A stretch of 64,000 nt of DNA, from the NCBI GenBank assembly GCA_000992695.1, contig LBUS01000001.1:1-64000 (forward strand), in the 5' to 3' direction. This DNA is from Candidatus Peregrinibacteria bacterium GW2011_GWF2_38_29 (lineage in GTDB: Bacteria > Patescibacteriota > Gracilibacteria > UBA1369 > UBA12463). A program made the position numbers and the translations under genes. The notes beneath the pieces are model-generated. The model saw only the letters and a list, made by a program, of their open reading frames with translations. It did no database searches and was not told where the DNA came from. Numbering within the stretch: position 1 is the stretch's first letter; every line of letters begins with the position of its first letter. This document shows positions 1-64,000 of the stretch, one piece after another.

Positions 1-16
1 ACAAAGTGGAGAAAAA

Positions 17-784
17 ATGTTATATCTGTGCGAACCTGAAGATGATTTTATTAAAAATTTTCTTTTGTACAAAAAGGAGCATGATTGTTCGCCTAAGACG
101 TTAAATGTTTACCTGAGCGCTATTAAATTCTTTTATAAAGAAATCCTGAATAAACCGTATGCAATAAACGTAAAATTCGCTAGACGAAATAAAAAATTAC
201 CGGTTGTTTTATCACATTCGGAAATTATGGATATTATAGGAACTCTCAGAAATTTGAAACATAAATTGGTAGTATCTCTCGCCTACGGCTCGGGCCTGCG
301 AGTCAGCGAGATCACAAATCTCAAACTGCAAGATTTGGACTTTAATCAAAAAATTATTTATGTGCGACAAGGCAAAGGCGCAAAAGACCGCATCACCGTT
401 CTCCCGTCCGCTATTATTGATGATTTGCGAAATTTTATAGATAATTATCGCGCTGATCGGTCGCTTTCACGGTCATGCTCACAATCGCAATCTCAATCTC
501 AATCACAGCCCCAGCCCAATTTTTTATTTTTGAGCCAAAGAGGTGGGAAACTCACCACCAGATCAATTCAAAAAGTTTTTAAAAACGCTTTATATCGTGC
601 CGGAATAGACAAGCCCGCGTCTTTTCACTCCTTAAGGCACAGCTTTGCAACGCATCTTGTTGAAAATGGCATGCAACTCAATATTTTGCAAGAACTACTT
701 GGCCACAGCAGTATCCGAACAGCTCAAATTTACACACATTTATCAAAAGAGTGTTTTTTGAAAAGCTTAAATAGTCCGTTGTAA
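17..784 (+). CDS. Tyrosine recombinase / phage-type integrase (XerC/D-like)
   Basis: SYGSGLRVSEI-like box (AYGSGLRVSEITNLKLQDLD) and HSLRHSFATHLVENGMQLNILQELLGHSSIRTAQIYTH catalytic motifs. Confidence 0.9.
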   Translation: MLYLCEPEDDFIKNFLLYKKEHDCSPKTLNVYLSAIKFFYKEILNKPYAINVKFARRNKKLPVVLSHSEIMDIIGTLRNLKHKLVVSLAYGSGLRVSEITNLKLQDLDFNQKIIYVRQGKGAKDRITVLPSAIIDDLRNFIDNYRADRSLSRSCSQSQSQSQSQPQPNFLFLSQRGGKLTTRSIQKVFKNALYRAGIDKPASFHSLRHSFATHLVENGMQLNILQELLGHSSIRTAQIYTHLSKECFLKSLNSPL

Positions 785-795
785 AAACGGCGTGT

Positions 796-888
796 TGGCG
801 GAGAGGGAGGGATTTGAACCCTCGCGGGGACTAATGCCCCCCTACAGGTTTAGCAAACCCGCCCCTTCAGCCTCTTGGGTACCTCTCC
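796..888 (-). tRNA. tRNA-Ser (GCT), CCA encoded
   Basis: Minus strand GGAGAGGTACCCAAGAGGCTGAAGGGGCGGGTTTGCTAAACC...GGGTTCAAATCCCTCCCTCTCCGCCA; long variable arm. Confidence 0.9.
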
Positions 889-1007
889 GTATAAGTTTAT
901 TCGAATGAGTTTGCTATTTCCAAGTGGCATTTCGGATTTTAGCTTAAAACCGCGCCTATAACAACATATTTTTTGCTCGCGCTTAGCGCGCATTTTCGCA
1001 TATATCA

Positions 1008-1033
1008 AAAAGAAGCTCCCGAAGGAGCCTCTT
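1008..1033 (-). terminator. Rho-independent terminator of the 1085..1879 gene
   Basis: Minus strand GAGGCTCC-TTCG-GGAGCTTC followed by TTTTTG. Confidence 0.75.
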
Positions 1034-1084
1034 AAATTGTAAAGAACAAATGTGAATCTAATTCTACGGATATTTCTTTCTAAG

Positions 1085-1879
1085 TCAAGTCGATTTTAAA
1101 AATTTATTTCGAATCATGTTCCAAAGCACTATAAAAACAAAAACTCCAATATATGCAATTAACGTTCCAAGCCAAATTCCATATTTTTCAAAAGTCAAAA
1201 CTGCAATATACATGTGCAAAATATAAACAAGGGCTCCAGGGAAAAATAAAGACTTTGCAACTGATGGGATCACCTGCTTGCCTTGCAAAAGATAATAAAT
1301 AACAAATGTTGATGTGAAAATAATCGGAAACGCGGACGCAACGCCGCCCCAAACGTTTCCCAAAGTTTTTGAAAGAATAAGAATAATCGCGATTACAGAT
1401 CCACCCAAAAGTCCGCGCAAAAATATGTGCTTTGCGTTCATCGGATAAACCTTGAATTTATCAACTTGTGGCAATTTTCTAATAACCAAATATGGAATAA
1501 TTATCCCCGGCAAGCCATATAAAACAGATATTAAAAATGTACTTGGCGGATAAATGATTACAAAAAATGCTGATACGAAAAACGCTAAAAATCCTCCGAA
1601 AAGTGCAGCTGCTAAGCCGAAGGACGAAAGCACTGCAAAAGTTCCGACAAATAAAAAGTCCGACATTAGTGCGGCCGGAACGACTGTCGCAACGTGAACC
1701 GCGTCAGCCGGAGTTGTTGCAAGTCCTGTGAAAAATACGCCAAGTGCGCAAGTTATTGGCAGAGCCAAAACAACCCCGCGCCAGTATGCGTTCAAACGCT
1801 CGCCAATCAAAGTCTGCATCGCGATAACAATACCGCCGACAAGAAAAGAAACGAGGACTTGAATTTGGAAGATAGACAT
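1085..1879 (-). CDS. Polytopic integral membrane protein, unknown function
   Basis: 264-aa ORF with many hydrophobic segments. Confidence 0.7.
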   Translation of the reverse strand: MSIFQIQVLVSFLVGGIVIAMQTLIGERLNAYWRGVVLALPITCALGVFFTGLATTPADAVHVATVVPAALMSDFLFVGTFAVLSSFGLAAALFGGFLAFFVSAFFVIIYPPSTFLISVLYGLPGIIIPYLVIRKLPQVDKFKVYPMNAKHIFLRGLLGGSVIAIILILSKTLGNVWGGVASAFPIIFTSTFVIYYLLQGKQVIPSVAKSLFFPGALVYILHMYIAVLTFEKYGIWLGTLIAYIGVFVFIVLWNMIRNKFLKST

Positions 1880-1921
1880 AAAAACGTACTTAATTTATCT
1901 GGGTGGCTTTTTTATTGCGTG

Positions 1922-2051
1922 TGCAATAGGGAAATGCTCGTCTCATTGAAAAATAAGTCTCCTGACGTCGACTAATTTTTCATTCGACGTCCTGCGCTCC
2001 GTGAACGCTGAATTCGCGTTCACTCCGCTTCGGACCGCATTTCTCGCTACT
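1922..2051 (+). repeat. Structured dispersed element family SE-2, copy A
   Basis: Stems 1931-1937/2037-2043, 1948-1959/1970-1981, 2001-2008/2016-2023; junctions shared with 41858-41982, stems compensatory. Confidence 0.75.
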
Positions 2052-2054
2052 ATT

Positions 2055-2140
2055 TGGTGGGCAGGGAGAGATTTGAACTCCCGAAGACCGGAGTCAGCAG
2101 ATTTACAGTCTGCCCCATTTGGCCACTTTGGTACCTGCCC
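2055..2140 (-). tRNA. tRNA-Tyr (GTA), CCA encoded
   Basis: Minus strand GGGCAGGTACC...GCAGACTGTAAATC...GAGTTCAAATCTCTCCCTGCCCACCA. Confidence 0.9.
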
Positions 2141-2225
2141 ATGGAACGGTACGATATGCGGAAATATTATTTCACATTTTGCTTAATAATCAAGGCTTGA
2201 TATAATTGAACAAAATATTTCAAAT

Positions 2226-3776
2226 ATGAGCGCGTACAATTTTATACTTAAAAAGACAAATATCCGCACCGGAAAGCATTTGATTTTCTATCTCACGTGC
2301 ATAATCTACATGACGATTTATAGCACCGCGACGATCAGCATTACGCTTTTCTTGAACGAGCACTACAGTGTTATGTTTGTTGGTATTTTTATGGCTATGA
2401 CAAATGTCATATCAATGCTAACGGATGTCCCAATCGGATATCTTCAAAAAGTTATCCCTCAAAAAATTCTTTTAATATTCTCAATAGTTGGCGTAATGAT
2501 CGCAATGTTTATATTCATACTTGCGGATCAAGCAATCGCAATAAGCTTCCTTGCGGTTCTTATATATGGTGCCGCATATGATTTCTATCACATAACGATG
2601 ATGTCCTATATTCTTGATATTTCTTCTCCTGAAGAATATTCGCAATCACTTTCACAAAAAAATGTCGCCGACGCACTTGGCCTTCTTCTTGGCTTACTTA
2701 TCGCAAGCGCATTGAGCGTTCTTTCTTTTATAAATCCTTTTGTTGTCGTCCTTCTTGCATTTGCTTTTGATCTTTTGTTTGTCATGGTTCTTTTTGATCA
2801 GGCTGAATATGACACCTCTCTTGATAAAATGGATAGCGACATGGTTTTGGGTAAACTCGCGCCTGTTCAAATGGCTGAAAAGCTTAAAGATTTCTTTGTA
2901 TCAACCGCAATTACGAGCCTAAATAAACTTGAGGATTCCGCACATTCTTTAAAAGAAAAAATCGATAATAAATCCGTTATCATCATCAATAACATTCATC
3001 CGCTTCAAGAAGCGAAAAAAGAAAGTATGATCGATGGAATGAAAGATTCTTTCAAAAGCTTATTTGGCATTTTTTCACCGGAGCCTCAGTGGCCACTCGT
3101 TTGGGCAAGCGTAACGGTTATGTTCTTTAGTTTGTGGGATACGTTTGTAACGACTTTTATGCTTCTTTTCATTATGAAAAAGGTTGTTGAAGCGAATAAC
3201 ATGAGCCCAATGTGGTCTGGCGTAATCATCGCCGTTATTGCCGCGCCGCTTTTTGTTTGCCAGATACCTTTTTCAAAACTTGCGGATAAAATCGGTAAAC
3301 CATTTTTTATTTATGCCGGTTCAGCTCTGTCCGCTATTGCGATAATTGCGCTCGGCTTTTCAGTCGATATCAGCGTTGTCCTTTTATCAGGCATGGCAAT
3401 AAGCGTTGGTTATGCAATGGCGTTCCCGGCTGTTCAAGGGTTTTTCGCACAACGATTCCAGGAACATTATGCAAAAATACATAACACAAACAGTCTCGAC
3501 TCAAATGTGAGCGCCGGGCCCTTGAAAACCATTGTTGATTTTGGCAACGTTTTTGCTCAACTTGGCGGAGCCGCGCTTATTACGCTTGTTGATTTCGGCC
3601 CAACCTTTGTTATTCTTGGCGTGCTTTTATTCTTTATTTTTGCCGCCGGACTCGCCGCAATGCAACTCGTTTTAAAGCCAATACTCCCACATGGCGAATC
3701 GCCTGTGAAATCTGAAAATACGCAAAATCCGCCGGATGCCTTACCGCCTGCGTCAACACCCGCAAGCGCGACTTAG
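2226..3776 (+). CDS. MFS transporter
   Basis: 516 aa, about 12 hydrophobic helices, MFS-like loops (DVPIGYLQ, KLADKIGK). Confidence 0.75.
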   Translation: MSAYNFILKKTNIRTGKHLIFYLTCIIYMTIYSTATISITLFLNEHYSVMFVGIFMAMTNVISMLTDVPIGYLQKVIPQKILLIFSIVGVMIAMFIFILADQAIAISFLAVLIYGAAYDFYHITMMSYILDISSPEEYSQSLSQKNVADALGLLLGLLIASALSVLSFINPFVVVLLAFAFDLLFVMVLFDQAEYDTSLDKMDSDMVLGKLAPVQMAEKLKDFFVSTAITSLNKLEDSAHSLKEKIDNKSVIIINNIHPLQEAKKESMIDGMKDSFKSLFGIFSPEPQWPLVWASVTVMFFSLWDTFVTTFMLLFIMKKVVEANNMSPMWSGVIIAVIAAPLFVCQIPFSKLADKIGKPFFIYAGSALSAIAIIALGFSVDISVVLLSGMAISVGYAMAFPAVQGFFAQRFQEHYAKIHNTNSLDSNVSAGPLKTIVDFGNVFAQLGGAALITLVDFGPTFVILGVLLFFIFAAGLAAMQLVLKPILPHGESPVKSENTQNPPDALPPASTPASAT

Positions 3777-4817
3777 TTAGTCAGTTGCCACACTATCATT
3801 CGCTATCGCCATAGCTTCCTCAAGAAGTCCTGTTCTGACAATCTCGTCTTTTCCAAGCCTCATATTCCCTTTAGGCTTTTTCCCGTCACGCTCAAACTCT
3901 TTTCTTTTAGCTTCAAGTGCTTCCGCCAAATCCCTTCTTCCATCATCGTCTAAAAATTCATGATACTCCATTCGAATAACTCCAAGTAATCCCGATGCTC
4001 TCCTAACCATTCTTTGCACGCCTTTAAGCCCTTCATCGAATGTCATTAAATCTCTACCTCGCTCTCTTCTGCCTGTTACGGCTTGCATACTGTCCACGAC
4101 TTCAACTAATTTACCGGCCCTCACCGCATGTTCATCGCTATGTCTATCATCCGTATTTGGAAATCTGAATCTTCTTGCCGCGTGATGCCCTCCGGCTGCA
4201 AGAAAAGTATCATGATGTATTCCGCGCCTATTCAGATGCTGTCTTGTCCAAATAACATGTGCGTTATAGAAATCTCGGAGCGTAACATCTTCAGGATTTA
4301 GCCTATTTATAACCTTACGTGTTTCTTGAAATATCAATCTCGCTTCGGGACGTGTTACGCATTTTTCCCTTACGAGATGATTTAAAAACGTTGATAATTG
4401 TATCTTTGACGGACTCCCTTCTTTTGGATCATCCGTCTCCGCTATTTCCATGAACTCCGGTCTGCTAAAAACCAGTCCATACACTATAACAAATGGATTT
4501 TTCCCGTCTTCATATTCAATTCCCGGCGGACCACATTTGCCAATGTCGTGCAAAAGCGCACCTGTTGCGATCGCGCTTTTATCCACCTCTACAGTGCTTT
4601 TACTATCCATTGATGGAGCTGTAATAATTCCTGTATTTTTTAATACATGCCTCACTCCAACGCCAACGGCGAGACTATGAGAAAAATGTGGCGTGTCTCC
4701 CAGTCTAACCAGATTTTCAATTAAATCCTTTGGCACTCTTTTTAGGTCTAATTCTCTTATTGCCGTTTTTACAGCTTCCATTCTTTGTCCCGGTGTTTCC
4801 AGCGATCCAAATCTCAT
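3777..4817 (-). CDS. HD-domain protein (putative metal-dependent phosphohydrolase)
   Basis: HFSHSLAVGVGVRHVL ... ATGALLHDIGKCGPPG HD signature. Confidence 0.7.
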   Translation of the reverse strand: MRFGSLETPGQRMEAVKTAIRELDLKRVPKDLIENLVRLGDTPHFSHSLAVGVGVRHVLKNTGIITAPSMDSKSTVEVDKSAIATGALLHDIGKCGPPGIEYEDGKNPFVIVYGLVFSRPEFMEIAETDDPKEGSPSKIQLSTFLNHLVREKCVTRPEARLIFQETRKVINRLNPEDVTLRDFYNAHVIWTRQHLNRRGIHHDTFLAAGGHHAARRFRFPNTDDRHSDEHAVRAGKLVEVVDSMQAVTGRRERGRDLMTFDEGLKGVQRMVRRASGLLGVIRMEYHEFLDDDGRRDLAEALEAKRKEFERDGKKPKGNMRLGKDEIVRTGLLEEAMAIANDSVATD

Positions 4818-4857
4818 ATATAATTACTTATGATTTAAATTTTGTAGAATATAGTTT

Positions 4858-5787
4858 ATGATAAAAATGAAAAAAGTCAAGGATAAAGAGTCGGGTTTGT
4901 CAAAAATGCTTTTAAATATGCAAAAAAAAATCTCCTTAAAAAACTTCAGCTCTTTTAAAATTGGTGGAAATACAAAATATTTTTATGAAGCAAAGACTGT
5001 TTTGGGGCTTAAAAAAGCTTTAAATTGGGCTAAAAAAAGTAAAATAAAATATTTTATACTTGGTGGTGGAAGCAATGTTTTATTTTCAGATGATGGTTTT
5101 GATGGGCTCATCGTTAAATTGAATTTTAATAAAATCAAAGTTTCCGGCGAGAAAATTCATGTTGAATCGGGTGCGAATTTGGGGCTTGTTGTTGCCACGG
5201 CTTTAAAAAACAAACTTGCTGGAATCGAGGATTTAAGCGGAATTCCGGGCACAATCGGCGGAGCGATTCGTGGAAATGCCGGAATAAAAACTTGTTGGAT
5301 CGGCGATAAAATTGAAAGTGCAAAAATTTTTGACGCCGCACAAAATAAAATAATAACTTTTCGCAAAAAAGATTTTAAATTTTCCTATCGCGAAAGCGTT
5401 TTGAAAAAACATAAAAATCTAATTCTACTAAATGCGATTTTAAAATTAAAGCGCGTAAAAGATGTTTCTCCTGCGACTAGTCAAATTAAGGAATTGGCTT
5501 TAAAAAGAGCAAAATCACAACCAAAAGGCCTTTCTTGCGGATGTATCTTTATGAATCCGACCAAAAAATATAAAGGGAAACCCGTAAGTGCCGGTGAGCT
5601 AATTGATAAAACCGGTCTCAAAGGAAAACGCCTTGGCAATGCTGAAATTTCAAACATTCATGCAAACTTTTTCGTAAATAAAGGTAATGCATCTTCAAAA
5701 GACATGCTCGCTTTAATTAGTTTGGCAAAAAGTGAAGTCTATAAAAAATTTAAAATTAGGCTTGTGGAAGAGATAGAAATCGTTTAG
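4858..5787 (+). CDS. murB: UDP-N-acetylenolpyruvoylglucosamine reductase
   Basis: FILGGGSNVLFSDDGFDGLIVKL, GIPGTIGGAIRGNAG, SCGCIFMNP motifs. Confidence 0.93.
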   Translation: MIKMKKVKDKESGLSKMLLNMQKKISLKNFSSFKIGGNTKYFYEAKTVLGLKKALNWAKKSKIKYFILGGGSNVLFSDDGFDGLIVKLNFNKIKVSGEKIHVESGANLGLVVATALKNKLAGIEDLSGIPGTIGGAIRGNAGIKTCWIGDKIESAKIFDAAQNKIITFRKKDFKFSYRESVLKKHKNLILLNAILKLKRVKDVSPATSQIKELALKRAKSQPKGLSCGCIFMNPTKKYKGKPVSAGELIDKTGLKGKRLGNAEISNIHANFFVNKGNASSKDMLALISLAKSEVYKKFKIRLVEEIEIV

Positions 5788-5809
5788 AATAGGCTCTTAT
5801 TTTAAAAAT

Positions 5810-6271
5810 ATGAGTGAAATAATTGATGATTATTTAAGCGTATACGAAAACGATCCTTTAGAAATCGCCAAAGAATTAATTGACGAAGCTCATAAAATAA
5901 AACCCGGAAAATCCACTCTTTCATTCTCAGGCGTCCCTGCCCCTACGCGCCCTTTTGTTTTTGAAAATGATGTGCGTGAATTAAGAGCGCTCCAAAAAAG
6001 GGCTGATGAGATTGTAGACCCGCTTGTTCGTCATTCCGTAAATGTGGAATTAAATGATATATACAACATGCTTTGCATGCGTGAGTTTGGTGAAATTTGT
6101 CATATCCTGCAACATGCCATACAAAATGGTAATAACGTACAAGAAATTTGCCCTCTTATTGCACGTGCCGGAAGAACCATCTCAATGATAACTAACCCCG
6201 GAATAAAAGCCGCTTCAGAAAAAGAATTATTAAGGCTTGAACTTTTAAGCAGTGAAATGAGAAAAAGCTAA
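5810..6271 (+). CDS. Hypothetical protein
   Basis: 153-aa ORF in an intergenic-length gap, no competing ORF. Confidence 0.6.
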   Translation: MSEIIDDYLSVYENDPLEIAKELIDEAHKIKPGKSTLSFSGVPAPTRPFVFENDVRELRALQKRADEIVDPLVRHSVNVELNDIYNMLCMREFGEICHILQHAIQNGNNVQEICPLIARAGRTISMITNPGIKAASEKELLRLELLSSEMRKS

Positions 6272-6345
6272 CTGCGCCACTGCCCTTGACAAACCTATTA
6301 GTATTTGCTATAAATATATCCTTATTAAATTTAAACAATAAAAAT

Positions 6346-8091
6346 ATGAGCGATAGAGCACCTGAATATTTTAAAGATCTTGGCTTAAGTGATCAAGTTT
6401 TTAATGAATCCGATATGCTTGCGTACGGCGTATTTGAAGGCGCTCAAATGAGCGATAGCGACAGAGATCTTGAAAGAACCAAATATGTTGCCGTCATAAC
6501 CCTTATCTCTAATGCTATTGACGATTTCTACACCGTACATTCTACCGGAGATAAACTTGACGAAGCGTATATCGCGGCCAAAAATATAGATTCTCCTGAA
6601 CTTAGAAATAGAGCATTACAACTTATAAAGCTTGTTAGTAATATAGCCTTGTCCGGTAACGCCGATAATCAACTGGATTCTATTAAAAGATTTATTCAAG
6701 TTGAATCTGTACACCATAGCTCTTTACGTGCCGGCTCACCTATTGACGATGCTGGAAGCGTTGCTAAGTGCGAAACTGATATTGTTTTTTCCGGTGCTGA
6801 TGCGACTGAATTTAATTCTGCAAAAATCGCATTACTTGGTCTTTCAAAACTTGTTGCCTCTAAGGCCACCACCACTAGCGCGTCTGGAACCGATCTTACC
6901 GAGACATGGTTAAAAAATCCCGATGCCAGCAATTTCTTTCCTGAAGACATTGCTCAAAATAAATTGCTAGCTGCCACCGTTAAAAGTAGCAAGATCTCTG
7001 TTATTGAAAGAATTGGACTCGTTGCGCAAGCTGAAACGCTATTAAGTATCGTTGAAACACCCGGACAAGCCGATATATTAAGAACTTTAATCGCTAAAGC
7101 TAAAGGTGAAGTATTGTTAAGAGGCGTTGAAGAACTACGAAAAGACGTAATGCAAGACGTTAGAGCTTCTAATGGAATCTCTGCTAAACGCCATATAGCA
7201 AAAGCAAAACTCTTAGTTGAACTTATGCCTGAAGGAGCCAGCAAAAGATCTGCTCTTCAAAAAGTCGCAAGCGCCGAAAGAGCGTTTGGTACCACCGCCG
7301 ATTCCGACGATCAGGGGACTAGAGATTTCAAAATTGATGTGCCGGCGGCTGATGACGATAACGACCTTGATGAACTTGATAGGGCTCTTATAAAATCACA
7401 TAAAACCTTATATAGATTGGTGGCTCTTTTTAGCTTACTTGCTACATTTGCAACTGTTGTTGCCACGCACCAAGATGAAGCCGAAAGCATTTTATCATCA
7501 ATGGGAGATGGCATGTCTGAAAGGTTCATAGAGCCTGCTGATAGAATGATTGGCGAATTTCAAGTATGGCTTGGAAGTATTGGAAGAGATAGTGAATCTG
7601 AAAAAGCCGCCACGCATGAAGCTGTTGGGATACTTGATGATGCGTTAAAAGCTGGAGCTGAAAAGACCGGCAATGACACGTCCTCACTTGCTCCAATTTT
7701 ATCCGGCAAAACAGCTCCTGTTACTGAAGCAGTGCCTGAAGAACGGCCTGTGCAACCTGCTGCCGTTGCTCCTGAAGCAGATGAAAACGTACCAAGCTTC
7801 CAACAAATCGATACCGCTCTTGTTCACTTCAAATACACCGACGACGGAAGGGTTGTTGCCACAGGAAAAATCGATTTCAAAATAACAGCCGGAACCCTTG
7901 AACTTATCTCGAGAGATTTTGAAGTAGACCACACTTCATACCTTAAATTTAAAGTAACCGGAAAAGACGGTAAAACTTCCGAAATTTACGTATTAAGCCC
8001 TGCCGAAGTATCAAAACAAGAAATTCTTGGGAATATTGCTAACGGGACTTTCACGGTACCGGTTTTCACCTTTTCGAAAGACAGGTCTTAA
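6346..8091 (+). CDS. Hypothetical protein with one central TM segment; start moved to MSDRAPEYFKDLG
   Basis: Long ORF; hydrophobic stretch LYRLVALFSLLATFATVVAT. Confidence 0.65.
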   Translation: MSDRAPEYFKDLGLSDQVFNESDMLAYGVFEGAQMSDSDRDLERTKYVAVITLISNAIDDFYTVHSTGDKLDEAYIAAKNIDSPELRNRALQLIKLVSNIALSGNADNQLDSIKRFIQVESVHHSSLRAGSPIDDAGSVAKCETDIVFSGADATEFNSAKIALLGLSKLVASKATTTSASGTDLTETWLKNPDASNFFPEDIAQNKLLAATVKSSKISVIERIGLVAQAETLLSIVETPGQADILRTLIAKAKGEVLLRGVEELRKDVMQDVRASNGISAKRHIAKAKLLVELMPEGASKRSALQKVASAERAFGTTADSDDQGTRDFKIDVPAADDDNDLDELDRALIKSHKTLYRLVALFSLLATFATVVATHQDEAESILSSMGDGMSERFIEPADRMIGEFQVWLGSIGRDSESEKAATHEAVGILDDALKAGAEKTGNDTSSLAPILSGKTAPVTEAVPEERPVQPAAVAPEADENVPSFQQIDTALVHFKYTDDGRVVATGKIDFKITAGTLELISRDFEVDHTSYLKFKVTGKDGKTSEIYVLSPAEVSKQEILGNIANGTFTVPVFTFSKDRS

Positions 8092-8202
8092 GGCCAAGCT
8101 TCAAGCCATAAAATTAAAGTGTAATAAAGTGCAATAAGATAGTTGCATTATTTATCTTCGTATCTTATAATTGAGAAAGTTTAAAATTAAAAATTTATAA
8201 AT

Positions 8203-8604
8203 ATGACAAAAACTCTCAAACAAGTCGTTCTTGTCGGTATCTTTATGGTACTTGGCTTAGCACTTGCAGGCAACGTTTCCGTTACCTTGGCGCAATTTGG
8301 CGTTGAGCAAGCTCACATTGGCGCAGTTGACGCTTCTACCGGTGGCTCAGGAGATCTTCGCTCCCTTGCGATCACCATCATCAACTATGTTCTTGGGTTC
8401 TTGGGTCTTATCGCAGTTGCCATGGTTATCTATGGAGGTATCACTTACGTTACTGCGGCGGGCGAGCAAGGCAAAGTCGACAGTGCGAAAAAAATCATCA
8501 TGTATGCGGTTGTCGGTCTTATCATCGTCATCCTTTCATACGCAATCGTATCCACTGTTCTTAAAGCGGGTACTGGCAATGGGGGAATGGGCGTAGCTCA
8601 ATAA
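8203..8604 (+). CDS. VirB2/TrbC-like pilin-type protein
   Basis: Signal peptide then two TM helices (SLAITIINYVLGFLGLIAVAMVIYGGITYVTAAGEQGKVDSAKKIIMYAVVGLIIVILSYAIVSTVL). Confidence 0.75.
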   Translation: MTKTLKQVVLVGIFMVLGLALAGNVSVTLAQFGVEQAHIGAVDASTGGSGDLRSLAITIINYVLGFLGLIAVAMVIYGGITYVTAAGEQGKVDSAKKIIMYAVVGLIIVILSYAIVSTVLKAGTGNGGMGVAQ

Positions 8605-8631
8605 TATGAGTTGATTGAATTCGAAATTTGA

Positions 8632-8661
8632 CCCCGCTCAAGGAATTGGGCGGGGTTTTTT
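8632..8661 (+). terminator. Rho-independent terminator
   Basis: CCCCGCTCAAGGAATTGGGCGGGGTTTTTTATT downstream of the pilin gene. Confidence 0.85.
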
Positions 8662-8698
8662 ATTGCTTAATTAAGCGCGCTTGATTTTTGCGCGACTT

Positions 8699-9232
8699 TT
8701 ATTCGGCCGGGCAATAAGCTTTTTCTTTTATAACCGCGACAGCCTTTGCCTTTTTGCGCTCCAAGATGTCATTTATGATGATTTTTTCAGGCGTAATCTC
8801 AATTATTTCAGAACTTGGTAAAAGTATCTCATTTATATGAAAAAGCCCTAAAAACGACTTTGCAATGGCCAGTTTCACCATGCACATATTACTAAGATTT
8901 ATTGCATAGTCATAAACCTTTCCAACAAATATTCCGGATTTTGTAAAAACTTTATTTCCGATAATTTTTTTATTTTCCGAAAGAATGTTTTTGATTTTTA
9001 TTATATCGTCCGTATCGCTAATCGCATCCATTTCGGAAATCATCACGGGTATAGACAGCTTTAATATATCAATCGCCGGAATGACTTTTTTAAACCCACT
9101 ATCCATTGCGATGCCTTCAATTTTGCCATTATTCGGATCTACGATAAAGTCCGCGACCACGCCAACGACTGCGCGCTCACTTTCGCTTAAAATAGGCACT
9201 CCAATGAATTCTGAATGAAATTTTTCTGACAT
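8699..9232 (-). CDS. PRC-barrel domain protein (two modules)
   Basis: IGVPILSESERAVVGVVADFIVDPNNGKIEGIAMD and GNKVFTKSGIFVGKVYDYAIN. Confidence 0.65.
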   Translation of the reverse strand: MSEKFHSEFIGVPILSESERAVVGVVADFIVDPNNGKIEGIAMDSGFKKVIPAIDILKLSIPVMISEMDAISDTDDIIKIKNILSENKKIIGNKVFTKSGIFVGKVYDYAINLSNMCMVKLAIAKSFLGLFHINEILLPSSEIIEITPEKIIINDILERKKAKAVAVIKEKAYCPAE

Positions 9233-9393
9233 ACTCCGTGTCGAATTATATCAATCTTATGTATTTATTATATCAAAGTTATATGTAAATGATATAAAGC
9301 ACATACGGTTTTAAAAAGACTTTAAGAAAGGTGTCGCCTTCGGCGACGTTTTATTTATACGCGCCTGTGTTCGCCTTGCAGGCGAACGGCGTG

Positions 9394-9470
9394 TGGTCGG
9401 GGTGCACAGACTTGAACTGTGGGCCTTCTGCTCCCAAAGCAGACGCGCTAGCCAACTGCGCTACACCCCG
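9394..9470 (-). tRNA. tRNA-Pro (TGG), CCA encoded
   Basis: Minus strand CGGGGTGTAGCGCAGTTGGCTAGCGCGTCTGCTTTGGGAGCAGAAGG...CACCCCGACCA. Confidence 0.9.
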
Positions 9471-9477
9471 ACGATAT

Positions 9478-9975
9478 TTACTTACCTGCGCGGCTTATTT
9501 TATCATATTCTTTTTTAATTTCCAGTGTTAATTTTTCAGTCAACTTTTCTTCGGCTAAACTACGCTCGTGGTCATATCCAAAAACATGCAATAAACCATG
9601 TATAAAAAGCGTAATTATTTCTTCTTCAAAACTATGTTTTTGCTCTTTTGCCTGCCTCTTTGCCGTATCAACTGAAATAAAAACCTCCCCCACGCTATCC
9701 ATAAATTCATCTATCCCAAGCTCATATGGGAATTGTGCCTTTTCAAGATAGCTAAAAGATAAAACATCTGTTGGCTTATCCATATTCCTATGTGAAAAGT
9801 TCATTCCGTGCATTTCTTCATCGCCTATGAAAATAAGCCCAATTGAAGCGTCTTTAAACCCCGTACCATGACTTATTTTATCGCCGATAATTTTCTCGGC
9901 GGCCAATATCGCGCGTTCAAAAATTTTCGATGAAATGCCTTCCTTTGTTTTGTTAAAAAAATCCAGCTTAAGCAT
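9478..9975 (-). CDS. ybeY: Endoribonuclease YbeY (rRNA maturation)
   Basis: HGLLHVFGYDHE metal-binding motif; NxDKPTDVLSF motif; start moved to MLKLDFFN. Confidence 0.9.
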   Translation of the reverse strand: MLKLDFFNKTKEGISSKIFERAILAAEKIIGDKISHGTGFKDASIGLIFIGDEEMHGMNFSHRNMDKPTDVLSFSYLEKAQFPYELGIDEFMDSVGEVFISVDTAKRQAKEQKHSFEEEIITLFIHGLLHVFGYDHERSLAEEKLTEKLTLEIKKEYDKISRAGK

Positions 9976-9983
9976 ATTTTTTG

Positions 9984-10976
9984 TTATTTCACCCACAATC
10001 TATCATACGCCTCCCATTCCTTATCACTCGTCTCCTTATTTAAATAAATCGCGACTCCCAAAAATGAGTTCACTTTGCTTCTTGAGTTATTAAGCCCGTT
10101 TATAACTCCGACTAGTCCATTTTCAATATTTTCCACTTCAGGATAAAAGCTTTTTACGCCATTTAAATCCGTTCCTTTTTCATATGACGGCAATCCGATT
10201 AATATTTTTTTGTTATCCGGAATTTCACGCGTTAACCAAATAGTTTCATTTTTTATAAAATATTTATAAACCCACGGACTCTTTATTCCGTTTTCATAAG
10301 CCATAACCGCAATCTGATCGGCATATACCGCAACTTTATTATAAATATCTTCACTCAAAGGTGAAGCTGTTTTCATCCAAAGCTGATAAATATATTTCAC
10401 CGGTGTTGGCATCATCTCCGGCAATGCAACTGATAAGATTTTGCCCTTATTCATGCTATGCCTTGTACTTTCAAGAAGGCTCAAAAAATCCGAATCATTT
10501 TCATAAACCGGCTCAATGTCAAAATGAATCCCATCAAAACCAACCTCATCCATTAAAAACTTTGTTGTTTTTACAATATTCAATCTTATCTCCGGCTGCG
10601 ATATATCCAGCCTAATTCTCCTTTGTCCAACCCATGCTAAATATTTAATCTTATCTCCATAAACGCGCGCTGTTTTCAAAAATTCATTTGCGCGAATGAA
10701 TCTCTCGCCCGTTATCTTCCCGTCACTTTCAAATGGGCCTGTGTGTACAAAAACGTACTTTATCCTGTGCGCTCCTAACTTGTTTACCAAATCCCCTATT
10801 TCGCCAACTGACTTTTGTTTTTCAACCCATTCATGTTCAAGCCAAATCGCATTTTCCCCAATGTTAAAAGATTTGCCCGGTAAGTTTTTCTGTGGACCTA
10901 CGGCGACGTACCAAATCGGAAATATAACTATAAAAATAAGAGCTACTCCCAATATTATTTTTTGATATTTTTTCAT
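9984..10976 (-). CDS. GH18-like TIM-barrel glycoside hydrolase, membrane-anchored
   Basis: N-terminal TM; FDGIHFDIEPV resembles the GH18 DGxDxDxE motif; QIAVMAYENG. Confidence 0.6.
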   Translation of the reverse strand: MKKYQKIILGVALIFIVIFPIWYVAVGPQKNLPGKSFNIGENAIWLEHEWVEKQKSVGEIGDLVNKLGAHRIKYVFVHTGPFESDGKITGERFIRANEFLKTARVYGDKIKYLAWVGQRRIRLDISQPEIRLNIVKTTKFLMDEVGFDGIHFDIEPVYENDSDFLSLLESTRHSMNKGKILSVALPEMMPTPVKYIYQLWMKTASPLSEDIYNKVAVYADQIAVMAYENGIKSPWVYKYFIKNETIWLTREIPDNKKILIGLPSYEKGTDLNGVKSFYPEVENIENGLVGVINGLNNSRSKVNSFLGVAIYLNKETSDKEWEAYDRLWVK

Positions 10977-13165
10977 TTTCCTTCAATAAATTCTTTAATT
11001 GCCATAAACCACTCACTTAATTCGGATTGTTTAATCGGATCATTTGGTCTGAAATAATTTTCAGATTTTATAACTCCCGCTATATATGCAAAATTTACAT
11101 ATCTTGGATACCACCACGCATAATAAGCTCTACCGGAAACATCTTTATATGGCGTTGTTTGAGCATAAACAGCGCCTTCGCCTCCGAGCTCCTTCTGTAG
11201 TGCCGCGCGCTCTTTCCATTTAAGCATACCGGCGGAATTAAGCAAAATTCTAAGTGCATGTATGCGCGTTATTTTTTCGTCAGGTTTAAATTTGCTTTGA
11301 AAATCATCCCCAAATCCATCTAAAAATCCAAGCATAGTCATCTCTGTTATTTCTTTATAAAACTGCTGAGACGCAGGTATATCGGGATAAAGAATTATTT
11401 CCGGACCAAGTTTTATGCCTTTAAATTTCGTCCTTGCCATGAATGTAAAAAAGCAAAGCTCAAGATTATTTTTACAGTTATCAAGGAAAGTTTTATTAAA
11501 CCTTTCCAGATCAAAATTGTTCATAGCTTGATATACAATTTGAGCCCTTGTCACATAATCAGAGGCTAAAGGATTTGTGTATTTCAATTTTCCGCTCCAT
11601 CCCGACTTGCCTAAAATAATATAAACTGCGCCCTCTTTTCCGCCAAAATTATATGCGTTTGGAGCTCCAACAATAAGATCCGGATATCCGTCTTTGTTCA
11701 AATCCGCAGTTAAAACGCTTGAGCCAAACCAGTCATTTGGATTCTCGCCTTCGACTACCAATGTCGGCATTTTTTCCGACATATTAATTTTTTCTTTATT
11801 CTTTATCGACTGACTTGAGTACACATAAACATAACCAGAGCTATCTTTGCCAAATTTTTTAATACCCGGCGCACCTATAATAAAATCTTTCTTTGAGTCT
11901 CCATTTAAGTCATCGATATGCACCGCCGCACCAAAAATATCCGACTCATCATTGTCTCCAAAAATCCGCAGAGAGTTCGTGAATTTTTGATTTCGACTAG
12001 TCAAATTTTTATCGCCATAAAATATATGCGCTTTTCCTGTTTTATCCTCTGATTGATACATGAAAGACCCTGCCGCAATATCGTCAATTCCGTCTCCATT
12101 TATATCATTCGCATATAAACTAAATCCAAGCCAGTTTCGCATCGCCTCGCCTCCAATCACAACGTCAGGACTAAATACTCTTATCGGATACTGTTTATAA
12201 ATCGTAAGGTCCGATGGGTTTTGCCCAAAAAATATATAAGCTTTACCGGTTTCTTTTCTTACGCCAGCAGAGCTCAAATATGCGCCAACTATAATGTCCG
12301 GTCTTTTATCTCCGTTTATATCGCCGTGCGTTATACTTGCGCCAAATCTATCAAACCCTTTCTCTCCATAGATAGTCATTGCCGGCGGATTCTTCTTGAA
12401 GTCATAAATAAATTGATATGCCGGATATCTGTATCCAAATACAACATAAACTTTACCACTCCTGGATTTGCCTGACTCGCTTGCGCTTGGCGCTCCAATT
12501 ATCAAGTCCGACATTCCATCTGCGTTTAAATCCGTCATATCAAGAGCAAATCCGAAATTTTCATTCAATTCCGCTGTTCGAAAAGCTATGTCTGCAGAAT
12601 CTTTTGAAAGGTCGATCATCTCAGGAAACTCCTTATTCATCTTTCCAAGAAACATATAAACCTCATCCCCTCCTGCAGACCCAATCGCCAAATCATCAAC
12701 ACTATCCCCATTGAAATCGCCAAATGAAACCGATGCTCCAAGTTGGTTATTTGCTGACTCTCCTCGAATTTCTATATTTGTTTGAAACTTGTTACTCGCA
12801 TATACGTCGAAGCCTTTTTTGCCAAAAAATACTTTCACTCGTCCAATGTTTTTTCTATCCTTATCTGAAAAATATGGTGATCCAATTGCAATATCGTCAA
12901 TCATGTCTCCATTCAAATCCCCTTTTGCAATCGCTGACCCCGTCTGTTCTCTGGAAGAGTCTCCGCGAATTATTATTGTCCCGTTTTCTTCGCCAACTTT
13001 ATACTCCATGTAATTTTTTAATTCGCCTGCAGCCTCTGCTCTTTGGGCTTTAAAAACTGCAAAAAAATTGGAGTTAAATATTAATAAAAATACTACGAAA
13101 AAAATCGTTGCCGACTGCAAAAATTTTATCGCTTTTTTAATATTTTTTATCGCATCTGTTTTCAT
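10973..13165 (-). CDS. Secreted FG-GAP/integrin-alpha-like repeat protein with C-terminal SLH-like region
   Basis: Repeated DLNGD.IDDIAIGSP blocks; C-terminus with SLH-like spacing (KPDEKITRIHALRILL, RPNDPIKQSELSEWFMA); start moved to MKTDAIKN. Confidence 0.8.
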   Translation of the reverse strand: MKTDAIKNIKKAIKFLQSATIFFVVFLLIFNSNFFAVFKAQRAEAAGELKNYMEYKVGEENGTIIIRGDSSREQTGSAIAKGDLNGDMIDDIAIGSPYFSDKDRKNIGRVKVFFGKKGFDVYASNKFQTNIEIRGESANNQLGASVSFGDFNGDSVDDLAIGSAGGDEVYMFLGKMNKEFPEMIDLSKDSADIAFRTAELNENFGFALDMTDLNADGMSDLIIGAPSASESGKSRSGKVYVVFGYRYPAYQFIYDFKKNPPAMTIYGEKGFDRFGASITHGDINGDKRPDIIVGAYLSSAGVRKETGKAYIFFGQNPSDLTIYKQYPIRVFSPDVVIGGEAMRNWLGFSLYANDINGDGIDDIAAGSFMYQSEDKTGKAHIFYGDKNLTSRNQKFTNSLRIFGDNDESDIFGAAVHIDDLNGDSKKDFIIGAPGIKKFGKDSSGYVYVYSSQSIKNKEKINMSEKMPTLVVEGENPNDWFGSSVLTADLNKDGYPDLIVGAPNAYNFGGKEGAVYIILGKSGWSGKLKYTNPLASDYVTRAQIVYQAMNNFDLERFNKTFLDNCKNNLELCFFTFMARTKFKGIKLGPEIILYPDIPASQQFYKEITEMTMLGFLDGFGDDFQSKFKPDEKITRIHALRILLNSAGMLKWKERAALQKELGGEGAVYAQTTPYKDVSGRAYYAWWYPRYVNFAYIAGVIKSENYFRPNDPIKQSELSEWFMAIKEFIEGK

Positions 13166-13267
13166 CTTATTAATTATGATTAGCCATGGGATCAAAGTCA
13201 AAGAGTTAGATGGGCTCAAAAATAATTAAAAACTAGACAAAAGAGTAGAAATGTAATAGTCTCCATG

Positions 13268-13318
13268 TAGACATGTCTATAGACAGGGAGTAGACAACTC
13301 CAAAAATGTCTATAGACA
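13268..13318. promoter_or_regulatory. Palindromic TGTCTATAGACA operator-like sites upstream of the 13339 gene
   Basis: TAGACATGTCTA 13268-13279, TGTCTATAGACA 13274-13285 and 13307-13318, plus extra TAGACA half sites. Confidence 0.6.
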
Positions 13319-13338
13319 GAATATAGACAACCTATACA

Positions 13339-14049
13339 ATGGCAACATACAAAATGTCTACATATACAATTGACCGCAAAAGCGCTTCCAGACTGCTCAA
13401 AGTGACCATGAGAACAGTAGACAGATATATTAAGTCAAAACATATTTCTTCCAAGGTTATAAATGGCAGAGTTTGGCTTAATAAAGATCAAATCATTGAT
13501 TTTAGAGATAGACAGCGTGTCAAGGGTGTTTTGTCTATAGACAATTATGTAGACAATGTAGACAGTCGAGTAGACAAGCGTGCAAGAACACCTGGTAAGG
13601 TGGTTGATGAAAGTGGGCATACTGTAAATGAAAATCGAGTAGACAGCGATGTCGACAATATAGACAATGACAATAATTTTACTGGAACAGTAAAATCGCG
13701 CGGAAAAATAATGGATGAAAGCGCGAATAATGTTTATAAAGATTTATATGAAAAACTTTTGGAAGAATTTGACGAGAAACAAGTGCAGTTGGAAATGGCA
13801 AATTATAGGGTAGGGAAGTTGGAATCACAATTAAAATATAGCGTTCCGCTCATAGAATACAGGAAAAAGACCGCTTTGCTTCTTACGAGCGGAGAGAACT
13901 TCAAAAAACAGCTTGAGAACGAAAAAAAAGATAAACTTAGGGTTTATACCCAGTTCAGGACTGAACGCCTTAATAAACGCATTTATTTGATTTTGGCGGT
14001 TGCTTTGATACTTTTACAGCCTCTTTGGCTCCTTTTTCTGTATTTTTAA
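13339..14049 (+). CDS. HTH (excisionase/MerR-like) protein with coiled coil and C-terminal TM helix
   Basis: DRKSASRLLKVTMRTVDRYIKSKHISSKVINGRVWLNKDQIIDF HTH; C-terminal IYLILAVALILLQPLWLLFLYF. Confidence 0.75.
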   Translation: MATYKMSTYTIDRKSASRLLKVTMRTVDRYIKSKHISSKVINGRVWLNKDQIIDFRDRQRVKGVLSIDNYVDNVDSRVDKRARTPGKVVDESGHTVNENRVDSDVDNIDNDNNFTGTVKSRGKIMDESANNVYKDLYEKLLEEFDEKQVQLEMANYRVGKLESQLKYSVPLIEYRKKTALLLTSGENFKKQLENEKKDKLRVYTQFRTERLNKRIYLILAVALILLQPLWLLFLYF

Positions 14050-14085
14050 ACCGCAAATTGATTTTTAAAACCTTTTTGTAAATTG

Positions 14086-14235
14086 GAAGAATTTTTGTAT
14101 CCCGTTTTCAGGTACGCTTGATGCCACCACCGATGACATCTTCGCTAGCGTTACGACCGAACTCGTTTGCTTATAGCAAACACCTTGGCCGTTCGGTCTT
14201 CACGACTACCTTCAAACGGTCTCCAAAAATTCTTC
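14086..14235 (+). repeat. Structured dispersed element family SE-1, copy 1
   Basis: Outer stem GAAGAATTTTTG/CAAAAATTCTTC and CCGTTT/AAACGG; inner GACCGAAC/GTTCGGTC and GTTTGC/GCAAAC; shared junctions CGCTTGAT, TTCGCTAGCGTT, CACGAC. Confidence 0.75.
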
Positions 14236-14302
14236 AAAAAATCTCCGAAAATGCTTCCAATAATTAACCAGGAACTTTTTAGAATTATTTGTGATTTAAA
14301 AA

Positions 14303-14926
14303 TTACAACTTCTCAATTTCTACAGATTTTTGCTTTTCGATGGTTAATGAAGACTGCGGTTGGAATTCTTTTAATTTGGAAATAAACCCGGCGGGTTGGT
14401 TGAGGGCTTTGAATAAAACGTCTGAATTTCCAATGGCATTCAAAGTATAAGGTTTATTCAAAATAACACTATTCACCATCATTTGGCCGTTTGGGAGCTT
14501 GTCAAAACCGGTTGTTTGATTGGTAAGCCTTATGCCATTTATGCTTATTGCTTCGGCACCACTGCCATAAAGTTCGTTCACAAGATCAATCGTCCAAGAG
14601 ATGCTAATTTCGCCGTCTACAATGATTTTTATGCCTTGGCCATATATTTTTTTATCGCCACTAAGTAATCTATTCTTTGCAATTTCGGCTTCTATAGCCT
14701 TTAAAACAGATGTTCTGTCTTTATTTGTTTCCAAAACCTCTTCAAGTCTTGTGATTTCAGATTTTAAACTTTTATCAGTCGTTTTTAATATTTGGACTTC
14801 GCGAAAAATATTAATGCTTGAATCACGATTAAAAACTGCGGATACATTTTTGAACGAACGAGCCTGAACCACTATCAGCGTTCCGAGCAAAAGCCCAATT
14901 ATGATTATTGTTACTTTTCTTTTCAT
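14303..14926 (-). CDS. DUF881-family protein
   Basis: N-terminal TM, coiled coil, GQGIKIIVDGEIS...LVNELYGSGAEAISINGIRLT. Confidence 0.75.
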   Translation of the reverse strand: MKRKVTIIIIGLLLGTLIVVQARSFKNVSAVFNRDSSINIFREVQILKTTDKSLKSEITRLEEVLETNKDRTSVLKAIEAEIAKNRLLSGDKKIYGQGIKIIVDGEISISWTIDLVNELYGSGAEAISINGIRLTNQTTGFDKLPNGQMMVNSVILNKPYTLNAIGNSDVLFKALNQPAGFISKLKEFQPQSSLTIEKQKSVEIEKL

Positions 14927-15642
14927 TATGGAGAAGCGGTTATATATTTGATCCTAAAATCACCCGAATATATCGGGATGCTTAACAGTTGTTTTGCTAA
15001 AATTACAAATTGAATTTCTTGATTTGCAATTCGTATTTTTAAATCCGTTAATGTATATGAGTCTTGTAATCTGGCATCTATAAGCCTCGAATCAACAATT
15101 GCGGTTATAGAAATTGGCGGAACCATATAAATATTATTTACCAAAATATTATTTCCGGCAGAAGAAATTGGCGTTGTTGCGATTATTCTTTGGCCATTAA
15201 TCGCCACTGCTTCGGCACGATTTGCAAAAAGAAGATTAACGATATCGCGCAAATCCGATGCTTTAACAAAATTTTTGTCGGATGAATATGTCATATCTCG
15301 TGAGACGTTTTCTGCATCATCAAGCGTTATTTCGATACCACTACCTGAAATTTCACTAAGTCCGATTTTATTCTTAAGATTCTCAAGATCGCTTAATTTT
15401 GCCTTATTTATTATGTCCTCATTTTGCTTCTGAACGTTTTCAATATCTTTATATAAAGAGGCGATTTTGGCTTGATATAGCGATTGCTCGTTGACATAGT
15501 CTTTAATCAAATCCTGTCTGACTTCCAACAAATCAGTCGGATAAAGGCTTCCAATCGGCGCGTTTGTCGTCAAATGAGCGGCTAAAAATATGCCGATCAA
15601 AATGCCGATTACAACGAAGGTAATAATTAATGCTTTTTTCAT
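14926..15642 (-). CDS. DUF881-family protein (paralog of the adjacent gene)
   Basis: SGSGIEITLDDAEN...LRDIVNLLFANRAEAVAINGQRI; start moved to MKKALIITF. Confidence 0.75.
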   Translation of the reverse strand: MKKALIITFVVIGILIGIFLAAHLTTNAPIGSLYPTDLLEVRQDLIKDYVNEQSLYQAKIASLYKDIENVQKQNEDIINKAKLSDLENLKNKIGLSEISGSGIEITLDDAENVSRDMTYSSDKNFVKASDLRDIVNLLFANRAEAVAINGQRIIATTPISSAGNNILVNNIYMVPPISITAIVDSRLIDARLQDSYTLTDLKIRIANQEIQFVILAKQLLSIPIYSGDFRIKYITASP

Positions 15643-15691
15643 TACTGAATGATTATAAGATATAAACCCAAAAATCAAAAGTGACCGGCAA

Positions 15692-15760
15692 TGGTGGACC
15701 CAAAGGGAGTTGAACCCTTCGAGGAAAGTTCTTAGTTTCCCTCGGTTACCCACTGAGCCC
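15692..15760 (-). tRNA. Atypical tRNA-like locus (normal T-arm and CCA, no standard cloverleaf), possible degenerate tRNA
   Basis: Minus strand GGGCTCA...AAGGGTTCAACTCCCTTTGGGTCCACCA; GGGCTCA/TGGGTCC can pair with wobbles; D-arm absent or aberrant; flanked by CCGGCAA/TTGCCGG. Confidence 0.35.
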
Positions 15761-15902
15761 TTTCGTTGCCGGTCGATGCATATTAAATCATATCGAGATT
15801 AAATTTCTCTAAACGAGACTTAACAAATTCATAAACAAATTGACCTCTGTTGTTTTTACTTTTATAATGGCTTTAGTTCTTAGTTTCCCTCTGTACTACT
15901 GT

Positions 15903-15936
15903 AAAAATCCTCGTCAGTCTTGGCGGGGATTTTTTG
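15903..15936 (+). terminator. Terminator-like hairpin in the murI leader
   Basis: AAAAATCCTCGTCAGTCTTGGCGGGGATTTTTT. Confidence 0.5.
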
Positions 15937-15982
15937 ATATTTTAGAGTTCGCATAATTTGCTTTTTGGCTTATAATAGTCGC

Positions 15983-16786
15983 ATGATTGGAATTTTTGAT
16001 TCCGGAGTCGGCGGGTTGACCGTGATGAAGGAAATAATAAAGGTTTTGCCCGAATATGATTATTTGTATCTTGGCGATACGGCGCGTGTGCCTTATGGAA
16101 ATAGATCGCGCGAGGTTGTGATGAAGTTTTCGGAAGAGGCAATCGAGTGGATGTTCAAGCGTGGAGCAAAACTTGTTATTGTGGCTTGTAACACAGCTTC
16201 CGCGTTTGCGCTTCGTCATTTGCAAGATAAATATTTGGTTGAAAGGGGAGTGAAGGATAAGAAAATTTTGGGCGTGATCAGACCGACTGTTGAAGCGGTT
16301 ATAAAAATGAAGTTTGATAGAGCCGGAGTTGTTGGAACGCGCGGAACTATCAATTCAAAAGCGTACGATAAAGAGTTTGAAAAACTTGGACATAATATAA
16401 AAATTTGCTCTGCGGCATGCCCGCTTCTTGTACCTTTGATTGAAGAAAATTGGTATAAAAAACCGGAGGCAATTATGATTTTAAAAAAATACTTGAAAGA
16501 CTTAAAAGACTGCAATGTAAAAGCTTTGATTTTGGGATGCACGCATTATCCGCTGATGATGAAAGATTTTAAAAGAATCATGGGAAAACGCGTGAAAATT
16601 GTATCTTCGGCGGAGGAAACGGCAAAAAGTCTTGTTGATTATTTGAAGCGTCATCCGGAAATTGAAAAATTGCTTAAAAAAGGCAAAAAAAGAGAATTTT
16701 GTGTGACTGATAGTCCGGATTCCTTCAGATGTTTTGCAGAACATTTGATGGGGAAAATAAACAAAGTTGAGCACGTTGAATTATGA
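15983..16786 (+). CDS. murI: Glutamate racemase
   Basis: IGIFDSGVGGLTVMKEI, YLGDTARVPYG, VIVACNTASA, LILGCTHYPL; start moved to MIGIFDSG. Confidence 0.95.
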   Translation: MIGIFDSGVGGLTVMKEIIKVLPEYDYLYLGDTARVPYGNRSREVVMKFSEEAIEWMFKRGAKLVIVACNTASAFALRHLQDKYLVERGVKDKKILGVIRPTVEAVIKMKFDRAGVVGTRGTINSKAYDKEFEKLGHNIKICSAACPLLVPLIEENWYKKPEAIMILKKYLKDLKDCNVKALILGCTHYPLMMKDFKRIMGKRVKIVSSAEETAKSLVDYLKRHPEIEKLLKKGKKREFCVTDSPDSFRCFAEHLMGKINKVEHVEL

Positions 16787-17937
16787 AAAAAATCCTCACT
16801 TTATTGGCGGTCGCTCTATGCGCTGTTCTCTCGAGTTTTTATTTCGACAACGCATCTTCTCAGGTTTTTCACTCTTTAAGGCTTAAAACACTGCTTTTTG
16901 AGCCAAGTGTTATATTTTTTACGGCTCTTGGCATATTTGGAATCGCCGGACTCATTATTTTGTTTTTGGTTTTGAAAAAACGATATGAAATCTTGATTTT
17001 GGCAATTATTTCTTTATGTTCCGGTCTTGTTTTTGGATATGTTTTGAAATTAATTTTTCAGGTTCCTCGTCCGGAATTTGATGTGCGTGGACTGATTCTG
17101 GCTCGTGGATATTCATTTCCGAGCATGCATGCAATAGGCGCGATTGCGGTTTTGCCTTTTATTCCAATGGTTACGAAAAATAATTTTTTGCGCATCGTTT
17201 TAGCGATAGTTTTTATACTTGTGCCTTTGAGCAGGCTTTATTTGGGCGTTCACAGATTAAGCGATGTTGTTTTTGGCTCTGTCGTTGGCCTTTTTGTCGG
17301 ACTTTATATCATTGCACTTGAAAAAGAATATAAATTCACGCGAATTGTTGTTAAAAAAATAAAAGAAGATCTTGAAGTGAGACGACAAATTTTGCACTTT
17401 GCTGTTGGATTTTTAATTGCGGGAATGGTTTTTTATAATTTTTTGGATTGGAAAATATTTACGGCAATTTTGGCTTTTGGAATAGGATTTTCGCTGTTTT
17501 TGAAATATGTAAAAATTCCGATTTTTCATGCGTTTCATTGCATGTTTGATCGTGAATGCGACATAAAGAAATTCCCGGGCAGGGGACTTATATTTATGTT
17601 TGCCGGAAGTTTTGCAGCATATATGCTATTCCCAAAAAATATCGCGATTGCCTCCATTCTAACGCTTGCAATAGGGGACAGCCTAACCAATATTTTCGGA
17701 AAATATTGCGGAAAAATCGTTTCACCTTTTGATAAAAGTAAAAATATTGAAGGAACAATTATTGCGTTTTTTATAACTGCGCTGGGAATAATAAAGTTTG
17801 TGAGCTTTCAACAGGCGATTGTCGCAACTTTACTTGCCATGCTGATTGAAATGGTGCCGATCCGCGTTTGGAAAATCAAAATCGATGACAATCTTTTGAT
17901 ACCGATTGTGGCGGGTACGATTATGAGCTTGCTGTGA
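16783..17937 (+). CDS. PAP2 phosphatase fused to dolichol-kinase/CTP-transferase-like membrane domain
   Basis: KLIFQVPRP, YSFPSMHA, SRLYLGVHRLSD PAP2 motifs; C-terminal RRQILHFAVGF ... FPGRGLIFMF ... LAIGDSLTNIFGKYCGK. Confidence 0.75.
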   Translation: MKKILTLLAVALCAVLSSFYFDNASSQVFHSLRLKTLLFEPSVIFFTALGIFGIAGLIILFLVLKKRYEILILAIISLCSGLVFGYVLKLIFQVPRPEFDVRGLILARGYSFPSMHAIGAIAVLPFIPMVTKNNFLRIVLAIVFILVPLSRLYLGVHRLSDVVFGSVVGLFVGLYIIALEKEYKFTRIVVKKIKEDLEVRRQILHFAVGFLIAGMVFYNFLDWKIFTAILAFGIGFSLFLKYVKIPIFHAFHCMFDRECDIKKFPGRGLIFMFAGSFAAYMLFPKNIAIASILTLAIGDSLTNIFGKYCGKIVSPFDKSKNIEGTIIAFFITALGIIKFVSFQQAIVATLLAMLIEMVPIRVWKIKIDDNLLIPIVAGTIMSLL

Positions 17938-18621
17938 TTAGGCCTCTGATGAAGCTTCCGCTAAAGATCCTGATTCCGCTCCTGCTTCCAATTTTGCTCT
18001 TAAATCCGCTATCGTCGCATTATCGTCATAAGCATACCGCACATGAAATTTACCAGTTTTTACAGGTGCCCCTCTGCCGTCAAACCGCTCACAATCAACG
18101 ATCCCATCGATTAAGTAGAACATCACATATTCCTCAGACAAATCTAGTCTGTGAAGCTTTCTTTTAGCAAGCGTTGATAATTGTATTCCGTCTGCAAGCT
18201 CAACATTATTATCTAATGTTCCTGCAGGAGTTCCTGCTGGAGCCCCTGCTTCTTTGACTGGTTTCACGGCGGCTTCAGCGCTTGCCGCTGTTTTGCTTGT
18301 AAAGAAATGAACTTTATCCTTAATTCCTTCGTTTCCATCTACAAATGATTTAGCCCAATTAATTAATGTTTGAATGCTTGCATCCTTAGGCAATGCTTCA
18401 TATTGTTCCGCTCCCGGATCTTTGCATTTTACGCTTACTGAAAACCTAACATCATCGTCACTTATTTTAAGCCTGCGTATTCCAACTTCAATTTTAATCC
18501 CCGCCTCATCTTCTCCCAGCACATAGCTCATTTCCTCTTTATCGCCCAATAAATCAGCAAGTGGCATTTCTCTGGCACACGTTACGTCGTCAATGTTTTT
18601 AAAACTGGTCGCTTCTGACAT
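17938..18621 (-). CDS. Hypothetical protein
   Basis: ORF; likely start MSEATSFKNIDD. Confidence 0.55.
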   Translation of the reverse strand: MSEATSFKNIDDVTCAREMPLADLLGDKEEMSYVLGEDEAGIKIEVGIRRLKISDDDVRFSVSVKCKDPGAEQYEALPKDASIQTLINWAKSFVDGNEGIKDKVHFFTSKTAASAEAAVKPVKEAGAPAGTPAGTLDNNVELADGIQLSTLAKRKLHRLDLSEEYVMFYLIDGIVDCERFDGRGAPVKTGKFHVRYAYDDNATIADLRAKLEAGAESGSLAEASSEA

Positions 18622-18686
18622 AAAATTATTTGTTAATAAATAGGGGGTAATACTAAAACTCCTAATGTGTTTTTGCAAGCGGATTT

Positions 18687-19007
18687 TCACTCCCATCCTA
18701 TAACTCTTGCCACGCGCAAAGATATGGCGGTAGGCAATTCTGCCGTTACTTCGCATAAATGCTTTAGACGTGCGTGTGACGGCAATTTTGCCGTGTCACT
18801 GGCTACAACTTCTCCTTTATGATCGACGTTTGCGACAAAAACTTGAAATGCACCACCGGCAACCCTATTAACTATAAAAGCCTTTACACAATCGCCCGAT
18901 AACCTTGTAAAGGCATGAGATCTTCTAGATCCCATTAAACTAACAACCGGAATTGTATCAAAAACTCCTTTCGGTATTGCATCAAATTCGTCTGGCAGTC
19001 TTTCCAT
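18687..19007 (-). CDS. Hypothetical protein
   Basis: 106-aa ORF between genes. Confidence 0.5.
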   Translation of the reverse strand: MERLPDEFDAIPKGVFDTIPVVSLMGSRRSHAFTRLSGDCVKAFIVNRVAGGAFQVFVANVDHKGEVVASDTAKLPSHARLKHLCEVTAELPTAISLRVARVIGWE

Positions 19008-19025
19008 TGATGATGAGTTAGATTT

Positions 19026-20828
19026 TTACTCCCACTCAATCGTTGCCGGCGGTTTATTTGTGATGTCGTACAAAACCGCGCTGACTCCTTTAACCAATTT
19101 TAATCTTTCCACAAGCTCGTCTAATAGCGCAAAATCCATTTTATAAAAATTCGCAGTCATGGCTTCTTCGCTTTCTACAGGCCTTAAGACGACTGTTTCG
19201 CCGGGTACGCCGTTTATTGAAAGTGGAAGTAAAACCGTTGGAAATTGCCAGATTTCTCTGTCAATTTTCTTTTCTTTTATAAAATTCATGACCACCTCAT
19301 CGACATCCTGAAGAATAGAAATGCGGGAAGGTGTGAGGTGTGATTTTTGAATAGTAATTGAATCAATTTTTTCCGGATGAAGAAGCAATAACGCTCGATT
19401 TATTTTCGGAACTGTATTTGTAATTCGCGTTGAAAGTTCGCCAAGCGCAGTGAAATCTTTTGGCTGATTAAAGAGCACTACCGGATTTCTGTAACTTCTT
19501 ACGTCGCCTTGAACGCCAACACTTTTAATCGGCAAAACTTTGCCATTTTGTATTTTTTCTGCGACTCCCTTGTCCGGATACCTCTCTTCTTCTACGCACA
19601 AACATCTCACCGCAAGCCCAGGACCCGGAAACGGATGTCTCCAAACCAAATCCGCAGACAAGCCGAGCTTTTCACCAACTTCACGTACTTCATCTTTATA
19701 AAGCTGAGAAATCGGCTCAATCACAAGCCCTTGTTCGATCATTTTTTGAATTTCAGGAATTCTATTGTGATGAGTTTTGATTTTGTCTGCGTGTTTTGTG
19801 CCGCCGGTTTCAATTGTATCCGGATAAATCGTACCTTGGCCAAGCATCCATTCATTTGTATTTAATCCCATTTCCGAGAAAACTCGTCTTTGGACTTCAA
19901 GGAATTTTGCGCCAATTATTTCACGCTTTTTTTCAGGATCATAAACTCCTTTTAATGCTTCAAAATATTCACCTGATGCATCTTCAATTCTTACATTTGT
20001 CGCACCGATAGCTTTGAATATGCCTTCAACTTGCTCTCTTTCGCCCTTTCGCAAAAACCCGGTATCAACAAAAAGTCCATAAACGCGCTCATTCCCAAGC
20101 GCTCTTTCAAGAAGAGTAAACGCAACTGTGGAATCGACTCCACCGGAAACCATCATAAAAACTTTTTTATTTCCAACTTTTTCTGAAATAGCCGCAATTT
20201 CACTTTCAATGAATTTATCAATGCTCCATTCATGCTTTGCGCCGGTTATTTCTACAAAATTTCTAAGAATTTTCATGCCGTTTTTTGTATGCGTAACTTC
20301 CGGATGAAATTGAATCCCAAATATCCTCCTCTTAACATCTTGCATTGCGGCAATTATACAATCGCTCGTGTGAGCGGTTACTTCAAAACCTGGCGGAGGT
20401 TTTGTAACCTGATCAAAATGGCTCATCCAAACATCTTGAGCATCCTTCCCTTCATCGCAAAAACCTTCAAAAATTCCTGTTTTATTTGAGATATTTACGT
20501 TTGCTTTTCCATATTCGCTAATGCGTCCTGGCTCAACCTTTCCACCAAGAACATGCCCAATTATCTGATGCCCATAACAAAGCCCGAGAATTGGGATTAA
20601 ATCGCTGCCAGCCCCTCTTAAATCAAAAACTTTTGGATCACACTGCAAACTTCCTTCCGCGTGGATGCTTTGTGGGCCACCGGAAAGGATAATCCCTTTA
20701 TATTCGCGCAATTTTTCTGCATCAATTTCACCATCAAATAAATCGCTATAAACGCCGATCCTTCTGATGCGATTTGCGATCAAATGCGCGTACTGTCCAC
20801 CAAAGTCTAATACTGCGATTTTGTCCAT
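19026..20828 (-). CDS. guaA: GMP synthase (glutamine-hydrolysing)
   Basis: GLCYGHQIIGHVLGG amidotransferase site; MVSGGVDSTVAFTLL PP-loop; C-terminal TNKPPATIEWE. Confidence 0.97.
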   Translation of the reverse strand: MDKIAVLDFGGQYAHLIANRIRRIGVYSDLFDGEIDAEKLREYKGIILSGGPQSIHAEGSLQCDPKVFDLRGAGSDLIPILGLCYGHQIIGHVLGGKVEPGRISEYGKANVNISNKTGIFEGFCDEGKDAQDVWMSHFDQVTKPPPGFEVTAHTSDCIIAAMQDVKRRIFGIQFHPEVTHTKNGMKILRNFVEITGAKHEWSIDKFIESEIAAISEKVGNKKVFMMVSGGVDSTVAFTLLERALGNERVYGLFVDTGFLRKGEREQVEGIFKAIGATNVRIEDASGEYFEALKGVYDPEKKREIIGAKFLEVQRRVFSEMGLNTNEWMLGQGTIYPDTIETGGTKHADKIKTHHNRIPEIQKMIEQGLVIEPISQLYKDEVREVGEKLGLSADLVWRHPFPGPGLAVRCLCVEEERYPDKGVAEKIQNGKVLPIKSVGVQGDVRSYRNPVVLFNQPKDFTALGELSTRITNTVPKINRALLLLHPEKIDSITIQKSHLTPSRISILQDVDEVVMNFIKEKKIDREIWQFPTVLLPLSINGVPGETVVLRPVESEEAMTANFYKMDFALLDELVERLKLVKGVSAVLYDITNKPPATIEWE

Positions 20829-22174
20829 TTTTGTTTATATAAATAAGAAAAAATTATTATCAACCAAACTGTATATGCGATTTCCGGCTTCCAATAATAT
20901 GAATCAACTATACCATGAATTATAATTGCGACAAATGCGAAAATCGCGGGATTTAATGGGTTAAATCTTGCATGAAAAAATGCGGCAAAAATTATGAGTA
21001 GAATGCCGATAAGTCCGATTATTCCGAGCGCGAGCCACATGCTTAAGAAAAAATTGTGCGCGTGCGGTGGAATGTTTAATTCATTATATTCATGCCCTAA
21101 AATGTCTTTATTAAGCGCAAAATAGCTTTGATATTGATTTAATCCAACTCCCAAAACCGGATTATTTTCAAGCATGTATAAATTCATTTTATATATATCT
21201 TTTCTATCTTGAACCGATGTCGCATATCTATATTTTTCGCCTGTCCAAATTTTATATTTTGCGGAATTTCGTTGAAACAAAAATACACCGCTACCAATAA
21301 CCGCGAGCACCAAAAATGCAATTAAAAAATGCTTTAACTTTAGCGAACGGAAGAGAAAAAGCGCTATTGCAAGCGCGATTCCCATGTATGAACCATACGA
21401 CTGCGCGAAATAGAGAACGAGTCCGATTAGAATAATCGGGAATAACAAAATCCAAAATCTAAAATCCAAATGAATGACAAATGATTTAATGCCAAATTTG
21501 GATTTGTTTACGCGAATTGAATCGCGGGTTAAATTAAAAAGTTTAATAAACGAAATCACAAATGCCGGTGCAATAAGAAATGTAACCCAGTTTGCGCTCT
21601 GCCATTTTAAGGTTAGAAAATCGATGTATGGCCAGACGAGGCGTTGCGTAAAATCGTATTGAACGCCCGGAAATATATTAAAGAAATATTGCGTCAATGC
21701 GAAAACGCAAAATAATGAAATAGTTGAAATATAGGCATACATAAGCCACTTTAAAACCTTATCGCTGAGAGTTTTATAAACAAGAAGTGCGTAAAAAATC
21801 GGAAAAATAAACATACTGCGAAAATATTCGATCGGCGAGGAAAGAATCGGATCATACGTTTTTTGAAAAAGAATTTGAATAGCTCCGGCGACAAATATCA
21901 AAAATATCCCTGCGCCAAGCCAAAATTTTAAAGGTCGTTTTTGAAGCTCAAGTGCGCCCGTAAAAAAGCCAAATAAAAATAATGTAAAAATCGCGATTAA
22001 AAGTATGTCTGAAATTGTATAAAAATCGAAAAATTGTTTGCCGTGAAAAAATTCTTGATATGGCAAAAGTTTCTGAAAATTCGTTTGAATCATGCCAAGA
22101 ATAAAGCATAACGGCGAGATCAGGAAAAGCCCTGTATAAAGCCCTGAAACGGTTTTTTTAAATATATTATTCAT
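20807..22174 (-). CDS. O-antigen ligase/polymerase-like membrane protein
   Basis: Polytopic; GVGLNQYQSYFAL...PHAHNFFLSMWLALG Wzy/WaaL motif. Confidence 0.8.
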   Translation of the reverse strand: MNNIFKKTVSGLYTGLFLISPLCFILGMIQTNFQKLLPYQEFFHGKQFFDFYTISDILLIAIFTLFLFGFFTGALELQKRPLKFWLGAGIFLIFVAGAIQILFQKTYDPILSSPIEYFRSMFIFPIFYALLVYKTLSDKVLKWLMYAYISTISLFCVFALTQYFFNIFPGVQYDFTQRLVWPYIDFLTLKWQSANWVTFLIAPAFVISFIKLFNLTRDSIRVNKSKFGIKSFVIHLDFRFWILLFPIILIGLVLYFAQSYGSYMGIALAIALFLFRSLKLKHFLIAFLVLAVIGSGVFLFQRNSAKYKIWTGEKYRYATSVQDRKDIYKMNLYMLENNPVLGVGLNQYQSYFALNKDILGHEYNELNIPPHAHNFFLSMWLALGIIGLIGILLIIFAAFFHARFNPLNPAIFAFVAIIIHGIVDSYYWKPEIAYTVWLIIIFSYLYKQKWTKSQY

Positions 22175-23684
22175 TGGTTTCTTCCGGACGCATTAACGGA
22201 AAGAGAATGACGTCCTTGAGATTTTCTTGACTGGTCAAAAGCGCGAAAATGCGATCAATTCCCATTCCCCAACCCGAAATCGGCGGCATGCCGTGTTCCA
22301 TTGCGAGCAAATAATCTTCATCCATTTCCATGGCTTCAACGTCACCTTTTGATTTTAAACTTGCTTGCTCTGTAAGGCGTGCGCGCTGATCAACCGGATC
22401 CACAAGCTCTGAATAAGCGTTCACAACTTCCCACGTGTTAACGACCAATTGAAATCTATCTGTCGTGTGTGGCTTTGCGTCATTTTGACGCGCAAGAGGG
22501 GAGAGCTCGATCGGATGACTTGTAACAAAAATCGGCTGAATAAGCTTTTGGCGAGCCGTTTTTTTGTATAATGCATCAACCATGTTTCCGTAACCAAGAG
22601 TTTTTATATCGCCATCAATTTTGATTTTTTTATCAGTAATTGCTTTACGAAGTTTTTCCGCGGAATGGAATTCTTCAATATCAATTCCGGCGTGTTCAAT
22701 GATCAATTCTCGCATAGTTTTTCTTGGCCATGGAGGCGTAAAATCAATGTCCGTGCCATAAATATTTAACTTTAAAGTTCCAAAAAGTTTTTTAATAAAA
22801 TGCTCGAAAAGATTTTCCGTAAACTTCATGTTGTCCTCATAGTTGAAATAAGCCGCGTAATATTCCAGCATCGTGAATTCTTGATGATGCGACGGATCAA
22901 TTCCTTCGTTTCTAAAGCATCTTGCAAATTCATAAACGCGCTCAAAACCGCCAACAATAAGGCGTTTTAAATATGTTTCCGGCGCGATTCTTAAAAAGAA
23001 ATCTTTATCAAAAGCATTATGATGAGTTTTGAATGGTTTTGCGATTGCGCCTGAAGCCTTAGCGGAAAGAACAGGAGTTTCAACTTCAACAAATTCGCGA
23101 TCATTCATATATTCACGAATGAGTGAAATCAATTTTGTGCGCATAAGAAAGCGATCCATTGCACTACGATCCATAACAGTATCAAGATATCGATAGCGAT
23201 ATTTTATTTCAGTATCCTGAAGCCCGTGCCATTTTTCCGGAAGCGGTCGAAGAGTTTTTCCAAGAAGAATAAACTCTTTAACCATGAGTGTAATTTGATT
23301 TGTACGAGTTAAAAATAGTTCACCGGAAACGCCAATAAAATCCGCGATATCAATTTTTTTAGAGAAAAAATCATAATTTTCATCGCCAATTACGTTTTGT
23401 GCTATGCAGATTTGGATCTGTCCGGAAACGTCTTGCAGATTGCCAAAACTGATCTTCCCGTGTGAACGAAATGCGACTAGTCGTCCGCAAAGTTTAATAT
23501 CGTTTTTATTTTGAGCGATTACCTCATCCATTGCGCGCAAGCCTTTTTTACCCAATTTAAGAGCGTCCACGGCTTTATGCGTTCTTTCATATCTTTCAGG
23601 ATAAGGATTTACGCCTTGTTTCCTGATGTCTTCGAGCTTTTTCAAACGATCCGAAAATTCTTGTGAAGTTGTGTTTTCTGCCAT
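22167..23684 (-). CDS. lysS: Lysyl-tRNA synthetase, class II
   Basis: HHQEFTMLEYYAAY, ISGWGMGIDRIFALLT, FVEVETPVL; start moved to MAENTTSQ. Confidence 0.95.
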   Translation of the reverse strand: MAENTTSQEFSDRLKKLEDIRKQGVNPYPERYERTHKAVDALKLGKKGLRAMDEVIAQNKNDIKLCGRLVAFRSHGKISFGNLQDVSGQIQICIAQNVIGDENYDFFSKKIDIADFIGVSGELFLTRTNQITLMVKEFILLGKTLRPLPEKWHGLQDTEIKYRYRYLDTVMDRSAMDRFLMRTKLISLIREYMNDREFVEVETPVLSAKASGAIAKPFKTHHNAFDKDFFLRIAPETYLKRLIVGGFERVYEFARCFRNEGIDPSHHQEFTMLEYYAAYFNYEDNMKFTENLFEHFIKKLFGTLKLNIYGTDIDFTPPWPRKTMRELIIEHAGIDIEEFHSAEKLRKAITDKKIKIDGDIKTLGYGNMVDALYKKTARQKLIQPIFVTSHPIELSPLARQNDAKPHTTDRFQLVVNTWEVVNAYSELVDPVDQRARLTEQASLKSKGDVEAMEMDEDYLLAMEHGMPPISGWGMGIDRIFALLTSQENLKDVILFPLMRPEETNE

Positions 23685-23768
23685 ATAAATAATCTTAAAA
23701 ATACTGAAGCCATTATAAGCTAAAAATGACAAAATCCAAACCATTTGGCCGTACGCTTCACTCCCGGC

Positions 23769-25136
23769 CTACTCCGCAAACGAATACTCATCAGCTTTTC
23801 TCTGCTTTTCGATTGTGAGGAATTTCATTTGTTCTTTCTTGAACATAAGCTCAACACGGCCGATTGGGCCGCTTCTGTGTTTTCGAATGTAAATATCGGC
23901 AATGCCTTTGCGTTCCGTATCTTCTTCGTAATAATCTTCGCGATAAATCATGATTACAATATCGGCATCCTGTTCAATGGAACCGGAATCACGAAGATCG
24001 GAAAGTTGAGGAATTTTTTGAGGACGAAGCTCAACAGCACGTGATAGCTGAGACAAAGCCATGATTGGAATGCGAAGTTCACGAGCAAGATTTTTGAGCG
24101 CACGTGTGATTTCTGAAATTTCTTGAACACGATTCCCTGAATTTGTAAGCGAATTCATGCTCATCATTTGCAAATAGTCGATAACAAGGAAGTCCAAGCC
24201 ATGTTCCATTTGAAGTCTGCGAATCTTTGAGCGAAGCTCATTTATGGAGCTTCCGGATGAATCATCAATATAAATTGGAAGATCGTTTAATTCGTCCATA
24301 ACCGTACCAATGCGGGCGAAATCTTCTTCTGTCAGCTTGCCACTGCGAACCTTCCACGAATCAACATTAAGAAGTCCACAAAACATTCTTTCAACAAGCT
24401 GTTCTTTGGACATTTCAAGAGAAACAACGCCAACTGATTTGCCTTGTTTTGCAAGATTTTGAGCAATGTTAATTGCGAAAGATGTTTTTCCCATGCTGGG
24501 ACGAGCCGCAAGAATAACAAGATCGCTTGGCTGCATGCCGTTAAGAAGATTATCAAGATCGCGAAAACCGGTGAGTGCACCGCGATATTTTTCTTTTGCC
24601 TCAGGATCGTGAAGATTTGAGATTTTTTCATAAGTCTGCGCAAGGATATCTTTAACGTGAATAAATCTGTCTTTTACGAATGTCTGTGAAACTTCAAAAA
24701 GCGATTTTTCAGCTTCTTCAAGAATTTCCGGAAGATTGCCGGTTTCGTTATAGCCAAGGCCCATAATTATATCTCCGGCCTTAATCAGCCTTCTTAAAGT
24801 TGATTTTTCTTTAACAATAATTGCATATTCGACAATGTGTGAAGCCGTATAAGTATCGGCCGTTAGATCTGCCAAATAAGAAACTCCGCCAATTACACTG
24901 AGTAAATTTCGATCTTCAAGATGATTTGTGATTGTAACCAAATCAACCGGCATGCGCTTGTTAAAAAGCTCGTTGATTGTGGAGTAAATCGTTGCATGAG
25001 CCTCATGATAAAAGTCTTCAGCCTTTAAGAAGTCCGCAACCTTGATGATTGCATCCTTATCTATCATAAGCGCGCCTAAAGTAGCCTTTTCGGCATCGAG
25101 TGAATATGGTGGTATTTTTGCTGATGGATTAGCCAT
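23769..25136 (-). CDS. dnaB: Replicative DNA helicase
   Basis: PPYSLDAEKATLGALMID, ILAARPSMGKTSFAINIA, VIDYLQMM, DLRDSGSIEQDADIV. Confidence 0.96.
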   Translation of the reverse strand: MANPSAKIPPYSLDAEKATLGALMIDKDAIIKVADFLKAEDFYHEAHATIYSTINELFNKRMPVDLVTITNHLEDRNLLSVIGGVSYLADLTADTYTASHIVEYAIIVKEKSTLRRLIKAGDIIMGLGYNETGNLPEILEEAEKSLFEVSQTFVKDRFIHVKDILAQTYEKISNLHDPEAKEKYRGALTGFRDLDNLLNGMQPSDLVILAARPSMGKTSFAINIAQNLAKQGKSVGVVSLEMSKEQLVERMFCGLLNVDSWKVRSGKLTEEDFARIGTVMDELNDLPIYIDDSSGSSINELRSKIRRLQMEHGLDFLVIDYLQMMSMNSLTNSGNRVQEISEITRALKNLARELRIPIMALSQLSRAVELRPQKIPQLSDLRDSGSIEQDADIVIMIYREDYYEEDTERKGIADIYIRKHRSGPIGRVELMFKKEQMKFLTIEKQRKADEYSFAE

Positions 25137-25207
25137 GGGAATTTAGTTTTGCATAAGTTCATGAAAAATTCAAACTTATTTAATGTGTTTCAAGTATAAT
25201 TTGCGGC

Positions 25208-25573
25208 ATGTCAACAGAGAACCGCTTACTGACCTGCAAAATAGGAGAAGACATCGCGGAAAAATATCTTATTTCACGCGGATATAAGGTTTTGCGAAAG
25301 AATTTCAGAAAACGCTTTGGTGAAATCGATTTAATTGCTGAATTTCGTGGAAAAATTATTTTTATTGAAGTAAAAACGCGAAAAAATAATATTTTTGGGG
25401 AACCCGAAGATTCGATTTTAAAAAATAAAATTCGGAAAATTTTTGGAACCGGAATCGCGTTTATGCGAGAAAATGGCCTTAAAAATGCATTTCAAATTGA
25501 TATCGTATCAATAAAACTAAACGAGTATAATATGTTAAAAAGATTAACTCATTTTAAAAACGTATGCCTTTAA
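25208..25573 (+). CDS. YraN/UPF0102-family endonuclease-like protein
   Basis: GEDIAEKYLISRGYKVLRKNFRKRFGEIDLIAEFRGKIIFIEVKTR. Confidence 0.85.
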   Translation: MSTENRLLTCKIGEDIAEKYLISRGYKVLRKNFRKRFGEIDLIAEFRGKIIFIEVKTRKNNIFGEPEDSILKNKIRKIFGTGIAFMRENGLKNAFQIDIVSIKLNEYNMLKRLTHFKNVCL

Positions 25574-26844
25574 ACAAAAAAATATCAATTGTAATTTTGA
25601 TTATTGGTTTTTTACTTGTAGGAAATTATGCATGGAAAAATTATATAAATGTCGGAATTTTGGCTTTTCAAGGCGAAATTCCATTTGGCGTGCAAATTAA
25701 TGGCGAATCACTGACGTGTAGTTCCGATGTATGTGAGAAAAATGTTGCACCCGGTCAATATTCCGTAAAAATTCAGAAAGTTGACTATGAAGATATCGAA
25801 CAAACTGTTGATGTAAAACGATCCGAAAAACTTGTCATTGGTGCGAAATTTAAAAAGAAAATTTCTTTTTCAGAAGGCACGCCTATCAACGATAAATATC
25901 AAAAATTATTGAATTTTGTTTTGCCATTGGAGTTTGCCTATGATGCGGATTTGCAAAAAAACTATGATGTTATTTTTCAGCTTATAAAAGACATAACCGG
26001 CACCAAAAAGAGTGTTATTTTTCAAAAACACAATAATCTTTTTCAAATGGCCGCTATTGTTTTTGGCGAAAAAAATGTTTATTTTTTGGCATCTAGTTTT
26101 AAAAAACCCGTTGATATAAGCGGCATCCTTTCTGACTTTACGAAAGCCGCAATAAGCCCTGTGGAATCAATCGTTGTATTTTTCGACAATAGCGGCAAAA
26201 ACCAAGCTTTAAAAAGCTTTGGCATTGATCCAAAAGGCAATGGTCGCTCAAATCCGGTTGTTGTAACTTATTTTACAAAACCAATATCTGCGGATTATTT
26301 GAGCTTTTCTGAAGACGGAAAATTTGTTTTTGCTACTGATGAAACATCGATTTATAAAATTGATCTTGCGGCTAAGGCAAAAGAAAATGTCGCAGATTTT
26401 AATGCAGAAATTTACGGTATAAAACCGTCGAACGATGGAAGGCTTCTATTAGTTGAAACAGCGGACTTGAAGTCTTTTGTCGTGAACACGGAAACTCGCA
26501 CAAAAAAACTAATTGATCTTAAGAACTTGCGAATAGATTTTGCTTATTGGACTTCAAAGAATTCGATAATTTTAGCCTATCCTGCAAGCTCTGAAAATGC
26601 TGTTTTAAATTATGAAGATGCAATAAAATCAATCGAGTCAGGTGGTCAAGATTCGGCTAGCAATAAGGTTTTTACGCGTGTTGCGGAATATTTCCCGGAG
26701 ACCTCGAATTCTAACGTTATACGCGATATAACGACAATGACGAAATTCCCTTCAAGGATGGATTTTGTTGAAATGAATGATTTGAGACGCGCAATGCTGC
26801 TCGTTGATAAAAATATTTATAATCTCGATTTTACGGTTAGATAA
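25564..26844 (+). CDS. Membrane-anchored protein with PEGA-like and beta-propeller-like regions
   Basis: N-terminal TM; VAPGQYSVKIQKVDYEDIEQTVDVKRSEK. Confidence 0.6.
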   Translation: MPLNKKISIVILIIGFLLVGNYAWKNYINVGILAFQGEIPFGVQINGESLTCSSDVCEKNVAPGQYSVKIQKVDYEDIEQTVDVKRSEKLVIGAKFKKKISFSEGTPINDKYQKLLNFVLPLEFAYDADLQKNYDVIFQLIKDITGTKKSVIFQKHNNLFQMAAIVFGEKNVYFLASSFKKPVDISGILSDFTKAAISPVESIVVFFDNSGKNQALKSFGIDPKGNGRSNPVVVTYFTKPISADYLSFSEDGKFVFATDETSIYKIDLAAKAKENVADFNAEIYGIKPSNDGRLLLVETADLKSFVVNTETRTKKLIDLKNLRIDFAYWTSKNSIILAYPASSENAVLNYEDAIKSIESGGQDSASNKVFTRVAEYFPETSNSNVIRDITTMTKFPSRMDFVEMNDLRRAMLLVDKNIYNLDFTVR

Positions 26845-26986
26845 GCTTGTAGTTCTATTTTCTCAGACACGCTTGATTTACCCGGCGTGTAAATCTTCGC
26901 TAGCGTTCGGTTTGCACTCTTTTGCTTCGCAAAAACCGTGCCCGTGCAAACCTCACGACTGTCTTCGAAAATATCCCCACAAACTT
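26843..26986 (+). repeat. Structured dispersed element family SE-1, copy 2
   Basis: Stems TATTTTC/GAAAATA, GACA/TGTC, GATTTAC/GTAAATC, GGTTTGCAC/GTGCAAACC, TTTTGC/GCAAAA; junctions shared with copies 1 and 3. Confidence 0.75.
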
Positions 26987-27147
26987 ATCCCTTAACTAAA
27001 AATCGCGCCTTAAAATTCCTCCCGCCAAGCTTTTTCCTTGACCGAAAATCGTGTCATCGAAATGTTATAAAAAATTTAGAAACTGTTTATAAATATTTAA
27101 TCTCGCTCTGATAAAATTTGTGCGATTATTTTTTAAATCCAATTTTT

Positions 27148-28695
27148 ATGCTTGCAAAAGTTTTTAGTGCGTGCAATTTCGGAATTGATTCTTATCCAGT
27201 TGATGTTGAGGTTGATATTGCGAATGGTATGCCGGTTTTTTCGATTGTTGGGCTTGGCGACGCTTCGGTGCAGGAAGCGCGTGAACGCGTTAGGTCGGCA
27301 ATAAGAAATAGTAATTTTGAATTTCCGCAAAACAGAAAAACTGTAAATTTGGCGCCTGCTGATTTGCGCAAAAAAGGATCAATTTTTGATCTTCCAATTG
27401 CCATTGGAATTCTTTTTGCAAGCGGACAAATAAGACTGCATTCAAATTTAAAAAATACTTTCAAAGAGGGAATTTTTATTGGTGAGCTGGCCTTGAACGG
27501 TGATGTTAAAAAAATTGATGGTGCACTTGCGATTACGGAATTTGTAAAACGAAACGGATATAAAAAAATATATTTACCATATGAAAATTTCGCAGAAGCA
27601 AGCCTTATATCTGACATTGAAATTGTGCCGGTAAATTCTTTAAAACAAATTGTGGAATATTTTAAAACCGGAAAAAATAACAGCCATGGATTTGCTGAAA
27701 CCGGCGAGCTTGAATCAATGCCTTGGCCGGATCGCGCAGAAAATAATTCCAATGACTTTCAATATATTCACGGACAGGACTTTGCAAAAAGAGCCCTTCA
27801 AATTTCAATTGCCGGCGGACATAATTTGCTAATGATCGGACCGCCCGGATGTGGTAAAACAATGCTTGCTAATGCGGTTAAATCTATTTTGCCGGAAATG
27901 GATTTCGATGAATCGATTGATGTCACGAAAATCTATTCCGTGGCCGGAATGCTTAAAAAAGGGGAGTTTATAATGAAAAAACGACCATTCCGCGAGATAC
28001 ATCATACGGCTTCGCCGATAAGCATTCTTGGTGGTGGTCAAAATATTATGCCGGGAGAAATCTCACTCGCGCACAGAGGCGTTTTGTTTTTTGATGAATT
28101 GACTCTTTTTCCGCAAAGCGTTATTGAAAATCTCCGTCAACCGCTTGAATCAGGCCATATTACGATCAGTCGTACGAAATATAAAACGAGCTATCCGTCG
28201 GATTTTATTTTTATTGGCGCGATGAATCCTTGTTCTTGTGGATACCTTGGAGATGAAAAACGTGTTTGCATTTGCACTGATACGCAAATTAAAACTTATA
28301 AAAATAAGATTTCCGGACCGTTTTTGGATAGAATGGATTTGATCGTAAACATGAAAAAAGCGCAAAATCCGGCCGCAAAATCTGCAAAAAAATCTGCCAC
28401 GAAAAGTGATTTTTCTGAAATCTATGACTCCATAAAAACGGCTCGTGAAAAGCAAAAAGCACGTTTTGGGAAATCAATGCTTAATAAAAATATTTCCGTG
28501 AGTTATCTTGAAAAATTTTGCGAACTCGATAAAGAATGTCGAGATTTTTTAAAGTCCGCCACTTCAAAATTAAATATCTCGATGCGGACATATCACAAAA
28601 TCATAAAAGTCAGCAGAACAATTGCTGACCTTCAAAATTCCGACAAAATTAATTATTCTCATCTTGCTGAAGCAATGCAATACAGAGGTTGCTAA
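27148..28695 (+). CDS. YifB/ComM-family Mg-chelatase-like AAA ATPase
   Basis: NLLMIGPPGCGKTMLANAVKSILP, HRGVLFFDELTLFPQSVIENLRQPLE, GAMNPCSCGYLGD. Confidence 0.93.
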   Translation: MLAKVFSACNFGIDSYPVDVEVDIANGMPVFSIVGLGDASVQEARERVRSAIRNSNFEFPQNRKTVNLAPADLRKKGSIFDLPIAIGILFASGQIRLHSNLKNTFKEGIFIGELALNGDVKKIDGALAITEFVKRNGYKKIYLPYENFAEASLISDIEIVPVNSLKQIVEYFKTGKNNSHGFAETGELESMPWPDRAENNSNDFQYIHGQDFAKRALQISIAGGHNLLMIGPPGCGKTMLANAVKSILPEMDFDESIDVTKIYSVAGMLKKGEFIMKKRPFREIHHTASPISILGGGQNIMPGEISLAHRGVLFFDELTLFPQSVIENLRQPLESGHITISRTKYKTSYPSDFIFIGAMNPCSCGYLGDEKRVCICTDTQIKTYKNKISGPFLDRMDLIVNMKKAQNPAAKSAKKSATKSDFSEIYDSIKTAREKQKARFGKSMLNKNISVSYLEKFCELDKECRDFLKSATSKLNISMRTYHKIIKVSRTIADLQNSDKINYSHLAEAMQYRGC

Positions 28696-28891
28696 TATTG
28701 TACTTGACGGCCTAACGATGTACATCTTTTAGCTGCTCTCCAAGTGTAAATTTTACATTATATTTATATACTTAAAATCTCGTATGTAAGCTTTATACTG
28801 AATGACGGAAATCTCTCGTAATTTTTATGTCGACGGACTGAACCCGTCGTTATATAATAAAGTTAGTTTTAAAAATATAAATAATAGACTT

Positions 28892-29659
28892 ATGATTTCA
28901 AAAATTCTTTCAGCATTTGATTTTAGCGATAAAGAAATCAAAATCTTTGAAAAACTGCTTGAATTCGGCATACAGCCGGCATCGCAAATAGCGCGTTTGA
29001 CCGAACTACCAAGAAACACGGTGCGTGATATTTTGGATAGACTCACGAAGAGAGGATTTTTAATACGCACACAACATGCAAATGCTCATTATTATGGCGT
29101 TGAAAAGGTTGAAAATATTGTCTTCCATCTTAAAAAAGAGCGCACAACGTTCAATGACCAATATGAACATCAAATTGATATTCTTAAAAATTTTGGCGAT
29201 GAACTTGTGCCAAATACGCAACGCGGCAATAGGCCTCAAATAACTTTCTATGATGGGACCGAAGGCCTTGAAAAAGTTTATGAAGACACTCTTACATCGC
29301 GTACTGATATTTTGGCTTACGCATGCCTTGAAACTATGTACGGGAGCGGACTTAAAGATTATTTTCCAAAATATTTTAAAAGGCGTGCGGCGAAAAAAAT
29401 ATTTATTCGTGCAATTTTTCCTGATTCAAAAGGAGCGCGCGAACGTGTTAAAAAAGATAAGGAAGAGCTTCGTGAAAGCGTTATTGTCCCAAAAAATATG
29501 CTAGATATTTCTCCTGAAATAAATATTTATGATGGAAAAGTCATTTTTGTTTCATGGGAAGAAAAAATCGCAATTCAAATCCGCAGTGATGAAATTTATA
29601 AAGCTATGAAAATGGCTTTTGAATTGGGCTGGAAGGCTGCGAAGATGATGAAAAAATAA
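28892..29659 (+). CDS. TrmB-family transcriptional regulator
   Basis: wHTH ITRL-like LTELPRNTVRDILDRLTKRGFL; effector domain YDGTEGLEKVYEDTL. Confidence 0.75.
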   Translation: MISKILSAFDFSDKEIKIFEKLLEFGIQPASQIARLTELPRNTVRDILDRLTKRGFLIRTQHANAHYYGVEKVENIVFHLKKERTTFNDQYEHQIDILKNFGDELVPNTQRGNRPQITFYDGTEGLEKVYEDTLTSRTDILAYACLETMYGSGLKDYFPKYFKRRAAKKIFIRAIFPDSKGARERVKKDKEELRESVIVPKNMLDISPEINIYDGKVIFVSWEEKIAIQIRSDEIYKAMKMAFELGWKAAKMMKK

Positions 29660-29699
29660 AGCTTTACAAATTGGCGATTCCTGATAGAATGGATTTTCT

Positions 29700-30173
29700 A
29701 TGAGTGAAAGAGATAAATTAGGTTGTGATGCTGGCAATGATGGTGATAAAGGTGGTGATGGCCGCTCTAATGCCTCGCGCCCTGATTATCTTGCCAGACT
29801 AAATGCTCTTGCCGCTCCATTCAGAAAACTCCTTGCCGCGTCTGCACAGCCTGAATATGCTGATGTTGATGAATTTGCGAGAGCTCCTGATAAACTGGCT
29901 CAAATCGCTTTATCAACTGCTCCAATTGAAAAAAGGAAACGCGCCGTTGAATTATTGGGAAATCTTTTGGATACCGGCGAGCTTTCGGCTATTAAATTTT
30001 TAACACAAATTGCTGATCCGAATAAATTAATAACCGGCGCACGTTATTGTCCCGAAATACATAATATGGCGCGTAAGATTCTTGATAAATATGGAGTTGC
30101 TTGGAAAAATTACACTATCCTTACCGATTTTCGCGGAGAAAGAGGAACTATTAAACCTTACGGAGGACGGTAG
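29700..30173 (+). CDS. Hypothetical protein
   Basis: 157-aa ORF. Confidence 0.55.
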   Translation: MSERDKLGCDAGNDGDKGGDGRSNASRPDYLARLNALAAPFRKLLAASAQPEYADVDEFARAPDKLAQIALSTAPIEKRKRAVELLGNLLDTGELSAIKFLTQIADPNKLITGARYCPEIHNMARKILDKYGVAWKNYTILTDFRGERGTIKPYGGR

Positions 30174-30219
30174 ACTTTTTTTGGCTTAAATACTATAATT
30201 TCGCAGGAAATAAATCATT

Positions 30220-31491
30220 ATGTTTAAATATCTCATCAAGGGTGGAATTCCACTCAATGGAGAAGTCCGAGTCAGCGGATCGAAAAATGCGGCGCTACCG
30301 ATTTTGTGCGCAACGATACTCACTAAAGAAAAATGCGTTTTGAAGAATGTTCCGGAAATTGCGGATATTTATTCCATGATTGATATTTTGAAAGAACTTG
30401 GCGCTCGCGTTAATTTTGAAAATAATGTTCTTGAAATTGAAACTTCGGAAATTAAAGGCATCACGCCTCCAAAAGAAGCCGTTTGCCACATGAGAGCTTC
30501 GATTTTGGTTATCCCACCTTTGCTTGCACGAAAAGGAAAAGTCGATATGAGCTTTCCCGGTGGATGCGTTCTTGGAAAACGTTCGATTGACGCACATACT
30601 TTTGTTTTTGAAAAATTTGGCGGAAAAATTAAGAATGATAAAACCGGAATAAATATTGAAGTAAAAGAATTAAAAGGCGGACTCGTTGTTCTTCCGGAGA
30701 TGAGCGTCACCGCAACTGAAAATGCGATTATGATGGCCGTATGCGCAAAAGGGGAGACTGAGATAAGGCTTGCGGCAACTGAACCGCACGTTCAAGATTT
30801 GTGTAAATTTTTGAAAAAAATGGGTGCGAAAATTTCAGGAGTTGGAACGACAACTTTGAATATCGAAGGCGTGAAAAACTTACATGGTGCCGAATATGAA
30901 ATTTGTGGAGATTATCTTGAAGCGGGAACATTTGCTCTTGCCGGCATTCTCACAAAAGGGCATGTGAAAGTTACCGGAATTGATACGTCTTTTCTTGATA
31001 TTTTGTGGCAAAAATTGGAAGAAATGGGCGTGAAATTAAATGTTCAGAAAAACTTTGTCGAAGTTTTTCCCGTTAAAAGATTGAAATCGATTAGGATTCT
31101 TCGAACTGCCGCTTATCCAAGCTTTCCAACTGATTTACAAGCACCATTTGGAGTGCTTTTAACGCAAGCAAATGGTGTTAGCAAGATTTTTGAAACGCTT
31201 TTCGAAGGAAGGCTTAACTATTTGATGGAGCTTGAAAAAATGGGTGCAAAAGTTGAGATTTTAAATCCAAATCAGGCTTTAATAATCGGTCCTTCAAAAT
31301 TGCGTGGATGCCCTGTTTCAAGCCTTGATATCAGAGCCGGCGCTGCAATGATTCTTGCAGGACTTTGTGCGGACGGCACTACTGAAGTTTCAAATATTCA
31401 GTATCTTCATCGCGGATATGAAAAGATGGATGAGAAGCTGAGGAAGTTGGGAGCGAATATAGAGAAGACTTGCACGATTACTAAGTTCTAA
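30220..31491 (+). CDS. murA: UDP-N-acetylglucosamine 1-carboxyvinyltransferase
   Basis: GGIPLNGEVRVSGSKNAALPILCATIL; SFPGGCVLGKRSIDAH; YPSFPTDLQAPF. Confidence 0.96.
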   Translation: MFKYLIKGGIPLNGEVRVSGSKNAALPILCATILTKEKCVLKNVPEIADIYSMIDILKELGARVNFENNVLEIETSEIKGITPPKEAVCHMRASILVIPPLLARKGKVDMSFPGGCVLGKRSIDAHTFVFEKFGGKIKNDKTGINIEVKELKGGLVVLPEMSVTATENAIMMAVCAKGETEIRLAATEPHVQDLCKFLKKMGAKISGVGTTTLNIEGVKNLHGAEYEICGDYLEAGTFALAGILTKGHVKVTGIDTSFLDILWQKLEEMGVKLNVQKNFVEVFPVKRLKSIRILRTAAYPSFPTDLQAPFGVLLTQANGVSKIFETLFEGRLNYLMELEKMGAKVEILNPNQALIIGPSKLRGCPVSSLDIRAGAAMILAGLCADGTTEVSNIQYLHRGYEKMDEKLRKLGANIEKTCTITKF

Positions 31492-31562
31492 GCCTGGGGA
31501 ATAATCAATTATCAATTAGCTTACAATAATCAAATAATTTTTAAGTTTAAATTTTTGAAGTT

Positions 31563-32396
31563 TTAAATTGAGATTGAAATCGTTTCGCCGTCGGAAATAA
31601 ATTCAAGAGTGCCGGAAAAATCATTTCGAAATATTTGAACATTGCGCTTTTCCAAGCGATCCAAGGCTTCTTTATGCGGATGACCAAAGCGATTTTTTGC
31701 ACCACTTTGGATTGCGGCATAAATTGAATTTATTTCATACAAAAACTCTTCGCTTGTTGAATATTTGCTTCCGTGATGGCCGATTTTTATTAAATCCGCT
31801 GAAAAATCTTTATTCAATTTTAATGCTGAATATTCTTCTTCGATTGGCGCGTCACCTGTAAAAATAATGCTCGTTTTTCCGTATAATAAGCGAAAAATCA
31901 CAGATGATTCATTAGCGGATTTCTTATCTGAAATAGTCGAGTCTGAATATAAAAAATCCATAAAAACTCCTGCCCCAAAATCTATATCTGAATTTTGTGG
32001 AACAAATGCGGTTTCAATTTTGCGAGATTTGATTTCGTTTAAAAGTGTCGAATATAAAGGGTCTGCGGAACTTGCGTTCGGTAGCAGGATTTTGCCTATT
32101 TCATAACGTTTTACGACTTCCAGCATGCCTTCAAAATGATCTTTGTGCGGATGTGAAAGAATCATCAAATCTATTTTTCTATTTAAATGACCTAGTGTTT
32201 TTCCAATCAATTTTACCGCGGATGAACCCGGTCCGGCATCGATTAAAATCGTTTTATTTTCAGGGCTTTTTATCAAAATACAATCGCCTTGGCCAACATC
32301 CAAAAAATAGATGTGCAACCTGTTATCCGGCAGTTCGTTCAATAAAAATGCCGATACAAAAATCATAATCAAAATAAAAATTGCCGCATATTTCAT
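31563..32396 (-). CDS. ComEC-like metallo-beta-lactamase hydrolase
   Basis: IYFLDVGQGDCILIKSPENKTILIDAGPG; LILSHPHKDHFEGM; KIGHHGSKYST. Confidence 0.85.
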   Translation of the reverse strand: MKYAAIFILIMIFVSAFLLNELPDNRLHIYFLDVGQGDCILIKSPENKTILIDAGPGSSAVKLIGKTLGHLNRKIDLMILSHPHKDHFEGMLEVVKRYEIGKILLPNASSADPLYSTLLNEIKSRKIETAFVPQNSDIDFGAGVFMDFLYSDSTISDKKSANESSVIFRLLYGKTSIIFTGDAPIEEEYSALKLNKDFSADLIKIGHHGSKYSTSEEFLYEINSIYAAIQSGAKNRFGHPHKEALDRLEKRNVQIFRNDFSGTLEFISDGETISISI

Positions 32397-32478
32397 GCAA
32401 GCAATTTTTTCATATGTGCATTAAATTTCTCTAAACAGTTTATAAATAATTTCTGAAAATTTATTAAATTTACTTGAA

Positions 32479-34119
32479 TTAAGCTTTGTCGTTTGCGAAC
32501 TTTCTACCATAATTCATAACTCCAAATCCAAGAGCCGCGATCATTAAGGCATAAACTCCGGCCGGACCCGTTGCAGGCAATTCAGGAATAAGAACTTTTG
32601 TTAAAACACCAACGCTTTCGTTGCCTTTTTTATCTTTGGCCGTGAGTTTGAAATTATATTCTTTGCCCGGAGCAAGTTTTGCAACTTCAAAAGTAACGGT
32701 TTTTAAATCCAGCTTTTTAAAAACTGAATAATTTTTTCCGCCATCGTTGCTTTTATACAAAACATATTCTTTAAAATCGCCGGCAGTATTTAAGCTTGCC
32801 GCCCATGTTAATTTTGCCTTGTATTCAACATTTTCACCGTTGAAGCTCGTTGCGTCTTCCGGTGGAGTTACATCTTTATAAATTGGTGTAAATTCTTTTG
32901 TATTTTTAACTTCATCAACCAATTTTCCATCAACATCCAAAATTCCTTTTACCATAAATGAGTGAATTTTTTCATTGTCTGGCTCTTTGATCGTGAGTGT
33001 GACTGTAACATTGTCCTCTTCAAGCTTTACGCCCGTTATTTCAAGTATTTTTTCAGCATTTTCTTTTTGAACGATTGCAAAATTCGTCACAGGATCAACT
33101 GATAATGCAATTTTTTTAGTGAAAACGATTTTGATTGTTTTTTCGTCAACGGCTTTAACTGATTTAACTTCTGTTGTGCCAACTTCAGGTGCTGCCGGAG
33201 CAACCTCTGCGGCTGGTTTATCCGCAACAACGTCTGCCTGTTTTACGTCAGCGACCGCCGGATCTGCCGGAAGCTTGTCCGCCTCTGCAACCAATTTCTC
33301 CACATGCTCCTTATCTGTTCCTTTGAACAAAAGCGCATCTGATTTTCCACTAACAACAACTTCTTCGCTTGCGCCTTTAAGATCTCCACCGAGTGTTAAC
33401 AAATATTCTGTTTCCGGAATTTGAATATCAGTTGTGAGCAATACTGTTTTATTAGTCGTGTCTTCTGTATCTAATTCAGCTTTATTAACTTTTAAGAGAT
33501 CTAGTGTCTTGTTGTCTTGAATCGTAAATAGGTCTTGTGCATTTTCAGGCAAAACAACTGCGACTGAGAGTGTAACTTTTACAGTAACCGCATCAACCGC
33601 TTCAACTTTATCAATTTTAATAATTTTTAAATCCTCCATTGTTTCTATAGCGACCACTTTGTTGCCTTCATCTTTTGGCATAGAGATCAATGCGGCCGAA
33701 AGATTGCTCATTGGAACCGAGAAAACTTCCGGGCTGTAATAATCACTTTCAACGCCTTTTGAATCATATGCCGTGACTACAAAATAATAAGTTTTTCCGT
33801 TTTCCAAATTAACAACCACGTATTTGAGTGTATTGCCGGCGTCAAGTAATTGTGTATATTTGGCTTCATTGTCGTTTTTGACAGAAACCGTGCCGTAATA
33901 GACTTTGTAGCCCGTAGCGTTACCCTTGGCAGCTTCCCATTCAAGGCTGACCGAAGAATCTCCGGCAGTTGCCTTAAGCGTGTTTACGTCGCCTACAACA
34001 GTTGCTACTGCTGGCGTTTGAGCCAACTCAGCTTTCGCCGTTTTGATCACAACTGCGCATGGAGCGAGCACCATAACTGCAACGAGCAATGAAGATGCGA
34101 AAATCTTTATTTTTTTCAT
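32479..34119 (-). CDS. Secreted fibronectin-type-III-like surface protein with LPxTG-type C-terminus
   Basis: Signal peptide; Fn3-like GNATGYKVYYGT...LENGKTYYFVVTAYDSKG; C-terminal LPATGPAGVYALMIAALGFGVMNYGRKF. Confidence 0.7.
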   Translation of the reverse strand: MKKIKIFASSLLVAVMVLAPCAVVIKTAKAELAQTPAVATVVGDVNTLKATAGDSSVSLEWEAAKGNATGYKVYYGTVSVKNDNEAKYTQLLDAGNTLKYVVVNLENGKTYYFVVTAYDSKGVESDYYSPEVFSVPMSNLSAALISMPKDEGNKVVAIETMEDLKIIKIDKVEAVDAVTVKVTLSVAVVLPENAQDLFTIQDNKTLDLLKVNKAELDTEDTTNKTVLLTTDIQIPETEYLLTLGGDLKGASEEVVVSGKSDALLFKGTDKEHVEKLVAEADKLPADPAVADVKQADVVADKPAAEVAPAAPEVGTTEVKSVKAVDEKTIKIVFTKKIALSVDPVTNFAIVQKENAEKILEITGVKLEEDNVTVTLTIKEPDNEKIHSFMVKGILDVDGKLVDEVKNTKEFTPIYKDVTPPEDATSFNGENVEYKAKLTWAASLNTAGDFKEYVLYKSNDGGKNYSVFKKLDLKTVTFEVAKLAPGKEYNFKLTAKDKKGNESVGVLTKVLIPELPATGPAGVYALMIAALGFGVMNYGRKFANDKA

Positions 34120-34260
34120 ATTTGTTTTTGTTATTTTTATTTTATATGGGCCTGTGCTGCTTTCGCAGCGGCCTGTTATCTATATATTTTACCAAAAAAA
34201 TCCGTCCAAGTCAAGGTTAGTTAACTCGAACGGATTGAGCGAGGGGTAATTTAAGACTTT

Positions 34261-35094
34261 CTAGCTTTCTTCTGTTATATCTTTCATCCTATCGGCTTCT
34301 TTATGCATTTGCTTTTCAAGCTCAGGATCGTATTTTTTGCCTATCTTTTCGTCATATTCAGACGATCTTTCATATGCAAGCATAAACAACTTCTTAAATG
34401 CATCTGCAACTTCACGACTTTCTATGATTGCGCCGAATTTTTCTTTAAGCGACATTATCGTCACTTTATCATCGTAAATATCAATTTCCGGCGAAATTCT
34501 ATATTTAACAGGGATTATTTTTGAAGTTCTGATATGTGCCTTATCCAAACCTTTGATTCTAAAAGAATCTTCGGTGTAAGCCAAAATAGCCTTAACCGGA
34601 ATTCCTCTGCGCGTGCGTCTGTCATAATATTCCGGAAAATAGCCTGGCATAAACGAATGTTGATTTTCAACCGATGCATAACCTAAAATTGCTGACCTTG
34701 CGGTTAATGTATCTTCGTATACGCTTATAATTCCCTCTACGCCTTCGTAAAATTTAATCTTCAATTTACCAGTTGGATGCCTGTGAATTGCTTTAAATTC
34801 AGGCAAAACTTTTTTTGCGCGTTGGATATTCGTTTCTATTTCTTTAAGATTTTCTTCCAACATACTTACAATTCTTTCCGGATTCTCGGCTATAAAAACC
34901 ATTTTTGATTTTTCTTCATATGTACTGACAAGCCCTTTTGTTATCAAGCCATTTAAAACATGATATCCATTTGTTCGCGTTATTTTGGCTTTTTTTGAAA
35001 TTTCAGTGACAGTTGAAGGACCCATCTCCAATAATGCAAGATAGATTTTGGCTTCCTTGTCGGTTAGGCCGAATTTTATGAGATCTTGAAACAT
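34261..35094 (-). CDS. TrmB-family transcriptional regulator (paralog of 28892..29659)
   Basis: FGLTDKEAKIYLALLEMGPSTVTEISKKAKITRTNGYHVLNGLITKGLVS; IKFYEGVEGIISVYEDTL. Confidence 0.82.
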   Translation of the reverse strand: MFQDLIKFGLTDKEAKIYLALLEMGPSTVTEISKKAKITRTNGYHVLNGLITKGLVSTYEEKSKMVFIAENPERIVSMLEENLKEIETNIQRAKKVLPEFKAIHRHPTGKLKIKFYEGVEGIISVYEDTLTARSAILGYASVENQHSFMPGYFPEYYDRRTRRGIPVKAILAYTEDSFRIKGLDKAHIRTSKIIPVKYRISPEIDIYDDKVTIMSLKEKFGAIIESREVADAFKKLFMLAYERSSEYDEKIGKKYDPELEKQMHKEADRMKDITEES

Positions 35095-35419
35095 ATGCTT
35101 TCATTAGGCGTCGCCTGCGGCGATATTTTATTTATATGTGGGACGTACGTGCTTACGCACTCCCGTCCCGTTGTGTCAAAAAAAATATACAAAATTATCC
35201 ATATACTTTCTTTTCCGCGTAAAATATAAAACTCTTTTAAATAAATATCAATGCTTTTTTATGAATTCGAGTCATCATTCGAATACCTATCAAATTGTTA
35301 ACTTTTTGATAAAATCTATTGACAATTCTATCTAAAACCACTAAACTTCCACCCTAAGATAAGCATTAACATTTGAGTTATGCTCTTTGTTATGAGAAAA
35401 TAATAAAAGTTAATGTTTT

Positions 35420-36217
35420 TTGAAGCCACATAATTATGTCAATCAATTTACACACATGTACAAAAAACTAACATCAGAGGACTATATAACATCATCCATA
35501 ATAAGATTTGGTAGTCATAAAAGATATATACAAGAAAAATTGCTTGTTGATTTTTTTGCTGTCAAAGGAAATTTGAAGATTGCCGAATATTTACGTGAAT
35601 ACATTCAACAGCATCTTTCAGAATTTCAATCCAAGAGCAGAATTCGCATTTTGGATGTTGGTCCTGCCATTGGTGCACTCACTACAATGCTCGCTCTGCA
35701 AGAACTTGATAAATTTGGCCTTATGGATAAAGCTCAAGTTTATCTTATTGATGTTTCCGAAAGAGTTATAAATAGCACTCAAAATCTTGACTTCTTTTAT
35801 CCTAAAACAATTCTTGATGTTTCTTTAAAAGCAAAAATATTCAAAAAATTAAAATCGTCAAAAGCGATTATACAATCAGCCGAATCGATGCCTTTTAAAA
35901 CGAACTTTTTCGATATTGTTTTGGCCGGATTCTTATTCCATCATCTTCACGATTCAATCAAGCCCGTTGTCGCATCTGAAATTGAAAGAACGGTTCGAAA
36001 AGAAGGCCTTATAGCCATTGCTGAAGAATGGTTCACGGATTACAAAAAAGATTATGCGCATGAACACATTGGAGATGAAATTCCATTGGCTTTTGAGTCT
36101 ATAATTAAAATGGAAGATATGATTGCGCTGTTCAAAGACATTGATGTAAAAGTTCAATCTAATTCGGAAGATATACCAAAAGAGAATTATTATTATTTCT
36201 GTGCTGAAAAGAAGTAA
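35420..36217 (+). CDS. SAM-dependent methyltransferase
   Basis: IRILDVGPAIGALTTMLAL; AESMPFKTNFFDIVLAGFLFHHL. Confidence 0.75.
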   Translation: MKPHNYVNQFTHMYKKLTSEDYITSSIIRFGSHKRYIQEKLLVDFFAVKGNLKIAEYLREYIQQHLSEFQSKSRIRILDVGPAIGALTTMLALQELDKFGLMDKAQVYLIDVSERVINSTQNLDFFYPKTILDVSLKAKIFKKLKSSKAIIQSAESMPFKTNFFDIVLAGFLFHHLHDSIKPVVASEIERTVRKEGLIAIAEEWFTDYKKDYAHEHIGDEIPLAFESIIKMEDMIALFKDIDVKVQSNSEDIPKENYYYFCAEKK

Positions 36218-36219
36218 TT

Positions 36220-38088
36220 TTATACTTTGTAGACTTTGCGAACGCCAAGTATTCTTTCTAAATCAAAAATCAGCTCGCAGAGCTGATTTCCATTTTCAAC
36301 GTCAACAATAAACTCGTCTGTAATCATTTTTATTGTCTTGTGCGACATTGTGCGCACATCTTCTATATTAATGCCTCTGGAGGCCATTATTTGCGTAATT
36401 TTGTTTAAAATACCCACCACATCGTCCGCCTCTATGATGATTTTTACAGTTTTGTGGCTTTTTGATTGCGGATAATCGGATTTGACTATGGAATCTGAAA
36501 TTTCATCATCTGAATAAAGCTTTGAAAGTGCCGCGCAAGGCCTTTCTCTTCCACTACCAATCTTGTTCAACATATCTTCCATGTTTTCATATAAACATTT
36601 ATCTTGAATCGTCTTTGTAATGCGGTTTTTTTCTTTTTTAAAAGTGGTGTTTATTATTTTTTGAAACAGTAAGTCCATTTTATCTTCTCCGCGTTTTATA
36701 TTGGATTCTTTATCCGAATCAAACCAGTTTGATATGTGATGCCTTGCCCTATCTGTTTTCACAAATTCAATCCAATCAAGTAGAGGCCCTTTTTGGCTTT
36801 TATTCACAATTATTTTTACTATATCTCCATTTTTTAATATTGCTAGCGGATGAGTTTTTATGCCGTTTATGACGGCTCCTGAACACTTATGTCCTTCTTC
36901 TTCACTTATCGCATAAGCAAAATCAACACATGTGGATTTTTCGGGTAAATCAACAATCTCGCCTTGCCCTGAAAAAACAAAAATTTTATCACTCAAAACG
37001 TCAAGCTTAAGCTGATTTATGAAGTCCAAAGGATTATTTGTTCTTTCGTGAATCGCAATAATGCTTTTTATTAAATTACCACTATAGACCTTCTCCTTAT
37101 CCATAATCATCGAATATTTATCCATTTCTTCGGTCAATATTTGGATATGAATTGAATCACCTTTTGTATCGAAAACCGTTGTGTGCAAGCCCCTATAGCC
37201 ATTTATTTTTGGCACGGCAATATAATCCTTAACAGCGTATGGCTTTGGCGGATATATTCTGTGAATCGCGCCAAGAACTTTATAACAGTTATCGACACTG
37301 TTTGTTATTACCTTGATTGCGCTGCTATCGCTAACCGGATCAAAATTGTTTTTTTTCTGCTTAATAGCGCGATAAATATGATATTCGTGCTTTTTAAATG
37401 AAGCTATTTTTAATGAAATTTTGTTGTGAAAAAATTTTGACAATCCTTTTTTAAGCTGTGAAGTATGACCTGAAAGATTCTTTAAAGCATCTTTATATTT
37501 ATTTTTTATCTCTTCATAATCTCTTGGATTTAGCACTTTAAAACTTAAATTTTCAAGCTCCCAAGCCCACTGTCTAAGTCCTAATATATTTGCAATTGGA
37601 CAATATATTTCAAGCGTTTCCGTGGCTACTCTACGCTTACTTTCGTCTTTTGGCATAAACTCTATCGTACGCATGTTGTGGAGCCTATCGGCGAGCTTAA
37701 CAAGTATTACGCGTACATCCTTGGACATAATAAAAAACATCTTCTTTAAAGCCTCTGTCTGTCTCATTTCCGGATTGCTTTCATAATGAATCTTTGCAAG
37801 CTTTGTGACCCCGTCAACCATATCTTTTATACTTTCACCAAACTCATTTTCTATTTGATCAAGGCTTATCTGGCTCTTTTCTATAACATCGTGAAGCAGG
37901 CCCGCAGCAATCATTTCTTCATCATCACGATTAAATTTTGAAAGTATTTTTGCAACCTCAATTGGATGATTTATATAATCCTCTCCCGAGTGACGCTTCT
38001 GATCCTTATGCGCATTGTGCGCAAAAGAAATACTTTTTTTTAAAAAAGGATTTTTGAATACAATTGTTTCACCATTTTTTATCGCCAT
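36220..38088 (-). CDS. RelA/SpoT-family (p)ppGpp synthetase/hydrolase
   Basis: HD box AAGLLHDVIEKSQ; NGYRGLHTTVFD synthetase; TGS and C-terminal ACT domains. Confidence 0.93.
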   Translation of the reverse strand: MAIKNGETIVFKNPFLKKSISFAHNAHKDQKRHSGEDYINHPIEVAKILSKFNRDDEEMIAAGLLHDVIEKSQISLDQIENEFGESIKDMVDGVTKLAKIHYESNPEMRQTEALKKMFFIMSKDVRVILVKLADRLHNMRTIEFMPKDESKRRVATETLEIYCPIANILGLRQWAWELENLSFKVLNPRDYEEIKNKYKDALKNLSGHTSQLKKGLSKFFHNKISLKIASFKKHEYHIYRAIKQKKNNFDPVSDSSAIKVITNSVDNCYKVLGAIHRIYPPKPYAVKDYIAVPKINGYRGLHTTVFDTKGDSIHIQILTEEMDKYSMIMDKEKVYSGNLIKSIIAIHERTNNPLDFINQLKLDVLSDKIFVFSGQGEIVDLPEKSTCVDFAYAISEEEGHKCSGAVINGIKTHPLAILKNGDIVKIIVNKSQKGPLLDWIEFVKTDRARHHISNWFDSDKESNIKRGEDKMDLLFQKIINTTFKKEKNRITKTIQDKCLYENMEDMLNKIGSGRERPCAALSKLYSDDEISDSIVKSDYPQSKSHKTVKIIIEADDVVGILNKITQIMASRGINIEDVRTMSHKTIKMITDEFIVDVENGNQLCELIFDLERILGVRKVYKV

Positions 38089-38240
38089 GACGTTTTCGGT
38101 GCTTATATATTCCGCCCTTACCCCCGCAAGATAACTTCAAAATATATTTGTGTCAATAACTTTACACAAACTTTAACTTGCGTAAAGTTAAAAAAATAAC
38201 AAAGATAACTTTTGACTTTACTGCTTCACGAAGTTGCATG

Positions 38241-41036
38241 CTACATCTTCTCCGGACACTCTATTCCTAAAATACTAAGACCTGTGTGGAGTATTTTGGC
38301 TACAGATTCAGTTAATTTTACGCGCAAATCTCTTTGATTTTCATTATCAGCCTGCAAAACCGGAGTTGTGTGATAGAAAGCATTAAAATTCTGCGCAAGA
38401 TCGTATAAATAATTCGTAATAATGTTTGGCTTATATTCTTTTGCCGCAAAAACAACGTGCTCCGGAAATTTAACAAGAAGTCGTGCAACCAAAAGCTCTT
38501 TTTCATCCATAAGCTCTGCCGGCGCTGATTTACTCACGTTTTCTGATTCTGCAATTGCATCAAACAATGAAACCTGGCTTGCAACATCACTTTTACTCTT
38601 TGAAGATTTTTTCTTTTTTGAACCAAATTCATCTTTATATTTTTTGATTATGCTTGCCGCGCGAGTGTATGTGTATTGCAGATATGAAGCGCTATTACTG
38701 TCGAATGAAAGCATTTTATCCCAATCAAAAACTATATCTGTCGTCCTGTTCTGACTTAAAATGTTATATTTTATAGATCCGATTCCGGTCATATTTGCAA
38801 TTAAATCTTTTTCTTTTTCTTTGAGATCGGGATTTTTTTGCTCAATTATTGCTTTTGCTCTTGAAATAGCCTCTTTCAAGACTTCGTCCAAAAGAATTAT
38901 ATTGCCTTTTCGGGTGCTCATTTTTTCATCTTTAAAATCCATTCTTCCAAAATCAACATGCGTACATTCCGGCCTTTCCCAGCCCAAAAGATCAATCGCT
39001 CTGAATAATTGTTTAAAATGAAGTGACTGCGATTTATCTACAACGTAAAGCAATTTTGTTGGATGCCATGTCGCGATTCTGTGCTTGATGGAAGCAATAT
39101 CACGCGTTGAATAAAGAGTTGTACCGTCTGATTTTTGTACAAGATATGGAGGAAGTTCTTCATTTGGATATTTCACGATATATGAACCTTCTTCGCCAAT
39201 TATAAACACGCCTTTTGATTTGCCTTCTTCAAGAACAACGTCCATTTTATCGTTATAATAGCTTTCGCCAAGAATATAGTCGAAATGAATTCCCGTTAGC
39301 GCGTCATATGTTTTTTGTATGTCTTTTAAGCTCAATTCCTTAAACCATTCCCAAATTTTCATATTATCCTTATCTTTTTCTTCAAGTTTTTTGAATTCGG
39401 CACGGGCCTTGTCTTCAAGAGACGAATCGTTTTCGGCTTCGTTGTGAAATCTCACGTATAATTTCAACATTTCGCTTATTGGCTCTTCTGCAACTTTCTT
39501 TTTATCTCCCCATAAATTGTATGCAACGATAAGTTTTCCGAATTGCGTTCCCCAATCGCCAATGTAGTTTATTCCTATGACGTTATAGCCAAGAAATTTG
39601 TGAATATTCACGATTGCTTGCCCAATTATTGTTGAAAGAAGATGGTGGACACCAAGCGGCTTTGCAATGTTTGGAGCTGAAAAATCAACCACGATATTTT
39701 CACCCTGACCATTGTCTATTTTTCCGTATGGAGATTTGCCGGCTATAACATTTTCAAACTCGTCTTTTATCCACGACTTGTTCAAAGTGAAATTAATAAA
39801 ACCCGGCTCTGTAAATGTAATTTCGCTTACATAATGAGGCCTTTCAAGATGACGCATAAGTCCATCGTAAACATCTTTTGGCTTTATTTTAAGCGGTTTT
39901 GAAAGCATTAATGCGATGTTTGAAGAATAGTCTCCAAAGTGCGCTTCTCGCGGGAATTCAATTGTGAAATTCGGCACTTCCGGAAGTTCGGAAAATGATT
40001 TTTGTGCGGCGGTTTTTACTATTTCAAATAATTTATCTTTTATTAAAAGTGTTCCTGATTTTTTAACTTCTTTGGTTTTTTTGGCAGGAGTTTCTTTTTG
40101 AGCTTGTGGTTTTTCTTGTTTTTCGGGTTTTGGCTGGACGGATTTTGTCGGCTTTTCGACTGTAACTTCTTGCGCAGGAATTTCTTTTGCTCTCGATGTC
40201 AGCTCTGTTTTTTGACCATGCTTAATTGTCCAAAGTCTTGCGGTTGGCTTGATTGGTCCATGTGCAAATTTTTGCTTTAATGCGGCGCGTTTTGGATCTT
40301 GAGTGAATTGTGCATCATTGATTCCCGTTTTTCCGGTAACGCCTAAATCGATTTCAAACATTTTATCGCCAAGGATGTGAATTTCCGCAGAGCCTCCGCA
40401 ATATTTCGTTATCACTCCGGCAATTTCTTTTGTAGCAATTCTTAATTTTTCCATATCCAGAGCGCCTGCATTTTCAACAAATACGCAAACGTTTTTCGAA
40501 AAAGGCATTATTGCAGTTCGCTCGCTTTCATATGTATTCCACATTCTTGCGATTACTCCTGCGCGATCTTTATATACAACTTCACCTTGTTCTGCGTGAA
40601 AAAGTTTTGCTGAATTTCTTATTACAAATGGTTCTGTGCCGCTTGCGAAAAGGATTTCCAAGTCTCCGCAAAGCTCTTCTGTGTCTATTCCCCAAACAGG
40701 CATTTCATATTTTGCAGATGCGTAATTTAAAAGATTTTCGAGTGTTGAATAAAAGATCACATCTGATTTTGAAAATGATTTAAAAATGCGTTCCAAAAGG
40801 GGAATGTGCTTTGTGATATCAGCTCCAAAGTCGCTTAAATATTTTCTCCAAATCGCAATTTTTGGGTTATTTTCTATGCCATTTTTTGCAACAGCTTTTT
40901 TTTCTGCGATTGCACCAAGTAGCAATTGTTGGCTTACAGAAACGATTTTCTCATTTTTTATACCTTTAAGTAGAATAACGCCAAGATTATATTGCGGAAA
41001 TACTCTGCCGATTTGAGAATTTATTCGAAAGTTCAT
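38241..41036 (-). CDS. argS: Arginyl-tRNA synthetase with N-terminal B3/4-like (PheRS-beta tRNA-editing-type) extension
   Basis: ArgS: FSAPNIAKPLGVHHLLSTIIGQAI, GDWGTQFGKL, MSTRKGNIILLDEVL; N-terminus VVYKDRAGVIARMWNTYESERTAIMPFSKNVCVFVENAG resembles B3/4. Confidence 0.9.
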   Translation of the reverse strand: MNFRINSQIGRVFPQYNLGVILLKGIKNEKIVSVSQQLLLGAIAEKKAVAKNGIENNPKIAIWRKYLSDFGADITKHIPLLERIFKSFSKSDVIFYSTLENLLNYASAKYEMPVWGIDTEELCGDLEILFASGTEPFVIRNSAKLFHAEQGEVVYKDRAGVIARMWNTYESERTAIMPFSKNVCVFVENAGALDMEKLRIATKEIAGVITKYCGGSAEIHILGDKMFEIDLGVTGKTGINDAQFTQDPKRAALKQKFAHGPIKPTARLWTIKHGQKTELTSRAKEIPAQEVTVEKPTKSVQPKPEKQEKPQAQKETPAKKTKEVKKSGTLLIKDKLFEIVKTAAQKSFSELPEVPNFTIEFPREAHFGDYSSNIALMLSKPLKIKPKDVYDGLMRHLERPHYVSEITFTEPGFINFTLNKSWIKDEFENVIAGKSPYGKIDNGQGENIVVDFSAPNIAKPLGVHHLLSTIIGQAIVNIHKFLGYNVIGINYIGDWGTQFGKLIVAYNLWGDKKKVAEEPISEMLKLYVRFHNEAENDSSLEDKARAEFKKLEEKDKDNMKIWEWFKELSLKDIQKTYDALTGIHFDYILGESYYNDKMDVVLEEGKSKGVFIIGEEGSYIVKYPNEELPPYLVQKSDGTTLYSTRDIASIKHRIATWHPTKLLYVVDKSQSLHFKQLFRAIDLLGWERPECTHVDFGRMDFKDEKMSTRKGNIILLDEVLKEAISRAKAIIEQKNPDLKEKEKDLIANMTGIGSIKYNILSQNRTTDIVFDWDKMLSFDSNSASYLQYTYTRAASIIKKYKDEFGSKKKKSSKSKSDVASQVSLFDAIAESENVSKSAPAELMDEKELLVARLLVKFPEHVVFAAKEYKPNIITNYLYDLAQNFNAFYHTTPVLQADNENQRDLRVKLTESVAKILHTGLSILGIECPEKM

Positions 41037-41110
41037 AAAATAATGTTTATATCAATTTATCAAAAATTCTAAGAATACGCTAGAGGGTAGATGCAAAAAC
41101 CTATTTTAAA

Positions 41111-41252
41111 GTTTTCGTATACAATTTTCTCAGACACGCTTGATTTACCCAGCGTGTAAATCCTTGCTAGCATTCGGCTTTTGCTCTTTTGCTATGCAAA
41201 AACCATGCCCGCAAAAGCCTCATGACTGTCTTCAAAAATTGCATACAAAAAC
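41111..41252 (+). repeat. Structured dispersed element family SE-1, copy 3
   Basis: Stems CAATTTT/AAAATTG, GACA/TGTC, GATTTAC/GTAAATC, GGCTTTTGC/GCAAAAGCC, TTTTGC/GCAAAA. Confidence 0.75.
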
Positions 41253-41334
41253 CTTTAATCAGCTTTTGACTTCATCCTCGTTGCAACGTTCGTATAAAGC
41301 TTGTACAATATATAAAAATAAAACCCTCACTAAA

Positions 41335-41805
41335 ATGAAAAAACTTTTTATTGCGCTTTTAATCCCGCAGCTTGTTGGCGCGCTTGGATCAATGTTTACA
41401 ATGCCAAACGTAAATGTCGGCGGATGGTATTCCGTATTGCATAAGCCCGCATTTAACCCACCAAGCTGGGTCTTTTCTCCGGTTTGGGTGACTTTATTTG
41501 TATTAATGGGAATCGCACTTTATTGGGTTTGGAAGCATGGAATCGAGAAAAAAGATGTCAAAACCGGAATGTGGCTTTTTGCGATACAACTGTTTCTTAA
41601 CTTGCTTTGGTCCGGGTTATTTTTTGGCTTGCATGACCCATTTTTAGCATTTATCGATATTTGCCTTTTACTTGTTTTTATCATACTTACAATTTTTCAA
41701 TTCCAAAAAGTCAGCGTACATGCCGGCTTGATAATGCTGCCATATTTATTTTGGGTTGGATTTGCGACAATTTTGAATTATCACATTTGGATTTTGAATA
41801 TATAA
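41335..41805 (+). CDS. TspO/MBR family protein
   Basis: WYSVLHKPAFNPPSWVFSPVWVTLFVLMGIALYWVW; WSGLFFGLHDP; start moved to MKKLFIALL. Confidence 0.9.
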   Translation: MKKLFIALLIPQLVGALGSMFTMPNVNVGGWYSVLHKPAFNPPSWVFSPVWVTLFVLMGIALYWVWKHGIEKKDVKTGMWLFAIQLFLNLLWSGLFFGLHDPFLAFIDICLLLVFIILTIFQFQKVSVHAGLIMLPYLFWVGFATILNYHIWILNI

Positions 41806-41857
41806 ACAAACCTTGCGATTTTTTTGACTGATGGGTAAAATAAGCTCTGCAATTACT

Positions 41858-41982
41858 TGCAATAGGGATTTCCTCGCCTCATTCAAAAATAATCCTTTAA
41901 GGTCTTATTTTTGACTCGGCGTCCTGCGCTTCGTGGAATTCGTTTCGATTCCACTACGCTTCGGACCGGAAATCTCGCTACT
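41858..41982 (+). repeat. Structured dispersed element family SE-2, copy B
   Basis: Stems 41867-41873/41968-41974, 41884-41892/41905-41913, 41933-41939/41948-41954; junctions as in copy A. Confidence 0.75.
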
Positions 41983-41985
41983 TGT

Positions 41986-42076
41986 GGAAGGGTCGCATAG
42001 TGGTCGAGTGCACCGGTCTTGAAAACCGGAACCCAGTTTTACTGGGTCGCGAGTTCGAACCTCGCCCCTTCCGCCA
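41986..42076 (+). tRNA. tRNA-Ser (TGA), CCA encoded
   Basis: GGAAGGGTCGCATAGTGGTCGAGTGCACCGGTCTTGAAAACCGG...GAGTTCGAACCTCGCCCCTTCCGCCA. Confidence 0.9.
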
Positions 42077-42098
42077 AAAATAAAATTTACACGAATCT

Positions 42099-42518
42099 TT
42101 ATTTCACGACATTAAAAATCGTCATTATTCTTTTATCGTTCTCCGTGTAAACTTCGGCATCGGCGCCGGGAAATTCAAAAGTGCCGATTTGGCCTTTATC
42201 AGGATGAATTACAATTATAATTCTTTGGCTAGACGAAGGTGCGATTGCCACTTCTACGTTTGCATTTGCGCCCTCGATTGCGGCCCAACCAAGAACTTTG
42301 CCCGGTTCGTATCCTGCAAATGTCTCTTTGCCAAGTTCGTGAACCGCGACCCAACCTTTTTCGGGAATAGAAGCTTTATCAATAATTACTTTGCCGTTTG
42401 AAATTGATTGGTCTGCGATTTCAACCTCTGCGTTGATTTTTGGAACTTGTTGCTGTGAACAACTCGTGAGAGCCAATGATAGCAATAAAATGGCTAAAAT
42501 AAGCGATATTTTTTTCAT
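42099..42518 (-). CDS. Putative lipoprotein, beta-rich repeat
   Basis: Lipobox-like LALTSCSQQ; VEIADQSISNGKVIIDKASIPEKGWVAVH. Confidence 0.65.
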   Translation of the reverse strand: MKKISLILAILLLSLALTSCSQQQVPKINAEVEIADQSISNGKVIIDKASIPEKGWVAVHELGKETFAGYEPGKVLGWAAIEGANANVEVAIAPSSSQRIIIVIHPDKGQIGTFEFPGADAEVYTENDKRIMTIFNVVK

Positions 42519-42644
42519 ATGGTGATTGTTAATGACAATAATATAAATACCAATTTGTAAGAAAAAATACAAGTCACCGTATTAAGTTAATGATCGATTA
42601 TCAATAATCAATTATCAAACAAATATTATTTAACCAAATATAAT

Positions 42645-43436
42645 ATGGACAAACACAAACTCATTGCATTGCCAATCGCGATTCTTGTTGTGGCAAACAT
42701 GATGGTTCCGTCTTTTGCATTGGCGGATGAAGTTAATGCAAACAAAGGCCTTGGTCTTGGCCGTGAAAACAATAAAGGCTCAAGCTTTTGCGTAAGGCTC
42801 GTTGAAAAAGATGAAAGATTTGAAAAAAATTACGCTGAAAAAGAGGCAAAGCTTTCTTCAGAAAGAAATGAAAACGATAAAGAACGTATGGGTAGACGTG
42901 CAGATGCAGATAAAAGGCGCGAAGACAGAAAGGTAAAAGTCGACAACAGGGTTGCCAATAGATATCAAAAACTTTATGAAGAAATAGCCAAAACTGATGC
43001 TGAAAAATTGGCTGTCACGACTTTTAAAACAGTTGTCGAAACGGCTTTAACCGCAAAAAGAACTTCTGTTGATGCTGCTATCGCCGCTTTTAAAACGGCT
43101 GTCGATACTGCAACGACTGCAAGAAGAACAGCAATTGATGCGGCTCGAACTGCATATCAAACATCAACTGAAGCTGCTTTAAAAACAGCCGCTGATCAAT
43201 GTGCCGCAGGAACGGCTTCTGCGATTGTAAGAACAAATTTCCAGACCCTTATCAAAACTGCAAAAGATAAATTTGAAGCTGACAAAGCCGCTGCTCCAAA
43301 AGTTGGAGTAGATGTTTCCGCTTTAACTGAAGCCAAAAGAACGGCATTAGAAAAAGCTCAAACAACATTCCAAGCCGCATTCGAAAAAGCAAAAGCGGAC
43401 TTAAAAGCCGCATTCGGAACAAATCAGCCGGTATAA
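42645..43436 (+). CDS. Secreted coiled-coil hypothetical protein
   Basis: Signal peptide; Ala/Thr/Lys-rich heptad-like TAxRTxxDAAxxAFKTA repeats. Confidence 0.65.
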   Translation: MDKHKLIALPIAILVVANMMVPSFALADEVNANKGLGLGRENNKGSSFCVRLVEKDERFEKNYAEKEAKLSSERNENDKERMGRRADADKRREDRKVKVDNRVANRYQKLYEEIAKTDAEKLAVTTFKTVVETALTAKRTSVDAAIAAFKTAVDTATTARRTAIDAARTAYQTSTEAALKTAADQCAAGTASAIVRTNFQTLIKTAKDKFEADKAAAPKVGVDVSALTEAKRTALEKAQTTFQAAFEKAKADLKAAFGTNQPV

Positions 43437-43482
43437 GTTTAGTGGCGGCGTGAAATAAATTTATGTGGGGAAAGTTACACAA

Positions 43483-43516
43483 ATAAAACGCGGGAATTAA
43501 ACCTCTCGCGTTTTAT
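43483..43516. terminator. Bidirectional terminator hairpin between convergent genes
   Basis: ATAAAACGCGGGAATTAAACCTCTCGCGTTTTATC. Confidence 0.6.
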
Positions 43517-43997
43517 CAAAAGCGACCTTTTCCATATCAATGCGCCCTTCTGCGGTCCTGTGAAATTTAAAAAAGTTTCTGCATGCCTCTATTGCGGCTT
43601 CGCGATCATCAAATTCTCTATCGTGAACATCTGTGTACTTCCATACACCTATTCCCGTAACCTTTACAGTTTGCTTTTGTGTTGGATCAGGATGATTGAT
43701 TGTAAAAACGAAAGCTTCTTCGCCTTCCAATAAACATGCGCCAATTCTTCTCCCGTGTTCAGGGTTTACCGAATCGTGCTCGTGATTTCTGCATCTTTCG
43801 GCGTGCAATTCTCTTAAGGCTGAATTTTGACCATCTCTCGTTACTTCTAACAATGCTCTCCTATATCTTTCTACTGCGATTCGCAGCTCTCTCCCCGGAT
43901 GATGACGCCCTTTTCTTTCCGCCTCAAGTCTTTTTAATTTTCTTTGAAGCTCTGACGGCTCGAGACGCTTTAATTCACCGTAACCTAAATAACGCAT
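43497..43997 (-). CDS. Hypothetical protein
   Basis: 166-aa ORF. Confidence 0.55.
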   Translation of the reverse strand: MRYLGYGELKRLEPSELQRKLKRLEAERKGRHHPGRELRIAVERYRRALLEVTRDGQNSALRELHAERCRNHEHDSVNPEHGRRIGACLLEGEEAFVFTINHPDPTQKQTVKVTGIGVWKYTDVHDREFDDREAAIEACRNFFKFHRTAEGRIDMEKVAFDKTREV

Positions 43998-44056
43998 ATA
44001 ACTAATCTTTAATATATGAGAAATTAATTTATATGCAAAGCTTGATTATTGCAAGC

Positions 44057-44641
44057 TTAAATCAACTTGAGAGCGTTCCAAAAATTATCGATATATTCAG
44101 GACGCCTGTTTTGATATTTCAAATAATAAGCGTGTTCCCAAAGGTCAAGAGTGATAATTGGAGTTTCGTTGAGCGAAAGCGGGGAATCTTGATTTGGAAG
44201 AGAATAAACCTTGAGCTTATTATTTGCGTCACGAGTAAGCCAAGTCCAGCCTGAGCCAAAATGTTTGACTGAGACATCTGTGAAAAGTTTTTTAAATGTA
44301 TCGACTGAACCGAATTCCCTGGTTATTTCTTCGATGAGCTTGGCATCCGGGGTTTTTTGAGGGCCCATAATCTGCCAAAATAAATTGTGATTAACAAATC
44401 CGCCGCCATTGTTTTTGAGGGATGCTCTGTCGGTCTCATCAACGGGTAAATTTTTGATGTTTTTGAGAACATCGTCCGGATTTTCGAATGTGATTTGTGG
44501 ATATTTTTCAAGCATTGTATTGAATTTATCCAGATATGCTTGGTGATGCTTATCGTGATGAATTTGCATCGTTTGCGCGTCGATATAAGGCTCGAGCGCG
44601 TCATAGGAATACGGAAGGGGAGCTAGTGTGTATTTTGCCAT
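44057..44641 (-). CDS. Superoxide dismutase (Fe/Mn)
   Basis: LPYSYDALEPYIDAQTMQIHHDKHHQAYLDKFN; LDLWEHAYYLKYQNRRPEYIDNFWN. Confidence 0.96.
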   Translation of the reverse strand: MAKYTLAPLPYSYDALEPYIDAQTMQIHHDKHHQAYLDKFNTMLEKYPQITFENPDDVLKNIKNLPVDETDRASLKNNGGGFVNHNLFWQIMGPQKTPDAKLIEEITREFGSVDTFKKLFTDVSVKHFGSGWTWLTRDANNKLKVYSLPNQDSPLSLNETPIITLDLWEHAYYLKYQNRRPEYIDNFWNALKLI

Positions 44642-44724
44642 AAAAAAATGGTTATGAAATATTGATAGATAATTTTACATCAAATAGGTCGGCTGACGCA
44701 ATGGAGAATTAAAGGTGACGTGAA

Positions 44725-46362
44725 TTAAACTACAGCCTTTATGTAGCACTTTTCGCACAAAACTTGCTTTGGAAAATTTGAAGAATATGGGGTTTTGATT
44801 GGAGATGAACAAGATGCGCACGTTCGAGAGTTGAGTCTGCGTGAAGTTCGTATAAAAATGCGGTTTCTGTGACGACAGTCGGGACACGTGTGCGGAATCG
44901 GAAGATTTAGGGCGCGATATCTCTGTAATTCTTGGCTGATTATATGAAAATTCTTTTCGCATTTATCACATGCGAGAAGATCTTTTATAATTGAATCGGT
45001 TGTTTGTTTTATGTCGTCGGGGATTACTGCGGTTTGCGGCTTATATTCACGCTTATCTTGCTCCTTCCATTTATAGTTTTTTGCGAGAGCTTGCTCTTTT
45101 GTAAGTGGCATATATTCGTGCGCGACGGTTTCGTTATATCCCCAAAGTGACATTTGCGTTGGAAAAAATTCGCCGAATTCTTTGGTGGTCGTCATATGGG
45201 CGATAATTTTTGGCAAAATGGTGCGATATTCTTCTTCGGAATACTGCTTATTTAAAATACAATACTTGCCACGATTTATCGCGATGCAACCAAACATAAA
45301 TGAAGAATTATTGCATTGATCACAGTAAAAAACATTGTCACAATAATGACTCGCCATATTGAATGCGGAAAATTTCATTGCCAAGGTGCTAATAAGCTCA
45401 CATGCAACTTCGGGCTTATATAAACTGTAATTCAGGTCGTAACAATCTTTTGCATCGAGCACGTCATAAAGATATTTCGAATCCCAGCAATTAATAACGT
45501 TATAAACGTCGTGACAGTTTTTGGAATTTTTAATGTCGTTGCCGTCACATTCCTCGGAAGCCATAATATACATATCGCGATGAATCGCTTTTTTCATGTT
45601 TTCTTTCCATTTTGCAATCATGTTTTTTAGCGATGAATATGAGCCAAAATTCATTTTTGCAAATTCCGCCATGTACTCTTCTTTTGAATAAGGCTTGTTG
45701 AAAATATAATATTTTTTGTGACGAAGATTATTGCAAAATAAACAATCGGAACAACCTTTTAAATCAAAGGAAAAAGCGCAGTCATTGCAGTTTTCGAGGT
45801 ACATAGAAAATTTGTCGTTGTAACAATCGTAGCAATTTATACACTCATGGCAAAGCTCGGAATTGTATACAAAAGTACAATCTGTGCAAAACCTGGAATG
45901 CTTTGTATAAAGGCAAAAATAACAGTTTTCATTAGCTTCGCCAGCGAGATCGAGATAGCAGTCTTTGTCATCGCCGCAATAGTTGCAGTAGTCGGAATTT
46001 TCGCAGTGAACAATGTCGATTCCGAGACGCGGAACTTCATTTATTAAATCTTGAAATTGATCGAAAAATGGACGATTAAAATCGAAATCTTGGCCGAATT
46101 TTCGAGGATCCCAATCGTCTTTGTACCATTCGGATGGTTTATAAACGGGAAATTTGGTTTTTTCAGGATAAATTGAGACGAATTTTTCGTGAGATCGGTC
46201 ACATTGGCGGAGATAAAATGAGCGATCATTGCGCCATGCCATGCGACGTTGAACGCGGCAGAAAGGGCAAAAAGTCGGGTGCGGGATTTTTACTTTTGCG
46301 TAAAAAGCGGCGTCTTCGGGCGTGATTTCGAATTGGGTTGAGCAATTTTGGCAGGTCGACAT
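44725..46362 (-). CDS. Cys-rich repeat protein, paralog A of a seven-member array
   Basis: Starts MSTCQNCSTQFEITPEDAAFYAKVKIPHPTFCPFCRVQRR; DFDFNRPFFDQF; two C.FC...KKYYIFNKPYSKEEY / KYCILNKQYSEEEY modules; C-terminal zinc-ribbon-like LLACDKCEKNF. Confidence 0.85.
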   Translation of the reverse strand: MSTCQNCSTQFEITPEDAAFYAKVKIPHPTFCPFCRVQRRMAWRNDRSFYLRQCDRSHEKFVSIYPEKTKFPVYKPSEWYKDDWDPRKFGQDFDFNRPFFDQFQDLINEVPRLGIDIVHCENSDYCNYCGDDKDCYLDLAGEANENCYFCLYTKHSRFCTDCTFVYNSELCHECINCYDCYNDKFSMYLENCNDCAFSFDLKGCSDCLFCNNLRHKKYYIFNKPYSKEEYMAEFAKMNFGSYSSLKNMIAKWKENMKKAIHRDMYIMASEECDGNDIKNSKNCHDVYNVINCWDSKYLYDVLDAKDCYDLNYSLYKPEVACELISTLAMKFSAFNMASHYCDNVFYCDQCNNSSFMFGCIAINRGKYCILNKQYSEEEYRTILPKIIAHMTTTKEFGEFFPTQMSLWGYNETVAHEYMPLTKEQALAKNYKWKEQDKREYKPQTAVIPDDIKQTTDSIIKDLLACDKCEKNFHIISQELQRYRALNLPIPHTCPDCRHRNRIFIRTSRRLNSRTCASCSSPIKTPYSSNFPKQVLCEKCYIKAVV

Positions 46363-46446
46363 GGGGACGGAGGTGTTATGGGCTAATTTTAACACGAGAG
46401 GGACGGAGGTTGGAAGGGCTAAATTTTATCGCCATACCTCCGTCCC
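46363..46446. repeat. REP-like GGGGACGGAGGT elements, triplet (46363-46374 +, 46400-46410 +, 46436-46446 inverted)
   Basis: Core (G)GGGACGGAGGT three times at about 36 bp pitch. Confidence 0.8.
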
Positions 46447-46450
46447 TCCC

Positions 46451-47389
46451 CTAAAGACCGTAGGTTATCACTTCCGGATATGTTGGCTCGTACCACTTGC
46501 CCCATTCGTTATCGGCTTTCATTTGCGAAATGATTTCGGCGACGCGCTTTGCATATTCTTCAGGCGAATATTGAACATTAAAAATGCAAAATTCGGCGTG
46601 ATTTATGGCCGTGCAACCAAAGCAATCGTGGCTTGTATAAACCGAATCGCAATAAGATAAATTGTTTGAATGCCAACAACCATAACAGAACATGCAGTTG
46701 TTTAAATTGCCGCCGGACATGATTTCATAGCAAAGTTCGGACCACCCAAGATGGCTGCAGTCTGCGAGATTTTTTGAATCGTCGCAGTGATAATTATAAA
46801 GACAATCGTGCAAGTTTTTTGAATCAAAAGCCCAGTATGCGTTTTTGGAATTATGAAGATTGTCGCCGTAGCTATTTTCTGTGTTTTTGCCGTACATAAA
46901 AATGCGCGGAAATTTTAATAATGCCGGAACGATTTTTTCGCAAATCTGGGCCGGCGTGAGCTTGCGAAGCTCGGCAACTTTTGTTTTATATTCTTCCGGA
47001 GAATATTTTTTATTGAAAATACAGTACTCGCTTTGACGTAAATTTATGCAGCCAAAACAGTTTTTGAGACTTACCGAATAAAAGCAAAAATCCGAATCGC
47101 TGGTATTTTCGCAATGGTCACAATAATTGCAGTTATATGAATTGATGCAATCAATACATTCATAGCAAAGCTCACATTTGTTGCAAAGCGTGCAGTCCGT
47201 ACAGTCCGTGCAATAAAAAACGCGATGATTATAAAGGCAAAATTGTGATTCGTAGCTCGCAAAAGTCATGTAACAATTTTTACTGCGCTCTGTGTATTGG
47301 CAGAAAGGGGAGTTAGTGTTATTTACGCATTGCAAACCGATGCGCGGATGCTTGAGTCGGAAGGCTTCGAATTGTTGGAGAAAGGTCAT
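46451..47389 (-). CDS. Cys-rich repeat protein, paralog B, lacking both zinc-ribbon-like terminal domains
   Basis: Begins at the TFLQQF...PRIG equivalent; has both IFNKKYSPEEY / IFNVQYSPEEY modules; no terminal CxxC domains. Confidence 0.75.
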   Translation of the reverse strand: MTFLQQFEAFRLKHPRIGLQCVNNTNSPFCQYTERSKNCYMTFASYESQFCLYNHRVFYCTDCTDCTLCNKCELCYECIDCINSYNCNYCDHCENTSDSDFCFYSVSLKNCFGCINLRQSEYCIFNKKYSPEEYKTKVAELRKLTPAQICEKIVPALLKFPRIFMYGKNTENSYGDNLHNSKNAYWAFDSKNLHDCLYNYHCDDSKNLADCSHLGWSELCYEIMSGGNLNNCMFCYGCWHSNNLSYCDSVYTSHDCFGCTAINHAEFCIFNVQYSPEEYAKRVAEIISQMKADNEWGKWYEPTYPEVITYGL

Positions 47390-47420
47390 GATATAATTTT
47401 AGCACAAGCGTATAGATTGC

Positions 47421-47714
47421 CTAAAAACCCAAAACTGCTGCTGACCATTTTGATTCAGCCTCGGCACTCAATCTCGCCACATTGCTTTTAACAATCCATA
47501 CCTCTCCCCCGTCTTCTAACACAACGTGTACCGCTCTTTCATTAACTTCGTCTATTGATCCGTATTCTCCAACGGCTGGACTCATCCCGTCGCCTACCAG
47601 AACGAATATTGTGTCCCCTATCCCCGGCAGAGACGTGTCTTCCACTGTCGCATCCGGGTCATCATCACGTAAATCGTCATCGCGTAATGATTCATCGTCT
47701 ATATCTATTCCCAT
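47421..47714 (-). CDS. Hypothetical small protein
   Basis: 97-aa ORF; GDTIFVLVGDGMSPAVGEYGSIDEVNERAVHVVLEDGGEVWIV. Confidence 0.5.
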   Translation of the reverse strand: MGIDIDDESLRDDDLRDDDPDATVEDTSLPGIGDTIFVLVGDGMSPAVGEYGSIDEVNERAVHVVLEDGGEVWIVKSNVARLSAEAESKWSAAVLGF

Positions 47715-47827
47715 ATTATGTTTGATTAAGGAGTTTATTGTATCACTAAAATCGTGATTTTGTAAATACCTTGATTTTAATTTTCATATATGCTATTCTA
47801 TATGTGTAATTATATAAGTTTTTATAT

Positions 47828-48076
47828 ATGGTAAAGATTATACCAACTACAAAAGTGCAACAGAATATAGGAGGAATTTCGGCTACTATAGGCCAAGATT
47901 TGTATATTGTGACCAATCGCGGAGAGGGAAGAATCGTAATGCTTCCTTATTTTGACGGGTGCGATGAACATTTTAATGAGTATATGGAGGATTACGTGAT
48001 GTCAAAAAATAAAGAAGTGCTAAAAAAACGTTATCAAAAATCTTCCGATTCCAAAAAAAGTGCGTTAACCGTATAG
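47828..48076 (+). CDS. Putative antitoxin (Phd/YefM-like)
   Basis: Small ORF 4 bp upstream of a RelE-like ORF; VKIIPTTKVQQNIGGISATIGQDLYIVTNRGEGRIVMLPY. Confidence 0.6.
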   Translation: MVKIIPTTKVQQNIGGISATIGQDLYIVTNRGEGRIVMLPYFDGCDEHFNEYMEDYVMSKNKEVLKKRYQKSSDSKKSALTV

Positions 48077-48080
48077 TAAA

Positions 48081-48350
48081 ATGGTTTTATTTGTTTTTAC
48101 AAAATACGCGGAGAATGTTTTTAAAAAATTGCCAAAAATTGAACGGGAAAGGATTTTAAGCAAGCTTCTTGAGCTCAAAAAACATCAAGACATTTTTTCC
48201 ATACTTAGAAAACTTATTGATTTTGAGCCGGCAACACACAGGCTTAGGATTGGTGATTATCGATTGATTTTGGAATTGAAGAAGTATGATTCAAAAATTG
48301 TTGAACTTTGGGTTCTTGACGTCGGACACAGGAAGGATATCTATAATTGA
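48081..48350 (+). CDS. RelE/ParE-superfamily toxin
   Basis: FTKYAENVFKKLPKIERERILSKL...HRLRIGDYRLILELKKYDSKIVELWVLDVGHRKDIY. Confidence 0.8.
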   Translation: MVLFVFTKYAENVFKKLPKIERERILSKLLELKKHQDIFSILRKLIDFEPATHRLRIGDYRLILELKKYDSKIVELWVLDVGHRKDIYN

Positions 48351-48378
48351 AAGGCCCTATTTTGGAATAATTGCGACT

Positions 48379-49992
48379 TCATTGAACGGCTTGCATATAA
48401 CATTTTTCGCAGTAGATTTTTTCGGGACGGTCGGGAGAGAATGCGGTTTGGATTTTTTCGTTACAATTTGCGCAAGTGCGATCAAAAAGATTTGGGAGAT
48501 TGCGTGTGAAAAAACGCTCGCGATGCCTGCAGAAAAAGCATTTTCGCGGGGACGGAATGTTCAATTTTTTATAGAAAATAAGCTCATGACTTGTGAGGCG
48601 GAAAGGTTTGCGGCATTCTTCGCAAAGATTTTCGGGGGATTGAGTGAATGATTTTTCTTGCGTGGAATCGTCGTGCCATTTATAACCTTTTTTAATCGCT
48701 TGCTCGCGAGTTAATGGAAAATAATCTTGCGCGGAGGTCTCGTTATAGCCAAAAGGTGAGAGGTTAATCGGAAAAAATTCGCCGTATTCGCCGGTCTTTT
48801 TCATGTGCAAAATTATGCGATCACGTAACTTTTTATAATCTTCTTCGGAATATTGTTTGTTCAAAATGCAATTTCTTTTGTTGTGCATACTGACGCAACC
48901 GAAACAATCTTGCGAGTTCATAACCGTATCGCAATAAGTTAAATTTGTGCATTCCCATGAGTTAAAAGTGAATTTGCCATTGAAACCGCCGGTGCCGGCA
49001 TTGATGGTTTCGTAATAAAGTTCCGGGTGGTCATAACCGATTGAAGAGCAGTCCATAACGTCTTTTATGCCTTCAGCTTGGACAATATATTTGCAATCTT
49101 CGCCATCAAAAATGTTTGATCCGTGCTGGACGTTTTTGCAATTTTCAAGATAATCGCCGGTGCAATTTTCGCAGTTTGTTTGATATGAAGGCGGATAAAT
49201 CGCTTGAGATTTGAAACGCTTATAATTGGTTACCGCTGCGGAAAAATTGTTTGGGTCGAGAAGTTGTTTTATGAGTTTTTCATATTCTTCTTTTGTCGAT
49301 TGCTTATTATGAATGTAATAAGTTTTGTTGCGAAGATTTGAACAAAAAATGCAATTGTTACATCCGCGGAGGTTTACGGAAAAATAGCAATAACCGCTGT
49401 TGTATGAGCCAAAACAGTGCACGCAATTATATAAATTTGAGCCCCAAACGGATTCGTAACAAAGCTCTGACATTTTAATTGATTCGCAGTCGCAACAATT
49501 TCTACAGTGGTTATAATGACGGCCATAATAGCAATCTTCGCTGTACCAAGAGCCGCCGACTGCGAGATAGCAATTTTTATTGTATCCGGCGTAATTGCAA
49601 AATTCTGAATTTTCCGCGGCTTTATTCATCAAACCAATGCGCGGAATACGCTTTTGCATTTCTGCATATTGCTCAAAAAATGTTTTATTAAAATCAAAAT
49701 CTCGCGCATATACATGCGGATCCCACTTATCACTCCACCAACAATCCTGGCAGAAAATTTTATATCCCGATTCCGGCGAATGAAGTGAAATTGTCGGATT
49801 CTTGCAAAGCGCGCAAATATTTTTATAAAGATGCGGCTCGTTGCGATACGTCAGTCTGCGTTGAAGTCTGCAATTCGGACAAAGAGTTGGAGGCAGAACC
49901 TCCAAACCCGGACCATAAGAAAGTTTTGCGTAAAAATTGAGGTCTTCTTTTGCAATTTCGAATGCGATTTGGCAGTTTTTGCAGGTTGGCAT
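48379..49992 (-). CDS. Cys-rich repeat protein, paralog C
   Basis: MPTCKNCQIAFEIAKEDLNFYAKL...CPNCRLQRR; WWSDKWDPHVYARDFDFNKTFFEQY; two modules; C-terminal zinc-ribbon-like domain. Confidence 0.85.
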   Translation of the reverse strand: MPTCKNCQIAFEIAKEDLNFYAKLSYGPGLEVLPPTLCPNCRLQRRLTYRNEPHLYKNICALCKNPTISLHSPESGYKIFCQDCWWSDKWDPHVYARDFDFNKTFFEQYAEMQKRIPRIGLMNKAAENSEFCNYAGYNKNCYLAVGGSWYSEDCYYGRHYNHCRNCCDCESIKMSELCYESVWGSNLYNCVHCFGSYNSGYCYFSVNLRGCNNCIFCSNLRNKTYYIHNKQSTKEEYEKLIKQLLDPNNFSAAVTNYKRFKSQAIYPPSYQTNCENCTGDYLENCKNVQHGSNIFDGEDCKYIVQAEGIKDVMDCSSIGYDHPELYYETINAGTGGFNGKFTFNSWECTNLTYCDTVMNSQDCFGCVSMHNKRNCILNKQYSEEDYKKLRDRIILHMKKTGEYGEFFPINLSPFGYNETSAQDYFPLTREQAIKKGYKWHDDSTQEKSFTQSPENLCEECRKPFRLTSHELIFYKKLNIPSPRKCFFCRHRERFFTRNLPNLFDRTCANCNEKIQTAFSPDRPEKIYCEKCYMQAVQ

Positions 49993-50006
49993 GAGCTAAT
50001 TATACC

Positions 50007-50285
50007 TTAATTAACTTTTTTACCCGCCTTCTTTCGTTTTCTAGTTACTCTTAAAAGCTCTCTCAATAAATCCGGGAACTCATCTTCAACCACCCATGAA
50101 GCAACTCTTGAGGTGCTTCTTATTAATCTATCAACCGGATATCCAACCCTCATTTGCATAGCATCATTAAATACCGATATTTCACTTCTATTGCTCGCAA
50201 CGACTCTCCCTATCGTAACTTCGCGTTCACCGTCCATAACTGCCACTGCCTCTCCGTGTTTCGGCAGTTCTCTTTCTATCGTCAT
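50007..50285 (-). CDS. Hypothetical small protein
   Basis: 92-aa ORF. Confidence 0.45.
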   Translation of the reverse strand: MTIERELPKHGEAVAVMDGEREVTIGRVVASNRSEISVFNDAMQMRVGYPVDRLIRSTSRVASWVVEDEFPDLLRELLRVTRKRKKAGKKVN

Positions 50286-51541
50286 ATAAAAATTGATTTT
50301 ATGGAATTAAAATTGCCTCCGTCCCCGTTAAAAGGAGAAATGCTTGCAGGGAAGAATTCGCCATATTCGCCCGTTTTTCGCATGTGATTCACGATTTTCT
50401 CTCGTAGTTTTTTATATTCTTCTTCCGAATATTGTTTGTTTAAAATGCAAAATTTTGCATGATGCATGGAAATACATCCAAAAATGTCTTTTGAATTTGC
50501 GCAATTATCGCAATAAAAAGCATTTGTGAGTCCTTGATAAACGTTGTTGCCAAAAGCCACATTGAAAGATCCGCGTCCGACAGAATGGCATTCATAAACA
50601 AGCTCCGCGCCTTCAATTCCACCGTATGTGTCGATGTCGTATCCGTCCTTGATTTTCTCGCAGTTAAAGACAAATTTGCAGTCTCTTAAGTTCGATGAAT
50701 CGAAACAGAAAGTTGAATTTTGGCAGTGATTTAAATAGTTGCCGGTGCAATTTTCGTTATTGTCGCCGTTTATAAATTTGTGTGGAAATTTTTTAACAAA
50801 TTCTGAGAAATCTTCGATTGAAAAATCTTTTGCCGACTTAATTTTCTCTAAGTATTCTTCTTTGGAATATTTTTCGTTCAAAAAATGAAATTCCTTGTTT
50901 ATCAGGTTAATACAGCCAAAACAGCTCTTGCATCCTGTGCAATTTTTAAGAAATTTTGAATCGCTGCAGTTTTTGCAATCTTGAGAAAATCCAAGGTTGT
51001 AACATTTGAAAATATCTACGCAGTCATTGCAAAGTTCGCATTCTACAGCGTAATTGCAATCGATTAAATCCACGCTTCTATATGTGTAATAAGAGTAAAA
51101 ACAATCGCGATTATTATCCGCTTCAAAACACATATAACAGTTTTTATTCCAGCTAGCCAAATTGCCATATTCCGCATTCTCGTTGGCAAAAGAATAGTTT
51201 AAAATTCTTGGAACAACTTTGAGTAAATCGCTAAATTGATCGAAAAAAGTTCGGTTAAAATCGAAATCACGACCATATGATAATGCGCTCCATTTATCGC
51301 TAAAAAAGTATTCATGATCGTAGACGGGAAATGAAGTATCTTCCGGATAAATACAAATTATTTCTTTGCCGGTGCCGCTGCATTTTCGTTTATAAAGTTT
51401 TCTTTCGTTACGCCAAGCGAGACGTCGCTGTTGACGACAGGAAGGGCAAAAGGTCGGTTCAGGAACTTGCATTTTGGAATAAAAATCGAGATCTTGAGGG
51501 GTGATTTCAAATTGGATTGAGCAGTTTTTGCAGGTTTGCAT
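50282..51541 (-). CDS. Cys-rich repeat protein, paralog D, C-terminally truncated by a REP-like element
   Basis: MQTCKNCSIQFEITPQDLDFYSKM; homology ends ...GEYGEFFPASISPF, then NGDGGNFN encoded by the REP core. Confidence 0.8.
   Translation of the reverse strand: MQTCKNCSIQFEITPQDLDFYSKMQVPEPTFCPSCRQQRRLAWRNERKLYKRKCSGTGKEIICIYPEDTSFPVYDHEYFFSDKWSALSYGRDFDFNRTFFDQFSDLLKVVPRILNYSFANENAEYGNLASWNKNCYMCFEADNNRDCFYSYYTYRSVDLIDCNYAVECELCNDCVDIFKCYNLGFSQDCKNCSDSKFLKNCTGCKSCFGCINLINKEFHFLNEKYSKEEYLEKIKSAKDFSIEDFSEFVKKFPHKFINGDNNENCTGNYLNHCQNSTFCFDSSNLRDCKFVFNCEKIKDGYDIDTYGGIEGAELVYECHSVGRGSFNVAFGNNVYQGLTNAFYCDNCANSKDIFGCISMHHAKFCILNKQYSEEEYKKLREKIVNHMRKTGEYGEFFPASISPFNGDGGNFNSIKSIFI
50315..50326 (-). 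repeat. REP-like element (single) inside the 3' end of paralog D
   Basis: GCCTCCGTCCCC (one mismatch to ACCTCCGTCCCC). Confidence 0.75.
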
Positions 51542-51548
51542 AGCGATT

Positions 51549-52616
51549 TTAAAAGTAATTTTTAACGGCAAATTCGTATTGTTCAATGAAAAGTTTTTTA
51601 AACGCAGTCAAACTGTGCTGTTCATAAAATAATATAATCGCTTTTTTATATTCAATCTCATCAACGCTTCTGTATGAGAGCGGACAATAACCATTTGCAA
51701 GTAAAATTGCATTACCAAGCATGCGCGATGTTCGCTTATTCCCATCTTCAAACGGCTGTATGTATGACAATGCCGCTACCGCAATCATTGACGATATAAA
51801 AGGATTCTTTAAATTATTCAACAATCCGCATAAAGCCTCCACAGCCTCTCTGATTTGATAAATATTGTCATAAGGCTTATAAGCCGTGCCTATAATCCCG
51901 ACGGGTCGACGTCTTAAGCCCTTTGGAATCTTTAAGCCTTTCGAGATCATATCATGCAATTCTTCGATTTTTTTCAATGAAACGGTCTTAAAGTATTTGG
52001 GTTTATCCCATATGTAATACAACGCCGTTTTATGATTTAAAATCATAACTGCCTCCTCGTGAGTTTTGCCCTTTGCTTCTTGTGAAGATTTCATGAGGCG
52101 TTCCGTGTCCAATAATGTGTAAGTATTCCCTTCTATATGAGAAGATCGCCATGAGAACTCGATAGTTATGCGCTCCAATTCTTTTTTGATTTGCTCTCGA
52201 TTGTATGATTTAAAGCGTTTAGAATGGATTTCGGTTAGATTTTTGATGTGTAAAAGCTCTTTTTTTGAAAATAAATTTTCGAAATCGATTTTACTTTTAA
52301 AATCCAACTTTTTTATATTTACTTCTCTTTTATCGGGTTCTTTTTTAAAATATTCGATTAGATCGAAACTTCTTTGAAGCTTCGGGATAAGGGCTTCATA
52401 AGCGACATTACGGCCATTACCGATCTTTCTTATTGAGCGACTTTTTAAAAGAATATTTAAGTCTCTAATAACTGTTATTCGCGAAGATTGATCAAAGTTA
52501 TCGGAAACGCCTTTGACTATTTCTTTAGTTGCCGCTTTACCAAGCCTTTCGATAACTTGGAGTATGAATTTTTGACGATTTGTTAATTGTATCATATTCT
52601 TGGATAATTGTATCAT
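51549..52616 (-). CDS. Fic-family protein with N-terminal winged-helix region
   Basis: Fic core AVAALSYIQPFEDGNKRTSRMLGNAILL (HPFxxGNGR-type motif); EFSWRSSHIEGNTYTLLDTE; N-terminal DeoR-like wHTH. Confidence 0.9.
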   Translation of the reverse strand: MIQLSKNMIQLTNRQKFILQVIERLGKAATKEIVKGVSDNFDQSSRITVIRDLNILLKSRSIRKIGNGRNVAYEALIPKLQRSFDLIEYFKKEPDKREVNIKKLDFKSKIDFENLFSKKELLHIKNLTEIHSKRFKSYNREQIKKELERITIEFSWRSSHIEGNTYTLLDTERLMKSSQEAKGKTHEEAVMILNHKTALYYIWDKPKYFKTVSLKKIEELHDMISKGLKIPKGLRRRPVGIIGTAYKPYDNIYQIREAVEALCGLLNNLKNPFISSMIAVAALSYIQPFEDGNKRTSRMLGNAILLANGYCPLSYRSVDEIEYKKAIILFYEQHSLTAFKKLFIEQYEFAVKNYF

Positions 52617-52640
52617 ATTGAAACAATTAAGACAAGGGAA

Positions 52641-54320
52641 TTAAATTTTATTGGATCCGAAAACGTGTTTAGTATAACATTCCTCGCAATAAATTGGCGG
52701 ATGAATGAATGAATCTTGCGCGGAATTTTGCGGATAGCTCGTCATGATTTTCTTATCACATTTATCGCATTTTGATTCGAAAAGTTGTTTTGGATTGCGC
52801 GTTGCAAGGCGGGAAAAATGGCGGCAGTTAGGGCAATCTATTGGCGCCGGAACATTCAATGCGCGATAAAATTTGAGTTCTTGATCTATGAGTTTAAAAT
52901 TTTTGCCGCAGGATTTACAAGCTAGAAGTTCGTTCATTATAGAATCCGAAACGTCTGCGATTCTTTCCGGCATTTTGTAGGTTTGAGGTATAAACTTGGC
53001 ATCGCTTTCAAGCCATTTAAAGCCCTGTTTTAAAGCTTCTTCCTTGGTTTTCGGGAAAACCTCCATAACCAAGGATTCATTGTATGCAAAAGGGCAAATT
53101 TCGATTGGAAAAAACTGGCCATATTCATTTTTTTGCATGTGCGCGATTATGCGTGCGCGAAGGTCTTTATATTCTTCTTCCGAATATTCCTGATTTAAAA
53201 TGCAGAATTTTTTGCGTTTTAGGCCGACGCATCCGAAACAATCTTTACAGCCGGTGCAATGATCGCAATATTCAAGATTGGAATTGTTGGTTGTGCAGGT
53301 TGTGCAAAATTTCAAATTGTATGCGTTGTTTCCGCATGCGGCGCATTCATATAAAAGCTCGGCTTTATCGCCCCAGCCTGAATAATCCATGCAATTTTTG
53401 GCTTGCATAGCCACTCTTCCGACATATTTGCAGTCTTCCAAATCCTTGCAATCAAAACAATATTCTGCGTTTTTTGAATCGTATAAATAATCACCGAGTG
53501 AATTTTCGTTGTGCTCTTGCTGAAGATTTTTATGCGGCTCCGCTATGAAAAATTCTTCGGCTTGTTTGCGGAATTTTGCAATATTTGCAAGCGTTTGAAA
53601 ATCAAATTCGGCAAGCTGTTTTTCGTAATCGCGCTTTGAATATTCTTTGTTAAAAATATAATACTGCTTATGACGCAGATTTATGCATCCTATGCAGTTT
53701 TTGCAGGATTTGCAGTTGTTTAAAAAATAGCTTTCCGAACACGTTTCACAATCACTTGAATATTTAAGATTATAACAATTTTGGCAATCAATCGCTTCAT
53801 AGCAAAGCTCGGATTTGTAGATACTCAAGCAATCCATGCAATTTTGCGAATGATAAAGACGGTTGCTGTAATAACAATCTTCGTCGTAATCGGCTTCGAA
53901 AGTCATATAACAATTTTTCAGATAACCGGCGCAGTTTGTGTATAAACTGTTTGTCATGGTTTCACCTATTACAAAAGCGGAAAGATGAGGCGTGACATTT
54001 TTAAGATCGTGAAATTGCGGAAAAAACGGTTTGTTAAAATCGAACGGTCGAGCGTATTTTGTTGCATCCCATTTATCAGACCACCAAACTTTCCAATGAT
54101 AAACCGGAAATGGATGATTTTCGTGATATTGCGAAATTATTTCTTCGCCGGAAAAGTCACATTTGCGCTTGTATAAGGTTCGCGTGTTGCGTTCGAGTAG
54201 GCGGCGAATCCAACGGCAATCGGGGCAAGAAGTTGGAGGTGGGACGGAAAGTTTTGAATAAAAAGAGAGATCACTTTGGGTGATTTCGAATTGACTCTGG
54301 CATTTGGCGCAAGTTGGCAT
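52641..54320 (-). CDS. Cys-rich repeat protein, paralog E
   Basis: MPTCAKCQSQFEITQSDLSFYSKLSVPPPTSCPDCRWIRR; two modules; C-terminal LLACKSCGKNFKLIDQELKFYRALNVPAPIDCPNCRHFSR. Confidence 0.85.
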   Translation of the reverse strand: MPTCAKCQSQFEITQSDLSFYSKLSVPPPTSCPDCRWIRRLLERNTRTLYKRKCDFSGEEIISQYHENHPFPVYHWKVWWSDKWDATKYARPFDFNKPFFPQFHDLKNVTPHLSAFVIGETMTNSLYTNCAGYLKNCYMTFEADYDEDCYYSNRLYHSQNCMDCLSIYKSELCYEAIDCQNCYNLKYSSDCETCSESYFLNNCKSCKNCIGCINLRHKQYYIFNKEYSKRDYEKQLAEFDFQTLANIAKFRKQAEEFFIAEPHKNLQQEHNENSLGDYLYDSKNAEYCFDCKDLEDCKYVGRVAMQAKNCMDYSGWGDKAELLYECAACGNNAYNLKFCTTCTTNNSNLEYCDHCTGCKDCFGCVGLKRKKFCILNQEYSEEEYKDLRARIIAHMQKNEYGQFFPIEICPFAYNESLVMEVFPKTKEEALKQGFKWLESDAKFIPQTYKMPERIADVSDSIMNELLACKSCGKNFKLIDQELKFYRALNVPAPIDCPNCRHFSRLATRNPKQLFESKCDKCDKKIMTSYPQNSAQDSFIHPPIYCEECYTKHVFGSNKI

Positions 54321-54338
54321 GAATTAATAAGTTAGTTT

Positions 54339-54707
54339 TTACTGGGCATTATTCATTCCTTCTAATAAACTTAAAACCTCTTCAAAACTATCTGTATAAT
54401 GTATGTCTTCTTGCCTTCTCTCTTCCGGCACTCTATGCGCACTTACAGAGAAAAATATTAAATTATTAATACCATTACTCTTTGCTTCATCTAATATGTC
54501 TAGTCCTGCAAAAAGCTCCCCGTCGCCTAAATTTCCATCACATACAACTGCAAATATTTTGTCCCTAAATCTCCTAATTAATTCTAATGCGTCTGTTTTG
54601 TTTGATGCTTCAATTGTTGAAGCAGACGGAATCTTTTTACCTACCGCCCATTTTACGTCATCCCTTATGTCTGCGTCATCGTCTATAATTAAAACAAGTT
54701 TTTCCAT
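54339..54707 (-). CDS. Stand-alone response-regulator receiver-like domain
   Basis: EKLVLIIDDDADIRDDV; VVCDGNLGDGE; LIFFSVSAH. Confidence 0.75.
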   Translation of the reverse strand: MEKLVLIIDDDADIRDDVKWAVGKKIPSASTIEASNKTDALELIRRFRDKIFAVVCDGNLGDGELFAGLDILDEAKSNGINNLIFFSVSAHRVPEERRQEDIHYTDSFEEVLSLLEGMNNAQ

Positions 54708-54729
54708 ACTATTTTACACTTTAAGCTCA

Positions 54730-54777
54730 ACCTCCGTCCCTCTTTCTCGCCGAAAACTCATTTCAACCTCCGTCCCC
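54730..54777 (-). repeat. REP-like elements, direct doublet (54730-54740, 54766-54777)
   Basis: ACCTCCGTCCC and ACCTCCGTCCCC, 36 bp pitch. Confidence 0.8.
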
Positions 54778-54780
54778 GAG

Positions 54781-57072
54781 CTAAACGGGGTCCGGGAAGG
54801 CCATTTCATACAGCTTCTTATCAATCTGGATCTCTTCTTCAATCATGCCGCCTTTGTCGATAATCATTTGCTTAGCGAGGTTGCGGGCGTTTTCTTCGAG
54901 ATTGATGCCATAAACTTTGCGGCTGTTTTCCAAAATTTGCTTGGAGAATTCTTTTGCGGGCTTGGAAATGAAGAGCGTGCGGCCGGAAAAGGCTTTGTGA
55001 ATTTCGCCTTTAATCGTGATTTTGCAGTAAAATTCCTGAACACCGAGATTAATTAAATCGCGCTCAATAAAGACCGGAGTATATTCTTTTACAAAGTGCT
55101 GAGCATCTTCACCACCCATGCGGAATGTGATCATTGAGCCAACGTTACCGAAAATGGTTTTTTTCATTTGCTCGCTTAACTGACCCATAAACTGATGTGC
55201 GATATTTAAAATCAAATGATATTTTCTAGCTTCGGAAAGAATTTCGCCGAAGGAATCCGTTGTGAAGTTTTGGAATTCATCAACGTATAAATAGAAGTCT
55301 TTGCGCTTATCTTCCGCAATATCTTGTCTCGACATCGCTGATTGATAAATCTTTGTGATAAACATTGCGCCGAGTAGTTGAATGTTTTCTTCACCGAGAA
55401 TTCCTTTTGGAAGTTTTATCAAAAGAATTTTTTGCTTATCCATTATTTCACGGATGTTGAATGTGTTTTCCGGAACGGAAATTACGTTTTTTATCATCGT
55501 GTTTCCGGCAAGCTGGCCGAGTTTGTTGAGAAGGGGATTAATGGCTTCAGAACTGTATTTTTCGGTCCATGAAGGAAACTCGTTTGTCCAAAAATTTGCA
55601 ACACTTTCATCCTTTATATGGCGAATAACTTTTTGACGATATTCACGCTCGGAAACCATGCGTTTTATGGAAAAAACCGTGGCATCTTTTGTATCCAAAA
55701 GCGCAAGAACGCTATAACGAAGAACATGTTCAAGACGCGCATTCCAGTTTGAACCGAATGCTTTTTTGAAAATATTTACAAAACCGTTTGTGACCTGCAT
55801 TTTCATTTTTTCCTCAACATGTTCGAGCGGATTGAATGGCACGGGACGGTCCGTATCAAGAGGATTAAAGAACACGACATCTTTTATACGGTTTTCCGGA
55901 ATGTATGTCATGACGTTTTCGATAAGATCACCGTGTGGGTCAATAACCGCTACGCCATGCCCATTTTGAATGTCTTCACGAATTAACAATTCGAATAATT
56001 TTGATTTACCAACGCCGGATTTACCAAGAACATATGAATGACGAATGCGATCTTTGCGAAGAATACCGAATTTGCGGTAATTGCCGTGATAATTCGTCAT
56101 ACCAAAAAGACAGTTGTCTGCCGCGTGTTCCGGTGGAAGATCTGCAGGAGGTTCGGCTTTTTTTGATATTACTGCGGAAAAATGAGGAATATCTTTTGGA
56201 TTTGGAAGATGAAGAATTGTAATTAATTCTTCAACGTTAAGAAGTGTATATGGAGTTGCCGGCCTTTCGAGCGTTTGCCTTAATGCTTCTCTTCCTGTAA
56301 ATATCTTTTTTGGAATAAATTTATTTGTGCTTTGGCTTGAATAATATGCCTGCATTGATTGGAAAAACATGTGCGCCAAATCTTTGGATTTTTTCTCACG
56401 CGAGGCTATGCCAAGCTGAACGTTAACGCGAATCGTATCTGATTTTTCTTTTTGCTTAATCCAATCATCTTCTTTTTCAAAAAGTCCTTCTTTTCTTGCA
56501 TCGCGAAATCTGAATTTTCTCCTGAAATAATGGAGAGATTTTAGGATTTTTCTTTTAATAAGGAAGAAAAAACTTTCGGTTTGTTTGCTTAAAATCATTT
56601 GAACCCAGCCACGTTCTTCTCCGCGAAGCTCAGCCAAAAAACTGCATATTGTTGATAGAGAATCTTTATAAAATTCAATTGCGGCAGAAGTTTCTTTCAC
56701 TTTATCCGGAACGGAATCCATTCTTAACACATTGAAAGTTTTTATCGGAACAATGAATGATTTTGTTTCTTTTAAATCGTAAACCGTGACTTCAAAATCG
56801 CCCTGCAAATTGAATGGATCGGCTTTCATCTCAATCATTTCTGCGGCCGGAAATATAGAATAAAAAAGTGATTGGAACTTTACAAGAATGCTTTCATCAA
56901 GCGTCACAAATAAATAAACAATTCCTTTATAGCCCATCAATTCAAAAGAAACTTTTTCACTTCCTTCTGAAAGGACTTTGCGCAAAGTGTCGATCAGTCT
57001 GCCGAAATTCTCGATCGTGGCATGATCGTGTTTTTCTTGCGGCGGAGTTTTTATGTATAAATATTTGTTCAT
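54781..57072 (-). CDS. Type IV secretion/conjugation-like ATPase (VirB4/TraG/HerA-type)
   Basis: HSYVLGKSGVGKSKLFELLIREDIQNGHGVAVIDPHGDLIENVM; DFYLYVDEFQNFTTDSFGEILSEARKYHLILNIAHQFMGQL. Confidence 0.85.
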   Translation of the reverse strand: MNKYLYIKTPPQEKHDHATIENFGRLIDTLRKVLSEGSEKVSFELMGYKGIVYLFVTLDESILVKFQSLFYSIFPAAEMIEMKADPFNLQGDFEVTVYDLKETKSFIVPIKTFNVLRMDSVPDKVKETSAAIEFYKDSLSTICSFLAELRGEERGWVQMILSKQTESFFFLIKRKILKSLHYFRRKFRFRDARKEGLFEKEDDWIKQKEKSDTIRVNVQLGIASREKKSKDLAHMFFQSMQAYYSSQSTNKFIPKKIFTGREALRQTLERPATPYTLLNVEELITILHLPNPKDIPHFSAVISKKAEPPADLPPEHAADNCLFGMTNYHGNYRKFGILRKDRIRHSYVLGKSGVGKSKLFELLIREDIQNGHGVAVIDPHGDLIENVMTYIPENRIKDVVFFNPLDTDRPVPFNPLEHVEEKMKMQVTNGFVNIFKKAFGSNWNARLEHVLRYSVLALLDTKDATVFSIKRMVSEREYRQKVIRHIKDESVANFWTNEFPSWTEKYSSEAINPLLNKLGQLAGNTMIKNVISVPENTFNIREIMDKQKILLIKLPKGILGEENIQLLGAMFITKIYQSAMSRQDIAEDKRKDFYLYVDEFQNFTTDSFGEILSEARKYHLILNIAHQFMGQLSEQMKKTIFGNVGSMITFRMGGEDAQHFVKEYTPVFIERDLINLGVQEFYCKITIKGEIHKAFSGRTLFISKPAKEFSKQILENSRKVYGINLEENARNLAKQMIIDKGGMIEEEIQIDKKLYEMAFPDPV

Positions 57073-57074
57073 AA

Positions 57075-58778
57075 TTATAATAACGAATCGTTAAAACATT
57101 GCTCACAGAAAACGATATATGGAGAATCCGGTGGAAATGTTGTTTGAAAATTTTTGCTGCATTTTTGACATCTTCTTTCGTAAAGCTTGCGAGGATTATA
57201 TCTATGAAAACGCTCGCGATAACGCAAATCAAATGCATTTTCCGGAAGTGGGACTTTCATTTGTTGATGCAAAGCAAGTTCACGACCCGTGATTTTGAAT
57301 GGTTTTTTCGTGACAACATCATAAAAAGTGGTTGCAAGAATTTCGTCATTTTTGGCTTCGTAAAGCGAATCCGGTGGAAGAATATCTTTATCGGGAACTG
57401 CTTTTGCTTTATCAACATGCCATAAATGAGTTTTTTTATAACTTGCCGGTGGCTTCCAAAGTTCTTCGGATTTTTTCAAGAGCTCCGCATACTTTTCTTT
57501 TTCATATGGATACCAAACGTCGGCGACTGTTGTATTATAAGCAAATGGCGACATCCAGAATGGAAAAAATTGACCCCATTCTTTTGTCTGCTTCATGAAT
57601 TTAATTATTTTTTGTTTCAAAATTTTATATTCATCGGCTGAATACTGCCTATTTAAAATGCAATATTTCTTGTTCTTTAAGCCAATACATCCAAAACAGT
57701 CCTGGCACATTTGGCAGTTATCAATATAAAAACAACTTGAACAATCGTTTGAAAAATTTCCCACAAAATTCATTCCACCACGCAAACACGTCTGATTTTC
57801 AAAACTTTTTTGTGTGCCATAAGCAATTGCCCAACAGTCCATACAATCGCGAAGATTGAACGTTGAACTGTTCATATTTGAACAACCAACTATGTCGTCG
57901 CCGGAATAACAGTTTTCGCAATCTTTGCTGTTTGTTAAACGATCACCGGTTGAATTTTCGGCTTTTAAAAGATACATATAACGTTGCGGGGTCGTTTCCA
58001 AAAACATATGGAACATTTCTTTTGCTTTTTTATAAGAGCGTCTTCGGAAAAGCTGTCTTTGAAGCATAAATGTCATGAAAACGTCGGGGCTGACTTCTGT
58101 GTTAAAAATGCAATTTTTTTGATCACGTAGGCCGAATGAAAATATGCAATTGTGGCAATTTACAAGATTTGAAGAAAAATAAACGTTTGAGCAATTCATG
58201 CAATTTTCGCATGCTACAGCAGAATGACAGCCGGTGCAGAATAAACAATCATAGCATAATTCGCATCTTGTTAATTCTTCGGAATCCATGGAATCTTTGC
58301 ATAAAATAAAACTTCCATAATGACAGTTTACGTTGTCGTCAGCGGTAAAAACCATGTAACAATCGTTGTTGTTATTTGAATCGTTCGTAAACATTGAATT
58401 CTGATTTTTGGCTTGAATTAAAGATGGACGCGGCACTTCAAGCATTAATTCGTAAAATTGTTGGAAAAATGTTTTCTCAAAATCGAAATTTTTTCCGAAT
58501 GTGATGCCGTCCCAAGAATCGCCCCACCAAACGTCTTTATCGAAAATCTTGAAAGGTGCGGCTTCGCTATAAATAGACCAAATCTCTTTATCTGTTTGAG
58601 CGCATTTTCTTTTAAAAAGAGCTCTTTCGTTGCGGAAAGCAATTCTTCGCATTTCACGACATTGCCTACAAAAAACCATGCTTATCGGATCAACATCGAA
58701 TTCGCCAAGAAGTCTTGTTTCTTGTTCTGTAAGCTCAAATTCCTTTTCACCGACGCAATTGGGATTTTGACAAAGCAT
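57075..58778 (-). CDS. Cys-rich repeat protein, paralog F (divergent)
   Basis: MLCQNPNCVGEKEFELTEQETRLL...FCRQCREMRRIAFRNE; WWGDSWDGITFGKNFDFEKTFFQQF; KKYCILNRQYSADEY; C-terminal CQKCSKNFQTTFPPDSP. Confidence 0.82.
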   Translation of the reverse strand: MLCQNPNCVGEKEFELTEQETRLLGEFDVDPISMVFCRQCREMRRIAFRNERALFKRKCAQTDKEIWSIYSEAAPFKIFDKDVWWGDSWDGITFGKNFDFEKTFFQQFYELMLEVPRPSLIQAKNQNSMFTNDSNNNNDCYMVFTADDNVNCHYGSFILCKDSMDSEELTRCELCYDCLFCTGCHSAVACENCMNCSNVYFSSNLVNCHNCIFSFGLRDQKNCIFNTEVSPDVFMTFMLQRQLFRRRSYKKAKEMFHMFLETTPQRYMYLLKAENSTGDRLTNSKDCENCYSGDDIVGCSNMNSSTFNLRDCMDCWAIAYGTQKSFENQTCLRGGMNFVGNFSNDCSSCFYIDNCQMCQDCFGCIGLKNKKYCILNRQYSADEYKILKQKIIKFMKQTKEWGQFFPFWMSPFAYNTTVADVWYPYEKEKYAELLKKSEELWKPPASYKKTHLWHVDKAKAVPDKDILPPDSLYEAKNDEILATTFYDVVTKKPFKITGRELALHQQMKVPLPENAFDLRYRERFHRYNPRKLYERRCQKCSKNFQTTFPPDSPYIVFCEQCFNDSLL

Positions 58779-58811
58779 TAATAAGTTTTTAAATCGGTGC
58801 AATTATAGCAC

Positions 58812-58860
58812 GGGGACGGAGGTTGAGATAGCAAATTCGAGCACCCATACCTCCGTCCCC
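58812..58860. repeat. REP-like inverted doublet (58812-58823 / 58849-58860)
   Basis: CACGGGGACGGAGGT ... ACCTCCGTCCCCGTG, 25-nt spacer. Confidence 0.85.
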
Positions 58861-58975
58861 GTGTCAAAACGTCATAAAAATCATATAAATCAAGAGATTA
58901 AGTTTGCACTAAATTGAAATACGGAGCTATCATTTAGTCTTAAAAATAAATTAATACATTTTAACCCCAAACATT

Positions 58976-59869
58976 ATGTTTAAAAAAATCGCTTCAATGG
59001 TCGCTGTCATTGCTCTTTTGGCTGCGGTCACGCTAACTGCCGGAGCGGCGCAAGTCGGCACAGCAAACGCTTATTATTATGATAATAATTATGTGAATTA
59101 TTATACGGATTATCCGGGATATTTAGAGCCTATATATGTCGCGTATGAAGAGCCTAACTATCAATATAATGACAATGTCGATTACGGCGTTTCTATTGCC
59201 GTTTATCAAAAACATCCGACTGTAACCATAAATCACTATGGATTGACGCCTTCAACTGTTTACATCCAACGCGGAGACACAGTCGTTTGGGCAAATAATG
59301 ACGATGCAACGCATTCGATTGTTTCTGATACTTTTAACTCGGGAAGTTTATTCCCCGGAAGAGTTTTCTCGGAAGTATTTGAACACGCAGGAACTTATTA
59401 TTATCACTGCTCAATTCACCCATCTATGACCGGAAAAGTCGTGGTTGGAAATGGGATTTCCGATACATATACGGATTATAATAATAACTATAATACTTAT
59501 AATTCCGATGCCGTTTATTATCAGGTTGATTATCCTTCTTATTTACAGCCGGCACATCCAACTTATAAGCCAACTTATTATCAGCCGGTTGTAGCTCCTG
59601 TTTATCAACCTGTAGTTGCGCCCGCTTATTACCCTGAATATGAGCCTCATTACAATTACAATTCTCAATATTTTCGTTCTGCGATGAGCGAATATGATCA
59701 ATATGTTCAAGCTCATTCTTGGCCGACTGTCGGATCGTATGTGAATTCTATTTATGACTATCGCTTAAGCAATTCCAATTATCAGCCTTTCTATGGTACA
59801 AGCGGTTATGTCAGCTATAATGGATGGAATAACAATACTGTCTCATATCCGTATTATCAGAACTGGTAG
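58976..59869 (+). CDS. Secreted cupredoxin (type-1 copper) protein with Tyr/Pro-rich flanks
   Basis: Signal peptide; TVYIQRGDTVVWANNDDATHSIVSD ... AGTYYYHCSIHPSMTGKVVV with H, C, H, M copper-ligand pattern. Confidence 0.88.
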   Translation: MFKKIASMVAVIALLAAVTLTAGAAQVGTANAYYYDNNYVNYYTDYPGYLEPIYVAYEEPNYQYNDNVDYGVSIAVYQKHPTVTINHYGLTPSTVYIQRGDTVVWANNDDATHSIVSDTFNSGSLFPGRVFSEVFEHAGTYYYHCSIHPSMTGKVVVGNGISDTYTDYNNNYNTYNSDAVYYQVDYPSYLQPAHPTYKPTYYQPVVAPVYQPVVAPAYYPEYEPHYNYNSQYFRSAMSEYDQYVQAHSWPTVGSYVNSIYDYRLSNSNYQPFYGTSGYVSYNGWNNNTVSYPYYQNW

Positions 59870-59870
59870 G

Positions 59871-61466
59871 CTAGATAACGGTTTTTAAATAGCAGGCTTC
59901 ACAGAAGACTTTTTGATGCCTTTCCGGAGGATAAGTTGATTCTATTTGCGCGCTACAATTTGAACATTTTTGAGCCCAGATTTTGCGAGGGTTTTTAAAG
60001 AAAAATCTCTGGTTATGGCGACAGCCCGGACAAAGCGTTGGATGCGGAAGCTGCATTATTTTATAGAATTGAATTTCTTGATTTACAAGCCTGTAGTTTT
60101 TGCCGCAAAATTCGCATGCAAGAATATCTTTTGAAGTTGGTTTTGCATATTCTTTAATGTCTTTTTCACGCCATCTATAGCCCTTTTCAAGAGCCTGTTC
60201 ACGCGTAATTGGACACCACTCCATAGCAATAGTTTCATTATATTCAAATGGTGAAAATTTGATTGGGAAAAATTCGCCGTATTCATTTGTGCGCTTCATG
60301 TGATCTATAATTCTTGGAATGAGTTTGCGATATTCTTCTTCCGAATATTGCTTATTTAAAATGCAAAATTTTTCACGCTTTAAACTTATGCAACCGAATA
60401 AATCCGATGAATAATAACATGCGCTACAATAAGAAATGTTATTGGAATAATGGCTGTAATAAGAGGTTTTGCAGTTATACATCTGAAGAGCGGACATGAC
60501 TTCATAAGACAGTTCTGGCTTGTAATAAATATTGTTGCAGTCAAAGCAAAATTTGGCATCACCTTCCGCACAAAATGCGCACTCTTCCGTGTCTTGCATA
60601 TCAAAACAAAGCTTGCTGTTTTTGCAGTGAGAAAGGTTATCTCCTGAGACATTTTCACAACTGATAATATCTGCGGCTTTATGGATTGAATCTGTTAAAA
60701 ATATTTTGCGAAGGTTGTGAAATGCTTTTTTATAGCCTTCACTTGTGCTTAATTTAAGCTCTTTTTTGGCTTTTTCAAAATCTTCTTTGGAATAGCTTTT
60801 ATTAAAAATTGAATATTCTTGATTGCGTAAATTGTAGCAAAAAATGCAATTTTGGCAGGATTTTAAATCATAACTAAAAAGACAATCTGAGCAGTTTTGG
60901 GATTGAACGAGTCCAATGCAGTGGTAACAATTATGGATATTTACGCAGTCATAACAAAGTTCGCTATCCCAAAGATAATCCGAATCGCAGCAATTTTTAT
61001 TGGCCTGCGCGAGCTTGCAATAATAGCAATCCTCAGCCTTTTCCGAGGCAATTGTCATATAACAATTTTTGCAATCGCTGGAAAAATTTGTGTATTCGGA
61101 ATTAACATTATTTAGACTGCCGGTGTTAAGTCGCGGAACGGAATTTTGAAGATCTTTGAATTGTTCGAAAAATGATTTTGTGAAATCAAAGTCGCGACCA
61201 TAATCTTTTGCATCCCATTTATCTCCAAAAAAACAATCGTTACAAAATTGCTTGAAAGGTTTATCTGAAGAATAAATTGCGATAACGTCTTTGCTACATA
61301 AATCGCATTTTCTGGCATATAGGCTGGATTCGTTGCGGACCGCAAGACGGCGCTGATAACGACAAGTTGGGCAAAGGGAAGGGTGCGGAACTTGAATTTT
61401 GGAATAAAATTCAGCGTCTTTGGAATTGATCTCAAACGGCTGTGCGCAATTATGACAGGCTTTCAT
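59871..61466 (-). CDS. Cys-rich repeat protein, paralog G
   Basis: MKACHNCAQPFEINSKDAEFYSKIQVPHPSLCPTCRYQRR; DFDFTKSFFEQF; two modules; C-terminal zinc-ribbon-like domain. Confidence 0.85.
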   Translation of the reverse strand: MKACHNCAQPFEINSKDAEFYSKIQVPHPSLCPTCRYQRRLAVRNESSLYARKCDLCSKDVIAIYSSDKPFKQFCNDCFFGDKWDAKDYGRDFDFTKSFFEQFKDLQNSVPRLNTGSLNNVNSEYTNFSSDCKNCYMTIASEKAEDCYYCKLAQANKNCCDSDYLWDSELCYDCVNIHNCYHCIGLVQSQNCSDCLFSYDLKSCQNCIFCYNLRNQEYSIFNKSYSKEDFEKAKKELKLSTSEGYKKAFHNLRKIFLTDSIHKAADIISCENVSGDNLSHCKNSKLCFDMQDTEECAFCAEGDAKFCFDCNNIYYKPELSYEVMSALQMYNCKTSYYSHYSNNISYCSACYYSSDLFGCISLKREKFCILNKQYSEEEYRKLIPRIIDHMKRTNEYGEFFPIKFSPFEYNETIAMEWCPITREQALEKGYRWREKDIKEYAKPTSKDILACEFCGKNYRLVNQEIQFYKIMQLPHPTLCPGCRHNQRFFFKNPRKIWAQKCSNCSAQIESTYPPERHQKVFCEACYLKTVI

Positions 61467-61547
61467 GCTTAAACTATAACTGCAGTTTGAAAAATTTCAA
61501 AGAAATTGAAAGCTTGTCAAATATGCATTGATTGAGACATAGCCTAT

Positions 61548-61595
61548 ACCTCCGTCCCCAATTTAACAATTTAACCGTCGACAACCTCCGTCCCC
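61548..61595 (-). repeat. REP-like direct doublet (61548-61559, 61584-61595)
   Basis: ACCTCCGTCCCC twice, 36 bp pitch. Confidence 0.85.
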
Positions 61596-61598
61596 GTG

Positions 61599-63620
61599 CT
61601 AAATTATCACGGGTAAGATCAGAGGTTTTCGATCGAGCTGTTTTATCGCAACTTTTTCAAGTTGGGTACAAATGTAATGTTTGATTTCGCCGCGCTTTAA
61701 ATCTTGGCGTTTCTTTGTAATTTCGCGATATGCACTTGCGGCAGTTTGCTTTAATTCTTCGATAACTTTTTCGGAATTTTTTAAGAAAACAAATCCGCGG
61801 GAAATGATATCCGGATCCGCAAACAGCTTTCCTGTTTTTGGATTAACCGGCAAAAGCACCATAACAATGCCATTTTCCGACATTTGCTTTCTTTCGTTTA
61901 AGATTTGCGTACCAATATCTCCGACTCCAAAACCATCAATCAATATATGTTGAAGGCTTACTTTTTGATTTGAGAAATGTGCACGACCGTGCGTTAATTC
62001 GAGAACGTCGCCGTTTTCAATAAGCACGATGTTTTCGTCTTTCATGCCCATCTCAAGTCCAAGAACTTTGTGCGCCTGTCTCATGAAATATTCGCCGTGA
62101 ATCGGAATGAGATACTTTGGTCGAATAAGGTCAATCATCATTTTCAAATCCTCCTGACAACCATGCCCAGAAACGTGAACGTCCATACTGCGATTGTGAA
62201 TAACTTTTGCGCCCATCTTTGATAAATTGTTGATGACGCTGACAACCGCGCGCTCGTTACCGATAATTGGATTTGCGGAAATTATAACCGTATCCATTGG
62301 CCTGATTTTGACTTGCTGATGCTCTTTTTCGGAAATACGTTTTAAGGAAGAATGATCTTCACCCTGACTTCCGGTTGTTAAAATAAGCACGTCTTTATCG
62401 GCAACACTGCTGACTGTGCGAATATCTTTTATTAAATCTTTTGGATAATGAATATATCCAAGCTTTGAAGCAATTTCGATGCTATCAACCATGCTTCTGC
62501 CGCTTAAGAAAACTTTTTTGTTATTCTTTGCTGCGATGTCTAAAATTTGTTGAATGCGTCCGATAAGCGATGAAAAGGATGCGATTATTACGCGACCCTT
62601 TGCACTTTCGATAAGCTCTGCAATTTTCATGCCAATCGAAGTTTCCGTCATTGTATGACCGGGTTCGAGAGCGTTTGTGCTTTCGGAAAATAATGCAAGA
62701 ATTCCTTTTGAACCAATTTGTGCAATTCTTTGAAGATCCGCGGGTTTTTGATCACGAGCAGGGGATTCATCAAATTTGAAGTCGCCTGTGTGAACGATTG
62801 AACCAACCGGAGTTTTGAGAACTATCGCTGTTGCATCCGGAATGCTGTGATTAACGCGGAAAAAACTTGCTTCAAATCTGCCGAGTCTTAAAAGTGCGTT
62901 ATCCGGATTAAACGTATGAAGCTTTACGCGCTTTTCCAAGCCAAATTCTTCAAGTTGTTTATTTATGAAACCGGCTGTTAATTTTGTTGCGAAAACCGGT
63001 GGAAAATTTAATCTTTCAATTAAATATGCGATGCCACCAATGTGGTCCATGTGGCCATGCGTGATTAAAATTCCGCGAATTCTGTGTTTTTTATCGTCGA
63101 GATAAGAAACGTCGGGGATAATATAGTCGATGCCCGGCATATCTGTTTCCGGAAATTGGAAGCCCATATCCACGATTACGATGTCTTGTTCATATTCGAA
63201 GACCATCATGTTTTTACCAACTTCATTCAAACCACCGAGTGGAATCACTTTTAAAACTCCTTTCTTGAAATTGGAGGATGGCGCTTTTTGAAAAGTCGCT
63301 GGCTCTTGGTTTGCTCCTTGAGCACTTTGTTGATGTGCGTTTTGTTGACGCACACTTTGCACTGCTCGGTCCGCCGGCTTGTCTTTTTGAACAAACTTAG
63401 CCTGTTGCATTATTCGCACGGGACGTTTATACGCCGTTTTATTATTAAAATTTCTTTTTGGCAAATTACGCATTTTGTTTGCGTTATGCTGTTTTTGTGC
63501 CAATGGCGCTTTTTGCGTCACTGACACTTTTGGTGCGCTGTGCACCCCTTTGATGTTACTCATTTTTGTCTTGTTAACTCTTATATTGTTCTTGTCCATC
63601 CATCTATCAATGTTGTCCAT
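61599..63620 (-). CDS. Ribonuclease J family
   Basis: VIPLGGLNEVGKNMMVFEYEQDIVIVDMGFQFPETDMPGIDYIIPD; ILITHGHMDHIGGI; LTTGSQGE. Confidence 0.94.
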   Translation of the reverse strand: MDNIDRWMDKNNIRVNKTKMSNIKGVHSAPKVSVTQKAPLAQKQHNANKMRNLPKRNFNNKTAYKRPVRIMQQAKFVQKDKPADRAVQSVRQQNAHQQSAQGANQEPATFQKAPSSNFKKGVLKVIPLGGLNEVGKNMMVFEYEQDIVIVDMGFQFPETDMPGIDYIIPDVSYLDDKKHRIRGILITHGHMDHIGGIAYLIERLNFPPVFATKLTAGFINKQLEEFGLEKRVKLHTFNPDNALLRLGRFEASFFRVNHSIPDATAIVLKTPVGSIVHTGDFKFDESPARDQKPADLQRIAQIGSKGILALFSESTNALEPGHTMTETSIGMKIAELIESAKGRVIIASFSSLIGRIQQILDIAAKNNKKVFLSGRSMVDSIEIASKLGYIHYPKDLIKDIRTVSSVADKDVLILTTGSQGEDHSSLKRISEKEHQQVKIRPMDTVIISANPIIGNERAVVSVINNLSKMGAKVIHNRSMDVHVSGHGCQEDLKMMIDLIRPKYLIPIHGEYFMRQAHKVLGLEMGMKDENIVLIENGDVLELTHGRAHFSNQKVSLQHILIDGFGVGDIGTQILNERKQMSENGIVMVLLPVNPKTGKLFADPDIISRGFVFLKNSEKVIEELKQTAASAYREITKKRQDLKRGEIKHYICTQLEKVAIKQLDRKPLILPVII

Positions 63621-63683
63621 AACACTTATATTATATCACGAAATAACGATACAGCACAACTGTCAAATGGGAAAGGGTAGAAC

Positions 63684-63732
63684 GGGGACGGAGGTATATC
63701 AATACTTTTTAGGTCGCCCAACCTCCGTCCCC
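63684..63732. repeat. REP-like inverted doublet (63684-63695 / 63721-63732)
   Basis: ACGGGGACGGAGGT ... ACCTCCGTCCCCGTG, 25-nt spacer. Confidence 0.85.
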
Positions 63733-63748
63733 GTGTTAGAATTGAAAT

Positions 63749-64000
63749 ATGCAAAAAACTGATAAAATAGCGATTCTCGGATATGGAACCGAAGGAGTTG
63801 CGCTCTATGAATACTTAAATGCGCACGGATTTAAAGATATTACGATTTGCGATCAGAAAGAAAGTCTGGAAGATGCGGAAGGCAAGGGCGGGAAGGTGCC
63901 GAAAGTTAAACTGCGCCTTGGGAAAAATTATTTGAAAAATTTGAGTGATTTTGATGTGATTTTTAGGAGCCCTGGAATAAAGTACCTGGATCCGGAAATT
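63749..64000 (+). CDS. murD: UDP-N-acetylmuramoylalanine--D-glutamate ligase, N-terminus only (runs off window)
   Basis: MQKTDKIAILGYGTEGVALYEYLNAHGF...LSDFDVIFRSPGIKYLDPEI. Confidence 0.75.
   Translation, partial: MQKTDKIAILGYGTEGVALYEYLNAHGFKDITICDQKESLEDAEGKGGKVPKVKLRLGKNYLKNLSDFDVIFRSPGIKYLDPEI

Follow-up and report, generated by a model that had tools for sequence, protein, structure and literature searches.

What task is served by seven diverged, Cys-rich proteins that are encoded on one strand within 17 kb of a Peregrinibacteria genome, and with what do they work? We pursued this question in a 64,000-nucleotide stretch of that genome (hereafter, the window). We name the Cys-rich solenoid family proteins F, their partner ATPase A, and a TrmB-like regulator T. 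The features that concern us are these:

59871..61466, minus strand: F59871, 531 aa, complete; the AlphaFold reference (approximate domains: N-terminal zinc module 61188-61466, core 1 60792-61133, core 2 60342-60671, C-terminal zinc module 59874-60137)
57075..58778, minus strand: F57075, 567 aa, complete, divergent; cognate partner of ATPase A (2-bp gap)
54781..57072, minus strand: ATPase A, 763 aa, VirB4/VirD4/HerA superfamily; dN/dS 0.012
52641..54320, minus strand: F52641, 559 aa, complete; largest core group (25 sequences, 20 source labels)
50282..51541, minus strand: F50282, 419 aa, without the C-terminal zinc module
48379..49992, minus strand: F48379, 537 aa, complete
46451..47389, minus strand: F46451, 312 aa, core-only: two solenoid halves without zinc modules
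44725..46362, minus strand: F44725, 545 aa, complete; core group of 14 sequences

The initial annotation described seven minus-strand reading frames with one architecture, and this description stands: all seven are present, they can be aligned (their shared blocks are 34-43% identical to those of the last copy), and a single profile built from them recovers the seven and all other copies at E values far below 1e-20. In the common architecture, a zinc module of the double treble-clef type caps either end of the protein and two Cys-rich halves lie between; the halves are homologous to each other (hhalign E 1e-37), as are the N- and C-terminal modules (hhalign E 2e-29). The C-terminal CxxC domain that had been ascribed to complete copies is found in five of the seven; F50282 lacks it, and F46451 consists of the core only. 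Such core-only proteins recur elsewhere, each with its own start, and there are six in the window's genome. Cysteine makes up 6.3-9.9% of the seven F proteins, as against 0.0-0.3% of the flanking SOD and RNase J. A sequence scan of the F proteins found no transmembrane segment and no evident signal peptide. The region was also taken to be otherwise housekeeping-like, which is only partly apt: among the copies lie genes for an ATPase, a ParE-like toxin with a putative antitoxin, a Fic protein, a cupredoxin and a protein with a weak response-regulator match. The 17-kb array is real, but it is only part of a genome-wide and phylum-wide family, and its ATPase partner had been overlooked.

The CxxC spacing had been taken to indicate metal binding; this is credible for the terminal treble-clef modules alone. 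One Cys4 site at the N-terminus (C4, C7, C32, C35) is conserved in 92-99% of 100 homologs, and another at the C-terminus (C501, C504, C522, C525) in 98-100%; the remaining two metal sites are degenerate. These modules share the double treble clef of zf_Tbcl (PF13451) and zf_Tbcl_2 (PF23477), also represented by NCBIfam TIGR04272: F48379 scores 29.2 bits against zf_Tbcl_2 (cut-off 27), the other window copies fall below that cut-off, and stand-alone and split homologs clearly match both models. In distant lineages, the zf_Tbcl-type module is a separate protein of ~100 aa, in two cases encoded beside a core-only protein; in F, by contrast, the module is duplicated, flanks the solenoid on both sides, and has half of its metal sites degenerate. 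The C-terminal module carries a positive charge (+6.6 on average), and in the AlphaFold model F ends, at its C-terminus, in a folded zinc finger and not in a flexible tail. Comparison of homologs does not support metal binding by the core cysteines: they interchange with Ser, which homologs carry at those positions.

The middle of F is predicted to be a beta-solenoid of 12-residue coils, its interior packed with ladders of Cys and Ser. We make this assignment because the AlphaFold model of F59871 is confident (pLDDT 91) and the Cys spacing is strict: strands are spaced 12 residues apart, and 97% of the core-1 cysteines fall in one phase modulo 3. A beta-solenoid with Cys ladders had been raised as a possibility at the outset, and the model and the phasing both back it. 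Cysteine reaches 10-11% in the cores (7% across F), and each core is acidic (about -4.6). Sequence searches of Pfam, NCBIfam, PADLOC and the PDB gave the solenoid core no named relative, and a fold search with the whole F model against the PDB and viral models returned nothing below E 0.001; the original remark that no known function could be assigned agrees with these searches, and we consider the F family to be undescribed. The Tenebrio thermal hysteresis protein (1ezg; PF02420) likewise builds its coils from 12 residues, every third of them small or Cys; however, it is a small, disulfide-bonded extracellular protein, whereas F is large and zinc-capped and appears to be cytosolic, and no homology score is significant (a weak profile match to 1ezg at E 3.5; none to PF02420 at E ≤ 1). 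Cys-rich 12-residue repeats are also found in phrog_15341, a group of phage proteins (Campylobacter phages in tblastn): its profile matches a split-type core at up to 8e-19, and in tblastn only ~60-110-residue stretches align, at 27-36% identity, which could reflect either homology or convergence. The distant split-type core gave weak Campylobacter phage matches only.

The second element of the locus is ATPase A. Its Pfam matches above cut-off are PF10412 (39.6 bits) and PF02534 (35.9 bits); it matches TrwB_AAD_bind, T4SS-DNA_transf and DUF87, and contains P-loop and DE motifs. Its predicted structure matches TrwK/VirB4 (Foldseek E 3e-11) and TrwB (TMt 0.58); it also resembles HerA by Pfam and fold, and matches the PADLOC HerA/mads_8 models. 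No N-terminal membrane anchor was found: the maximum 19-residue hydropathy is 1.28, and the model has no long N-terminal helix pair. While A shares domains with the VirB4/VirD4 (TrwK/TrwB) and HerA ATPases, it differs from them in being TM-free, in tracking and neighbouring F, and in forming a distinct clade.

Evidence that A and F belong together was derived from their distribution. In an even sample of the phylum, A occurs in all 22 same-class genomes with a full-length F and in none of the 14 without F; A was called at ≥1030 bits, a cut-off chosen after the gap was seen (the next best score in the class is about 693), and the naive probability of this pattern, 1/C(36,14) = 2.6e-10, ignores phylogeny. 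Contrasts also appear within genera: G020 and G371 have both A and F where G031 has neither, and G306 has both where G354 has neither. Of 21 close relatives, the 16 that have F are the very ones that have A, which in G011 and G015 is seen only as contig-end or interrupted pieces. No A exceeds the strict cut-off in G196, G386 and G394, three genomes that carry F but belong to another family. As to adjacency, A lies within about 3 kb of an F in roughly 10 of 15 cases; it is not adjacent in G004, G012, G018 and G002, nor is one of the two A in G019. The F57075-A pair recurs in another family (G019), with F 64% and A 71% identical, compared with about 31% for other F and 34-51% for other A (the sister genome's 98-99% orthologs being set aside); the two have diverged to a matching degree, and the pair is inherited as a unit. 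Among distant core homologs, a single-core protein is encoded directly downstream of an ATPase in four of four genomes, and in a fifth there is an ATPase fusion. Since that ATPase falls outside the clade of A (it scores 104-122 bits against the A profile), this link is one of superfamily and not of orthology. Overall, these sequence patterns make a partnership of A and F well supported.

By genome sequence searches, the window's genome contains about 21 F loci (22 ORFs) and its relatives up to 33; the family is not confined to one assembly. Most copies have a 1:1 ortholog in the sister genome, with dN/dS of 0.02-0.09 (strong purifying selection), and paralogs within the genome are ≥1.38 substitutions per site apart in the tree. 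The initial annotation was therefore right to see an old, diverged family; its word 'diversifying' applies between ancient paralog groups, selection within groups being purifying. Its suggestion of selection for dosage is unsupported, because there are no recent duplicates and every copy is a distinct, strongly conserved gene; recent tandem duplication and dosage were both rejected on the basis of the tree. Another distinguishing feature of F is where conservation resides: dN/dS is 0.013-0.031 in the cores as against 0.075-0.122 in the zinc modules, and the solenoid is the more conserved part in 225 of 292 pairs at tree distances below 1.0, but in <10% of pairs beyond 1.4. Furthermore, core identity is bimodal at fixed zinc-module identity. 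No part of F varies less than the solenoid within orthologous groups, and none varies more between them; on this evidence the solenoid looks like a group-specific recognition surface. The idea of a partner gene beside each dispersed copy was rejected, as the neighbours look random by inspection. A phage or plasmid origin was considered and rejected (searches of the phage set with two window copies, and of the plasmid set with one, gave no match); IMG/VR yielded one edge match to F.

We hypothesize that in Patescibacteria the F proteins act in the cytosol as recognition adaptors for A, a dedicated ATPase of the VirB4/VirD4/HerA type, a reading to which we give a probability of about 0.48. The zinc modules at the ends are common to the family, and the solenoid sequence is specific to each ancient paralog group. 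One A motor per genome (sometimes two) would serve many F, each of which would offer an unvarying solenoid surface to a partner of its own, whether protein or nucleic acid, and couple that partner to A. That F physically contacts A, that it serves as an adaptor, and which part of it meets the motor are what we infer. Were it the zinc modules that bind A, one would not expect them to drift faster than the solenoid within orthologs; were it the solenoid, its divergence between groups would call for another explanation.

One A-type motor per genome and up to 33 diverse F, together with the co-occurrence of the two, would also be consistent with F being cargo, that is, an effector repertoire passed by a T4CP-like ATPase to a patescibacterial type IV secretion system and on into host cells; in Patescibacteria a protein-export-like T4SS is indeed known, along with orphan VirD4-like ATPases (PMC12102498, PMC10633639). 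We nevertheless regard this as unlikely: a core domain fused to an ATPase is odd for cargo, 1:1 orthology and such low dN/dS are unlike fast-evolving effectors, the C-terminus is a folded finger in place of a flexible tail, and three F-bearing genomes have no A above the cut-off.

The patchy, joint presence or absence of A and F, the HerA-like character of A and the toxin-antitoxin and Fic genes inside the array bring to mind anti-phage or anti-plasmid defence of the HerA-based kind, with F as sensors. This we find distinctly improbable, given 1:1 orthology and strong purifying selection where turnover would be expected, chromosomal copy numbers of up to 33, unlike those of known systems, and window neighbours of A and F that include no nuclease, SIR2, DUF4297 or other effector gene. 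F itself has no PADLOC match and was rejected as a known defence protein. We think it similarly improbable that F proteins bind DNA or RNA as regulators or scaffolds and are linked to the ATPase through a shared DNA-processing task (DNA transfer, repair) and not through adaptor-motor coupling: the positive C-terminal modules, the treble-clef fingers and the DNA-pump-like ATPase all fit, but the cores are acidic, and it is the solenoid, not the fingers, that is group-specific. Finally, a metal or thiol store or redox buffer, which the abundance of Cys might suggest, is scarcely credible, since core-1 cysteines lie almost only at interior-phase positions where Ser can replace them (for which interchange metal storage by the core cysteines was rejected), and storage would neither freeze about 20 distinct sequences nor track an ATPase.

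As to regulation, T is immediately divergent at 23 of 84 array heads, a strong enrichment; it accounts for 40 of 605 non-family genes in the loci examined, compared with 2-16 per genome, and copy numbers of F and T correlate (rho 0.51). T is likely to regulate F arrays elsewhere than in the window. It was rejected as a universal partner, since genomes that lack F also have it, and in the window it is not adjacent. An F-specific leaderless promoter was also rejected: -10-like boxes near the start are equally common in other genes (33% against 28%).

Our preferred reading, F as adaptors of A, bears on a wider question: a survey of 2,918 Patescibacteria genomes counted 5,713 VirD4-like ATPases, of which only 148 lie close to virB4, and did not settle what they do (PMC12102498). 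The tie of one ATPase clade to a solenoid family offers a testable partner for these orphans. In its broadest and more tentative form, which we hold to be possible, a dedicated ATPase of the secretion or DNA-pump type would be served in Patescibacteria by as many as some 30 ancient solenoid adaptors that each carry a fixed recognition surface of their own; if true, this one-motor, many-receptors system would explain at least one clade of patescibacterial orphan T4CP-like ATPases. The single-core protein in the ATPase operon of other lineages would be a simpler model, if a cultivable strain has it. F is also a large paralogous set for the ~1.2-Mb genomes of ultra-small, uncultivated bacteria, under selection like that on housekeeping genes.

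Multi-gene Cys-rich families have been seen in Peregrinibacteria before: Ca. Peribacter encodes large extracellular Cys-rich proteins, which average 1,655 aa and mostly have signal peptides (PMC4736985). F proteins, in contrast, are about 540 aa long, with no signal peptide evident. A works-like comparison is offered by the Legionella type IV coupling complex, in which the DotL ATPase acts with the adaptors DotN, IcmSW and others, one adaptor being a zinc protein. Both systems would join one coupling ATPase to several adaptors, those of A being drawn from a single expanded family, F.

The initial annotation described seven minus-strand ORFs of one architecture in the window, and this held at every coordinate: the members of this family (F: an N-terminal zinc module, cores 1 and 2 as solenoid halves, and a C-terminal zinc module) share blocks over their whole length, with 34–43% identity to the last copy, and Cys makes up 6–10% of each, versus 0.0–0.3% of the flanking SOD and RNase J. 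Five of the seven are complete; copies are named by start coordinate (e.g., F57075).

Features of the F array
44725–46362, minus strand, complete F
46451–47389, minus strand, core-only F (no zinc modules)
47421–47714, 97-aa ORF of no known type
47828–48350, ParE-like toxin and putative antitoxin pair
48379–49992, minus strand, complete F
50282–51541, minus strand, F without the last zinc module
51549–52616, Fic protein
52641–54320, minus strand, complete F
54339–54707, weak response-regulator match
54781–57072, ATPase A, 2 bp from F57075
57075–58778, minus strand, complete F
58976–59869, cupredoxin with a Tyr/Asn/Pro-rich tail
59871–61466, minus strand, complete F

The sister genome's syntenic 28.5-kb stretch lacks orthologs of the Fic protein, the response-regulator match and the 97-aa ORF, and has an additional truncated F copy instead (L143:13016–14296). 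The toxin pair is 99% identical there (dN/dS 0.01–0.02); the cupredoxin evolves fastest among the region's compared genes (dN/dS 0.18).

The partner ATPase, A, matches TrwB_AAD_bind, T4SS-DNA_transf and DUF87; its model (pLDDT 76) resembles TrwK/VirB4, the Legionella coupling complex, TrwB and HerA in fold, and its sequence has no segment of transmembrane strength. Among 36 same-class genomes (G363, in which F is split, being left out), an A-type ATPase (at least 1030 bits in the phylum sample; the next best scores about 693) occurs in 22/22 with full-length F versus 0/14 without, a contrast that extends even to single genera; for 21 close relatives the counts are 16/16 (two from pieces only) and 0/5. 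Of the F-bearing genomes outside the class, four carry an 850–870-bit version, but G196, G386 and G394 have no A above the cut-off. In G226 and G363, zinc module and double core are separate adjacent genes, with an ATPase beside them. Because the F57075–ATPase pair recurs in G019, from another family, at 64% (F) and 71% (ATPase) identity, versus ~31% for other F and 34–51% for other ATPases compared, the pair must have descended as a unit.

Four genomes from other families encode a ~235-aa protein with a single core (one solenoid half) directly downstream of a VirD4/HerA-like ATPase; a fifth encodes an ATPase of this kind with the core as its C-terminal domain.

Distant single-core forms
L134, L135, L136, L138, unfused ATPase/single-core operons
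G316, L137:2699–4612, core fused at the ATPase C-terminus

Since these ATPases form a different clade (104–122 bits to the A profile), this link is one of superfamily. One of the four operons has a TrmB-like regulator upstream of the ATPase. Such regulators also stand beside F arrays in other genera (L036, L044, L081, L085, L090, L177 and ~30 more loci), usually divergent and roughly 100–250 bp apart; the window's two similar genes, 28802–29656 (+) and 34264–35094 (−), do not adjoin F. At gene starts in loci L009–L109, Shine–Dalgarno-like motifs are all but absent (6% of F genes and 1.6% of 365 others), and −10-like boxes are frequent 11–20 nt ahead of the start codon, which suggests that leaderless mRNAs are common in these lineages.

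The terminal modules of F, each zf_Tbcl plus zf_Tbcl_2 by profile comparison, are homologous to each other (hhalign E 2e-29), as are the two cores (E 1e-37). An AlphaFold model (100 homologs; pLDDT 91.3, pTM 0.91) has short strands at a 12-residue repeat interval; 97% of core-1 Cys (1417/1456) share a single phase mod 3, and their autocorrelation peaks at 3, 9 and 12. Strand repeat and Cys phase fit the β-solenoid with Cys ladders raised earlier as a question for structure prediction. Metal binding, proposed from CxxC spacing, is favored at the two ends, each with one Cys4 site conserved at 92–100%, but not in the core: distant single-core homologs mostly have Ser at the corresponding positions, and core Cys are therefore best read as interior packing rather than metal ligands. 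Against PDB and viral models, the F model has no whole-fold match below E 0.001; the Tenebrio antifreeze helix has the same geometry as the core, with a non-significant profile match (1ezg, E 3.5). Hypothetical proteins with Cys-rich repeats from Campylobacter phages (CP20, CPt10, CP21, CP220 and others) resemble the split-type core weakly (best E 3e-4), and one such phage protein is annotated with insect-antifreeze Pfam matches.

The window's genome, G000 (1.23 Mb, 23 contigs), has 21 F loci (22 ORFs, six core-only) spread over many contigs. Copies at C7:11080–12423 and C13:25613–26975 have in-frame stops or are split into zinc-module and core ORFs; where split, the core ORF adjoins the genome's second A-type ATPase. 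Matches at E ≤ 0.001 occur in 31/40 genomes (G000 and 39 relatives; a few by short matches only), with at most 33 per genome. A scan of GTDB yielded at least 566 relatives; nearly all of the best 80 belong to Patescibacteria (Peregrinibacteria, Peribacteria, Gracilibacteria, Uhrbacteria, Nomurabacteria and others); the closest named record among the matches listed is Candidatus Peregrinibacteria GW2011_GWC2_39_14 (L032, with L021 the sister lineage in the F tree). Full-length F occurs in ~30 of 380 genomes spread across the phylum, and many others match solely via a stand-alone ~100-aa zinc-module protein.

For most G000 copies the sister genome holds a 1:1 ortholog, generally at 0.01–0.08 substitutions/site (one at 0.44); three (one on C7, two core-only on C13) have no close ortholog in the compared set. 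No own paralog lies closer than 1.38 substitutions/site, and own paralogs are often more distant in the tree than F copies of other genera or families. Array copies have dN/dS of 0.02–0.09, comparable to RNase J (0.049) and SOD (0.059). Conservation of the solenoid exceeds that of the zinc modules in 225/292 pairs within ortholog groups (tree distance <1.0) versus <10% of between-group pairs (>1.4). Because that tree takes in the cores, we repeated the test without it: core identity is bimodal at fixed zinc-module identity. In the array's sister-genome pairs, dN/dS is 0.013–0.031 for cores versus 0.075–0.122 for zinc modules. Together, these contrasts indicate that the solenoid is the group-specific part of F, held fixed; zinc-module exchange between paralogs could contribute to the pattern.

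Adjacency, joint presence and absence, co-inheritance and fusion in a related form argue that F and A function together, in one complex or pathway. That a single motor goes with many solenoids, all ancient, fixed and unlike one another, argues for F as recognition adaptors rather than for storage, or for the selection on dosage suggested initially. F would contact A directly, and each F would, we infer, bind and recognize a partner. It is possible instead that F is cargo (effectors), that A and F are a defence system, or that F is a nucleic-acid scaffold.

Patescibacteria have a monoderm-like T4SS, and 5,713 VirD4-like ATPases occur in 2,918 of their genomes, just 148 near virB4; that survey left exaptation of these ATPases open (PMC12102498). 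The Saccharibacteria T4SS is essential and is without a recognised coupling protein (PMC10633639). We found no description of F in the literature searched, subscription papers and preprints lying outside that search, and an earlier one is possible. The Cys-rich cluster of Ca. Peribacter differs from F: its proteins are far larger and mostly have a signal peptide (PMC4736985).
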